From: Isoetes taiwanensis
Lineage: Eukaryota > Streptophyta > Lycopodiopsida > Isoetales > Isoetaceae
Direction of reading: 5' to 3'
Assembly (NCBI GenBank): GCA_021234155.1
Contig: JAJEKV010000052.1
Span: 5,313,606-5,377,605 of the forward strand
Length of the DNA: 64,000 nucleotides
The stretch's first letter is position 1. Every line of letters starts with the position of its first letter. The position numbers and the translations under genes are program-made. Under the pieces are notes generated by a model. The model was not told where the DNA came from and made no database searches. It was given only the letters and a program-made list of their open reading frames with translations. Of this stretch, positions 1 to 64,000 are shown piece by piece.

Positions 1-2143
1 ACCAAATCCGGAACCACTGTATAAACGTCTATTGTCTAAGCAATGTGGCTCAAATCACAGTTTGCCATGATTCTTGATGGGTGGCTCGATACCACTTTAA
101 AAAATAGGCACCAACAAAAGATTTACGCACACCAAGTATCAAAAACAATGACAAAATTACCACAGAACATAGAGCTATGCTTCTCCTTCAAATCAAGTTT
201 TCGATGTATTCAACATCGCAAGCACTTCAAGCTTTATTCTTTCCGGCGGTAATCAAAATAGAACTTAACACCGGGAACACATCAGCGAACTCTGCAATGG
301 ATCCAACCTTCCTAATCTAAATTCGCTTTCAGCTTAATAGCACAACAAATCCGACACCAATTGCACAAGCACAAGCTAATCCGTAAGCAAATTTCAAGAG
401 CAACTCTACCTCGATATCAAGCAAAACAAACGCCAATACCTCCGCACGCATTCAATCCGCCGTTTTCCTCAAATCGTGTCTTCTTCCCGATTCGCATCCA
501 TATGTATCCGGGATCTCTTCCACATTCGGCTGGTCGGCCAGCTCTCTGTTGTCGAAGTCTCATGTGCGTGAACTCCATCCGCTTACTTTTTATCCGATGA
601 TCAACATCGTTACCATGCACACCCCAAGACGCTCACTTCTGGTTTTCTTTATTTTATAGATGTCTTTCACCGACTTTGTGTCCACGTGGTCTCTCAACTT
701 TGCAACACCAATCTATGACATGATAATATATAACAACTATATAGGATGAGGACTGCACAACCCTACACTAAATATGCAGATCCATTTTCGATTGTATGCT
801 TCTTTCACTTGAATTGCCCTTCATAGTTTTATTCTTACCAAATGCTTGAACCCCGTTTCTGCAATCAACATTAACTCTACAAATCTATATCAACCAACAA
901 ATACCTTATTAACTTCAGGGGATTTTGCTGTCACCAACATCTTTCGATTTGTAGTACAACTACTAATTCACATTTAATTATTATAACTATGAACGAAAAC
1001 TAAAGCACCATGTTGAACATGTATTAGATCACCATGTAATATGCAGTAGCAAATTAGAATTAGCAAAATGAAGAGGACATATCTAGCACAATTTCAGAAA
1101 AGAGAGATCTCTTATACTTTCACTCTATGCAATGATGCAAGATTCCTATTCACATGTTTAATATTTGGATTCTAATATTTGAACAAATAAATGTAGATGT
1201 AAAAGAGAGTATATTTATTAAGCACAAAAATTATCCATTTTGCTCAAATTTTCTCTTGCTCTTGCAGTGAATAAGGATGTTTTAGAATTTCTTCATGTAG
1301 CCCAGTCTGATCTTCCACATATTTGAAGTCTGAACCTGCACATACTACGGAAGTTAAATACTTCAAGATGAGGAAAGTGCTAAAGAACTTATCAGTTTCA
1401 TAGTAATCGACCATCCTTTCAAGAGCGAAACTATATGAAGCCCTTGTTGCAGACAGTTAGTGTCATTCTTATAGTACAATGTATGGCAGCACAAACAAGT
1501 GGTACATGCCAAAACCAAGGTCACACAAAGACCAAACATGATGGCCTAGATACACACAGTAAACAACATAGCTAGTCATCAGAGTAAACAACATAGCTAG
1601 TCATCAGAACTGCTATGTCTACTGGCTATGCAATAAATATATTGTTCCAATTATACATTAGAAGATGATTTCCCTCTAGGTTCCTTCATTCAAGGCCAAT
1701 TACCTCTGGAACAAAGCAAGAGAATCCAAACTTTGCTAGCAATGGCAAATGTTGTATAATCGGGATGGCTGCTAGACCAGGCTCCAAACTCCATGTCCCT
1801 GCTTGATCATAAACCAATAATGCGCAGTTCATGGATATTTCCACCACATCCAAGTTGTCCAGACAGAACGTTTATAAGATGTAAAATGACTTGATTATCT
1901 CAGGACAAAGGAAAGAACACCAAAAAGAACGTTGCAATGGCACCATAAACTTTATATGGGAGCCTTTTTAGAATGTCATGTTAATTTGCACTGAAATCCT
2001 CTCTGTAACAAGCAGAAATCATTTTCCCTTCACACAATACAATGATATCAACGCATTTACAGTTTTGGCATACTTTCTTTCCTGTCTTCAGGTCAAAAAG
2101 TGCTCTGCGGAAAGACATGGATATAATAAACCACACCGCTTCT
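1..2143. other. Intergenic, no supported gene
   Basis: AT-rich sequence downstream of the C1D gene, with no gene I can support. A 40-codon minus-strand frame (329-451) is strongly hydrophobic at its C-terminal half but has no recognisable relative. Minus-strand stretches at 1229-1345 and 1744-1860 read open beside plausible splice signals but do not join in phase, so I do not call exons. A 25-bp unit is repeated in tandem twice at about 1559-1608. Confidence 0.5.
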
Positions 2144-3180
2144 TCAATTTGGTTTTTGTGTCATTAGCTCTTTGGTGGCTTCAGCAAGAAATGCAGCAGC
2201 TGCCTGAGCCACACTTGAATTCATTTGCATTTTTGCCATTATAGGCATTTGATTCTTTGTCTTAGTAACATCTGCAGAACTAACTCTTTGCTTTGTTTTA
2301 TCAAGATCCCTCACTTGCTGTTTTTGTTCTGCATCAAACGGCCCACCATTTAAGAAGTTCAGAAAGAAAGATTTTTTTAGCTATAACTTACCTTCAGTGA
2401 GATCAGGAATGGCATGTTCAATAAATCGATTGGCAGCGTGAAGATTTAGTGAAGTAGATGGCCAAGTTGGAGCTGGATTGTAGGATACATTTATTGAACT
2501 GGCTAAGCAAAGCATTTAACCCAAAGCTGAAAAAACTTGAAAATCCAGACGACAACATACCTTTATTTTTTGCCTAAGCGTGCTCTACTTTGTCTTCATA
2601 AAAGTCTACTCTGGCCTACAGAGGAAGAAGACATGAATTTGTGGATTTCGAAATGCATTTTGGCTTGTCATGTCATTTTAACGTCCTTTATTCTTTATAT
2701 AGTGATTTCAGGCATCGTAATACTTCAGTTGTTAAAATTTCCCAAAAATGAAGCAAAGCCACAGTGCCAATAACTGGATAAAAGCACCTAGCTTGAATGG
2801 AGTGACAAGTCTGTACCAATTCTGAGTGTGCGGGATGGTCTTCAGGAGATTCTCCTTGTGTTCTTAAAAATGCTAGTCGCAAAGAAAACAGCACAGGTTA
2901 AGGCATAATGGCATGTTAAAATCAGCATGAAATTCCTAATTTTTATAAATAGGAAGATAAATATCTATATTGTTTATGCAGGCAAGCAAATGGGCTTTCC
3001 AACATATCTCTATGAAAGATTGTCAGGGCAAAGATATTTACCACAGAAGAGGGCGTTTACAGTCTTGGAAAGGTTGAGAAACGTGGAAGCGCGCTCTAGC
3101 GGAGTGAGAGCTTTGATAGAATCAGTGGTACAATTGTCGAGAACTAGGGTCGCCATAGCCAGGACGGTGAAGGCTGCCAT
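2144..3180 (-). CDS. C1D/Lrp1-family nuclear exosome cofactor, one in-frame TAG
   Basis: Five exons on the minus strand: 3042-3180, 2817-2872, 2561-2615, 2392-2502 and 2144-2328. All junctions are GT-AG and in phase, giving 181 codons, normal for plant C1D. C1D (yeast Lrp1/Rrp47) is a small nuclear Sas10/C1D-domain protein that binds RNA and the exosome subunit Rrp6. Family signatures are visible: LTPLERA in exon 1, FLRTQGESPEDHPAHSEL across exons 1-2, RVDFYEDKV in exon 3, and LNLHAANRFIEHAIPDLTEE across exons 4-5. The C-terminus is Ala-rich, then basic. The start is the second ATG at 3178-3180, the only one in this frame; upstream ATGs are out of frame. Codon 79 is TAG (2574-2576), between EHA and AKNK. 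The frame continues perfectly on both sides, so this is either one recent nonsense substitution or a base-call error. Confidence 0.85.
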
Positions 3181-5029
3181 AGCCAGGGCGCTGAGGCCGC
3201 CATAGCTCGGCGCTCAGGCTGCACAAGCGGGAAGGGGAGGATGCGATAGAGGAACAATTTAAGAAAAAAATTATGCATAACTTCCAACGCTACCTAGGCA
3301 CGCTGGAATTTTCATTTTTTTTCTCACCGTAGATCAAATCTAACGACGGAAACAGCAGCCACCTACACAAAAATCCCACCTGGCAGCAAGCAACGTGGAC
3401 ACTCTAGAATTGCTTCAAAGTGTCCACTTGCGTTTGTGCGTGGTATGGGTAAGGACAAGAGCTATCAAGAATGCAAACAAGAGCTATCTCAATATGTAAT
3501 GCTTAATTGGACATTTGGAAATTCAAATAGATGGTATTCAAAGTATATTATTTGCTTGGGATTTGTCAATTTATAGATTATTATGTCAATCTAGAAAGTT
3601 CGCGGAAAGCAAATTCAAACAAATTTAAAAGCATTCAGCATAATACAACACAGAACTTGCAAAGTTTAATAGTGAATTCAAAGAGGCAAATTAAAACAGA
3701 TTTAAAAGATTGAAAGAGATTTGAAAGATCAAGTATCTTTGAACTTAGTATAAATGTTTCAACATAATAGAAGTGTATATAAGTTGCCTGAGAGATATAG
3801 CGCCGGATGAACAAAAATGTGAAAGATACCGGCAATTTGGTTGAAAAGAGCTTAAATCGAAACCATGATCAACGTTCAACCTCCTCAATGAATATGAAAT
3901 AAGAGAATCTGGATTATTTGTAAGTATGGATTTGGAAGAAAAATAAGCAAAAAGAACACGCACTAAATAGCATCATAAGTATCTATACTCTTGGTTTTGT
4001 GATTTACAGGCAAAAGTTTAAGATGAGGCTACTTGGAAACATTAGCCATCTTTTCATTTACCTTGAACAGAGATCGTTGAAGTTGCACCATCTTTCTATA
4101 TTTTGGAGTCTTTGAAAGGCAACGAAAAAGATATATTCGAAATAGGAAGCTAGCATGTAGCCCGCACTTTAGTCTTCACAATTTCGGATAGTATACTACT
4201 GATTACAATTTGAGAATCTAAGAAGTGCATTATTGAGAGAAGTGTGATACAAAATGCTAGAAAGGAAACATAAGAGTATCATACGGAAACACTTTGTGAC
4301 TTGCATGCCGCGATTTGGGAAACCCGAGGCAACGCTAATAATTTGCGAAAATTAGAATATGAATCACCACATGAAATGTAGAATCTTTCTAAAGGATTTT
4401 TGTAATAATAAGTAACCACGCCGAGGTTCTAGCAGTTGACCCACAAACACTTTTTTGTACTAGTGGTCCGGGCTTCCAGTATATGTCCGTTAGGGTCGTT
4501 AAATGATAGGTCACCGCCATCTAACAACGGAGTTTAGTACAAGAACGCAATTTTACTTGAGACAAACTTGCGCTTACACTATTTTGGTGCATGACTTTGC
4601 AGCCCCTCCATAATGCTTCCCCTGATCTTATTATTCTTGAAGTTCGCAATACGTCTGGCTTCGATCCTTGAAACTTGAAATTTCATGCATTTACATCCAA
4701 GCCACACTAATTTACATTAGACTTTGAACCAATCCATCGGCTTCCCCACATGTTCACAATTTGCTAAAGCAAACATGCATGTCTTTGAAGAGCACAAAAT
4801 AAGCTAAGCAAACATGTTTAAAAAAGAGATGCAATATCTAATTGAATTGAATGCGTTGCTCTATCCACTTGTTTAGCATACTTGTTCAAAGGCCCTCGCA
4901 AATCTATAACCTATTGCCATAAGAACCTCACATGGCATAACTTATAGTGAGACATTAACCTGGTCGCAAGCTGGACCAATAATCGTAATCCTAGTGGGCA
5001 TCTAAAGTCTCATGGGCGGTTTATTGCAT
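3181..5029. other. Intergenic, no supported gene
   Basis: Upstream side of the C1D gene. 3181-3250 is GC-rich and would hold its 5' leader. The rest is AT-rich with only short frames and no recognisable coding sequence. The left part of the receptor relic (kinase-side exons) may once have lain at 4000-5000 on the minus strand, but I see no conserved motif there. Confidence 0.4.
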
Positions 5030-7046
5030 GAGGCATATGTCGATGCGTAAATATTCTTACAACGAGATCGGATGTCTTAATTCAATGATCTTTTCACCGA
5101 TGGATCCTTTGAGGCCTTGTCCAGAAAGATCCTCGCAAAGGAAACACATTGAAATTTTAAATAAGCGGCTTATATACTTAGAAAATACACGAAGCTTGGC
5201 TTTACTATAATATAAATTTCAAGTGAACATGAGAAAAGTCAAGTGAAAATAACATAAAAGCATACCGAAGGCAACATGATTAATCCAGTGTGTGCTTGCA
5301 AAGATGGCATGTTGGGCTGAGAAAGTGATTAATTATCATAGAATTCGTTTGATTTTAAGGAACTGCGCCATTAGCTCTTTGGAATTTATCCGCCGCTACT
5401 TCAGTCTGCCATTAGTAAAAACAAACCAGGCTTTGTACTTAAACAAAGAATGATCAGCATCAAGTGAGTGCCATGTCCAATAAAAGAAACTGCTCAGAAC
5501 CAGGGTTAAGAACAGGGAGGAACCAAGCTCCTGGACCACGAACTTGAACTTCCGCGACATAAAACCCTAGATGTATTTTATAGATAGAAAATTGAAAAAG
5601 GATCCCACAACCGCTAGATGTTTTACCTTTCCTTGTAAAACCCATAACCCTATGTATCTAGTTATTAGCATAGGCTCTAACAATCGAATCTTTTGAGAAT
5701 ATAGACTCCAAAGATGTTGTTGAATATGTCTTACAAGTGGGTAACAACGCCGGAATTTTTCTCGGCAAATCCCTATGCTACAACTTACATCTTCCTGTGC
5801 ATCCCAACCGGAAGGTGCACAAGGGTCTCCATTCCATCCCATTCTTTCCGTGTATTTGTAGCGATTCCTTCCAGATTTTTGAGCGAACGGAACAATAGTT
5901 ATCCACATTATTGGTCAGCACAATCATTGAGGAGACAATATGTTATACCGAAAGTGCATTGCATCTTTGTTCTAATCTCAAGTGTCTAACCTTCATTAGA
6001 GTGTGTTGTAAGGTCCATAAGAAGAAGTGCATAGTTCTCAATTGCAGACGACTAATGGAGCTCCATGGCTTGGATTGAACGACATTTAGTGATGAACCCT
6101 GAGAGATTCCGGTGCTATATATTGTAGATCATATCGAGATACTTTCCAACCGCTTTGCATATATCAATGTCATGGTGCGATGATGCCATTTACAATAATG
6201 TCAAATACACGCTCACCGGGACCGCTTTACTCGGGATCTATTTCAGCAAAATGAAACCACAACATGTAGTCTAAGTTGGGATCAACCATGAAGAGATATT
6301 CAATCTTTGCCAGGCATAGCTACTGAATGCTTGTTGACCGATACAGATCGCTCGGAAGTAGTTTGGGTACAAGTTTGCATTCGATAGGATCCTTGGTTAC
6401 CAAGGTTATCTTGGTAGACTGGAGCTAAATCTAACATCCGATTCCCAAACACGATCTCCATGATCTATGTCATTACTTACTCCGGCTCAAATGATTTTGG
6501 GCCACCAAAGAAGGGCGACCATAGTTGACTAGAATATGCTTACTGTTGTGGTGGAACTATAAGAGTGTGGATCCACTTGAATAATTTCGGTGCACCTATA
6601 ATCGGGGAATCAGGCAATGCCGTAAAAGCGGATGTTTGCATCACCATCCTCAATAAATGCATAGAGGTCACTATATACACCATATTTTGCATCCGGATCG
6701 GACCGGGGATACCTCCAAATAAAAACTATGGTCGCTTCAACGGACACATCAAAACTTGAGGCCGTCTTCTATGGTTATAATTGTCATAAACAAAGAAGAA
6801 CTTGATTAAGTATCTTCCATTGGGAACATCTACAATATAACAATTTTTTTCCAAAAGTTATGGGGAAAATAACGTAGAGAACGTTCTTGCAAGTGCACAA
6901 AGGCATCTGGTTCAAACCAGGGCACGTTCACCCCCGTGTATAGAATATATCGACACCCAACTCTGGTTATATTGATTTGTAAAATTCACGGAACCTCCAC
7001 AATCAATGGGATTGACACATCCGAGCCAAAACCAAAAGCGATGCAT
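5030..7046 (-). pseudogene. Decayed malectin-like LRR receptor-like kinase, extracellular part
   Basis: Minus-strand relic read from right to left. An ATG at 7044-7046 opens a short frame containing NPIDCGGSVNFTNQYNQSW, the start of a plant malectin-like domain (IDCGG...). Next come DVPNGRYLIKFFFVYDNYNH (6755-6840), then after frameshifts VYSDLYAFIEDGDANI and EIIQVDPHSYSSTTT (6550-6690), then LDYMLWFHFAEIDPE (about 6240-6290). The hinge before the LRRs is clear at about 5799-5841 (GWNGDPCAPSGWD), followed by an LRR-like piece at 5072-5137 (LSGQGLKGSIGEKIIELRH). Order and motifs match plant malectin-LRR receptor kinases, plasma-membrane receptors with a cytoplasmic Ser/Thr kinase. No kinase domain is visible. 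Several stops and frameshifts interrupt every domain, so it is dead. Confidence 0.75.
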
Positions 7047-8880
7047 TATCACGAATGTCCGAAATTAAACAATTTGCTCCTTACGGGGAGAAGAAACAAC
7101 TATGTGCATAAAAGAAGCCTTCATTGTATGGATAATCATTCAATTTGAGCTTGGAGCGCGGGTAATAAATTCAAGGTTACCGAAGAGTTTGGAAAAAGCC
7201 AAATATGTTGTCTTTGAGAATATCTGAAAGCGACCTATGTAATTAGAGAGCACTGTTGGTGCAAAATTTGCATCTTGAACATACCAACTTGCTAAGTTAC
7301 GGCACAACCTTGATGTCTAGCAGCCACAATCAACAAAAAGCAGTTCTATGACCTCTTATTAGAGCTTTTGTGATTATCTCTATTGATTAATAATCAAGAG
7401 CACCGAAAGCAATCTAGTGTTGGGCCATTGGGCACAAGCGCCAAAACACAAATAAAAGCAAGGATGGGTTAATAAACCAAAGATGGAAGCCAACGTTAAC
7501 CTATATCTCGCACTCAGTTTCATTTTCCCCGCCATTGGGATAGTCAATTCAATCTGCTAATTGTCTTCCATTTCACATTAACACTGCATCACCTGACTTG
7601 AAGGCATCACCTTGATACATCCATGCAAACTACTAGTCCTCTGGCCCTGATGTTGGTTGTAAGATTTTGCAATCAGATCTACTAGAATTAGAATATGGAC
7701 CGTGGTCCTCGTAGTTTCTTATTACTCACCTATCATCAGACTATCTCTAAACAAAAATTCACAATTTTACATTGCCCCCAAAGCTTCTGCAAACCCAACT
7801 TCCAAAGCCCAAACTTCAAAGCCGTTCATGGATCACTTTCCATATGTAATTGCTCTTATAAACTTGCAACCTATTTCTGCTGCTATGTAGCCGTCAAACT
7901 AATGTGAAAGCACAAAATACTATGTCATCAGTTTCTAATAAGAAAGTGGTTTAGGGAATGGATCCAGAATGTAATAATGAAATCAGTTGTAAAAGGCTAT
8001 GTTAACAGTTTTAGTCCAGACTGCTGAATTGGCTATGTTATGTACATGTTTTCTCAACTTTATGATAAGGTGTGTTTATAGTGACCTACAGCCTTTTTTG
8101 GTTTATTTTAAACTACCAAACTCATTTAGAATCCCTTCACAAATCCTGCACATCTGCAAAATGCCATAAAGGCAAACTCAAGTACCGAAAATGTTGAATC
8201 GTATCCGTGGCCTTTGCTTTTGCAAGGTAGGATTTCCGTCCCAAGTGGTCCATACAACAAAAAGGCCCTCGAGTTTGCTTTTCCTTTCGCATCAAATATA
8301 ATCTTTGGTAAGTTGGAACACCCATCAAATGGTAACCATTTGTCTTTTATAACAGGGACCGTGATCCCAATTGCAATTAATATGCATCAAGACTCACCCG
8401 TAAAAGCTGGGAGAATTTCACATGTAATATGATCGCCTCTTGTAAAGCTTCCTTTGCATTCTCGGTCCAACAACCCGACCACCTAGCGTTAGGCTTCTCA
8501 CGGATTATAGCTCCATCGATCATGAGGCCGGACTGAGCTTAGCCTCGCCGTGGTCTTGAGCGCTGAAGGTTTGCACCTGAGATGTCGTCTTGTTAACCCG
8601 CGATTGAATTTAATCCAAGACACATGCCGGGAGATTCTCGAACCCTCGATGGTGCGACATCCCCGCTGCGAGATCAATGCTGCCCGGATGTCATACCTTC
8701 GCCAGTCGGCCGGTGACTTGTTCACCGGAAGTCCGAGGAAGACACGAAGGGAAGGATAGATATGCCAAAGCGAGAGTCACGAGTTCTTCGTGGGAGAGCC
8801 CGGCAGAACCGGTAGGCGGCGTTACCCGCTGCGAACACAATAGCGGCCAGTGCGGCTACATAAGGTAAAGAACTCTTCGA
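7047..8880. other. Intergenic; GC-rich patch at 8470-8870
   Basis: No gene recognised. Overlapping plus-strand frames at 7695-7907 are unconvincing. From about 8470 base composition rises sharply and both strands stay open for 60-75 codons (8498-8725 minus, 8550-8759 plus), without any motif I recognise. This patch abuts the palindrome-bearing HAD region and may be its left edge. Confidence 0.35.
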
Positions 8881-9617
8881 TTGGTTTTCGACAGCGAATT
8901 AGAAAGCCCTAGCATCCTATCATTTCTCGATTTTCAGGGGTTTCTCGACTCGCGAAATGAAAGCCGGGAACAAAAGTCAAAGGATCGGAGACTTTCGACT
9001 TCGAAGTCGAGAAAACCATAGAAGTAAAAGAAAATTAAACATTCAAGGGACTTTTTTCGACCTTTGAATGGTGAAACCCCGGGCGTAAAGAACATTCTCT
9101 CCTCTCCCGAGGTATTCTCGACCGCCTTGGTCGAGAAAGTCCCTGAATCTTCTCCTTGTGCTCCTCTCACATTCTCGACTTCATGAAATCGAGAAACCCT
9201 GTGGCAATAGAGAGACACTGAGATTAATGGTTTGAAGAGCAAAAGCATCGAGCCTTCCCAGTCTTTCTTTCCCCGCCTCTTCGGGCAATGTCGCTTAGTT
9301 TATATCCTAAGTTGCATCGTTCGAAGAGGCGTGAAAGCAAAGATTTGGGAATGCGCGATGCTTTCGCTCTGGCCTGCACTCTCCTATGTTTTCTCCTCTC
9401 CTTGTGGGTATTCTCGACTCGCGAGTCGAGAAACCCCCTGCATCCTCCTATTTAGTGTTTACTTTCATGCTCTAACATTGGGACATTTACTGAATGCAGC
9501 CCGTATCCTGACCAGATCATACACGCTTCGGCAAATTATGGAAAGCATATTAGGTTGTCCTCTCGGCCCCTAAAGGAAACAGGGCACCCTGGATAAGTGG
9601 AAGACCTTTGAGAAACT

Positions 9618-10202
9618 ATGCGGATATGTTCTGCTGGAAGGCCGAAGATGAAGAGGGGGGAGGATGAAGAGGAAAAGAAGAAGAGAACACCAAGAAAGGG
9701 CGGGGAGTCTCTCTTAGACGAATATGACCTCATTCTTAATCTTGGCGGTCCGGAGAAATGGACCGAGATATGGGCTCAATGGACAAAAGGCAAAGGCGAA
9801 GGACGGCAATGGGGAATTTCCATGCAAAAGCCGGACCCAAAGTTGTTCGGCGAGGCAATTTATGAAAAGGATACAAGGGCTGACCGACAAGGAAACGCTT
9901 TGATCTAGGGGGTAGAATCCTGGATGGAACAATCTGCTAAGGAAAAGTAGAAGCTCAAAAATGCAGATGCAAAGGATTATGCCACGCCCCTAAAGAGGCG
10001 GGCGGCGTTGGAAGAAGGCATCACCGGAGTTTCTGAATTTGCTTCCAATGAATACCATGACTTTGATTATTACAAGGAAAAGGCTGCCCTTGATGAGGAA
10101 GAGATGAAGGAATTGAACCGTCTATGTCAACCCTACATCAACACCAAGCTAAAGCGTAGGGTCAAAACCCTTCCTTCCACGAGCGTGCAATGGCAATTCT
10201 GA
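9618..10202 (+). pseudogene. Degenerate acidic/basic coding stretch upstream of HAD copy 1
   Basis: Two open segments in nearly continuous succession: 9618-9908 begins with a KR/DE-rich stretch (KRGEDEEEKKKRTPRKG) followed by LLDEYDLILNLGGPEKWTEI; 10008-10202 contains YYKEKAALDEEEMKELNRL. One stop and a frame break separate them. Biased codon third positions and long lysine/glutamate runs suggest real ancestral coding sequence, probably the N-terminal part of the same protein that carries the HAD domain downstream. I do not recognise the family. Confidence 0.4.
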
Positions 10203-10764
10203 GGGGAATGAAACCTATATCCGTGGTTGGAAATAAGGACATGGTTGAAACCATTCTAATCATACCTGGATCTCCTTCATGAGCATTTCAAAGGGAGGAA
10301 GACAAATGGAAGCGAAGGGGCGATGATGACGAAGACAAACTGAGGCGAGGGAGAGAAACATGCGAGGAAGAGAAACATGACGGAGACGCGAGCATGTCGG
10401 TTTAGACCAGAATCGTCTTGGAACAAATTCTTGAGAATCTGAAATTGAGGTGAGTTCACTTTTGCTCTGTCGGTGTTTCTCCGACTCATGAAATGAAACC
10501 TTTTCCATTCTCGACTTGAGTCGAGAAAACTCGTTCCTATCGACATCTCTCATCATTTCAGGGAACATCGAGCGCAAGGACTCGGATCATTGTCAATATC
10601 TAGTGGCGGTTCACGTCGTGGAGGACACCGTGCACTCTCCAAAGACAATCAAGAGCAAGACACCGCGACAGCGGCGAAGGACTGAAAAATAATGATCCCG
10701 CATATGGATCCCGCGAACCCGGAAATATGGTGAGCCAAACTCCAACTGGGATCCAAACCGGTCC

Positions 10765-11400
10765 CACCAAGCTTGTAATATTTGACGTCAATGGAGTATT
10801 AGCCGCGTGATACCACGATAAAAGACGTCCACGAGCTAAACACCTCGCGGATCCCGATGAAAACGGAGCATAAAATCGTGTATCCGAGGCCTAGAGCAAA
10901 GGAAATTATTGAATGGTGCCTGGAACGGGGATTCAAAGTGGCCATATGGTCTTGTATGGCAAAGAAAAATATTGTCAATGTTCTTGGTGTTCTCGGCCTT
11001 CCGGTTTTGAAGTTCAAGTTTGTTTGGGGAAGCGAAAGGGTCGAGCATGTGTCAGACCTCGATCCAGCCATCACAAAGGGGAAGCATATTATGGTGAAAA
11101 GGCTGGACAGGGTTTATGAACAATTCCAGGACTTTGGCAAACACAACACGCTGATCATAGACGACTCCGCCTACAAGTGCTATCATAACTTTCAAAAATA
11201 CAATCATTGCTAAGACTTATCGACCAGAAGAGTATGAGGCGGATAGGTGGTTGTCTTCGGACTTTGTCCCCGCTTGGCGGAATCCCTCTTTGCCATTCTT
11301 GTGGCCGATGTGATTAGCAACTATCCAGAGCCTCAAGGAACCCGATCCGAGAGCCGCGATCATGAAAGCTATGGACGACAAATATTTTGGTGATCAAGAA
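10765..11400 (+). pseudogene. HAD superfamily FCP1/NIF-like phosphatase domain, copy 1 (broken)
   Basis: HAD motif I is present as KLVIFDVNGVLA (10769-10804), closed by a TGA just after it. The frame resumes at 10857 with PRPRAKEIIEWCLERGFKVA and motif II IWSCMAKKN (about 10945-10971), a long WGSER segment, and motif IV LIIDDSAYKC (about 11148-11180), before a stop at 11211-11213. This order matches the FCP1-homology (NIF) domain of plant TFIIF-interacting CTD-phosphatase-like proteins. The second Asp of the usual DxDx(T/V) motif is Asn (DVNG). That occurs in a plant subgroup of this family and argues against normal phosphatase chemistry. At least two breaks make it a pseudogene. It sits inside palindrome family 1. 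Confidence 0.75.
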
Positions 11401-11823
11401 GAGTGACCTCTGCTTTCGAGATAGTCAAATTGTGTGAATATTGTTAAAGAAACGTGAAGAAATGTACTATATTTTGTAATGAATATACTTGTATATTGAG
11501 TTTCATTGGCTTTCTCGACCTTGGCGAAGTCGAAAGGCATGCTTGTCCCGTTGATGAAACCATTTGTATGTTTGTTTGTGTGTGTTTTGGATGCGACCAT
11601 AATCTATTATGATGCAACCATTTATATGCTTCCATGTGTGATTGGATGCAACCATATTCTAATGGGAATGGTTGTACTTTGACTTTTAAGGCCTTTCTCG
11701 ACTTCGCGAGTCGAAAAGACACTACTTTTCGTGATTGGATGCGGTTATATGGAATGAATGTTCTCTATTGCAATTTGATTTCACCATTCTTTTCTTCATT
11801 TTGACTAATGGCACCGTGAATTG

Positions 11824-12381
11824 TTAATCATAGACTTTCCTTGCTCCGTGTGGTTCGTGCACGATCCGACACCCACCCGCATCCCGCTCGGGCATCACGA
11901 GACCGCCCGGTGCGCACAGATCCCGCTCAAAGGCGGAAGGAGATCTGGATTCTGCACGAATCCCGCTCCACGCTACACTCTTGCCCGGCCTTTGGGATAA
12001 GGTTGGTCGAGAGTCGCCGACGCCATGCACACCCTGGGATAAAGAAGAGGGCAGAAATTTGAGACAGTCCCGATCCAGCTCAAAGCATCTTGCAAGCATT
12101 GCATAACATCCACGGGGTTGGGGATGGAGCATATTTGATGAAAAGTCGCAGAGGAGAGTGGAGAAGTCGGGGGACAGTGTCAGCCGGTGGCTCGAGAGGT
12201 ACCTCCACGTGAGGCATTCCACACACTTCAGGTTGCCCCCAAGCTTACTACGGTCGGCGTGAAGAAGCGCCCGCCAAGTTAATCCCCTAAGGTGGACCAC
12301 ATACCAAGATGATGTAATCAGAGGACAAAGAAGACCGCCATGGTCTCTGCGTCCGATGTAAAATACATTGTATCTATTCAA
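11824..12381 (-). other. Long open frame without recognised family
   Basis: A 185-codon minus-strand frame in a GC-rich stretch right of HAD copy 1. It is longer than its neighbours, but no domain, signal peptide or repeat is visible and its residue composition (many C, R, S, H) looks like antisense or non-coding readthrough. I list it only because of its length. Confidence 0.15.
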
Positions 12382-12481
12382 TTCATTAATAAAAATTCTT
12401 TTTCAACTACGGCTTTGGTTTCAATCTTTAATGAATTTCCTTTGTTTCAGTTGCATTGTTCTTGTTCTCGACTCGCTATCC

Positions 12482-14299
12482 AGGGAAAACTGGAAGAAAG
12501 CTTGGATGCACACTAACAGACAAAAATTCGAATTAAGGATAGTTTTCGGGTCGGGGTGCTTTTTTTTGTGTAAATTAACAGGGTTCCGAAAAAAAGTGGG
12601 AATAGAATGAGTCCCACTTTAATTAAATACGACTTTGAAGTTAAAAAATGAATTATTTTATTTTGTACAAAGCCATTAATGATATCATAGCTTAACTGCT
12701 ATTGTATCTAAATCCTACCTTTAACAACATAATAGAATAAGTTTTCAGCACAAGGTTGCAACAATGCTATTGAATGCCGAGAAAGCACACAAATTGGATT
12801 TGACGAAGTAATACTCTGTTTCTGTATATCCACGGAAGTAAGATAAATATAGAACGACCCCTGTTTTAATAGAATAGTGAGCATCTAAAGCAAAAATAAA
12901 GAAAAAGGAGAAATCTGAGAAATAGAATAGAAGCTTTCACCTCACCGGAGTAGAAAGCCGTGAATGAAGTACAAAAAAAGATCTGGTTTTTTCTCTTCCT
13001 TTGCATCTAAATTAGCCGAGATTCATTCAGATGATTCATGCATGTGTAAGAGAAAAGCTATCCATGTATACTTCGGCAATGCCAAATCCACGTCTTCCAG
13101 AATATTTCTGTGAGAATGTTTCAGCATATTTCGATCCTGCAGGATTCATAGTGGTGGCTACATGTACCTATCCACTGCCCGAGGTGAATCGATGGATCAG
13201 AGATCACGAAAAATCTTCCTCCAGCAACAAAGGATCTTCCTAAGCATCTGTGTTTTGCTATCACGAATACATGCCACTGCCTCCTCATCTAGCTTCCACT
13301 TTGGTACAAAAAAACCTTTTATTTGCCACAACGGCCCTGTTCAAAAGCCTGTTACTTGCGACATCTTACATTCAATTAATGTTCACAACACCTGCTAACA
13401 GAAAAATCTTCAAACCTGCTTACCTAGGCATAAGATCTTGAACTTTCTTGCCGAATCACCTGGATAATGTGAAAGTTTGCCACTTTAGAGCTTATACTTG
13501 GAAAAACAGAGTTACCTAAGCTTCCAGCATCAGCTCGGATGAAGTCCTATGCTTATTCTATCGATCGACTGAAGCCACGCTTCCAAAAATCATTGCAGAG
13601 TAACCCCTCTTGAAATTATGTACTAGGTGATTTTCAATCTGGAGGACCATTACGCCATGTAAAGGGCTCTAGCAGCTCGCTTCACAGTGGGCGCAAGCTG
13701 GAGGAGGATGCGAGTGCTCCACCGAAGTCCGGCGGCCCGCTAGACCCTTTATAGGCGTAATGGCCGACGGGTGGAAATTACAGGACGTAATAACCGGTTG
13801 GCGAAATTATGTCCGTTGAATGGCTATGGCGTATTCTTAAATGATGGCTATGGCGTAGGAGGCAGTGGAGGAAAGATCTTTTCGAGGTGTATTCTTGAAT
13901 GGCTATGGCGTAAAACAACAATAGAGATTTATTTTTTTTTGGGAATGGCTATGGCATTACTTCCTGTGCCGAAATGTTGTTTTTGGGCAGAGGATTGTCT
14001 CTCTAGGTTCGTCTTTGCTCTCCTTTTGTGCGGATTATTGAATAAATCTTTTGTTACAATTTCAACAAAAGATCCTTGCTTTGTGTCAGTTTATGCAAAG
14101 CTTTAGAGATCCATGATATCCGGTGGTGGTGATATCGGATTCAACTATGGTGGGGCAGAAAGATAACAATGCTTGTGCAAGTTGCTTCTGGCCCTGTTCG
14201 GAACTGCAGTTTTGCAAGCGCCATAGCCGAATCTTCGTGACAGGGCCAATGCGAAACCAAATCAAGAAACCAATTTCTTTTTTCTGAATATTGCAGCGA
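12482..14299. other. Intergenic, no supported gene
   Basis: AT-rich, with a GC-rich island at 13670-13760. At 13815-13960 the phrase AATGGCTATGGCGTA and close variants recur four times at irregular spacing, a degenerate minisatellite. A 70-codon plus frame at 13031-13243 has no recognised relative. Confidence 0.4.
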
Positions 14300-14570
14300 T
14301 GGAATGCTTCCAAGTGAGGTGTTGTGTGGGAAACAGAGGAATTGAACCAGAGGAATCAGCATTGGTATTTCCAAAGTTCTAGAATCAGGAAACAATTTTG
14401 GAAGACAAAATCCACTAGTGGTTCAAGACAATATTTGGTTAAGTTTGCTCACAAACCTTTGGAGGACGCTTCATGGGTGCGTGGCAATGTTTTAGAAGCT
14501 TATCCGGATATTCTTAGGGAATATAAAGGTCGGAAAGCAAAGGAAGCCGAGAGACAAGAAGAAGTCCAAG
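14300..14570 (+). pseudogene. Ty3/Gypsy chromovirus integrase C-terminus with chromodomain (fragment)
   Basis: After a frame break near 14390, the plus strand reads SRQYLVKFAHKPLEDASW, then GNVLEAYPDILREYKG (about 14424-14530). This is the C-terminal chromodomain pattern of plant chromoviruses (YLVKW...EDATWE...), followed by a charged tail rich in K, E and R. Upstream pieces (PEESALVFPKF) fit the linker of Gypsy integrase. The rest of gag-pol is absent. It lies immediately left of a polypurine tract and LTR start, as expected. Confidence 0.65.
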
Positions 14571-14594
14571 ACAGCAGAGGACTGCTGCAATGTC

Positions 14595-14900
14595 AAGAGG
14601 GGGGGAATGCTATATGCCAAGGACGTGGATGTGGCAAAGGGCTTTAGGCCTTTTCGGGCCATGTGGTCCTTTGGGCTTTTGTCCAAAGAGGGCTTTGCTC
14701 CAAAGAAGGACCAAAGGGGCGTGCATGCTATATAGTTGCTCGGAGGAGAGCTCTGGGGCGGCTGTGCTTTGGCTGAGAGCTTGTGGTTGGGTGGTGAGAT
14801 AGCATGCCATGTCAAGTGTCTGTTTTAGCCATGCTATGTCCTGTACTCTTAGCAAATTAGAAATCCCTTTCGACTTGAATCAGCATTAACAACTCACGAT
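14595..14900 (+). mobile_element. Gypsy polypurine tract and 3' LTR start (partial)
   Basis: An uninterrupted purine-rich tract (14595-14607, AAGAGGGGGGGAA) is followed by TGCTATATGCC at 14608, a TG-starting LTR border. TATATAG at about 14730 could be the LTR TATA box. The LTR end cannot be fixed; the sequence runs into the left flank of the 12-kb element. Confidence 0.5.
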
Positions 14901-15045
14901 TCATCGCCTTATTCTTCCCTTTTTGACAGAAGCCACTTAAAAAAGCCTATTTTAAGCTCACTAAAACCTTGGCAGCAAACCGTGGCATGAATGCAACCGA
15001 TTCTACAGACTTATCTTAACACATACTATGGAATCTGGCCCTTAA

Positions 15046-15077
15046 AACCATCATTCAATTAAATTGGGATTATGTCT
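15046..15077 (+). repeat. Left terminal inverted repeat of the 12-kb element
   Basis: 32 bp identical to the reverse complement of 27162-27193 and of 45865-45896. TTAA precedes it at 15042-15045. It is followed at once by a half-site of palindrome family 2 (ATCGCGCC at 15087-15094). Confidence 0.9.
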
Positions 15078-15510
15078 ATTCCAAAATCGCGCCGTATAAG
15101 CTATTTATTGACCATTATATTGAATTAACCACACTTTGCACCGAAGTTCATTTTCGGGCTAGGAAGATGCATTTTATGTTGAAATGCAAGGGCATCCAAA
15201 TATTCGGGTCCAAAATGACCCATATTATGAAAGAATGTTGGCAATATAAAAGTAGGAAATTGCTTATTAATTCGCATAAATCACCGACGACAACGAAAAT
15301 CTAAACATTGAAATTGTAGTGTGTTTTACGAATAAATAATGCCAAAGCAAGTTGCTACGTAACGTAGATTTTCATATCAAATCAGCGCAAAACATTTTAT
15401 TCCCATAAATAACGATTATAGTGGAACATAAACTTTAAAAACTAATCCAATCATCGCCGACAAAGCGCCATAAGCGGTGCCGAGATCCTTTCGATCATGA
15501 ACAAACCATG

Positions 15511-17585
15511 CTATGGATTCCATATAAGATGGATTACAACATCAAAGGGATCGTGATAGAAGCGGACGGGATTCATAGCAACGACATCAAGCCGCCCCGG
15601 TTCTATTTCTAGCTCATGCACTGCAGAGGTCTCGTGGTTCATCCGCGGTAATAGAATGTGCCATAATAACAAGCGTATATGAAGTCGGGCCGATGGTTTG
15701 CCAATTTCATGCATAATGATTTATAGACACCTAAATTATTGACGTATATACATACAAATTATTGCAAGTATAGCAAACCATACACGTAATATAAAAGAAC
15801 AATACGCATACGTAACCAATAATGCTGATATAAGAACACAATATATATTCGAAAGAGTTTGGTGTAAAGTATATTTCATATTCAAAACTTTTTGAAAGTG
15901 TATTTCAGATACATATATATATATATCAAAAAAAGTTCCCTTTCTAGAACGATCTTCTAGGTCCCCTCACAATTTCCGTCCGATTAAGTTAAGGGTATAG
16001 TGTTTGTATCTCTTCGACCTTTTTTCCTCAGAAGCTATTTCGCGGCAAGATGTCGACAAAACGAAGCAGAAGTCATCTTTGTCAAAATCCTCGATGATAG
16101 GATGGTGGATTTAGTGATCGTGGATCGATTGAAGCAACACTTCAAGGCGCATCATCAACTATAATGATGTCTTCCTTCTCCCGAACGCCCAAGTCATCCA
16201 TCATGTCGCCAAGCATTTCACAAATATTTTTTACCTGTAGGATCCTTTTGGGTTATTGAATGACTTACATTTGCTCGATCCCAAACAGATGCCCAATCTC
16301 TATGTAACTCGTGAACTACTCTCAAAACTTCCTCAGATATTTCTATTCTCCATCGACGACCAAATTGCACAACCAAATAAAAAGAAAGCTTGGTCTAACA
16401 TCTCCTTCAGATACGGCCATGATATACCCATTTCAGATATGTCTCAAATGGTTTCGCATGCATACCATGATAAAGGAAATTGTGCTTTTAGGTAACGCTT
16501 TGCGAGCACTCCATTCAAATCGAACACCGTAATTTTGGAGGAAACCGGATTAGGTCCGAATAATAAAGCACACACTTGTGAGACAAGGAAAAGAAAATTG
16601 AAATCGCCTTGGCGCGATTTTCACCCTGTTGAATAATTGAAATCGCTACCGGCGCGATTTTCAATTTCGCTTGAAGAATTGAAATCGCTACCGGGCGCGA
16701 TTTTTTCATTTCGCTTTGAATAACATACCTTTTCGTTCCCCGCTCAACATCCGCAATGATGAGCTTACTCGGCCGTTTTCGGTCCGCCGTGGTGTCACCA
16801 CATCACTTAGTGTTTGAACTATGGTTGATACTTCATTACTTTTTATGCTAACCCGACTCGAAGCTTTCCGAATCCAATCGTATCATCTAGGATTTTGTCT
16901 TCTTCGCTTATGCTACCTACATCCACTTCGCCGGATTTTCCAATGTGATTGGAATGATAGGCACGCCTCGGGCCGCATAGTTAAGCTGTTGCTTGTCGAT
17001 ATTCTTCTTTATGCCCTCTATATGCTTTCTCATTTCTTCCCACTCTGCAGCCAGATCTGCAGGTAAGCTGGACTTAGAGCTGGAAGCTTTATTTTTTGCA
17101 CTACCTAGCGGACCCCTAGGTGCCACCTCTAGCACTTTCTCGAAAAAAATATCGAGGAAGTCCTTGGCTTGACCATCGAGACCACACTTTGGCATTTCCT
17201 AGCTAGCTTCAGAGCTTCCCGCCCGACATAACCTCCAACATGAAACTCCCAACACGTAGACTCTAAAGGGCAGAAGGCTTCAATCAGAAAACTCGAAAGG
17301 GCCAAAGAAAACCCGTACTTATTCAGCCTCCCCTTATGCGCCGTCAGTAGCTCATACTTGATTGGTGAATTAAGGACAGGGTCGACCCCAGCTTTTCTTC
17401 TTCCTCTTCCTCTTCCTCTTCGGGCCCGTGTCCACATCCACATCCGGTAGCCCCTTTCCCTTTGTCTTCGCGAATTGATTCGACATAAAAACATTCTTCA
17501 ATAGGGGTTCATCTAGCCGATAGCAATCGCCAAGCAATCTTCTCACCTTCCGGTTTCCCCTTGAGTCTTTCATATTCTTTATCAT
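15511..17585 (-). pseudogene. HAD superfamily FCP1/NIF-like gene, copy 2, inside the 12-kb element
   Basis: Read on the minus strand. 17370-17585 has a basic segment ending KRKRKRKKKSW (nuclear-localisation-like). 17180-17390 has LLTAHKGRLNKYGFSLALSS and LKLARKCQSVVS. 16917-17160 has DIFFEKVLEVAPRGPLGSAK. HAD motif I reads VFDLNGVLAKRYL (Asp codon near 16519), motif II AIWSSMENRNISEEVLRVV (about 16320-16375), and motif IV IIIVDDA then KCCFN (about 16130-16175). Further left, 15511-15714 is conserved with copy 3 and ends FYHDPFDVVIHLIWNP. As in the other copies the motif is D-x-N-G rather than D-x-D. Frameshifts occur between nearly all blocks, and palindromes of family 2 lie between motif I and the FFEK block, where an intron may once have been. 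It is the leftmost gene block of the element. Confidence 0.7.
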
Positions 17586-20500
17586 CCATAATGGCTATCA
17601 TAAGGACTAGCACATGTGAGATCTTACTTTCGTACTAAACTCACTATCTTTGTTTTCATCTATCATTACCGCTTGCCTCATCACTTTAATGCATTCGACA
17701 TCATTTGCAGCAGCTAGTGCATATGCGTAGGGAAATGCCTGAGTGGCAAACCGTCACGATAGTATAATGCATCTCACCGCCAAACCACCGCATGTGTTGA
17801 AGAAGGTGTCAGAATCATCCCCGTCCATCTCGCGCCACGGCTATCAAGAACAAATAGAGTGATGTCTGGTTGGCCCTTCACCCACCTGCATGGCACACTT
17901 ATAACCGCGGACACCTTATAGAAAAAAGGAGACTCGCCTTCATCGCCGCCTTCTTCACCAAAGCAACTTTTCTTTTTTTAGGTCGACGCAACTTTCGTGG
18001 TGAATCCCCTTAAGAGTTGCCACATTCTTCGCCTTTTGTCGCTTCACAAAATCTTTTGACCAAAATACATATTTCTTAATGTCATCATTAGATACGCTTG
18101 TACTTTTGCATTAAGCCTATCTCTCGATAACATCATGTCTCCCCGAGAGCCTTTGCGCTTCTTCACCAACAAATTTTTTCAGACTTTCATATTTTTTATC
18201 GATTCGCATGCATCTTCGAAAAGATGTCAAGTGCTTTGTCAGCAGACGCTTTCTTGTAGATAACTTCCTTTCTCGATGCAACTATCTAGAACGTAGATTA
18301 ATTCTCAAGATCATCCAATCCTTGTGCCTTTCTCATTTCTCGGATACCTATATCAAAAATAGACGATCTTTATGGAGGAAACCCGCCATACGACCGGGTA
18401 ACTTCTTTTCCTAATAGGGCCCCAAAATTTCGCTCCACTTTTCCCATACCCGGGTCAAGAAAAACAATCTTGCAGGCATCCTTTGGCACCGCTTTGCTCT
18501 TTCCGCGGCCAGCTTGTGCATCCCCTTTTTCTTCTTTGATCTAGTGGCCTTGTTCTTGTCCTCAGATATGGTTTGGCACGTTGTCCTTTCTAGTAATTTG
18601 AATTCGCACTCTTAGATTGCCCTTGTGTCCGGTCGGGCATTGGTTTTCCATATTCGATCCATTGGTTACGAAGCGTCGCAAATCGCCCACATACCGACCG
18701 CAAAATATGGGCCGCTAGATAAAAAAAAAAAACAGTCGCGGAAAGTAACAATATAAAACGCGCCAGCGCTGCTGCAATCACGATTTATTTAACGCCACCG
18801 GGCGCCGATTTCTTCATGATGAAGAATTTCCGCCAGCGCCGCTTCTTGTAAACTGGCCACACAAATAACAATAACGCCAGCGCGCTTTTGCTAATCACGA
18901 TTTAGAAAATCGCAGCCATATGAAGAAATCGCCAGCGCTTCTTTGTAAATACGCGATTAGCTTAAAACGCCGGGCGCGATTTGGAACGCTATGTGTGGAA
19001 CATAAAATACCTTTTGTACAGGAATGTCTTTCCCATGTCATTCAAGAGCGCTACCGATTTCGCTAATTCTGGCCGCTGCTTGGGAGCCACCGAGGAATCG
19101 GCAATTTCGGACCGAATACGCCTATAGAATAACCGATTTCCAGTTTTTTGCTTGACCGATCAAAACCTTCGCTTCTCCACTCAATGCCGGGCCATCTATT
19201 ATCATGAAGTGAATATCGAGGTTGCCGCTAAATCTTCAAGTTTATTCCATATCAACACCTTCTTCGCCTTTCATATCAAAAGGCACCACATCTCACCGCA
19301 AGATTGGCACCTCGCCCCGGTTTTCTATCATGTCGCCGACTATTTCCATTGCGTACGCTTGTCAAATCTTCTCACGACAAACATAGCCTTCGTGGACCTC
19401 AAAAAGCCCGGCGACATGGATAGGATGCGGAAGCTAAGGCCCAAAGTGGATACTTGTCGCGATATTTTGAGTTTGCTCATGGCCTCTAACCGCCTCGCCT
19501 TTGTCATCATCACTAGTCATATCCGTAATGCCTAGAACGCCCGGTGTTTCCCTCGCTCTAGAACTTGCATCTTCCTTCTTTTTAAAGCTTGTAGGTACGC
19601 ACTAGTCGACGGCCTTGTAATCGATTGCTCTTCTCACAAATGAGAGACCTTCACATATTTTTTTTGGTGTCAATAGATCACCACCGACCAGCCAAATTTG
19701 AAGAGGTTATCCATGGCCTCATCCGCTCTTAGGGCGCCTTTTAAAGGAACTAGCACCGCAGAATTTAACTTCTTCAATACTTTTTATTTTTTCTCGACCC
19801 GCTTCAAGTAATACCTAACAAGAAGAATCGCCCCGTTTTTCGCATGTGATCGTAATACCTTGTTTCTTCATTTGATCTGCTTTCCTTAACTCTAGACATG
19901 AAAATCGAGATCCGCTTTTCCGCTTAGTCTTGAAGATCTCCACATACCATTCGTGAGCCCTCCGTAGATCTTCTTCGACATGGAGGCTCTACCGAGCCTT
20001 CATTATTTCGGTCAGATCGCCAATGGTCACAACGCAGCAAATCTAAGAATCGATACATCTTCATCCGTTTGGTTTTTTCTTCAGGCAGATGTCCCCTTGA
20101 CCCTCGCAAGCAGGCTTTGCTTTTCTTTTCACATTTTAGAAGATCCCGAAAGTTACAATCATGTGGTGAGTAATGAAATCGCTACGAGCCGCTTTTCATA
20201 GACGCTTTTACTTTCAAAAACATAAATTGTACACTGTGGAAAGTAGCAGACAACCAAAACCACTATAATTATAAATCGCTACCGAAGCCGCGTTTTAAGA
20301 GGGGACCTACGACACTTCTCTTTATAAGAGACATACTAGGCTACAAAAAGACTTGTCAAAAGAACTGAGAATACGTAAGTAAAGACTTACACCTGCCTAC
20401 ATTATACAAAATGGAGAATTGTTCCAACAAAAAACATATCGGAGTAAAGGAGAAGATTATAACAAAAACACACAAAAACAAGGTAGTAAAAGCAAGAGAA

Positions 20501-22401
20501 ATGACACGTAAAACAATATGAAAGGTAGACAATACACAGAGACACGCATACACGTAAAATACACAAAGTTGAAAACATCCTAGAAACCTAACAATAAAAG
20601 GGACACGTAAATCAATTACAAAACAAAAAACGATCAATTACCCGAGGCGCTTTGTTGATCAAAACTTTCGCTTGTTCAAAGCAGCCTCCGTGCTTGGGAT
20701 TTGTGCTTTAGTGTCGCCCACCTCTACCAATACTGGCCACAAGCCGATCCTCTAGACGCCATAGAACCGCAAGTGCGATAGTATGAGACTGGGTTTTGGT
20801 TTAAACTTATATGTATGCTCATAATCTAGGCCGCCGATTTACAAATCAGAAATTCAAATTCGGCCCTTTTAAATTTATACCGCTTTAATTAACCGCCTGG
20901 TCCCGCCCATTTACAAATTTAAATTGTGTTTTTCTTTTTAGTGCAATTTCAAGATAACAATTAATTATTAATTTCAAGAAACGATATGTGGCAATCTACT
21001 ACCACCTAATCGGCCACCTACTATCGAGAGCCCAAAGATCATTCCTAGTATCGAGCCCAAGAACAATCGACTATCGAGCGCCCAAGATCCGCTCGATCCC
21101 ATTCGATCGATCGAGCCGCCTTCAATCCATTCGATCGAGTCGCCTTCAATTCCCATTCGATGTCCGCTGAACTATGGTGAATTCGAATGCATTCTCTTTG
21201 TTCTCAATTTTTCGCCCCTCTATTTTTACAATGCATTCTCGGTTCTTTATCGCTTTTTGAGAAGAATGCTATCTTTTAACAAAGAAACTTGAAGCCGAAG
21301 TAGGATTGTGTAAAATCAAGATTTGAATCCAAGTTCTATGTGTCATGGTGTTCCTCTTGGAACAAGTTTCTCAGAAGATTTCTATTCTAAACCGCAATTA
21401 TGAAGATGAGGCTCTTCCAAGAAGACATCCCTAAGCGTGCATACAACAGGAAAGCGTGGGCACATTTGTAGCATGGCCAAAAGAACGCCCTCAAAAAAGG
21501 TATGTATATTTGGATATTCAAAAAAAGAATATATCATATCATCTCATGATGTTGTGAACTTTGAATTCTTTGATGGTCTTTAGCTTGTTTTTTATCAACC
21601 CCATGAAACTACACATTAATGAAAATATGTAGTTTCTTGGGGTTGGTCATACCGGGCCGAGGGCATCACAGATTCAATGTTTTCGACATTGCATATAAAA
21701 AAAATAAACTAATGACGTAAAAGTATAGTGCAAATTGCGCCAGCGCGAAGTTTGTATTCATATTCCAAAAAGTTATGTACATTTCTTCTTCTCGCAAAAT
21801 GCGCCAGCGCCAATTCTTTCTATCTCTACAATATGTCGACAGTGCCCACTTCATCCGCCTAATCCCGCAAGAAGTCCCACCAACCACCCTCGATATGACA
21901 GATCCTCATCTTTCCCCGAGGATGTCGAAGTCTCCAAACCGTAGTGTTGTATCGATCCCCGATACTATAAATCAAATCCTTGTACTTATTTGTTGGCATG
22001 AGCCTTACTAAGAGCATGAGGAGTCCGATATGTCCATAGATGCGATGGAAGTGTACCCATGGCCCCCGATACAGCCGCCTAATGGATTCTCCAACTCTCT
22101 TTGAACGCTTTGAACAAAGACACTCAAGTAATATCTTGTACAGTGGTCCAGAGTTGATGGTCGCCCGTGGAACTAGAACCAAACCAAAGTATTTGAACCA
22201 GCCGTCCATGCATAAGGAAAATCCATGGCACTAGAACGAGAGAAAGTAATTAGCACGATCTATTTCACACGCCACCGGGCGCGATTTGTATAGAGCCGTA
22301 TGAAATTGAAATGCCAAATTAAAAACGCCACCGGGCGCGATTTGATTAACCTAGTGGAAAACGTAACCCCAAAATAGAAATGCGCCAAGCGCGATTTCTC
22401 C
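16600..22401. repeat. Dispersed palindrome family 2 (AAATCGC / GCGATTT)
   Basis: Palindromes with arms (G)AAATCGC and GCGATTT(C) around a CCGG- or CTTGG-type core recur at about 16602-16622, 16638-16660, 16679-16703, 18790-18812, 18962-18981, 20175-20195, 20270-20292, 21733-21750, 21796-21812, 22262-22286, 22325-22345 and 22379-22398. Degenerate forms lie at 18750-18780 and 18868-18960. In copy 3 the cleanest form is GAAATCGCGCCGGCGCGATT at 44246-44267, with others at 44312-44334 and 45845-45857. Several share the same variant (GCTACCGG in the left core), showing they were duplicated or homogenised. They are strongly CpG-rich in AT-rich surroundings. Confidence 0.8.
17586..20165 (-). pseudogene. 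Degenerate minus-strand coding block of the 12-kb element
   Basis: Protein-like minus-strand segments separated by frameshifts: about 17650-17800 (AFPYAYALAAANDVECIKVM then EFSTKV), 18590-18781 (ILRSVCGRFATLRNQWIEYG), 19152-19535 (MEIVGDMIENRGEVPIL) and about 19820-20000. They run in the same direction as the HAD gene and probably belong to its 5' part or to a second element gene. No family recognised. Palindromes of family 2 cluster at 18750-18985 within it. Confidence 0.4.
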
Positions 22402-22950
22402 CATTCCAACATATTATTCTAACAAAATGCATAATGCGTAATGCACGCGTAACGCACGCGTAATTCAAAATATAAAGCCGCTTAGAGCAGATATATAATA
22501 ATAATACTCCTTGTTTAGTTCAATATTTAGTTCATTGTTTTAGTTCATTATTTAGAACTGATAGAGGAAGAGCTAGTGAAGATCTATGATCTATGATCTA
22601 TGATCTAGATCATAGAGCAAGATCATAGATCGATATGAAATAGAACGATAGAGTAATATGATATGATAGAGAATGATATGATATGAAATAGAACTGATGC
22701 ATGTAAAAGTAAATAACATGCTTTATGGAAAATAACTACTTTATGTAAATAACAAAATACTAACCCGAAAACCTTAAGAAGTGATTCGAGAAGCCTTAAG
22801 AAGCCGAGAAAAAGCAATAGCAGCTAATTTGGAGAAAAAGCAATAGCAGCCGAGAAGCTTTAACACAAAAAACCAAAGTTATTCAAAGTCGAGATTGTAG
22901 AGAGCCAAAAGCCAAAAACCGAAAACCTTGTATAGAGCCTACAAACCTTG
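20200..22950. other. Central non-coding part of the 12-kb element
   Basis: AT-rich, with palindromes of family 2 but no recognised coding sequence. At 20990-21150 CGATCGA-type phrases (GATCGAGCC, CTATCGAGC) recur. At 22575-22635 a short ATCTATG tandem abuts its own inverse (ATAGATC). Confidence 0.4.
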
Positions 22951-22964
22951 TATAGAACCTTGTA

Positions 22965-23450
22965 TTGAGCCGAAAAGCATATAGAAGCCGAAAAGCATAT
23001 AGAAGCCGAAGTTTAAAGCGTAAAAGCGTAAAAGCCGAAGTTTATAGAAGCCGAAAAGTCGAGAAGCAATTAGAAGAGAAGCAGAGAAGCGCATTTGAAA
23101 ACCTTTGTAGAAACCTTTTTAGCCGAAAAACCTTGAGCCGAAAACCCTAAAGCGTAAGATTGTAGAAGCCTAAAAACCCCGAAAAGCCGCCATAAAAAAA
23201 CGATAAAAACAGATTGTAGAAGCCGAAAGCGCCAGATAAAAAAACGATAAAAAGCGATAGAAGCCGAAGTTTAAAGCGATAGACGCCGAGAAGCCGAGAT
23301 TGAAGCGTAAGCCAAGTTTGAAGCGCATAATAGAAGCCGAGAAGCGATTGAAGCAAATAGAAGCCGAGAAGAAATTAGAAGCGTAAAGGTGAAATTGGAA
23401 GCGCGAATGCCTGGAATTGGAAGCGTAAGCAAAACCGAATTAAAAGTGAG
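22965..23450 (+). repeat. Purine-rich minisatellite, unit near AGAAGCCGAAAAGC
   Basis: About 480 bp in which the plus strand is almost pure A and G apart from CC dinucleotides in phrases such as TAGAAGCCGAGAAGC and GCGATAGAAGCCGAAG. Units vary from about 10 to 20 bp. The strand asymmetry is extreme. It lies between the divergent gene blocks of the 12-kb element. Confidence 0.7.
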
Positions 23451-23575
23451 AGAGAAAAAGTTCGAAAACGAATGCTAACTTGAAATAATAACCGCTTTCA
23501 AAATTTCATCATCACCATTATTATAACTTCCGCGAAAATTTATTGCACCGTTAATTGTTTTAAGGACCGCGAAGT

Positions 23576-23797
23576 TTATCCCTTGTAATAACAATGTTAA
23601 ATTTATTATAAGGGTTATTATAGGATACCAAGGTTATCCCTTGTAATAATAAGGTTAAATTTATTATAAGGGTTATTATAGGATACCAAGGTTATCCCTT
23701 TAATGGTTAAGTTAACCTTTTAAGGTTAACCCTCATAAGGGTTATCCCTTTTACAAGGTTAAAATTTATTACAAAGGTTATTATAGGATACAAGTTA
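23576..23797 (+). repeat. 58-bp tandem repeat, two near-identical units plus a diverged third
   Basis: 23576-23633 and 23634-23691 are 58-bp units differing at only two positions. Each starts TTATCCCTTGTAATAA and ends GGATACCAAGG. A third diverged unit with an internal AAGGTTAACC palindrome runs to about 23797. It lies just upstream of the transposase reading frame. Confidence 0.8.
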
Positions 23798-23984
23798 TAA
23801 GGCTAATAAGTAGAGGGTTTTATTTATATATAATGTTGAGGAAAATAACTTGGGGAATCCCATTATATAAATAGAATGATCAAATAGAATAAGACATATG
23901 AGGCTTTCATTTATGAACATGTTATTGAGAGGTTATTTGATATGCTAACTTACTATATATTTTTATGCATTCTAGGTCAATGGC

Positions 23985-26940
23985 ATGCAAAATGCTAAAA
24001 ATAAAGCCCCTAATGATGCTGATCAAGGCAAGGAAAAATCCCCAACTAATGAACATGATGGCCAAGGAAAGGAAAATACCTCAAATGATGTTCATGATGG
24101 CAAAGGAAAGGAAAAGACTCCAAATGATGTTGATGATGGCAAAGGAAAGGAAAAGGCCTCAAATGAAAAGGATGATGCCAAAGGAAAGGAAATTGTACTT
24201 TATACTCTGGGTCGATTGGAAAAACAAAAGGTCAAGATCCCGCATGCATGCAAATGAGAGGCAAGAGGAGAAGGGATTATTGTTCTAGCAGATCCTATCA
24301 ATGCAAAGAATGATGAAAGATTAGGGAGGACAAAGTTAGGTGTGGCAATCTCAAAATTATATGACAATTGAAGGAAAAGGGTTCAGCAAACAAGAATGCC
24401 TAGCTTGTGTGAAGCAACTAGAGGTTCCAACTATTGTTGCATGGCCTAGGGACAAGATTCAACCGAGGGGAACTACACGCTTCCTATAGATGTAGAACCA
24501 TTGTCAACAATGTTCACACAAGCAGCAAGAGGCCACTTCCAACTTTCAAACATTATCCCACCAAAAGATGCAAGTCGATTATGATTGTTCTCCGGGCTAT
24601 GATGAAGGTTAGAGGAGGTGAATGTTGTTGGGCTTGTGTTAGAATGTTCACAATAGAGGAGTTGGTGGGAGCAAGAGCTACATATCGAACATAAGTGTGA
24701 TAGCAGGAGGAATTTCATGTACACCATATTTGGCTATGCAATTCGTGATGAAAGATCAAAGAAGAAAAGATTCCCATTGAATGGAAAGTGGATATGTTCA
24801 AAAAGCATGGATGGCTATACATGGAATTCCAACCTCTTCTTGGCAATAACCGGCAAAAGAGACATGAAAATGGTAGTAAAATTGCATTGCATGGGAACAC
24901 CGGCCCGGTAAGGCCTACCTCAAGAACTATAGTCGCAAAGGAAATATTTGAAAGATATGTGGATTTCAATGCAAAAACATGCCACATAAGAGTAAGAAGG
25001 ATGAACAGGGTAGAGTTATTGTTGAAAAGAGATTGCCATCCCATTGTACCCGTAAGAGCATATTAGAGGAAATAAATGCATTGCTTCTGAACTTGGAGTG
25101 GCCTCTATATCCCAGCCCAGCTTTTAGTAGGCTATGGAATAAGCATTTCAAGCATGTGACCATAGCAACTTCAAACAACTTTGCCAAGTGCAATTTATGT
25201 GCTAAGCTGAAGGAGACACTAGATAAGACCTGTGGCAACCAAGTCTAAGGGCAAAGATAAGGGAACATATGAAGGACCATATGACATCAACTATCATGTA
25301 GATCAACTTATTGGATGTGGAGGACCTTATCCGCAATGGAACCTAATAACTATCTATGTATTATACATGATAAAATGGACCAACAAAGACTTGTCTTCCA
25401 CAATTCAAGTACATTCCTAAGTCATGTGGAAGATCATACCCTTTGCGATTTCAATGATCGGGGCAATATTGCATGGGCAGTCTCGCACCTATTATGGCCA
25501 TTTCAGCTTTAGAGTTGTGGAGTGATGGTCCAGATTTTCACATTGGGAGTATCATGAGGTGTTTAAGAAACTATGAGAAGGGTTACAATGGTCACCTACA
25601 GATCCTACAACTAGCCGTGCACTACATAGTGCATTGTTGGATGGAACCCCTAATAGTATTGAAAAGTTTAGCAAGGCAAGATTTAGGAGGAATGGACCTA
25701 ATGAACATGTTGGAGCTTCAACATCTCGTGCTAAACCCCGAGATCCTTGCCTTAAAAGCTCCTCTTGCAACTAGATAATTGTGCCGGTCAAAATAAGAAT
25801 AGGTGGATGTTTTCTTTCCTATCCTACTTAACACCGTGGGTATTTTTGAAAGAGTCAATTTGGGGTTCCTAATGCCCTACATACTCATGAGGATGTGGAT
25901 GCATTGTTTGGAAAATATAGTCATGTATTGAGACAGCAGACAGCTACCAACTTTCCCGTGCTATTGGAAATATTTCATGGATGTACAAATCCATCTCCTA
26001 TAGGATCTATCATAGAAGAAGTGCCCGATTGGAAGAGTTTTGTGGATGGTTATGCTCTCGACATGGAAGGTCATTCTAGACCTCTTCAATTCACTTTTTG
26101 GGTGAGAGAAGGGATTCCAATCATGCAATGGAAAATGAGACCTTCAGAGGAGAAGTGGAGAGGTGGGGCGTAATTTGGCTAGGATGCAAATGGCAAGCCT
26201 ATGATACCTCCCCGTCAACCAAAAGCTCTAAAACTAATCAAGAAGTCAAGCAATTGGGCTTGACTAAGGATGGCATCAATGACTACATCAAGCATTGGCA
26301 AACTAATTCAGATGAGACTAATCGTGCATTGATAGATTATTGGAAGAAGGTGATCAACTTGTTGGATGAGGTAGACACATCCTCTAAAAATTTACCGGAA
26401 GGGTGGTTCCCTAAAAGTAAGTGGAAAACATTAGTCGGTGCCGACGAAGATGATGGTACCATTAGTAGCATTGTGAAGGCATATGCTCCTCCTCAACTGA
26501 TAAACACTATGTTGGTCCTAAGAAGGATAGGCCAAAATATCTAGGCATGGATTGTTATGAACCTTCTAATCGACGTGGAGTGCCACCAATTTGTAGTAGT
26601 AAAACCAGCAGGATCTAGAGACCTATCCAAAGGTGGGTTGGGATGGACTATCTCTATATATTTGCAAAGAAGAAGGTGATGTTAACTTCAATAAGGTGCT
26701 TGGAATGGAATGGTGGTGTCCAAGACATCGCTTGAGTAATGTCACCGATAAAGAAAGATATTCGATTGTTGGACAAAGAGGTGGAGGAGAAATCCTAGTG
26801 ATCCCGATCTTTGGCTAGACATTGAAACCGTATTGTACTCATGGACTCCAAAACTATTCCTAGTAAAACAAATGAGAGTTACAATACCTCGGGATGTAAG
26901 GAATAAGGTTCTCATATCCTTGGGGATGTTGGTGGAAAAA
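23985..26940 (+). pseudogene. DUF7869-type transposase of the 12-kb element (frameshifted)
   Basis: The N-terminal part (24020-24200) carries a 13-residue tandem repeat, unit NDVHDGKGKEKTP, encoded by a 39-bp tandem. Then come LYMEFQPLLGN (24810), a basic stretch, LLNLEWPLYPSPAFSRLW (25085-25140) and NNFAKCNLCAKLKETLD (25175-25225). CIIHDKMDQQ (25348-25380) matches the start of the DUF7869 region, and LLLQLDNCAGQNKNRWM (25759-25809) is its hallmark; the next block THEDVDALFGKYSHVLRQQ (25880-25935) matches the usual GHTHEDIDxxFG motif. The C-terminal third (26098-26544) is open for 148 codons. DUF7869 proteins are encoded by DNA transposons in plants and other eukaryotes and are thought to be transposases; the family name is from memory. 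About five frameshifts or stops inactivate it. It reads toward the right inverted repeat. Confidence 0.75.
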
Positions 26941-27161
26941 TGATAAACGATTACTATGTATCAATCACTTTTAATAAAAGTTGTGTACTACTTGAGTTTC
27001 ATGATATATGATTTTGTAATTTGAAGTTAAGGTGTGAATTTATATTCCCGTGTGTGATTATATGTTAACGTCTATTCTAGTCTAAGGGCAACAAAGTTAC
27101 TAAAAAAGTGAATTTAACAAAGTTACTAAAAAAGTGCAATATAAAATTTATCCCAAAATTA

Positions 27162-27193
27162 AGACATAATCCCAATTTAATTGAATGATGGTT
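27162..27193 (-). repeat. Right terminal inverted repeat of the 12-kb element
   Basis: 32 bp forming the perfect inverted partner of 15046-15077, followed by TTAA at 27194-27197. The interior side differs from the left end directly after the repeat. Confidence 0.9.
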
Positions 27194-27197
27194 TTAA

Positions 27198-27772
27198 TGC
27201 AGCTTGTTTCACACATGACCAGGTATTAAAAGCACGAAAATATGATTTCTAGCTCAAAGGATTAAGATTGCTCTCGCGGACGGATTGGGGCCAGAATCAT
27301 ACTTACCTTTAAAACGATGCCTTCATGATCGATATACAGGAGAAATGCGCTCGGATTCATCCCAAGGCTCTAATTTATATTGTAGTTCTAACGAAGTTTA
27401 TAGAAATTAAATGTACGGCTAATTTTCTTACTGGAAAGATGAGCTCTCCGATGAAATTCAATTGCACATGTACTCAGCTTGGGCCGGCGTTCCGAAAGTA
27501 CACCGGGCTAATAATGTGAAGGAGGATTTGGCGTGTTGAAGACGAGATTCATCAAAGAGAGCACTATAATCGAATGATTTTGCATGAAACTCATAGGGAT
27601 GCGGTCTACAGGAATTCAATGTACAGAAATGAGAAATGCGGTGCTGTATGATCTTTACATGATATTTTTAGTCTAGCCTAGGCACAAACGTTTAAAACCG
27701 GACAGATTCTTCAAGGCAGATATATACATGGATGTGGCTTGCTTCGCTTACTATCCAACCTCAAAAACGTAA
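27198..27772. other. Right flank of the 12-kb element, no gene
   Basis: No recognised coding sequence. A short plus frame at 27325-27519 has no family. Confidence 0.4.
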
Positions 27773-28014
27773 ATGCAACTTAGGTTGCATTCTGCCATAT
27801 CCGCCAATGGCATTGCGCCATCTGGCGAAGGTTCTCTTCCAGAACTTCGTGAAGCTCAAGAGCAGCGGCAATGCGCTTTGAAATTACTTGATTTACCTCG
27901 ATTACGGGCGATTTACCTCATTCCTCGGGCGATCTACCTCTCATTCGATGCTTTCTACCCTCGATTACGAAGTTTTTACCCCGATTCAGGGCGAGAATGC
28001 AACCTAAGTTGCAT
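27773..28014. mobile_element. 242-bp inverted-repeat (MITE-like) element
   Basis: The 21-bp ends 27773-27793 (ATGCAACTTAGGTTGCATTC...) and 27994-28014 are perfect reverse complements. Each end is also nearly palindromic in itself (ATGCAAC-TTAG-GTTGCAT). The interior repeats phrases of the type CGATTACGGGCGATTTACCT. No convincing target duplication is visible. Confidence 0.6.
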
Positions 28015-28016
28015 CC

Positions 28017-28126
28017 ATGTTATAAGAATGGCGGTTTCTTTGCCGATTCGATCATCATCCACGCCCGGCCTCCAGCGTGGGGATTCCTCCTCGAATCGGC
28101 AAAGAACCCGCCATTCTTATATACAT
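28017..28126. repeat. Long hairpin, 31-bp stem with a second inner stem
   Basis: 28021-28051 and 28091-28121 are reverse complements over 31 bp with one mismatch (left GGCGGTTTCTTTGCCGATTC). Within the 39-bp loop CCACGC and GCGTGG pair again. Outer ATGT/ACAT extends the stem. The shape resembles a plant microRNA precursor, but no known mature sequence is recognised; a foldback element is as likely. Confidence 0.6.
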
Positions 28127-28292
28127 AAACCAAAAAGGCAATTAAAATTGGGTATTCGGGCTTAAAACGTAGTATTTTGTTTCGATTAAGCATTCACGAA
28201 CAAAGGATCCCGGTCGAAACAGAGTGTTTGCGGGAAAAATAGAGTATTCTGAGCTAGTAAGCATTCAAGAGCAAACAGAGTGTTCTGGGCGT

Positions 28293-28416
28293 TCAAGCAT
28301 TCGACAACAAAGTTTTTTTCACCTCTTTTGCTTAGGAAACAGAGTATTCCATGCTCAAGTATTCGACAACAAAGTTTTTTTAACCTCTTTTGCTTAAGTA
28401 TTCAAGACCCAAGAGT
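28293..28416 (+). repeat. 62-bp tandem repeat, two units
   Basis: 28293-28354 and 28355-28416 share TCAAG(C/T)ATTCGACAACAAAG and a poly-T/CCTCTTTTGCTTA end. More diverged AACAGAGTNTT phrases at 28210-28290 suggest an older, longer array. Confidence 0.6.
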
Positions 28417-30115
28417 ATCCGATGGCTCCATCAATCCGAGGCCCGATGGCCTCGAAAACGACAAAATCATCCTTTGCCAGTTGTCTTATTTTTTTTGCTT
28501 TTCCTTTGCCATATCCCCGAGATGCATTTTTTCCCCTTCCAGAATTGCAAATAGATCATCCAGCTCAAAGGAAGGCACAACTTCGGCTCTATTATATGTC
28601 GAGCAACGAGAGTTCCTGGGGGTGAGACTTTTTTTGAAAATACTCTCTTTCACCGCTTATAGAGAAGACCACGGGCATCGATATTGGCATCGAATCTTCT
28701 CTTCCATCTTCTCCTCAAATCACTCTGCTTTCCCCTTCATTCGCATGAATCAGAATCGCTTGATCCAAGTCTTTGTTTCTTTGCCGAATTTGATCCAAAT
28801 CTCTCGTTTCAAATCTCATCCCATCATTTCTTTCTTGTGTGCCCCGCCTTCCTCTGTGGTTTCAAGCTTTAATAATCAACTAGAATAAATTTGGTTCCAG
28901 AGTTAAACTGCATGCGCTTTGGTTTGTTCCGGCTCTTCAAATTCGTCAGTTTCTGAGCAAAATTTGCCCCAACAAAGAGGAGATCCCACGAAGCTCCTCT
29001 CTGCTTCCTATGCCAGGAAGCGAAAGCGGAGGTCGCATCCCCACCTTCTGTCCGGCTCCAATGAAATCCACACCGTGTAATCGTCTTGATGGACCCCTCA
29101 AATCCCAAAATTCTACAACTGTTGACATTCTTAAATCGCGGTCATCTATGCGTCTTGCCCCATACTCCCCAGGGGTTGCCCTACAGGCAACCCAAAAAAC
29201 GCATTCTCTTTTCATGGGACGTCTTCCAATGGCTCTAGTCTTCTGCTTCCAAATGCTCTGTTCTACAGGTGTAAGCTCTCGGTTAGGTAACTGAGGCTCA
29301 CAAGGAGGGCAAGACTGTAGCCAAACAGACCATTCTCATTTTGTCATTGTCTCCACCTTACAAAGGAAACAAAATCACCCAGCAATGCAAGCCAATCCAT
29401 GTTTGTGATTTAAAATCTGATTCTAGCATGCCACTGCCGTGTTCTATCAATGTTCTTCTTCTCGAATACTATTCTGACCTGATCCCTGGGAAATATGAAC
29501 TAGGACTAGAGGTCTGTAGCCACCTCAATGGATAGAAATGTTTATCTAGGAGCACCACCTAGGTCTAAGACGGCTTTTGGTCCCATTCTGTATTTGACGG
29601 CCAAATTAAAGAGCACAAGAAGCAACATCAAAGAAAATTATGGTGGCAATGCTTGGAGGAGCTTCGGGACAGACGTTTCCCTACTTTGGAATAGGCCTAA
29701 ATTCGATAGCTTCAATTCATCAGGGGTTATGGAGGAGACCACCCTTTAAGACGTGGAAAAACTTGACAGAACCCACATCCGTTCTAGATCTTAGGAGCCC
29801 GAATCCCAGTTCAAGAGCAGGCTCGTCCAGGCAGGGAAGAGCAGAGCAAGGAATCATAGATCCAGGGATTGCTTGCAAAGCAAGAAATTGGGAACCGTGA
29901 TGTCACATGCTAACATCAGCTTTTTTTCCAGGTGTCAAGCGTGGGTTTTTTGTGCATCAAAGAAAATAGAAAAAAACAGAAAAGGAACATGCTTGATATA
30001 TGAGTGATAACGTGTGCTACCCATCATAAAATTTAATGTTTCGTGTCACGAGTGACAAATCTAAAATTGCACGCAAATCAATATGCGTAACAAATCAATA
30101 TGTTACAAACCCCCA
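28417..30115. other. Intergenic, no supported gene
   Basis: Several open frames of 60-200 codons exist on both strands (28280-28888 plus, 28946-29215 minus, 29640-29900 plus), but none shows a domain. 28930-29900 is more GC-rich than its surroundings and could be an old insertion of different origin. Confidence 0.35.
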
Positions 30116-30119
30116 TTAG

Positions 30120-30330
30120 TCACTGTAATGCATCAAGAACTATTTCACTATTTTCATCTAGAACAGGAATAGGTGGCACAGCCGGAGAAACAATCTCCCA
30201 AAGATCTTTATCTTCTAAGATCATTTGAATCCTCCACTTCCACGTCTGGAAGTTCTTTCCAGTGAAGCGAGGCACAAGGTGCCAATGAGCAGGAGAAATA
30301 GTTCCGGTCCCCATTTGGCAAGGCAAGAAG
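30120..30330 (-). pseudogene. Ty1/Copia gag N-terminal fragment
   Basis: The minus strand reads HLVPRFTGKNFQTWKWRIQM, then ILEDKDLWEIVSP, ending in a stop at 30120. This is the start of Copia gag (UBN2/DUF4219 type: F-G-x-N-F-x-x-W-K...D-L-W-x-x-V). No protease, integrase or reverse transcriptase follows. An LTR-like stretch ending CTTTATCAATACAAG lies upstream on the same strand at about 30480-30540. Confidence 0.65.
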
Positions 30331-31019
30331 AAGATATGGAGACTCGGGGAATTTACAGATGTCATAACAGAAGTGACGTGAATAGAAAATGGCATGCAAC
30401 TTAAGCGGAAATGCTTGTGGGTCCATAACCTAAAGAAATTATGAAGTCCTAGAACAACAGGAGGCAAAAACTTGTATTGATAAAGAGAACAACGGTACAA
30501 TGGAATGGCGAAAAGCACAAGAGCTGGTACAGTAAACAAAGAACCCCTTCTACTTATATAGCCAAAAGGGAAAATCTCGCATTCATGGCAAGATTCCAGC
30601 TGCTACCGAAAATAGAAATAGGAACATCAAAATTTCGTTACAACATATTTGTTGGTTGCAACTACGACTAGCTTTGATAATTTTAATAATTAAGATGTTT
30701 ATGTCCACATTCCTCTAGGCTATTTCATGAATCTAGATATCTCATGAACCTAGAATTTAATCAAGATATCTTTATAAGAACATTTTCTTGAATGGACTCT
30801 TAAGCTAAAATATTAATGAACATATATGCATTATATATAGTAATTTGCCTAGTAGAATATTCTAAATGATCGCATTGAGCATCTTCAATATCGAATGTAG
30901 ACGTGTTTAAACCACGGACATACCCATAAGATATCCGTCCTAGTGTCATGTTAAAGATACACTTCAAAAACAAAAAAAAAAAAAAAAACATGGCTTTTTT
31001 TGTGGACTTGAACATGATA

Positions 31020-31268
31020 TTAGCATAAATCACCAAATTTAAAAGTTCTTTGTAGATCTTGATCTTCCTCGTCAGACGTACGAATCTCTATGCTGCAATG
31101 ATTAGACCTGGAAGGGCCTGCTAGATGCAATCCTTTATCTTCAAAATTGAGTGAAGAAGAAGGCATGAGGTTTTCAAAGCAAGGCCAAAACACTGAATGT
31201 TCATCTTCTTGAGGAGAAGTTTGCATAAGAAGAATCCTGGAGATCAAGGGCGGGAGAGACAACTTCCA
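31020..31268 (-). CDS. Possible terminal exon of an unknown gene
   Basis: An 82-codon minus-strand frame follows a good acceptor (TAATTTTGTCAG) at 31269-31280 in phase 0 and ends in TAA at 31020-31022. The sequence, with PSSSLNFEDKGLHLAGPSRS and RTSDEEDQDLQRTFKFGDLC, has balanced, protein-like composition with an acidic C-terminus. No family recognised and no upstream exon could be joined, so the call is weak. Confidence 0.25.
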   Translation of the reverse strand, partial: WKLSLPPLISRILLMQTSPQEDEHSVFWPCFENLMPSSSLNFEDKGLHLAGPSRSNHCSIEIRTSDEEDQDLQRTFKFGDLC

Positions 31269-31269
31269 C

Positions 31270-33099
31270 TGACAAAATTACTTGCTATAGGCTATTGAAT
31301 GGGAATATCTTGGAAAACCTTTAGCTAACTCATATTTCAAAAATACTCCGACATATTTCAGATGGCTCAACCCGGGCCGTCCCTTCAAAATCAAGATGAA
31401 ATCAAACTCGAATTTATGTCATCTTACGATTTACAAACCATAGGATGCACGTCAACCATACAGTCAATCATAAATCAGAAAATCATCTGCACATGGGAAC
31501 CAGTCCTTTGCTACAACACAATCTACCCAAAACTTAAGCATTACAAACACAAGTTCATATCAATTGACAAGTTTCCATCAATTCAGCTTATGCAAATTCA
31601 TTAAAGTAAGAATAGTTAATAAGATTCAAATGACATGTTCGTTGTAGAAATATTGCAGCAAAAAAGCATGTTCACATGTGCTCCCTACAAGCTTCTATGC
31701 AGCAATTTCTTGAAGGGGAAAACAATTAAACATAATAAGTTAAAACCACATTCCACTGCAAGAAGTTTGCAGCAGGCAGCCAACTTGAGACATGCTTAAG
31801 AGCACATGTGTTACATAGTTTTAAACGTTGCAAAAACTCAACGAGTCTTTTCCCAGGGAATCGAAACCCCTGACAAATCGGCAACACCACATTTGAGAAG
31901 CACCAAGCTTCAATTAAGAAACTCTACAAACTTCTCATAACTCATGGTACTAGCTACAAATACGGTTTTGCATACAATAAACCCTCGAAATCTAGGCAAA
32001 ACCATGCGTGAAATACGGTCCCCAAATACTAAACGAAATAATTAGAAGCTTATTGAAGTCAAGAATTTGAGCCGTGACATAAAAGATTGAACAGTTAGAT
32101 TGGATAATTTTGCAACGTAACAATGGCTATGATACTTAAAATATCTTCTTCTTTCGGTAACGATAATGGTTTTGGACTAATTCGAATTTTATCAACACAA
32201 TAATCCATCTGTAGTGCATATGTAGTGTGTGTAGTGCATGTAGCATTTCTTTTCTATGGGGAAATTTATCATGGCGCCCTGCATCAAAAAAACATGAGGG
32301 GTCAGGACATTGCCACATAGTGTGGGGGCAATGCCTTAAATTTCCTGAACATCGTTAAGAGCCATGAGACGTGTGTATTGCAAGCACACATATCTATTGC
32401 CATGTCATCTTTATTCCCCGACAGGGTTTGTGCGTGACGAAGCTGGATCGAATATAATGGAGTTTTATCATTACGACGAGTTCTTTCTATAGCATAAGAG
32501 GAGAAGGAACATCTGGTGCGAAGCATTCTGGAAAGCCGTTGTTGGTTTACGGTAAGGGTGTTATGTGATTAGACCATTGCACTTACATCATTATGTAATT
32601 GGTTAATAGGTCGCCTCTGCTTTCTTAACTTGTGTGACATAGGAGTTAAGGGATTTCGATATGCAGCAGCTATAGGTAAGAAAGTGTTCTTTAGTTTTTG
32701 AACCGTAACAAGTTGCAATACCAATGCAATAAGAAAGAAGGAATACTATTAAATGCTATTATTATAAAAAAGTAAAGATAATCTGCTATGTCCGCGACCA
32801 TTACTGGTCTAAATGGCTTAGGCCCATTATAAAACCAACAGTGCCACCATCTTAATCCTTATTGATCTCAAATTCAGAACATAAAACACATGCGTAGTAC
32901 TCTGATTGATAATATTAGTTGGTTGTGGAATTGCCTCACTAGGTGTAATCTTGAGGCATAAGCAAATTGAATCTATGAGGATTTCTACTCATCCCTTATG
33001 CTATAGAAGATAAGAATTCATCATTATCATTATACATATGACAAATGAATAATAAATATGGTTCTTTATGATAATTAGAGAGATGATATTAGATAGCAA
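31270..33099. other. Intergenic, no supported gene
   Basis: AT-rich; poly-A runs near 30970-30990 just to the left. Only short frames. Confidence 0.4.
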
Positions 33100-33620
33100 T
33101 TTGTTTAATTATGGACCATAAATAGTCAATGGCCATTTGGATTTAACTCTTGCATATAGCAAATTATTTTAATATGGAATTAGAGATCTATATTACCAAG
33201 GAAAGTTTGCATCCATAAAAAAATATAGCTCATATCATGAAAGATGATCTATATGCATTATTATCATACAACCTACAATACTTCTGGCAGCAAACACAGT
33301 ACTAAGTTTATGATAGCAAGAGAGAAGTAGATTTCTTTGTGTTTTTTGCAACATATGACATCAAGAACCTCTATGCACATGTGTTATCATATGTGAGTTG
33401 AAAAAGAGTGTTATCTTGATTGAGTAATTCAAATTTTGGCAAGTCTAAGTATTGACCATTAATGGTCCATGGATATTTAAATTTACATCTTGCAACTACT
33501 ATGTCATTTTGACATGAAATTTGAGATCTATGTTGCCAATGAAGGCTTGCATTCATTAAAAATATAGCATTTCCTAAAAGACAAACTTATATGTACAATT
33601 AGCATATTTAAACTCCAATA
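33100..33620. repeat. Diverged tandem duplication, period about 340 bp
   Basis: 33100-33290 and 33440-33620 align along their length. Shared blocks include GAGATCTAT(A/G)TT(A/G)CCAA (33183 and 33523) followed by TTTGCATCCATAAA / CTTGCATTCATTAAA and an ATATAGC run. The two have diverged to roughly three quarters identity by eye. Confidence 0.5.
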
Positions 33621-33924
33621 CCGTGTAGTCACAAACACAACCAAATGTAGAGAATGCATGATTAGCTACTAGATATAGGTTGATAAAATTATAATCTACA
33701 TAGATATAAGTGTAGTGCATAGCGTGCATCTTTACTTACCCTTCTAAAGATGATATACGAGTTTTATTAAATCATTTTAGATTTATTTTTGTCCTGAATT
33801 CTATATAAGAGATTCTTTAGTCAATATTGAAATTATTGTAACTTATGAATACTTCAAAAAAATATTAAACTATAGCTCTTAGAGTCAACAACTTATGGCC
33901 ACAAGAATTAGGCCAAAACTTGTA

Positions 33925-33926
<2 letters not shown>

Positions 33927-34020
<94 letters not shown>
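33927..34020 (+). repeat. (AAT)n microsatellite, about 31 units
   Basis: An uninterrupted AAT/ATT tract of about 94 bp. It directly abuts the 3' end of the minus-strand LINE, so on the LINE strand it is an (ATT)n tail and not an independent repeat. Confidence 0.95.
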
Positions 34021-36235
34021 TGTGTCTAGCTCACGTAGGGCCTCGAGAGACCATGGAGCCTGAAAACTTTTACAACTTCAACAGTAGAGAACGATGTGCA
34101 TCCACCGCTCTCATGTATAAACTCAAGCGCATAGGTGATAGCGCTAAAAGTGAATGAAAATCAGCCACTTGAATGTTGAACTGCTCCCTGATATGGTGAT
34201 ATGACGTGCAATGTATAAACGTATGGTACTCATCCTCAATTTGGCTTTCTTCGCATACCTTGCAAATACGATCCTCGACAGGGATTTTAGACCACCCCAC
34301 CGGTCGATTATGAAGTCTATGTGAGCCTGCTCGTACACGGCAACAATCTGTTTATATCCTCTCGTAATGTCTGCATTCAAATAGGCTTGGCTCCCATATT
34401 CAAATTGTTGGTTCACATTGGCCCTGTAATACATCATCTTTTTTCCTGGAGCTTCCCATAAGTGTTCTAACATTCTCCAAAGAATTCTCTCGTCCGATTT
34501 ATTATTCGGCCAATTGGCATCCGTCACACCCCATCTGTTTGCCCATTCCCCATGTCTTTCATCAATCCAGATATTTCGAAGCTCAACATGGCCTCGATAG
34601 GATACCCGACCGTTGGCTGCCCCTATACCCTCGCTGACAAAGTTGATTGCCCGAAAGAGTGCTTCTAATTCCATTGGAAAAAGACCAGCCTCGGCCAACA
34701 TGATTGCATAAGGGATCTGAGGCTTAATACCTAATTCCTCGCGGAGAAAGGTCTTCTGAATGGATTCGACCTGCTGCCATAACTTAGAAGATATGCCCGG
34801 CCCCATATGGGCACCATATATGCCAGGACGGGTTCGAACTAAAGTTTTAAAGAGTACCTTTTGAGTCCCCAATCCGTGAGAGAAGCTCACTGCTTGCATT
34901 TTGAAAGCATGCTATACAACGCCGCTTTGCTTCCTGTGACCACTGCGTTTGATGCAGCACTCTTTCCAATTGTATTTGGATGAGAAATCAATCCCGTGTA
35001 TTTAAAGCATTCAACTGCCTCTAACTCCATCCCATTGTATTTGAAAATCGGGCTGTCTCTGGTGCCAAATACCATTATCTTTGACTTAGACACATTAAGC
35101 TGTCATCTGTTTTTCCATGCAAAAGGACTCCGTGCATTGCAAATGCTTTTGTAGGATGTGCTCTTTGTTTGCCACTAACACCACATCATCTCGCATTATA
35201 GAAGTAATTGCACAATATGTGTACCTATTCTCGATCCGCATTGCGGACCGCTCCTTCACCGATCTTCCGGCTCATCTATAAAGATGCCAAATAGCATAGG
35301 GGACGGGCAGGGCCAGCCAGCGCGCACTCAATGGTGCTTTTTATAAGCGTGTTAACTTTACATGACAAATTGATCGATTGATTTCGCATATAATTGGGAG
35401 ATTGCCTCCCTGATTTCCATTGGAACACCAAGCTGAGCCATCCTTTCACTCAGTTTTCTCCTTGAAATCGTATCGAAGGCTTTTGCAAAATCAATAAAGG
35501 CAATGTATAGTGCAGTATTGGGAGATTTGGCTTTTTCTACAAGCACCCGCAGTGTAAGCGCATGGTCTAGTGTGTTATGATCTCTTCTGAAACCTGCCTG
35601 ATATGCAGAGCGTTTACCTTCCTCTTCTGCCCAAGTGCTTAATCTGCTCTCCAACAAACTGCCCAGTATCTTTGCAAAAGTGCTGCCAATTAAGATAGTT
35701 CTATAATTGGTAGCCACTTTCTTGTCTCCAGACTTGTAGATTGGATGGACACGGTTTATCCTCCAATTGTCTGGCATCCCTTGCCTGATACACATATTCA
35801 ATATTCTTGTGAGGATGGAGATTGTTCTATGTTCGCCCCATTTTAAAAGTTCCACGCAGATGCCATCAGAATCATGCGCTTTGTTGTTTGCCATGTTTGC
35901 CAGGATATCTTTAACCTCATCCTCTAGAAATAGATCCATGTTTGAGGCCATGATTGGCATGCTATCAGCACCTTTTTTCTCATAAATATCTTTCACTAAA
36001 TTTAGTAGGCCATCTATATCCAAAATCGCCTGTTCTGATTTACCTTTTAGAATGCTCCAAAATGACCTGGGCGTTTTCTTGAAGTGTTCAGCTAGAGCCA
36101 ACTGTCTCTGCTTGTAAAACAAGCGTTTCTTATTTCTCAACAACTTCCTGTACCATGCAGGTTTGCTGATGCAGTTTTGTGGCAGAATAGTAAGAAAGAA
36201 ATAATTCATATCCTCAAACAACTCTTTTGAGCAAA
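34021..36235 (-). mobile_element. LINE retrotransposon, 5'-truncated, reverse transcriptase region
   Basis: The minus strand runs from about 36235 to the AAT tail. 36221-35358 is open for 287 codons. It includes AYQAGFRRDHNTLDHALTLR and LYIAFIDFAKAFDTISRRKL (the FxDFxKAFD motif of LINE reverse transcriptase), with KSGDKKVATNYRTI before it. After stops, the YADD position reads MRDDVVLVA (about 35165-35190), then VFGTRDSPIFKYNG (35040), a long downstream domain (34899-34144), and a C-terminal zinc-finger-like C-x2-C-x8-H-x4-C (CKVCEE...HTFIHC, about 34190-34260). No endonuclease domain is present. Stops and the altered catalytic box make it inactive. Confidence 0.85.
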
Positions 36236-36239
36236 ATTG

Positions 36240-36833
36240 GGCAAGACGACTTCATCTAATGTCATATAATAGTGAAAAAAATTGGGAACATGCAAATTAA
36301 TATGTTTTATCATAAAAAATCATTTGCTTTTGATTTTAACAAGGTTTGGACCCCTTTGTGCTAGAAAACACGAAGAATGCAGTTTTGGACTAGTACGAAA
36401 ACTGCTAAATTGTATGAGGTTTGGATAATCACCACAAGATATGGGTGAATCCATTGGTCATGAAATTCTTGTAGATAATAAAGAATCAAGTGAAGATTCA
36501 AAGGATGGTGGTAGATTGCAAAATGGAGAAGTTCATCTCTAGATATATGGGTTTAAGTGGTAGAGGTACGATGGATCAATTTTAGTCCATGGACCGCAGA
36601 TGGTCCAGTGGACAACTCTAGTGTTAAATATTAGCATAATAAGCAGCCATTCTCCTAGATTATAGATTATTGTAGTTTTGCTCGTGCAATGAATGCCAAC
36701 GAATCCATGGCTTCTTAGAAGCCAAAAAATACATATTTTACAATATTCTTTAATTGGAAAGTGCTCCTATCTTATCTTATATCTTAATGTTGTGTAATGG
36801 ACCACGCCCTAATTTGGGCGGCTCAGATTAATC
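36240..36833. other. Intergenic, no supported gene
   Basis: AT-rich; no coding sequence, repeat or RNA recognised. Confidence 0.4.
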
Positions 36834-36944
36834 GATGCCACGTGGCATCATCTTGCACCTCTCTTCCAACCTCATCTTTCTTTTAGGGTTTTTCTTTACC
36901 GGAGCAGCTTCATCACGAATAGGGCGTAAAAAAAAACTCCAAAG
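36834..36944 (+). promoter_or_regulatory. G-box palindrome plus telo-box, promoter-like
   Basis: A 16-bp perfect palindrome GATGCCACGTGGCATC (36834-36849) contains a G-box. It is followed at 36880-36890 by TTTTAGGGTTT, a telo-box, and a pyrimidine-rich leader, then an ATG at 36945. Both elements are common just upstream of plant transcription starts. The 65-codon frame that follows (36945-37142) has no recognised family. Confidence 0.4.
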
Positions 36945-38215
36945 ATGGCCATGGCGGCTGATGAGGGGCCGGATATCCATCTCGATTCTGGGCCGATGTT
37001 GTTGAGTATTTGTCTAGGCATTATTGTGACGCCAAACAAGCCGCATGCAGATGCTCGAAGCTTGGTTTCTAGGGTTTGTTGGCCGCTGGAGGTAGTCATA
37101 GCACCAAGTCTGATGCCATGTGAAGTCCTAGATGCTCTGTGATGCTGATTTTGTGGAGCTACGATTTGGAGCAGATCGTTTTTCTAATATCTTTCCTCTG
37201 CTCACAGCTCTGCTTGAATGCTATGTTGAATGGATTCTAAACTAGCAAGCCAAACTTGCAGCTATTTTATGCCTTCGCATGCTTGCCAAGATCCGGCCAA
37301 AGCAAGGATGCTCACGCATTGTTGCTCCCACCTTGATTGGTTCCAGAATAATCCAGTTTTTAAGGGATTCAACACAAAGAAAAGATAAATGTTTGAATAT
37401 CGGATGCGGATATGAGGAGGCTTAACCGATTCAAAGTTATATCTATGCATTTTTGAGTTTAAATATTGAAAATATGATAAATATTATCTAGAAATTCCGT
37501 TACATTATGATGCACTCTAAGTTTGGCCCAGGAGACTTCTATATGGCGGATCCCATAACCGTAGAGGAGCATGGCGAAGTTGTAGCGAGGGATAGGTTAA
37601 ATGACGTTATGAAATTATTTTTTTAGACGTATAAAAGTCCAAAAATACGTATTTTTGGGAAAAATATGTATTTTTCATATTTTATACTTTCATGCGTGGG
37701 AAAAAAAAAAGGAAAACCTTTTGCTTTAAACCAAACTTTTTTCGGCGTTTAAACGGTTTAAACTAAGAAAATATAAAAAAATTATATATATATATATATA
37801 CGGATATTTTTTTCGCTGTAAAAGCGAAACCTTGATTTAAACTTTTGAAACATTTTTTCGCGCAGACGCTTACGAAAAAGTAAAAAAAAAATAAAATATC
37901 TGATTCTGATCTATATATGTTCTTATGTTTCGAGCTTATCCGACCGTCCGTTCGAGATCCGATGGCTCACGTGGGTTTGGAACGTATCCTACGGCCCAGA
38001 TGGCCAGGGAGTTTACATATAATAGGTGTACCATGCTCTACGGTCCGTTTGAGGGACACATCCTACAGTCCACGTGGCTTTGGGAATTATATGTAATAGA
38101 TCCTACGGCTCATATTGCTTTCATATGGTGAGATCTTGATCGTTGATCGAGTCTAAGATCCTAAGGCTCATATTATGCTCGTTCCTTAAGGAAAGGCTTT
38201 TAAATTTTTTTATGT
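36945..38215. other. No supported gene; alternating AT and repeat-like sequence
   Basis: After the 36945-37142 frame there is AT-rich DNA with a (TA)n run at 37788-37800 and a set of CCTACGGCTC / CCTACGGCCC phrases at 37990-38170. Confidence 0.35.
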
Positions 38216-38286
38216 TATTGGGGGGATTCGAACCCTGGTCCTCAACCCCCCAAAACCCCCACTCTAACCACTAGACTAAGCATTAA
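38216..38286 (-). repeat. tRNA-like sequence (tRNA relic or SINE head)
   Basis: On the minus strand an A-box TAGTCTAGTGG and a B-box GGTTCGAATCC lie 44 bases apart, the spacing of a tRNA gene. The anticodon arm is a G-run that cannot pair, the T stem pairs only partly and the acceptor arms do not match. It therefore looks like a tRNA pseudogene or the pol III head of a SINE. Confidence 0.5.
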
Positions 38287-38329
38287 TTCTATGTTTCAAG
38301 TATACTTAAGGGTAATATTCTAATTAAGA

Positions 38330-38900
38330 TAAAATAGACTATAATATTCTAGGATGTTTTGAAAGTTTTAAAATATTCCAGAAAGTTGTAAAATGTTCTA
38401 GAAATTTCTAAAATGTAATGGAATCCAGGAGAATTAAAGGGAATATAAGGAAATCTCATAAATTGTAAGAGAATCTAGGAAAATATACAAGTCTAACGGA
38501 ATCTCTTAAAATCTAATTGAATCTAAGGGAATCTTCATAATATCTAAGGGAATTTAAGAAAATCTTGATAAATCTAGAGTTTTTTTAAGATTTTGCAAAG
38601 AGCGACAATAGAATGTTCTAAAATGTTTCATAATAAAGGTGTACAATATAAATCTTGAAAAAAAAAATATTCTAGATGCTCAGGGCAAGCACCTCAGTCT
38701 AAAAATAGAAAATAATTTAAAAATGTTGCACAGATCCAAAATAGATTATTTTAGAAGGTTTTAAATGCTCATGGGTAAGCACCTGAATCAAAATAGAAAA
38801 TTCTAAGAGAACCTAGGGGAATCTTTATGAATGCTAAATATAATACATAGAATGTTGAAGAATATAGAGGAATCACAAGAGAATCTCAGTAGAATCGTTG
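38330..38900 (+). repeat. Degenerate GAATCT-type array 1
   Basis: Loose tandem of GAATCTAAGGGAATCTT-like phrases mixed with GTTCTAGAAA phrases. A longer phrase (CTCAGGGCAAGCACCTCAGT / CTCATGGGTAAGCACCTGAA) occurs twice, at 38680 and 38768. Confidence 0.6.
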
Positions 38901-39099
38901 GTCACCGTAAGAACATGCTAAAATTGGAACAATGCGCCGTAGGACGTATTAATTTTCTTGTATATATATACAAGAATTTGGCGCCGGTGGAACCGGCGCG
39001 TTGTGCATCCAGCAGTACAATAAATAGTTGGGTATTTTGTGCAATGGCATATTGTGTTTTGTGGTGTATGCATGTTAATAATAGCATTGAAGAATAGAC

Positions 39100-39435
39100 G
39101 AATCATGAGAGCTTTCCACTATTCACAAAAAAAATCATGTCATATGCAACAGACCTAGGTTCGAGAGCCAGTAGGTAATCCAACGCACTGTATGACATAC
39201 AAACATTGGTATCGAGCCATTGATAAATAGGTCTATGGCAGTAAGAGCAATAATATATTTTATGCGATAGGCAAAAATATGTTAAGGGACAATAAAACAA
39301 TGGTTTATTTAAACCATTGCAAAAAGGCCCCGTCATGTGTGTTGGCAATACAATGCATTACTACATTGCAGATAGGGACTTTCCCTGTCCCAACCTTTGG
39401 CAGGCGACTGTGTCCGAAAAAAAAAAAAAATCCAG
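39100..39435 (+). mobile_element. Possible SINE with poly-A tail
   Basis: A B-box-like GGTTCGAGAGCC (39170) is followed by about 260 bp of unique sequence, GGGACTTTCCCTGTCCC at 39376-39392 and a run of 14 A at 39417-39430. TCATGAG occurs near both ends (39103 and 39440) as a possible short target duplication. The A-box is not clear. Confidence 0.3.
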
Positions 39436-40329
39436 GTATTCATGAGTTCTAGGTCGCCGAAGAGAGACAGGCGGAGTTTTAGGGCTCCGAAGGACTCCCA
39501 AATCCGCTGGAGTGGATCGTTTCCCAGCTGTTAGATGCAAGACCGGTGCATTATTTGATAGATCTGGTTGTTAAGATTGGATAGATCGGTCTGTTCATGA
39601 ATACATTCGTCTATTATTGGATATGCAGATGTCGATCTTTTTTTGAAACACCCGAATGCGTTTTTCTTATTGAATGCTTCGAATCAGAATGATCTATCAT
39701 GAACCAATAGAATTTCAACGGTTGCAACAGAATACATGCATACTAACAGAAGCTCTATTTTTTACTCCAGATGGAGCATGTTGGCCGCATACATGGTGGC
39801 AAATAGCATTGATTCATAATGCCTTTGTGCATTAAAAATAGCTTCTATATCTCCAAGGTTTTAAAAAATCTTGTGGCTCTGCAAGTCGAAATTGGAGCAA
39901 ATCGATAGACTATTTTAGAACGCACAGAGCATCTCTGAATCATGGTTTTGTTTTTGTTCCTGTATTTTTTCAATTGGAAGCTATTTCTTTGTGTAGCTCA
40001 GTCTGACTATTTGATATTAGTCGGTGTAGAGCTGCTCATCGAATTCATCAAGGGATTTAATGTTACTTATATGTTTTCCCAGGCCTAATTCGTCCTTTTG
40101 TTGCTAGCGGGCACGGAGCCTCTGCAAGAAGCACAACAGATAAAGGTGGTTGACAATTTAACACTGCACAAACTAATTTATGGCTACAGTAGGCCAAGCA
40201 ATCTGTTTCTAAGCAGTCTTCAATATGTAAAAAGGAAGAGTACATCTAGCCAAATTTTACAGTGGGATTACTTGCAGCTATTTGCCTTCAGTGACCTTTT
40301 GCAGATCTATGGGCGCATGTCTTTTAGAC

Positions 40330-40770
40330 GGAACTCCGTATATCTCAAGCGGGATGTGGTTAATGTGGCCAAAAAATTTTGGGTTAATGTGGCCAGGCCA
40401 CATTAACCACTGGTTAATGTGGCAAAAAAATATCAGCCAGGTGGTTAATGTGGCCAAAAAAGTGGTTAATGTGGCCAAAAAACCAGGCTTCAAACTGCGC
40501 GGCGGGGGGCAAAAATTTCAATTGACTAGTTCTTTCTGCTCTATGGGCAGTTTGATTCGATCTAAAGACCATGCCAATCGCTTCATCTATCTCTTTTATG
40601 CTAGATCAGTGAAGAGAGGAAGAGATTTGAAGCAAAATGGAGCCGGATCGATCAAAAAACACCAAAAAACGCCAAAAACAGTTGGTTTTTGGGCTTCAAA
40701 CCGCGCTGTTCTTCATGGCTGATACAGGTGGCCACATTAACCACATCACGCTTGAGATATACGGCGTTCC
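40330..40770. mobile_element. Mutator-type miniature element I, 441 bp
   Basis: The ends are inverted repeats of about 40 bp: left GGAACTCCGTATATCTCAAG..., right the reverse complement with three mismatches. A perfect 10-bp direct repeat TCTTTTAGAC flanks it (40320-40329 and 40771-40780), the target-duplication size of Mutator elements. Just inside the left end lies an array of TGGTTAATGTGGCCA units (five direct, one inverted) at 40355-40485. The body (40500-40720) matches the body of element II in inverse orientation. Confidence 0.85.
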
Positions 40771-41506
40771 TCTTTTAGACTACCATATTCCCACCCTGGG
40801 ATGCTTAATTCTGTGGGGAATTTCGAAATCAAATAAATGCCATACAAAAGAGTTTGCATCTTGTTCCTGTTTAGCCGTAGTTGGGCACTTTCCATACCAA
40901 GCAGTTTGGGTCTGTGTCTAAGTTAAGGTTCTACAAATTTGCACTAGATCTGAACTAAATCATTTTCAGCACTGATTTTCTATTCGACAAATGCAAATTT
41001 AATTGTACTAAGATACGAGCTATAGGCTGTATGTCCATTCTAGAGCAGCAAAATTATTAGCCGATCACGAGCACCTTGGTTTTGGCTCCAATTATCTCTG
41101 AATTTTGCAGCAGACTTTACCTCTGAATTTTACAGCAGAGTTTGCAGATGGTCTGGTCACGGGTTTGTTGAATTGCACCCTGAATTTTGAATCATCTTCG
41201 TCACCTCAGCTTTGCCCACCGGAAATCGCCGCCAGATATCAAAGGGGAAATAAATTATAATGGCCACGGGGATCTAACAATCTAAACGCTCAACAAATCC
41301 GCAGGTTCACCTTATTTATAACAGGAAATTAAGGATGGATGCCATGATTTAATCGTTTGTCTGTTTCCTTGATGCTTCAACAGGTAAGATTTGTTGAATC
41401 TGCAAACATTCTAAGACAATCGATCATAGTTTAAGCCAGAAGGAGCCTTATCTATGGAAAAAGCCTTATGTATGGCAGAACGCAGTGACCACAGGCCGTA
41501 TATAAC

Positions 41507-41980
41507 GGAAGACCGTATATATCATCCGGGATGTGGTTAATCCGGACACCCGTTATCAGCAATTGTGGTTAATCAGGACCTGCGCAGTTTGAAGCCCAAA
41601 AACCAACTGTTTTTGCCCTTTTTTTGATCGATTCTGCTCTATTTCGCCTTAAATCTCTTCCTCTCTTCATCAATCTAACATAAAAGAGGCATACAAAGCG
41701 ATTGGCATGCTTTTTAAAGCGGATCAAACCGCCCACGGAGCAGCAAGAGCGATCTGATCAAAATTTCTGCCCCCGCCGCACAGTTCTACGCTTGGTTTTT
41801 TGTCCGGATTAACCACTTTTTGTCCGGATTAACCATTTGGCTGATATCGGATGTCCGGATTAACCACCCTGGCTGATATCGGATGTCCGGATTAACCACC
41901 CTGGCTGATACCGGATGTCCGGATTAACCACTCTGTTTTGTCCGGATTAACCACATCCCGGATGATATATACGGAGTTCC
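41507..41980. mobile_element. Mutator-type miniature element II, 474 bp
   Basis: The ends are inverted repeats of about 42 bp: left GGAAGACCGTATATATCATC..., right the reverse complement with two mismatches. A perfect 9-bp direct repeat GTATATAAC flanks it (41498-41506 and 41981-41989). It is the inverse of element I: the body (41580-41790) comes first and the unit array (41800-41960, six TGGTTAATCCGGACA units read on the minus strand) is at the right end. The array unit and the inner part of the end repeat both carry CCGGAC where element I has GTGGCC. Confidence 0.85.
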
Positions 41981-42889
41981 GTATATAACTAGCAGACCCG
42001 TAGCCACATAATGCACGAATCTATTTTCAATCTTATAACAGAGCAAAACGCAATGAACAGAGTTTCTTCAATAACCACATCGGATAGAGCTAATTGACAA
42101 TCTGTTTTCTGTAAATAAATCTATCAGCTTGGACGTGACATGCCTGTAAGTTCACTGGGGTCCTTTATGTGATGATGGAAGCAGGAGAGAGAGACGGGTA
42201 GAGCACAGCAATCATACGGAGCTCCGTGCTTGCTCTAGAGTGCTGGAGAAGGGCGGTGTGCTTGAAAGGGACGGCCAGGCGGAATACGTGGCACCAGGGC
42301 AACGAAGGAGGGCAAATAGATAAAGCTAATTCTGCTAGCTAGTAATCATATCATTATATATATAAACACACTTTGATGTGTGGGACACATCGGTTGCTCC
42401 TTTTCATCTGGGCCGTTGAATTTCAGGGGTTAAATCTCGGCCACATATTTAGATGTGTGCATATGCATGGGCATGCATGGGGGCATGCACCCCATCTGTG
42501 AACCGTTGGATCAAAGGGGAAGGAGAAATCATAGCCTTTGATTTTTGTAGAGAAGGTACAAGGAAGTTTCTTTAAAGGTGATTTGGTGTAGCAAATTTTA
42601 GCCATTAGATCAAAAGGTTAGGATAAATCCTAACCATTAAGTTTTTATATTAAATTACTTTTTTTTCATAAATGAGGTGAGGTGACATCCTCATTAATGA
42701 AAATATAATGAGGTGGCAAAGCACACCTTTCTAGGAAGCTTCCTTTTCTCAATCACATTCAAAGGCCCATAACTTGCACTAGAGAGGTCGGATTAAGGTG
42801 GGGCCCACACCGTTGGATTCCTCTCATTGAGACTTTCTAATGAATGGTGCTTTGATACTGTTTCGTCATAGTTGGAGCCAACTTGATCG

Positions 42890-43677
42890 GATCCTAAGAA
42901 TCTTCTTATCTTAGAATCTTAATAGAATCTATGGTATGTTAAGGGAATCTAGAGGAATCTTCCTAGGATCTTTGAGAATCTAGAGGAATCTCAATAGAAT
43001 CTTAAAGAATCTATAGGAATCACAAGAGAAGCTTTGTGAATCTAGTGGAATCTAATGGAATCTTCGTAAATCTTAACGAAATATATGGTACACTAAGAGA
43101 ATCTAGGGGAATCTTCCTGGGATCTTTGAGAATCTAGAGGAACCTCATTAGAATCTTTAGGAACGTATAGGAATCACAAGAGAATATTTGCGAACCTAGA
43201 GGAATCCAGTGGAATCTTCATAAATCTTTAAGAATCTAGGGAATCTTGATGGAATCTTAGAGAATCTAGGGGAATCTTCGTAGGATTAGAGAATCCAAGA
43301 GAATCTATATAGAATCTTGGGGTATCTATGGGAATCTTGGGAAAATCTAGAGGAATCTATGGGAATCTTCATAAAATTTCTGAGAATCTTGGGAATCTTA
43401 AAGAATCTAAAGGAATCTTCTTAGAATTTTACGAAATCTAAGGTAATTTAAAAGAATCTAGAGGAATCTTCATGGGATCTTGAGGAATCTAGAGGAATCT
43501 CAATATAATCTAGAGGAGTCTCAAAAGGATCGTTGAGAATCTAGGGGAATCTTCATAGGATCTTCGAGAATCTAGGAGAATCAACATAGAATCTTGGGGG
43601 ATCTATGGGATTCTTGAGAGAAACTTTGAGAATCTAGGAGTGTCCTCATAAGATGTAAGGGAAGCTAAGAGAAGGAA
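42890..43677 (+). repeat. GAATCT-type array 2, left part
   Basis: About 790 bp of irregular tandem repeats built from GAATCTAGGGGAATCTTC, GAATCTAGAGGAATCTC and similar, with units of about 14-18 bp grouped in higher-order blocks of about 45-60 bp. It is interrupted by a partial copy of the 12-kb element and resumes at 45897. Confidence 0.85.
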
Positions 43678-45896
43678 GTTAGCAAGGAAATGCCAGAGCG
43701 TCGTCTCCGATGATCGAGCCAGAAATTTTTTGGACCTCTTCTTTGAGAAAGTACTAGAGGAAGCCCCTAGGGGACCAATCGGCAGTGCAAAAAACAAAGC
43801 TTCTAGCTCTAAGCCCGAATTACCTTCAGATTTGCTTAAGGAACGGGAGATTCTGAGACAGGCATTGCTTGGCTCCAACATCATGGATGACATGGACGAA
43901 AGGCAGGATCACCAAATACCTATCGACATGCACATGAACATTCTTGGCCCCAAAATATAGACCAAGATGACAATGCCAAGGATGATGATAATAACAATCT
44001 TGATGATGAAGCGGACTCCAAATCGATAACACTAGCCGTGTTAGCGTAAAGAGTAATGAACTATCAAAGCGTAGTTCACGATTACGTACATCTCAACCGA
44101 TGTGGTTGGTGCTTCTAGCGGACCGAGGCAAGTCGAATAAAGATGCAAGGGATGAAGAGAACACGGGGAATGATGAAGACGAAAGGTATCGTGACAATAT
44201 TCCTTTTCTTGATATCCATGCATTTTTCAAACTAGAAGCTTATAGAAATCGCGCCGGCGCGATTTGGAGTTTCCTAGAGCATACTTTTGAATTATGTTGA
44301 CATGCATCATTGATGAAATCGCGCCTTGGCGCTGCTTTTTGTTTTCATTTCTTTCATCTCATACGTTATTGTTCTCTTACGAAATGATTTGGCTTCCCCA
44401 AAAGTAATCGGGTCTTTGATTTGAATGGTGTGCTTTGTAGAGAACGTTACCTAAAGCAACGTTTGAAAAGTCATGGTATCTTGCAACAACCATTTGAGAC
44501 ACGTGCCAAATATGTTTACCGCGCCCTTATCCTCAAGGAGATGTTGGACCAGCCTTCCTCAAGATGTTTCGTTGTTAATTTGGTCATCTATGGAGCATAG
44601 AAATATCTGAGGATGTTTTGAAAGTAGTGCACGAGCTAAATAGAGACATCCCATCCGGGATCAAAGCAAATGTGCTTCATTCACAAACCCTAAAGAACCA
44701 ACAATTAAAAAGATATTTGTGAAATGCTTTCAAGCAACATGATGGATGCCCTAGGTGTTGAGGATAAGGAAGGCATGATCATTGTGGATGATGACGCTTT
44801 AAAGTGTTGCTTCAATCGGTCCAGGTGCATTGAATCCGCCGCCCTATCATCCTCAAGATTTTGACAAAGATGACTTCTGCCCGCTTTGTTAGTGTCCCCG
44901 CAAGAAATAGCTTCGGGAAAAAACGGTGAAGAGATACACACACTATACCCACACCTTGATCGGACCGGGAAATTGAGGGGAACTTGAGAAAATCGTCCTA
45001 GAAAGGGAACTTTTTGATATATATGTATACTGAAATACACTTTCCAAAAAGTTTTGAATATGAAATATACTTTATCTACGAAAGGTTTTGAATATATATT
45101 GTGTTCTTTTATCAAGGCATTATTGGTTACGTATACGTATTATTTTTTTTATATTATGTGTGCGGTTTGTTATACATGCAATAATTTGTAAGTATATCTT
45201 CAAATAATTTTGGTGTGTATAAATAGGTATGCATGAAATAGCCCCGAATAAACCCTTTCTCCGCCTTCTCCTTGTTATTATGGCACATTCTATTACCGCA
45301 AGATGAACCATGCGGACCTCTGCGGTGCTTGCGAGCTAGAAATAGAACTTGGGGGTGGCTTGATGTCGTTGCTATGAATCACCGTCCGCTTCTATCCCGA
45401 TCCCTTTGATGTTGTAATCCATCTTATATGGAATCCGAGCATGGTTTGTTCATGATCGACGAGGATCTCGGGGACCGCTGCGCGCTGAGGACGATGAATC
45501 GATTAGTTTTTGTAGTTTATGTTCTATTGTAATGCGTTATTTATGCCAAACAAATCCACGCCAGCGATTTGAACCAATAAAATCTCTTTTGTAGCAACTT
45601 GCTTGTTGTTATTTACTCAGAAAGCTTTACAATTTCATTGTTTAGATTTCGTTGTCGTCCGTGAATGTCGCAATTAATAGGCAATTTCACCTTTTTCAAG
45701 CTGCCACATTCTCACATAATATGGTTCATTTGCATCGAATATTTGAATGCCTTTGCATTTTCACATAAAATGCATATTCCCAGCCCGAAAATGAACACAG
45801 TGCAAAAGTGTGGTTAATTCAATATAATGGTCAATAAAATGCTTATACGGCGCGATTTTGGAATAGACATAATCCCAATTTAATTGAATGATGGTT
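43678..45896 (+). mobile_element. Partial copy of the 12-kb element (copy 3), HAD-side end
   Basis: The sequence is collinear with the reverse complement of the left part of the 12-kb element, from the AGTTAGCAAGGAAATGCCAG block (copy 2 near 17200) to the end. It finishes with the same 32-bp terminal repeat (45865-45896). The last kilobase matches 15046-15960 closely. The inner segment between 17.5 and 27 kb, including the transposase, is absent, so this is an internally deleted or truncated copy. No TTAA follows the end; ATAG does. Confidence 0.8.
43679..44900 (+). pseudogene. HAD superfamily FCP1/NIF-like gene, copy 3 (broken)
   Basis: LDLFFEKVLEEAPRGPIGSA (43730-43790) parallels the same block in copy 2. 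After stops and a palindrome pair, motif I reads VFDLNGVLCRERYLKQRL (about 44413-44466), motif II is a remnant (WSSMEHRNI in another frame, about 44585-44611), and motif IV is MIIVDDDALKCCFN (44775-44816). Motif I again has D-x-N-G. The gene runs toward the terminal repeat, as in copy 2. At least four frame breaks. Confidence 0.7.
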
Positions 45897-46910
45897 ATAG
45901 ATTCTTGAGGAATCTATAGGAATCTTAGGATAGTCTTTGAAAATTTTAGGGAATCTCAAGAGAATCTTAGGGACTATGGGAATCTCAAGAGGATCTATGG
46001 GAATCTAAAGAATCTTCATAGAATATACTTGAGAATCTAGGGAAATCTTGATAGGATTTTAGAGAATCAAGGAGAATCTATATAGAATCTTGGGGAATCA
46101 TGTGAATCTTGAGAGAATCCTTGGGAATCTAGGGAACCCCAATGGAAACTTTGAGAATCTAGGGGAATCTTGATGGAACCTTGGAGAGCCTAAGGGAATC
46201 TTCATAGGATCTTAGAGAGTCTACGAGAACCTACATAGATTCTTGGGGAATCTATGGGAATCTTGAGAGAATCTAGAGGAATCTTGGAGAATGTAAGGGA
46301 ATCTTTATAGAATCTAAGGTGTGGAAGAATCTACATAAAATCCTAGGGAATTTAGAGGAATCTTTTATGATCTAGGGGAATCTCGATAGAATCCTGGACA
46401 ATCTTGAGGACTTTCATATGATCTAAGGCAATCTAAAAGAGTATACATAGAATCTTGCGAAATGTAGAAGAGTAGTGGAATCTCAGTAGAATTTTAAGAA
46501 TCTAAGAGAATCTTTCACGTTGTATGTGTTTTGCAAGGTGAATCTTGGAATCTGAATGGAATCTATGGTACTTTAATTGAATCTAGGGGAATCTTTTTGG
46601 AATCTTTGAGAATCTAAAGGAATCTCAAGACAATATTGGAATCTATGGAAATCAAAAGAGAATCTTTGCGAATCTAGAGGAATCCAAGGGAATCTTCATA
46701 AAATCTTTGACAATCTAGAGGAATCTTGATGGAATCCTGTAGAATCTAGGCAAATGTTCATAGGATCTTAGAGAATCTAAGAGAAGGTACATAGAATCTT
46801 AGGGGATCTCGGGAGAATCTTTGAGAGTCTAGAGAAATCTAAGAAAATCTTCTTAAAATCTTTGAGAATCTCAGGAAATCTTAGAAAGGAATCTAGGAGA
46901 GTCTTTCACA
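45897..46910 (+). repeat. GAATCT-type array 2, right part
   Basis: Continuation of the array that ends at 43677, with the same unit types (GAATCTAGGGGAATCTT, GAATCTTTGAGAATCTAG). Copy 3 of the 12-kb element therefore appears to have inserted into a single array of about 1.8 kb. Confidence 0.85.
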
Positions 46911-47067
46911 TTGGGTATATTTCGTAGGTTATTTTTCACACATTTTTGTCACAAATTTCTCCAAATGTGTAGGCCCTAAATAATAATAAACTTGTATATA
47001 GAGAAGGATATTCTTGTAGAGGGCTGCCTGACCGCTGATAATTGGGGCCATCTGAGCCTTCTAAATT

Positions 47068-47077
47068 GCCACGTGGC
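47068..47077. promoter_or_regulatory. G-box GCCACGTGGC
   Basis: The same 10-bp palindromic G-box as at 36837-36846, with a loosely similar upstream context (TAATT(T)GGG...CT(C/G)AG). It lies about 530 bp upstream of the polygalacturonase relic and could have belonged to its promoter. Confidence 0.3.
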
Positions 47078-47604
47078 ACAATGGACGGCTGGCCCTGCTA
47101 CTGTTTCTTCCTGGATTTCTCTTCGAGGACTTCGCCTTTGCGGCCGGTGGGTACATGCTTGACTGGTGCAATTCTAACTGAGCAGCCTACGTTATGCTTC
47201 CCCCAGGTGCATCTGTGTATATTATATAGGTAGGATGATCGTTTGGTGTGAGCCTTTAACATGGCATCTGCCTGAAACAAGCCGGCTTATGTAGTTAGGG
47301 CAGATTTATACAGTCCTATGGAGCTGCGACAGATTTACACAGTGCTTAGATATGGTCTGAGCATGCCATGTGTAGATAGTGCACAGTCGGGCATTAAATC
47401 TTCTCTCTTTGGCAACGATTTGGCGCCATAGCCAAGCCTCTCCAGCCGGATTGTTTTATGTTTTGGCAGTATCTGGCTCTTAGCTGTTTTAGGGTTCAGA
47501 AACGAATGCTTCATGCCATGATTTAGTAGACCAATGCTTTATTGTTACGGTCAATTTCGATGGAGTATGGTCAGAAAACGACTTCCTATTCCTCTATTAA
47601 GACC

Positions 47605-48337
47605 TAATTTTTTCAATCTGACGGATTTTGGAGCCGTGGGTGATGGAAAAAAAACTTAATACTGAGGCATTTGAGAGAGCTGTGGCTTATATAGCAGCTT
47701 TAGGTGATGGAGGAGGCGGGCAGCTCAATGTAGCTCCTGGTTTGTGGCTTACAGCACCATTTAATCTCACCAGTCATATGACCCTTTTCCTTGCTGAAGA
47801 TGCTGTTATTATGGCCACCGAGGTGAGTATATTCCAAATTTGGTTCTAGCTCGTTGAACAATTCCTGTTGCCTTCTCTTATTCTCAGTCCCTAGTTTGCT
47901 TGAGTTGCTACCTTTGCAAGCAAGGTATTCTCAAAAATTAATGGATTATTAGGATAAAGATCTTTGGCAGCTCATGCCTCCCTTGCCATCGTATGGACGA
48001 GGACGGGAGCTTCCAGGACCTCGCTATGGGAGTCTGATCCATGGTCAACACCTTAAAGATGTTGTCATAACTGGTGAGCCATTTTAGCTTAATTTGAATT
48101 ATTTGTTTAGGTTTTCAGCATGCTTCAACAACCATGTCCTTTAAGCAGGTTATAATGGAACTATTGATGGACAAGGACAGACCTGGTGGGCAAGAGCTAA
48201 AAGAAAAGAACTGAATTACACACGAGGACGGCTGGTTCAATTCATGTAGTCTGAGGATATAGAGGTTTCTCATGTTACTCTTAGAAACTCTCCCTGAACA
48301 TTACATTCTTATGATTGTCAAAATGTCGCCATACGGG
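47605..48337 (+). pseudogene. Polygalacturonase-like (GH28) pseudogene, 5' exons only
   Basis: Three exons on the plus strand: about 47605-47822, 47953-48073 and 48149-48337, with GT-AG introns in phase. Exon 1 gives NLTDFGAVGDGK, then after one extra A in an A-run (47645-47652) LNTEAFERAVAYIAAL and FNLTSHMTLFLAEDAV. Exon 2 gives DKDLWQLMPPLPSYGRGREL. Exon 3 gives GYNGTIDGQGQTWWARAKRK, then VSHVTLRNSP. This is the N-terminal half of plant GH28 pectin-degrading enzymes (cell-wall polygalacturonase family). Stops at 48247-48249 (TAG) and 48295-48297 (TGA) both sit where family members have Trp, and a Phe codon is missing next to the second. The catalytic NTD/DD/HG motifs and later exons are absent. 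Clearly inactive. Confidence 0.8.
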
Positions 48338-49229
48338 GTATAACTATATATTAGCTCCATCTACTGCTCCAAACACTGAATTTTGAGTCATTTTTCCCTT
48401 CAAATCTCCTGGCCTATTTTTTGGCTTGAGAAAAGAAGAGGCATGGTTGGCAGTGTAAAACATAAAGATGCCATGCAAGCGACTATTCTTTTAAAAGAAG
48501 CATCTGCTCGATAAACAATAACGGGTGCCAAATGCACACTATAAGCAGTAAGCATTTGAGATTTAACATTATGGCAGATAATTTTGGCAGTGAATGCAAG
48601 CATCTGATAGCATGGAGGTTTCTGCTGCATCTGATCCGGTGATTTGTTCGATTGTAATTTTAATAATGTTCAATGGAATTTACATGTTATATGGTGGAAT
48701 CGGTGCATGTCCCTAACAAGCTTAATAGTAATAAGTTTTATAGTAACCGTCACCATCTTGAGCTAAGATGATTGCTTAAGGTAGATTGAGAATTACCAGC
48801 AATAAAATGAACAAGCTTTGCGAAATTCCTATTCTTTACCTTCTGATATTAAGCTATATGTAATCAACAATCTTTGACGATACAGTATTGGCCCTCACAA
48901 AAATAATCGGGCCTGACTTAGGTGGATATATAGGTTTATTTACCTTTACTTAGTTGCAAAGAACTAGAAATGTAGGCTGGTGTTCCAAAGTTTGTAGCGT
49001 GAAGTTAAACAATATCCTAACGTGGCCTTGATTAAGTCCTTCAGATTGTTTAGTGTCAACCTCAACCAACATGACTGAAAACCCATCTCATGCAACTGAC
49101 GGCTAGGATGAAGCCAGTGTAGAAGCATTGATTTGATGTTTCTAGTTTTTGTTGTAAATTGTATCCCTTTTCTGTTATAAATTGCGTTTCATTTGCAGCT
49201 ATAAGTTGCAAGAGAAAAAAGGAAGTCAA
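48338..49229. other. Between polygalacturonase relic and MYB gene
   Basis: No coding sequence. The last 300 bp should contain the MYB promoter and leader; a TTCTGTTATAAATTG TATA-like phrase lies at about 49170-49184. Confidence 0.4.
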
Positions 49230-50334
49230 ATGGGGCGCCATTCATGCTGTGACAAACAGAAACTCAGAAGAGGTTTGTGGTCTCCTGATGAAGATGAAAA
49301 GCTCGTCCGTTTCATCACCAATTTTGGGCATAGATGTTGGAGCAACGTGCCTAAACAAGCAGGTCTAAAAATTCAGCTCTGTCTCTTGCTCATTTCTCTG
49401 TCCTTTTTTACACATCCTAGTCTGTTGATCTTGTGTTTAAAATTAGGACTTCAAAGATGTGGGAAGAGCTGCAGGTTGAGATGGCTCAATTATCTGCGAC
49501 CCGACTTAAAACGTGGAAATTTCTCATGTGAGGAAGAAAAAATCATCATCGATTTGCATGCTGTTTTGGGCAACAGGCGAGACTCACATTGCCTTCTATG
49601 ATTTGACTTCTTCGAGCTGTAAATTTTCGTTATTCAAATTCAAGATCTCTTAGGTGATAGTTCATGATTGGTTTGATTACCTGCTGTTTAGGGCAACAGG
49701 CAAGACTCATATTGTCTTCCATGATTTGATTTTTCTCGAGCAATAACTTTTCCATCATTCAAACTCCAGATCTCTTAGATGATAGTTCATGATTGGTTTG
49801 ATTACCCAATGTTTGTTTTGTAGCAGATGGTCTCAGATTGCTGCTTGTCTGCCAGGCAGAACTGACAATGAGGTAAAAAATTTCTGGAACTCTTGCATCA
49901 AGAAGAAGCTCAAGAATCATGCCCTTGATCCAGCCAATCATAAAGCAGTACAGGAGAATCCTATTCAAAAACTAGGCACAATCAGAGCACCCCCAGCATT
50001 ATTTCATCTTGAAGAGGACACCATATCTGCTGGTACAACTTACTCCATTACACCTTCAACTAGCTGTTGTGGCCAAGAAGATCCTCATTCCTTTGTAGAT
50101 TGTACTGGAACTGAGCTTAGACAGGAAAATTTTGAACCATTCAAGTATTTGGAAGACAACATTTTCACTTCTGATGAAGGAAGCAACAAGGCTTGGCAAC
50201 TCAGTCAGGTTGGGTTGAAAAGACCAAGAGATTATTTCCAGATTCCTGCATTTGGTGCAGCGGATTATGATATGAAATGGGCTGCTCCTCAGGCATCAAT
50301 GTTCACAGAGTTGCACAGTATCAGTCAGATCTGA
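49230..50334 (+). CDS. R2R3-MYB transcription factor, MYB61/MYB86 type
   Basis: Three exons: 49230-49362 (133 nt), 49447-49576 (130 nt) and 49827-50334, 256 residues in all. The 133/130 exon sizes are the classic R2R3-MYB pattern. The start [20 protein letters not shown] is typical of subgroup 13 (MYB61/50/86/55), regulators of secondary wall, mucilage and stomatal genes in flowering plants. R2 spans about residues 15-63 ([13 protein letters not shown]), and R3 about 64-116 ([20 protein letters not shown], then [11 protein letters not shown]). The recognition helices are intact. The C-terminal 140 residues are acidic and low in conservation, as usual. Intron 1 is GT-AG. Intron 2 starts with GC (CAACAG|GCGAGA), needed to keep the conserved GNRW junction. 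It contains a second copy of its own first 120 bp. Confidence 0.9.
49568..49812 (+). repeat. 123-bp tandem duplication at the exon 2 / intron 2 border of the MYB gene
   Basis: 49568-49690 and 49691-49812 align almost end to end (GGGCAACAGGCGAGACTCA / GGGCAACAGGCAAGACTCA, then matching ATGATTTGA, AGATCTCTTAG and AGTTCATGATTGGTTTGATT). The duplication copies the last 9 bp of exon 2 and the start of the intron, so two GC donors exist. Use of the second would add a stop (TGA at about 49600), so the first must be the functional one. Confidence 0.85.
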
Positions 50335-50680
50335 CTATATTATATTTGCACAATGGTTCCTAAAAGCGTAATAAACATAATAATGTAAATGTTTTTATAT
50401 TTGTAGCCATTAGTTGTGGGATGTTAAATCTGAAGCATACGTCACGACGCTGACATAAGCAGCATCTTCCTATTTATCATATTAAATGAAATGACTAGGA
50501 ACTGCATTATTTGCTGTGAAGGCATTGGCATAAGCAAGAGAGTTGACAGTTTGTTAAACCTGTTCCATATAGCCTTTGCGTTCCAATTATACGCGTCTAA
50601 TATATAGCCTTTGCAAACCACGTTCCATGTGATTTTTAGCAAGAATTAAATTGAGGACAAGAGTGGTAATCTGTAGATGG
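50335..50680. other. 3' flank of the MYB gene
   Basis: AATAAACATAATAATGTAAATG at about 50370 offers plausible polyadenylation signals. No other feature. Confidence 0.4.
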
Positions 50681-50682
50681 TA

Positions 50683-53366
50683 GGGGGGGTCGACCAATAG
50701 TGGCCCGGCCCCCAATAGTGGCTCGCAATAATGTGGACCATTTTTCCCTTTACTTACTTTGTTTATAGCTTAATGTGGACCTTAAAATATTTGCAGTATG
50801 AACTTTCAAGTTTAATTTTGGCCGTCTATGTTTTAGGGCTATCATCTTAGCCGTTGAATTTTAAGAAAGTAACATGATGGCGGCGGACTGTGGCATTCCT
50901 CTATAGTGGATTATCTCCTGCGGCATTCTCCCGTGCAACACATCTCTTAACTGGAAAGGGCATCAGCTTCACGGCCAAGTCCGGCGCCATCCAAGATCAT
51001 TGTTGTGAAGATGCAAAATCTTCAAGATAAGGTTTCGTGGTTCTTTTACTTTTCAAAAGTTTATTTTCTTCATGACACATCTTCTGATTCGTATCTTTTG
51101 ATTCATACAGATCCATGATACAGCTTCAGCTCTTTCAGCTTAAGCTTTTGAATAAATGAGGCTTCAGAAAATGAGGCAGTTTTGGAAGCTTTCACTAATG
51201 TTGTGGAACTCGGGCTAATGATGAACACTTTTGATCGTATGGAGCGATGAAAGAAAACACAGGTATCTTCTGATGAAAAGAAGATGCATTTGATGCATTT
51301 AGCTTGTATTGGGTATGCATTATGCATTTTGTTTTAGTTTTGCTCTTTTATCATCATAAAACTTTATCCAACTTTGAGAAGTGAGAATATTTAATTCTTT
51401 ACCTATTGTTCATTCATGTATGTGTTAGCAAGCCGTACATTTTTGCTATCTGACCAGTTTTCTGCACCACATTCATCTTTGCCTGACCTTCTTCGGGTGA
51501 CAAAAAACACAAGATCGTTTTCTACCTTAGTTCTAGCATATCTTGCTCCTGCTGAGAAGCATTTACTTTGTTCATTTGAAAGCACTGTTGAAATCCAAGA
51601 TTGTTGTTCGGACCCTTCACCTCTTTAACTTCAAATTCCAAGAATGAAGCTGCCTGGAATCCACCCATATTATTAGCCTTCCATTGTAAACCCTTTCTCC
51701 TTTTCCAAATTAGCCTGCTCTTGTGATGCTTTTATTCTTAAATATTGCAATTCCATGTCCATATAAACCATCTCTGTATCCAATAATCCATTTTCGATAA
51801 GAGTTGGTTTCTCCTGTGCTGATAGTTGGAAGGGTTAGATCATCACTATCTCAGTCGTTTATAAGCGGGCGGAAATTCCTCGCCAATCCTTTTGGCGGCT
51901 AGTCACTTCTTTGGTCGGCGTAATCGATCTTAGATGTCAAAGCGGCTTTTGCCTTTGTAAAATGATGTCGATGGAGGAAATCTAGGATGGACCTAATAGT
52001 ATCTTCCATTTTAGTGGTTGCCTATTGTCCCCCAGGGACAGCGGGATTTCTTTTGATGACTAACTTCTATATAATCCCCTCCATTGCTCTTGTTGTGCCC
52101 TTTGTGTGTGTTCTTTGTTTTGTGCCCCTTAATTATTTTGAACTTCGTTTTGTTTTTTCTAAGATGCATTTTCTAATTTGTATTCAACTGCTAAAAAGAC
52201 GGTATGAATTTCGTTTCACTTTCCTAGTTTGAATCCACATGCTAAAAAGGCCATCTTACATTAGGTCTCTGTGCAGGTTGGATTGAAAGGAGTAATAGTT
52301 TTTTTTATGTAATGCATTAAAGTAGAATTGACAAAATGATAAATAGACGACGAAACTTGAACCAAAACATAAATACCCATTAAAAAGCTTTAGTTGGTCT
52401 TGAAATTTGCTGGAACTTATTTGCTTGTTCTCGATATTGAGGCAATGGCTTACCATTTCTTTGTGTATTTTGATTTGCAGATTGCATTCTAAAAAAGCAA
52501 ATGGCGTAGCATTGTTGTGTGTATTTCAACTCAGATTGCGTACTAAAAAAGCAAGGTAAGATGATGAACGCTTTTAGGCAGCGGTAAGTTGGGAGGTATG
52601 TAACCAGGAAAGGTAGGACTTAATCTATAGACAAATACATGCCTACTGATCTATAGTTTTTTTTTTCAAGTTATAAAAGACAATAAGTTATATCTGAAAT
52701 TGGAATTTTGGGGTTCGAATCCCTATTCAGGTTGATAGCTTTTGCATTTTGTCAATCAAGTGGATGCTTTGCCATTTACATAATGTGTCATAAAAGATCA
52801 GAAGCTACTACATAAGCTTTTACTTGTTTCTTCTCATCACAAGTATTTATTTATCATGTTTTATTGTTTTCTTCCTATAAAAATCTTATTTATTCCTGTC
52901 TAGGTTATTAGCTTGATCTATAATAGGGAAGAGTTGCGAGCCACAATGGGAGGAGTTGTGAGCCATAATTGGAAAGAGTTGCAATCCAAAATGGGAAGAA
53001 TTGCGAGCCAAAAGAGAGGGTTTAATTCCTGTTATAAATCAGACTAATTTCTATTGTGCCCAATTTTAATTCTAATAGTGGTTCTTGTTTAGTATAAGTT
53101 GGCCTGCCACAATTCTCTAATTGGATCAAGATACATTTCTCACGTGGTCCACAATTGGAGTTTTTTGTGATTACTTGTGCATTTGAGGAGTACAAGTTTA
53201 CCTCAAAATTTGACCATTGAAACTCATCCAATTTCTTTCCAAAGAAGTTTTCAATATAGCCTAGCATACAATCTTTATAGTCACATACTTGGTTTTGTGA
53301 AAAAATTTAGCACCTCTATTTTTTCGAAGGAAATGTTAACTTGATCCACTATTGGCAGACCCCCCC
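50683..53366. mobile_element. 2.7-kb inverted-repeat DNA element, non-autonomous
   Basis: The ends GGGGGGGTCGACCAATAGTG (50683) and, on the minus strand from 53366, GGGGGGGTCTGCCAATAGTG match at 19 of 21 bases. TA flanks both sides (50681-50682, 53367-53368). The left subterminal part repeats CCAATAGTGGC twice. The right subterminal part has a tandem of about 28 bp repeated four times (52920-53010, GGAAGAGTTGCGAGCCACAA type) whose core TTGCGAGCCA is the inverse of TGGCTCGCAA near the left end (50722-50731). No transposase frame is visible inside. Confidence 0.65.
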
Positions 53367-53600
53367 TAATCTAGGTAGCTTTGCTTGCTCTATACAGTTA
53401 TGTATCTTTATGTTGCAACCCAGAAAAGATAAATAGTTTCTTCTCGTTTAGCTAACCAATGGATACTATTTATAAATAAGGCATTTAAAATAATAATAAT
53501 TGCTTGCACAATGTATTACATGTCTAATCCATCTAGTGCAATAACACATATAATTGTCAACAATAAAATTCAAACCCACGACTATGCAGCCAATACTTGA

Positions 53601-53751
53601 ATTTTTGCAACCATACATCAATACTTCTAGGGAAATATACAGAACTATAAACCTTCCTTACATGTTCTACCTTCTATTTTTGCAACCATACATCAATACT
53701 TCTAGGGAAATATACATAACTATAAAACCTTCCTTACATGTTCTACCTTCT
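53601..53751 (+). repeat. 75-bp tandem duplication
   Basis: 53601-53675 and 53676-53751 are nearly identical (ATTTTTGCAACCATACATCA...); they differ at about two positions. Recent duplication in non-coding DNA. Confidence 0.85.
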
Positions 53752-55014
53752 CGTATCATAGAACTACGGCAACTACCAACTTTATTCTCTCCAATAATTA
53801 CAACTTTTTTTTTTTTTGATTGAAGGCCAGCGTATATATTATATATAGATAAAGTTACAAAATTGATAAACTTTTTACAGGGAAGTATAACCCAATTAAC
53901 TCATAAATGAGTGGAGAATGTTTGGAAAAAAGAAGCAGTTAAATCATGAGATTCAGGTATCCTCTGAGATAGTTCATTTCTGATACTATTCCAAATTGCA
54001 TTTACCAGCAGGCTAGAAAGGAGACTTAAGATGGAAGTTGGTAACCTTCTCTCCAATAATTACAACTTTTACAAGCCAATAGAATATCGTAGAGCGTATA
54101 CCTTAGGCATGCTCTAAACTGAACTTCAACCAAATAGTAAACACAGATAACTAACAGAAATTCAGGCGAATCTCATAACACCCAAGGAAATGTAAAGGAG
54201 AACTTTCATAAATTCTCAGAAAAATGGACATGCATAAATTGGAATATGCAACTGGAACATGAACAAACTGCAACATCCACAACCAGAACATACATAAACT
54301 GGAACATACGCTTTAGGATCAGTTAAATGATTGCCAACTATAACAACCATGTAACCAATGGTTGCTGCTAGTGCCTTCAAGAATTAAGAACTTTCTTTAT
54401 ATGCTGATCCTCCCCGCAACAATATACTTTAAGCTCTCAATTCTAGAACTTACACCCCAATAAATAAATGATCAATCGCATGTTCTTTATAACAATGATG
54501 CACTCAAAATAACAATAATTGCTTGCACAATAGAATAGTATAGAAGCTCAGGAATAAAATAAGTGGGGATGTCTTTCCATACTAACTTCTAGCAGATATC
54601 ATCGTAGGAGCATAGAAGCACAATAAAGCAACCCCATTTTATGATACAGTTCCTATTTCCCAAGTAGAGGTATTGGATGTCTCTAATCTTGGGACCCCCT
54701 TTCGCTGCTTCTTGAGCATTCTGCTACAGTTGCCAATTCCAAGATCCATTGCACTTCCACCCTTGCGAGCTCATCAACATCAACAGCTTCAGTTTGTAAA
54801 GGGTAATATTTGGTAAGGCTCAGGACTTGGTTTCTCGACTTAAAATAAAGCGTACGAACTTCTAACTGAAATTCAAAAAAATTCCATAACACCTAAGGAA
54901 ATTTAAGGGAGAATCTTCGTAAACCCTTAGAAAACTAGAACATACATAAACTAAAATATGCGACTGGAACATGAACAAACCGCAACGTCCACGACTAGAG
55001 CTTTGCGACTCACC
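53752..55014. repeat. Direct repeat pair about 711 bp apart, no gene
   Basis: 54151-54310 and 54862-55005 share a stretch beginning CTAAC(A/T)GAAATTCA and containing AACTGGAACATGAACAAAC / GACTGGAACATGAACAAAC. Between them 54683-54892 is open on the minus strand (LTKYYPLQTEAVDVDELARV) without a recognised family. Confidence 0.5.
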
Positions 55015-55375
55015 GTGACTTGGGAATCTACTCAATATTGTGAAGAATCTATGGGAATCTATATAATAGCGTACAGAACCTAAAAAGGATCTCATAAAAT
55101 CTAAGGGAATCTATAGCAATCTTCCTAAAATCTTGGAAATCCGAGGATATGTCATAAAATGTAAGTGAATGTAAGGGAATTGGAGAATCTAAGATAATCC
55201 TCATAGAATCTAAAGGAATTTCGTAAAATCTAAGGGGACCTTGCTACTCGCCTACCCAACTTTGCACCATAGAAACATGCTAAAACTGGAACATGCACCA
55301 TAACAACGATGACGACACCTTTATCGAATTTAAGGGAATCTACATAGAACCTAAGGGAATATGCTATTGGATGTT
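55015..55375 (+). repeat. Degenerate GAATCT-type array 3
   Basis: Short stretch of GAATCTATGGGAATCTATA and CTAAGGGAATCT phrases, the same motif as the arrays at 42.9 and 45.9 kb, more decayed. Confidence 0.6.
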
Positions 55376-57432
55376 AACTCTATATGTTTCCATGACAGAT
55401 CTTCTCTCAGTATGCTTTAATTATTTTGGTTCAGGGCAGCTAAAGGTCTAACGTTATGTTCAAGATGTTATCCCTTGTTTAACAGTTTCTAATCAAAAGC
55501 ATTGTATCAACTTGGGGACTGATGTATGGCAGATTGAAAATCACCATCCTAGATATTTGGTGCCACGAGTCGGAGAGTTTGTTGCAAAAGACGCATAGGT
55601 TGCCTCGTCAATAGAAGTCAAGTTATAATGCCATGAAAATGTTTAATCCCAAATTTATAATTTACCTAGCTCAAGAATAACATTGTATGTAACATGATAT
55701 CTAATACCAACCTCAAGTATGTGATCCATCCCCCATTGCTTTAATAATTTAGTTAAGTGCTTATACCAGCCCACGCTAGTTTGCAGTGGACTCCAAGAGT
55801 GCAAGATGAGGGAGTCTATCATCACCTAGTTGTTCCAACGGACAAAAACACTCCAAGGTTTGGCATAGTGCTTCAAACTCTCAAGGAATTAGACTTGTCA
55901 ACCAGTATTAAAGCAGTATTAAAGCATATGGCATTTATTGCTTCACGTCTAGCTCTTCCACAATGAATCATTTTTCTCTATCTTTCTACATTTCCTTATT
56001 GCAATTTCCCTACATTGTTAGCCCAGAGCAGGTCGCCTGCAAAACAAAAACAAAGGCCGGAGTATCTTGGCAGAAACAGACTTACAGAATTTGGATCTAG
56101 GCAAAAACAGAGGTCGAATCTTGGCAGAAATAGAGTTTCGTAAGCGGATCTCTAAAAAAAGCAGGTCGGATCTTGGCAAGGATCGGAGTTTTAGAATGAA
56201 TCTGACAAAGACAGAGCTCAGATTAGCAAAAATAAACTTTTACAAGTCGAATTCGACAAAGTTTTACCTGCAAAGAACGAAGAACCATGTGGTTGAATGA
56301 AGAATGAAGGACCCTGTGCTTGAACGTTGTGATCAGGATAAAAGACTGGCGGCAACAGAGCTTAAAGAATCATGAAGAAATAGTGATGACAGAGCTTGAC
56401 GAACCCTAGTCTAACTTGCACGGCCAGCATTCCAACTAACACAAAATGCAAACTCTAATAAATGCAATGGCAATGAAGACGGACCTCGAAGTTCTGGATG
56501 GCGAAAGAGCATGAAATACTAGGACCTTGAAAAAACAGCTATCGTAAAGCTTGACGGCGACCTGCTCCGCCTCAAGAAAGAATTTCTTCCTGTATTCACT
56601 TCCATGGCTACAGCAATGCAAGGATTTCACGAAGCATTGGCTATGGCGGTGCAATTTTCTGTGAGGATCAACACGTGGAAGCTGGCGAGCGGCACGTGAA
56701 AAAAACGTGACAGAATATTTTGAATATATTAAATGGCACAGGATATTTTGAATGGCCTTGATGTGTCCTTATAAACCCAAAAATACGTGTTGTTTAATAA
56801 TGAATTTAGATTGCGGCCTAGAAACTTTTTAAGGGAACAAAAAAAAAAGGGAAAAAGAAAAATCACAATATAAATTACATATGTAGAGATATGTATACAA
56901 GAAATGCCTTGTTTCTCTTTGCCGACGCCCTATGTGTCGGGAAAGGAATCGATGCTCGAACATTTGTTTGCGTATCCTCTTTCCAATAATAGAAACATAG
57001 ACATGGAAAAAAGTTCATGGTCTCTTCCTCCAAGTTGGTTGACTCCAAGAGTCATAAAAGAAGGGGGAAAAACGATTATGAGTGTGCTATGATAATATGT
57101 CTTTTGCTTATGATAACAGCTTGGAGTTCAAAATGTATGGGAAATGCCGACATGTAGAAATTTATTCCTACAATCTAGTTGTTTTGCTTATGGTAGAAAT
57201 TTGGAGCGCAATTTAATAGATTTATTCATACAATTATCCTTCAAATATCCTTCAAACTGAATATCTCAAATCATCCTCTTTCCTTTGCTTCTCCACAGTT
57301 TCATTTTGTTTGTTGAGGATCTTTTCATATTGCATTACATACTCAGCTCATGCATAAGCAAATACAGTGCACGGTATTGGTCAGCTGTTATTAATGTACT
57401 AAAGGCACATGTTAAAACTTAATGGTCATTCA
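55376..57432. other. Left flank of the Copia element, no supported gene
   Basis: Two short plus frames look protein-like (55757-55966 with LQTLKELDLSTSIKAVLKHM; 56904-57092) but have no recognised family or joinable exons. At 56060-56240 GGATCTTGGCA(G/A)AAACAGA phrases recur at about 45-bp spacing. Confidence 0.35.
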
Positions 57433-57754
57433 TGTCGAGGTATATGATATCGAGATCACCATCTTGCCGCTAGACGTGATGTATCAGCACTTACAGCACT
57501 TATAGCACTCAGCACATAAGTGCTGACTAAACACCTTATCAGAGTCTGGCAACGGCCCACCACTTGTCATAATTAGCGACGACATAATTAGGAGTGGTTG
57601 GTGACGGGAGCAATTAATATTGCCTGCCCTCTTGTATATCTTGTATTCTCACATACGTTTCAATACAATTCCATTTTGCCTTTGTTTTGGGAGCTTGTGC
57701 TCCTGATATTGGTGTGCATCCCCTTCTCTCCCCTTTCTTGGTGCAACCTTGACA
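57433..57754 (+). repeat. 5' LTR of the Copia element
   Basis: 322 bp, TG...CA ends. Contains CATAATTAGGAGTGGTTGG and a TCTTGTATTCTCACATACG segment shared with the 3' LTR. It is 16 bp longer than the 3' LTR because of a short internal GCACTTACAGCACTTA-type expansion. Confidence 0.9.
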
Positions 57755-60700
57755 TGGTATCGAGCACTAGGTGTCTTTGAGATTGATTCAAGATCAACAC
57801 AACAATGGAGAAGGATGCAAGCTACAACCAGATTACCTTCCCCGGCGGTCGGTGATTCAAATCTTCGATGGCACCCGTGTTTCCAAAGAATGGAAGAGAA
57901 GAATGACTCTCATTCTTAAGGCTGAAGGGGTTTGGGGAATTGTTAGTGGCCAAGAACCAAAGACCGAAGCTTGCATCGATGGCAAGAATAAATCTGTTTT
58001 GATGCTTGGCGTCACGGGATGACAAGGCTATGGCTACGATTGGGCTTTCTATTGTTTGAATCTCTTCTTGATGAGGTTCGAAGGAGAACAACAATGATTT
58101 ATGGAATGCTCTCATCCAAGAGCATGAAAAGAAGACCCATACACAAATTGGGTATTTGTATGTCAAGTGGTGAATATGCTACCGAAGAGACCGAGAGTCT
58201 TGACAAATTCGCAGATCGCATGAAGAACACCTTTCGGCAGATTGAAGCCTCGAGAAGAGAATAAGATCTCTCCTTCATTGCAATTATTCTTCTTTCTTAG
58301 ATCCTTACCCAATTCTTTCCATGCTTTGTGCAGCAATCTCATGCAAATTGCGACATGGATCTCAATCGCGGCAATCACTTCCGCCAAGGAGGAGATTATG
58401 ATGAGAAAGGATGCCGGGATTATCAAAGACGAGCTCAATGCTTTCTTTGCGTGTCATTCGAGCCTAAATCCTATGCAAAAAGGGAATGAGAAAGCTAAGA
58501 AAAAAAGAATAACAATGAGAAAAGAACGCCTTCAAGGGTGTCGACAAGAAAGGCACAAACATCCAAGCAAAGAGTCCGTGACTATTGCAAGAAAGGCAAT
58601 AATACGCAGCAGAATGTAGGAAGAAGATGAAGGATCTTGAGCATAAACCGAAAGCTTTGGAGACAAACAAAGCTTCAGCCAATGTGGCCCAAATTGTTGA
58701 AGAAGTAAGCGTAGCCAATGTGGTTCCTTGCAGCCCCGGATTATGTCTATCTTTGTAAACAAGTGGCAGCCCCTCGCTCTATCAAATTCATCATGGATTC
58801 TGGTGCTACAACTCATATTAGTTGGCACAAAGATTGGTTTGAAAGTTTCAGACCTACCTCTTCCAATCACATTGTTCAAATCGGCGACAATAGTGAGCAT
58901 CAAATCGTGGAATGGGTGACATTCAAGTACCCACAAGTCTTGGTAATTTCACTCTAAAAGGGGTAATGTATGCTCCTACTTTGGCGTAAAGATCTGATTT
59001 CTATTGCACGCCTTCATCGATATGGGCACAATAGTTATCTTTGATAGTGACGACGCATTGTTCGCAAAGCAAAGTTACGTGAAAGAGCCTTTGCTCGTGC
59101 TATTTGTAACGGTAATATCTACCATTTGGGCCAAGAATATGCTGACTAGGTTGTTCTTGTAGCCGCTGGTAATGGTACCGTGGATCCGTGGGCATAAGAG
59201 GCTTGGACACATCGGGCCCAAAGCACTCAACCAAATGCCCCAACTTGTAGACGGTTTTGATCTTCATCGGCACCCTACTCTTGCAAGTTGTGAGGCTTGT
59301 GCATTGGGCAAACAAAGACCGCAGCATCCTTTACTCTCATTGGCTCTCGTGGTTATCGCTTTTCTTGAACTAGTACACACAAATCTTTGTGGTCCAACTC
59401 ATGTTCCTTCTCTCTCGGGTGCTTATTATTTTCCATTCATTGATGATTTGAGCAGAAAACATGGGTATATTTCTTGAAGCGAAATCTAATGCATTTGCCC
59501 ATTTCCAAGAATGGAGAGCTTGTTGAGAATCAAGTAGCCCATCGATTAAAGCTCGATCCGATAATGGTGGAGAATTTACCGGTCAAGCATTCAATCATTT
59601 TTGTGCCGATCATGGTATTGAGCGCAACTTACCGGTTCTCATACTCCACAACATAATGGCGTTCTTTGAATGGAAGAATCGCAACATTGTTGACGCGGCA
59701 CGCTGTTTGCTTGCTCAATCCTCGCACCGCTCAATTTTGGGCTGAAGCAAGAAGGTACTTAGTTTACCTTCTCAATAGATTGCCCAATCGCTGTCGCGGA
59801 AAAAATCGTACTCAATAAGCTTTCACCGGCATAAAGCCAAATTTGTCTCGTGTCTTTGATGTGTCGCCTTTATGCTTATTCCCAAAGCCAATCACAAGAA
59901 ACTTGAGCATACTAGCAAGAAAATGATCTTTGTGGGTTTCTCCGACCATCAAGCATGGTTATAGGCTGATTGATCCGGATACCAAGAAGCTTTGTGTTAG
60001 TCGCGATGTTATTTTCCATGAAGATGTTTCGCATTTCGCAAGGTTCAAAAAATCCTAATGTGGAATTTATTGATATCTCTGCATGGATAACGTGATGACG
60101 CCATAGCTTCTAATCCATCGGACTTAGTTTCTCGAGATTCCAAAGACTGGCAGCTAGCTTCCAAAGACTGCAGTAGCCCCAAAGACTGCGAAAGGCTTTA
60201 CAACACCCCCGCTTCCTGATCACGCCAAGCAGATCTTGACACATCCAATCACGGAGGAGATCTTGACCCATCTGATCCAGGAGGTGATTTTGATGATCAT
60301 GATCAAGGAGGAGTTGAAGAAGAACTTGGTCGAGGTAAAAGGAAACGTTTTCCTCCTCAAAGGTTTGCTTTCTATGCTGAAATTATGCCCAGCATTATGG
60401 AGTTTTGTGGTGTCGCTATTATCGGTGAACCCACCAAACTATCGTGAAGCTATTTCATGTGCCGCGACCTCATTGGCGCAAAGCAGGGCAATGGACCACG
60501 AAAATGGATTCTATTATTCAAAATGGCACTTGGGATTTGGTTCCTCTTCCTCATGATAGGAAAGTCGTTAGTAACAAATGGGTCTAGAAATGCAAACTCT
60601 ATCCCCGATGGCACCATCGCCAGCCTACAAAGCACGCGCTTGGTTGCACCGGGTTTCAGCCAGCAATATGGCATTGATTACTTGGAAACATTTTCTCCGT

Positions 60701-62050
60701 GGTCAAAATGATGAGCATTCGCATTCTTCTTGCATTTGTCGCTCATTATAGGTTCATCAAACAGATGTCAAAAACAAAGATTTCTTAATGGCAAACTTGA
60801 TGAAGAAATATATATGAAGCAACCTCGTGGTTATATCAAAGCTGGTGCCGAGCATTTAGTATGCAAATTGATCTAAGGCACTTTATGGGTTAAAAGCAAG
60901 CATCATGTACTTGGTATAAGACCATAGATTCTTTCTTCAAAGACCAAGATTCCAGCCTATTGAGGCTGATTCTAATGTCTACATCCGGCCGTCAAGGCAT
61001 GTTTTTACTCATCATTGCTTTGTATGTGGATGATTCCTTGCTCATAGGCAATAATAATGAGCACATTGCTGAATTTAAGACAAAGCTTGCTGCTAAGTTT
61101 GGGTTTGCAAATTGGGTGAAGCTCGCTATTGTTTGGGTTTGCAAATTGCAAGAGACCGGAAAAATGGGATTCTTCATATCTCTCAAAAGAAGTACATTGA
61201 AGAAATGCTTGAGCGCTTTGGCATGGCTGATTGCAATCCATCTAAAAGTTCCTATGACTCCGTGTACTTTTCTCACTAAGAAAGATTGTCCACAACTGAT
61301 CTCGAACGCCTTTCTATGGCAAAAGTTCTATTTCTCAAGAATTGATTGGCAGCCTCATGTATTGCATGGTTTGCACCAGACCCGGATATTGCATTTGTCG
61401 TTATAGCTCTCACCAATTTTCAGCAGATCCGTGTCATAAGCATTGGGAAATGGCCAAGCACATTCTCCGCTACCTAAAGGGTACTACCGATTATGGCCTT
61501 ACATATCGCAAAGAATAGTGATGCTTTTTCATTGCGACATATAGTGATTCCTCACTTAGCGATGTGATAGACAACTCTAGGTCCACATCCAAAGATTTGT
61601 TTTCGCTTGCCAATGCCGCCATTGCTTGATCAGCAAGAACAAGGGCATGTATCTCTTTCGATAGCAAGGCGGTATGTTCGCGGATCTACGCCAGTTCGGT
61701 GGAGATCATTAGTTTCAAGGACTTTCTTGCCGCATTGGGCAACGACTTTTGGACCAGCAAGGATGCTCATGGATAACAAAGGTGGCATTGATTGGTGCTC
61801 CTCTCAAGTTCGACATCCAAAATCTAAGCATGTTCCCAAGCATTATCATTTTGTAAGGGCCCTTGTGGTCGATAAGGTGTTCGGTTTGAGCATTTTCCTA
61901 CACTGACAATACCAAGCATCTCTTGACTAAGCCTTTGGCTCATGAGCTCTTTGAGCGACATCGACTTGGTATTGGTCTTGATAGATTCCGATCTCATCTC
62001 CGTGAGGAGGAGGTTGAGCATGGAGATGGTGACCTCTCATCAAGGAGGAG

Positions 62051-62356
62051 TGTCGAGATATATGATATCGAGATCACCATCTTGCCGCTAGACGGATGTA
62101 TCAAAGACTTACAACACTTATAGCACTTCAAAGACCTTATCGAGTTCTAGCAACGCCCACCACTTGTCATAATTAGCGGCGCATAATTAGGAGTGGTTGG
62201 TGATGGGAGCAATTAATATTGCCTCGCCTCTTCTCAGATATCTTGTATTCTCACATACGTTTCAATACAATTCCATTTTGCCTTTGTTTTGGGAGCTTGC
62301 GCTCTCGGATATTGGTGTGCATTCCCTTCTCTCCCTTTCTTGGTGCAACCTTGACA
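62051..62356 (+). repeat. 3' LTR of the Copia element
   Basis: 306 bp, the same ends as the 5' LTR, followed by ATTCA. Several small indels and substitutions separate the two LTRs, so the insertion is not recent. Confidence 0.9.
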
Positions 62357-62703
62357 ATTCATGTATTAAGTTTGTTGTTATAGCAGCTTGATTGAGTGCT
62401 AAGATTGTGGACGCAGAATTTTGAGCAACTTTGGATCAACAACTTTTAACTTTCTTGATATTCGGGTGATCCTTTTATATAAATTGAGCAGCGAACATGC
62501 GGTGCTTCAAGATCAACGAACATGCCCATGTGGTGCTTCAAGATACTATGTACTAACATATTATATCAACTGTTACACCACGACAGTACATAGTAACCTT
62601 GAAGAATATAATAAAATATCACATCGCACCTGCCTCTGATTTGAAAACTTGGACCTCCTTAAGACTGGCCATGAAACAGACTGAAATGAAGCCATTGCCA
62701 TAC
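62357..62703. other. Right flank of the Copia element
   Basis: Nothing identified except possible intron sequence of the unnamed gene to the right. GTGGTGTAACAG... on the minus strand has no recognised role. Confidence 0.35.
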
Positions 62704-63566
62704 CTGTTAATATGATGCTGAAGACGATGACGCACTCATGCAAAGGGGTAAAGCTAGGAATTATCTGGCAAACATCATCTAACAAGAACTTTAGCAAAGA
62801 GGGCACAAAAGGGCAAGATGTGGCATCCACAATTCGCATATTCTAGGTATCTGGCATCCACATGAGCATTACATTATGGCAGAATTTCTACCTTGCAGGC
62901 TGTAGATGAGAGCCGAAGCCCCATTGGATGGTAGACATTGATAAAAAAGAATAAACCTTTTGGCAGCAGAAAGAAAGTAGGCAGAACAAATAGCAAAACG
63001 ACTAAGAAAAAGTTGTTCTAGTCCAAAATCATGGAACAAACAGCAAAAGGTGAAGATAATGTATGTACCATTGCAAGAAGATGAAGATTAACCCTGAAAG
63101 AAAAATAAAGATGTCACATTTATCTTGGGCTGAGAAAACTTCTATTACATCAAATGCCAGCTAAAAAAATAGCTATCAAATAAGGCCTTTTGATGCAAAA
63201 CGGCTTCAACGGATTAGGTTGCAGGAGAATCAAGGAGGCTCTTACTATAAAATCTTGCACACCTCTAAAACTGAGCTTAGTCCTCATCTGTCGAAGGCAT
63301 CTACCAATACCATAATAGCGCACCAAATGAAGGCCTGACATAGAGGCAGATTGCAGAATCGCCCCCACACAAAAAAATTTCATGTTGCTGACCCATATGA
63401 TTTCAACCATCTGCTACAATATCAACATTCAGATTACATGGCCTAGTGCCCCAAACACTTCATATGAGCGCATAGAGTCAGACTCAAGAAATGATTGTGC
63501 TATCTTTTCCAATGTTTTCAGCAAAGTAGCAGAACATATGGCAGTGGGATGGGCCAATTTATGAAG
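62704..63566 (-). CDS. Four exons of an unidentified multi-exon gene (partial)
   Basis: On the minus strand four segments with good acceptors and GT donors join in phase: 63438-63566 (43 codons exactly), 63263-63413, 62892-62956 and 62704-62842. Joined, they stay open for about 160 codons. The first gives LHKLAHPTAICSATLLKTLE then KIAQSFLESDSMRSYEVFGA. The second has ILQSASMSGLHLVRYYGIGR. The fourth has FVPSLLKFLLDDVCQIIPSF. The composition is helical, leucine-rich and amphipathic, as in HEAT-like or karyopherin-type proteins, but I cannot name the family. A further exon-like piece (AAYLPLLDLCLRYLAG) lies at about 63896-63946 and does not join in phase by simple splicing. The third exon is the least certain. 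The gene would continue left across or beyond the Copia insertion and right beyond the window. Confidence 0.45.
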
Positions 63567-64000
63567 CTGCAATGCAACTAAAAGGGCATCATAATTTGAT
63601 TCTAAAAAACTTTAAAGGGCAAGAAGAGAGTATTGGTGGTAAAAATATAAAACTCAAAATACAAACAAAATGCTTACTTCAAAATAGCAAAGCTCTACCC
63701 ATCACGCCCGATATATGCATCCTTAGATATCGCACATATGTCTCGGCCCATAATCACAATAATGTACCAATCTCCATATATAACAACTCTGGAAATGCAA
63801 TCAGGACCACTATGGTTAATCCAGAACTTGCAATATAGCTAGCACCTGCCCAGAAGCAAATAAATATGGGGATTTTTCCTTCATTCTGCCCTACGACCCT
63901 GCCAAATATCTAAGGCATAAATCCAGGAGAGGAAGGTAAGCCGCACCTTTGAAACATATTTTTAGGGTTCATCTAGCACCTATACCAGCATGTCGAATAT
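63567..64000. other. Probable intron and upstream part of the unnamed gene
   Basis: The acceptor TAGTTGCATTGCAG of exon 63438-63566 lies at 63567-63580. The rest is AT-rich and intron-like, apart from the short coding-like piece at 63896-63946. Confidence 0.3.

Follow-up and report, generated by a model that had tools for sequence, protein, structure and literature searches.

Within a 64,000-nucleotide window of the Isoetes taiwanensis genome, which is the whole stretch of DNA analysed here, two inverted ends lie 12.1 kb apart, with a DUF7869 gene beside one and an FCP1-like HAD gene beside the other. Is this one transposon, what moves it, and why does it carry a HAD gene? We propose that 15042-27197, 12.1 kb long and decayed, very probably belongs to a DNA transposon family of high copy number that makes 4-bp target-site duplications, in which the DUF7869 protein is the likely mover and the HAD protein an accessory kept by selection.

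Two arms in inverted orientation, 15042-15077 and 27162-27197, have 36 bp each and are 100% complementary, in agreement with the original prediction of perfect 32-bp inverted ends flanked by TTAA. Each arm consists of a 4-bp TTAA duplication (15042..15045 on the left, identical to 27194..27197 on the right) and a 32-bp terminal inverted repeat (TIR), AACCATCATTCAATTAAATTGGGATTATGTCT, placed at 15046..15077 on the plus strand and, as its inverted partner, at 27162..27193 on the minus strand. Inward of the TIR, the left end continues with ATTCCAAAATCG and the right end with TAATTTTGG; because the sequences beyond 32 bp are not alike, left and right ends can be distinguished. On the minus strand, the left block contains the FCP1/NIF-like HAD gene (approximately 15925..16540, with VFDLNGVL, WSSMENRN and IIVDDAP), an orphan middle domain (approximately 16920..18700) and an orphan region with a DGQH motif (approximately 18990..20100). 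Central short-period tandem repeats (22436..23729) separate this block from the DUF7869 gene on the plus strand (23976..26943, with a possible upstream exon), whose motif-bearing core, QLDNCAGQNKNR ... THEDVDALFG, lies at approximately 25768..26130. The HAD gene is frameshifted here, both orphan regions are broken and the DUF7869 gene has several frameshifts, so that this copy is itself decayed. Nanopore reads are reported in the accessible portion of the I. taiwanensis genome paper (PMC8566536), and such reads may be a partial source of the frameshifts.

A third end at 45865-45896 had been described as identical and joined to the same interior. Its 32 bp are those of the TIR, but on the outside it is flanked by ATAG in place of TTAA. 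It belongs to a second, older copy on the minus strand (43675..45896), which retains the left end and left interior only and matches the first copy at 79% identity over 1.5 kb and 77% over another 160 bp. The description therefore held for the 32 bp and the left interior but not for the right interior, as the copy breaks off within an array of GAATCT tandem repeats, at about 43675. Its target duplication is not recognisable because one end is missing. A degenerate GGAATCT-type tandem array with a 31-bp period (42915-43660 and 45897-46905) is interrupted by this truncated copy.

A search of the whole genome (1,658,258,908 bases in 1,110 contigs, 1.658 Gb) with the 28-bp core of the end returned 1,909 forward and 1,936 reverse matches with up to 3 mismatches (3,845 in total), whereas the reversed 28-bp pattern, used as a control on the same genome with up to 3 mismatches, returned none, indicating that the ends are not chance occurrences. 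Among 100 end places listed, 13 plus/minus pairs span 12.1-12.9 kb, and ten of these were fetched. Selected by their end spacing, the ten full-size copies measure 12,110-12,477 bp, and each has the same 4 bp on both sides (ATGA, GATT, AGTT, CAAA, TATA, CCTC, AACT, CATT, GATT and ATAA). Copy C1028, of 13,071 bp, has TAAT at each side, and matching flanks were also found in five of six plus/minus pairs from the first 30 loci (CTTT, TTAC, ATAA, TTCT and AAAA; the ATAA pair is C30, already counted). Identical 4-bp flanks thus occur in 16 of the 17 distinct end pairs examined (the ten fetched copies, C1028, C5, C23, C45, C48, the window copy and the non-matching C24), while the chance of such a match is about 0.0046 per pair. 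The TIR is perfect in 11 of 12 full-size copies, with one mismatch in C1028. The thousands of ends and the closely related full-size copies represent a sizeable mobile component of the quillwort genome, for which a repeat survey, in the text available, ranks LTR elements first in abundance (PMC8566536). The C24 pair, a right end and a left end 13.9 kb apart (C24:578198-592151) with differing flanks, is either a rearranged copy or two different insertions.

TTAA flanks had been taken as the rule of the element. As the window copy has TTAA on either side, an element of the TTAA-specific piggyBac or Kolobok type might be considered; however, only one of the 16 duplications is TTAA and the other 15 differ from it. 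The TTAA at this copy is therefore a chance occurrence, and we rejected a TTAA-specific element, which has practically no prospect of being the right reading. The duplications are 80% A+T.

We also considered whether two shorter elements, one per end, merely resemble a single element. The second copy in the window has a left end alone, and copy C1067 has the left block while the 13 kb fetched for it contain no right end, as such a reading would have it; matching duplications across the full length in 16 of 17 pairs, lengths of 12.1-12.5 kb in the ten fetched copies (chosen by spacing) and the existence of unoccupied target sites (see below) all speak against it. Its own duplication rejects two elements for the window copy, and the pairs and unoccupied sites reject them for the family, making this account barely credible. 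Among the best 150 HAD and best 150 DUF7869 matches, 26 pairs lie no more than 30 kb apart, where 0.81 would be expected at random; all 26 have the arrangement of the window copy and none has any other, with a spacing of 8.4-11.3 kb in 17 of them. The remaining matches among the 150 and 150 listed have no listed partner, and some copies are truncated. In addition, both the left and right interiors of all ten fetched copies match the window copy, so that the HAD and transposase interiors occur together in each. The original prediction of a single large element that comprises two gene blocks is borne out by the duplications, the interiors and the arrangement among the matches listed, and a check of the examined pairs for ends that always belong to separate shorter elements did not refute it.

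Direct evidence of insertion came from copy C139, which interrupts a LINE-type reverse-transcriptase frame (the LINE type was named by eye). When the flanks were joined with a single CATT, 198 codons were free of stops, while with both CATT the frame breaks. The joined flank of 236 bp matches the genome over its full length at 21 unoccupied places (84-98% identity); of these, 12 are exactly 236 bases long and 96-98% identical, and the occupied site aligns with the joined flank in two pieces. The empty sites sought for the original prediction are thus present, and the intact joined frame together with the unoccupied matches indicates that the element reached this site by insertion, duplicating 4 bp. 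With a 32-bp TIR, fixed 4-bp duplications and unoccupied sites, it is a TIR DNA transposon, which is a known kind of element. The LINE-type target family flanks this copy at C139:115046-115165 and 127642-127762.

The DUF7869-type signature reported for the right block is present and supported by Pfam. The fragment in the window scored 52.6 bits against a Pfam cut-off of 26, and other copies have open frames of 703, 784 and 807 aa; Pfam DUF7869 (PF25273) matched the 703-aa frame at E=7.8e-37 and the 807-aa frame at E=2.3e-36, and two open frames of other copies scored 125.6 and 127.2 bits, again with a cut-off of 26. The protein has conserved D...D...E/D motifs, and dN/dS was 0.22-0.50 in six pairs. 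A structure model of low confidence matched RNase-H folds weakly, and unrelated ones just as weakly. We found 14 relatives, including two from the liverwort Riccia sorocarpa. These R. sorocarpa and metagenome proteins, compared by protein alone, have the same domain and the motifs KMDQ, LDNCxGxNKN and GHTHEDxDAxF, with 25-65% identity to that of the element. The DUF7869 protein is a predicted transposase, which would consist of a helix-turn-helix-like N part and an RNase-H-like core with D...D...E/D. It would bind the 32-bp ends and excise the element by cut-and-paste, and would then reinsert it with a 4-bp stagger into AT-rich targets. In the open-licence PMC literature we found neither the name DUF7869 nor a DUF7869 gene with defined ends in print. 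Here DUF7869 is placed in a mobile element with defined ends and a known target-duplication length, a setting that makes its presumed transposase role testable.

We further studied the left block, for which a CTD-phosphatase-family gene had been predicted. In copy C139 the HAD is an unbroken 232-aa frame that matched NIF (PF03031) with 63.8 bits and E=2e-17 over profile positions 1-158, well above the cut-off of 21.8, while NIF matched none of the three frames on the minus strand of 15042-24001 in the window, and the joined pieces of the window HAD gave 20.7 bits against that cut-off. The gene is thus present at the left end of the family; in the window, however, it is frameshifted, and it lacks the second catalytic Asp. 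Both Asp of the D-x-D motif define an active FCP1-type CTD phosphatase, but all 22 element HAD ORFs examined have D-x-N instead. With Asn at this position, the HAD is more likely a weak or non-catalytic binder of the CTD or of phosphoproteins than a full phosphatase. Nor is HAD the only content of the left block, which also encodes long orphan domains. In C1028 its minus-strand frames measure 382 aa for the region with the DGQH motif, 373 aa for the middle domain and 232 aa for the HAD, the only recognised family among them, and the middle domain is an open frame of 460 aa in C1067. The left block would encode a protein in which orphan domains precede a HAD at the C terminus, presumably derived from RNA polymerase II CTD phosphatases. 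Searches with the middle domain against Pfam, PHROG, PDB and phage gave no match of note, and the orphan frames of C1028, including the DGQH region, had no Pfam match even at E 10. By eye, a DGQHS motif in the orphan domains (18990-20100 and 16920-18700; also C1028, C1067 and C139) recalls ParB/DGQHR, and a GTTCWELHVGGYIGRE stretch recalls methyltransferase motif I. A DNA methyltransferase or ParB-like identity of these domains found no support, as no Pfam profile matched the C1028 frames even at E 10.

Plant DNA transposons pick up pieces of host genes, and the HAD gene could be a neutral fragment captured once and amplified passively; that most copies read lack long open frames would fit. 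We therefore compared 22 HAD ORFs (20 fetched stop-free ones, C139 and C1067), which fall into lineage A (12) and lineage B (10) by identity to the query. Between the lineages, mean dN was 0.106 and mean dS 0.624, giving dN/dS of 0.170 (120 pairs, Nei-Gojobori), while the means within A and within B were 0.324 (66 pairs) and 0.433 (45 pairs), respectively. Restricting the set to frames free of stops should in itself not reduce dN/dS. When the best 150 of 6,432 candidates from a HAD search of the genome were scored, many stop-free 232-aa frames were found, and two diverged lineages have retained the gene. These values argue against a neutral fragment, which we consider improbable, and indicate that the HAD is not a dead passenger; the conservation of its protein sequence by selection suggests that it helps the element spread. 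Similarly, dN/dS of the middle domain was 0.22-0.33 in six pairs with dS >0.2 (1.04 and 0.66 in the two closest pairs), and that of the DGQH region was 0.15 and 0.48. We found no FCP1-like HAD as a selected transposon accessory gene in print in open-licence PMC. A transposon-borne CTD-phosphatase-family gene under purifying selection suggests a route by which an element might act on host transcription.

The two halves of the element differ in their histories. In a comparison of 12 copies, identity over the last 3.2 kb is 91.1-96.8%, but at positions 2001-4200 the copies form two groups, one made up of C67, C106, C112, C30 and the window copy and the other of all the rest, with 63.4-71.1% identity between and 82.2-92.7% within them. 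Related right parts joined to two diverged left parts suggest that the left block has been exchanged between element lineages, as in Sola2-Fanzor1 elements. This bears on what the left block does. Our preferred guess, itself possible but doubtful, is that the HAD influences transcription or silencing by the host at the element and so allows the element genes to be expressed. Alternatively, the left block may serve transposition itself, through end binding or target choice. The latter would accord with its presence in all ten full-size copies fetched and with the selection on it; but left blocks only 63-71% identical between groups in the middle part, against 91-97% for the right parts, look as if blocks had been swapped, and such free exchange would be unexpected of a transposition factor that is strictly co-adapted. 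A part in transposition itself, the main rival, seems to us about as doubtful.

The element might also be an ordinary member of the Sola superfamily with extra genes. According to the available part of one account, Sola elements have a DDD transposase and 4-bp duplications, are sometimes longer than 15 kb, and are present in the moss Physcomitrella (PMC10741241). The present element has the 4-bp duplications by which that account defines Sola, they are rich in A+T, and its left halves vary more than its right halves. For Sola2 elements of amoebozoa, a second paper describes 4-bp duplications rich in A+T and passenger halves that can be interchanged (PMC3627910). There, the Sola2-Fanzor1 chimeras of Dictyostelium fasciculatum and Polysphondylium pallidum have short TIRs and a large transposase, as here, and one part carries an additional gene while the other is constant; their passenger, however, is Fanzor1 in amoebozoan hosts rather than an FCP1-like HAD, and the likeness is one of description (PMC3627910). 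Sola is probably the most likely home, judged by duplication and descriptions rather than by transposase sequence, although we give ordinary membership with extra genes slightly less than an even chance.

Is the HAD peculiar to this family? A genome search with PF03031 gave 151 matches from the best 150 of 3,261 candidates, of which 45 had E of about 1e-25 or better and about 100 were weaker and dispersed. At least five of the weaker ones coincide with listed HAD places of the element, while most others do not. Four weaker matches of four other size classes, fetched with flanks, proved to be NIF (E 1e-20 to 2.5e-19). A tree of 26 rows places seven element HADs and eight members of the four classes together on one side of a branch supported at 100/99, although long branches and a midpoint root make false joins possible. 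All 15 on this side have D-x-N, whereas the 11 other NIF genes sampled all have D-x-D. These other NLI-interacting-factor/FCP1-like HAD phosphatases (PF03031) of the same genome have the family profile, the nucleophile Asp and the DD motif in common with the element HAD. The weaker dispersed classes resemble additional mobile families that carry FCP1-like genes. We tentatively suggest, as less than an even prospect, that D-x-N FCP1-like HADs are a recurrent accessory of several unrelated lycophyte DNA transposon lineages, securing transcription or evading silencing. If so, a captured and catalytically altered Pol II CTD-phosphatase family would be the plant counterpart of the TET/JBP genes borne by fungal transposons. 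The accessible text on those transposons describes several lineages with one type of captured enzyme, likely anti-silencing; their passenger is a methylcytosine dioxygenase, in contrast to the plant FCP1/NIF HAD with an altered catalytic motif found here (PMC12730594).

Several observations were made on these dispersed classes. D-x-N was seen in all eight members sampled, two from each of the four classes (L077-L080 and L093-L096), while L091 and L092, of a fifth weaker class (about 470-495 bp), have D-x-D and cluster with the stronger genes. At L077 (C1059:2684641-2686641; also L081), a 287-aa HAD frame stands tail-to-tail, at about 450 bp, with a gene on the opposite strand whose fragments, WSDGCSSQFK... 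WNFFGTAHGKGEHDGQG, are transposase-like by eye and of another type than DUF7869; this neighbour had no family in Pfam. Downstream of the D-x-N HAD frame of L078, a 197-bp inverted repeat of 98% identity (1427-2001) is possibly the end of its element.

Other repeats were also observed in the window. A perfect TAA microsatellite of about 32 units lies at 33926-34020, and an inverted-repeat region at 40430-41982, possibly a foldback element, contains a tandem array of 32-bp units (41821-41935). A direct repeat of 87% identity (57433-57754 and 62051-62356), with 4.6 kb between its members, possibly marks the ends of another element.
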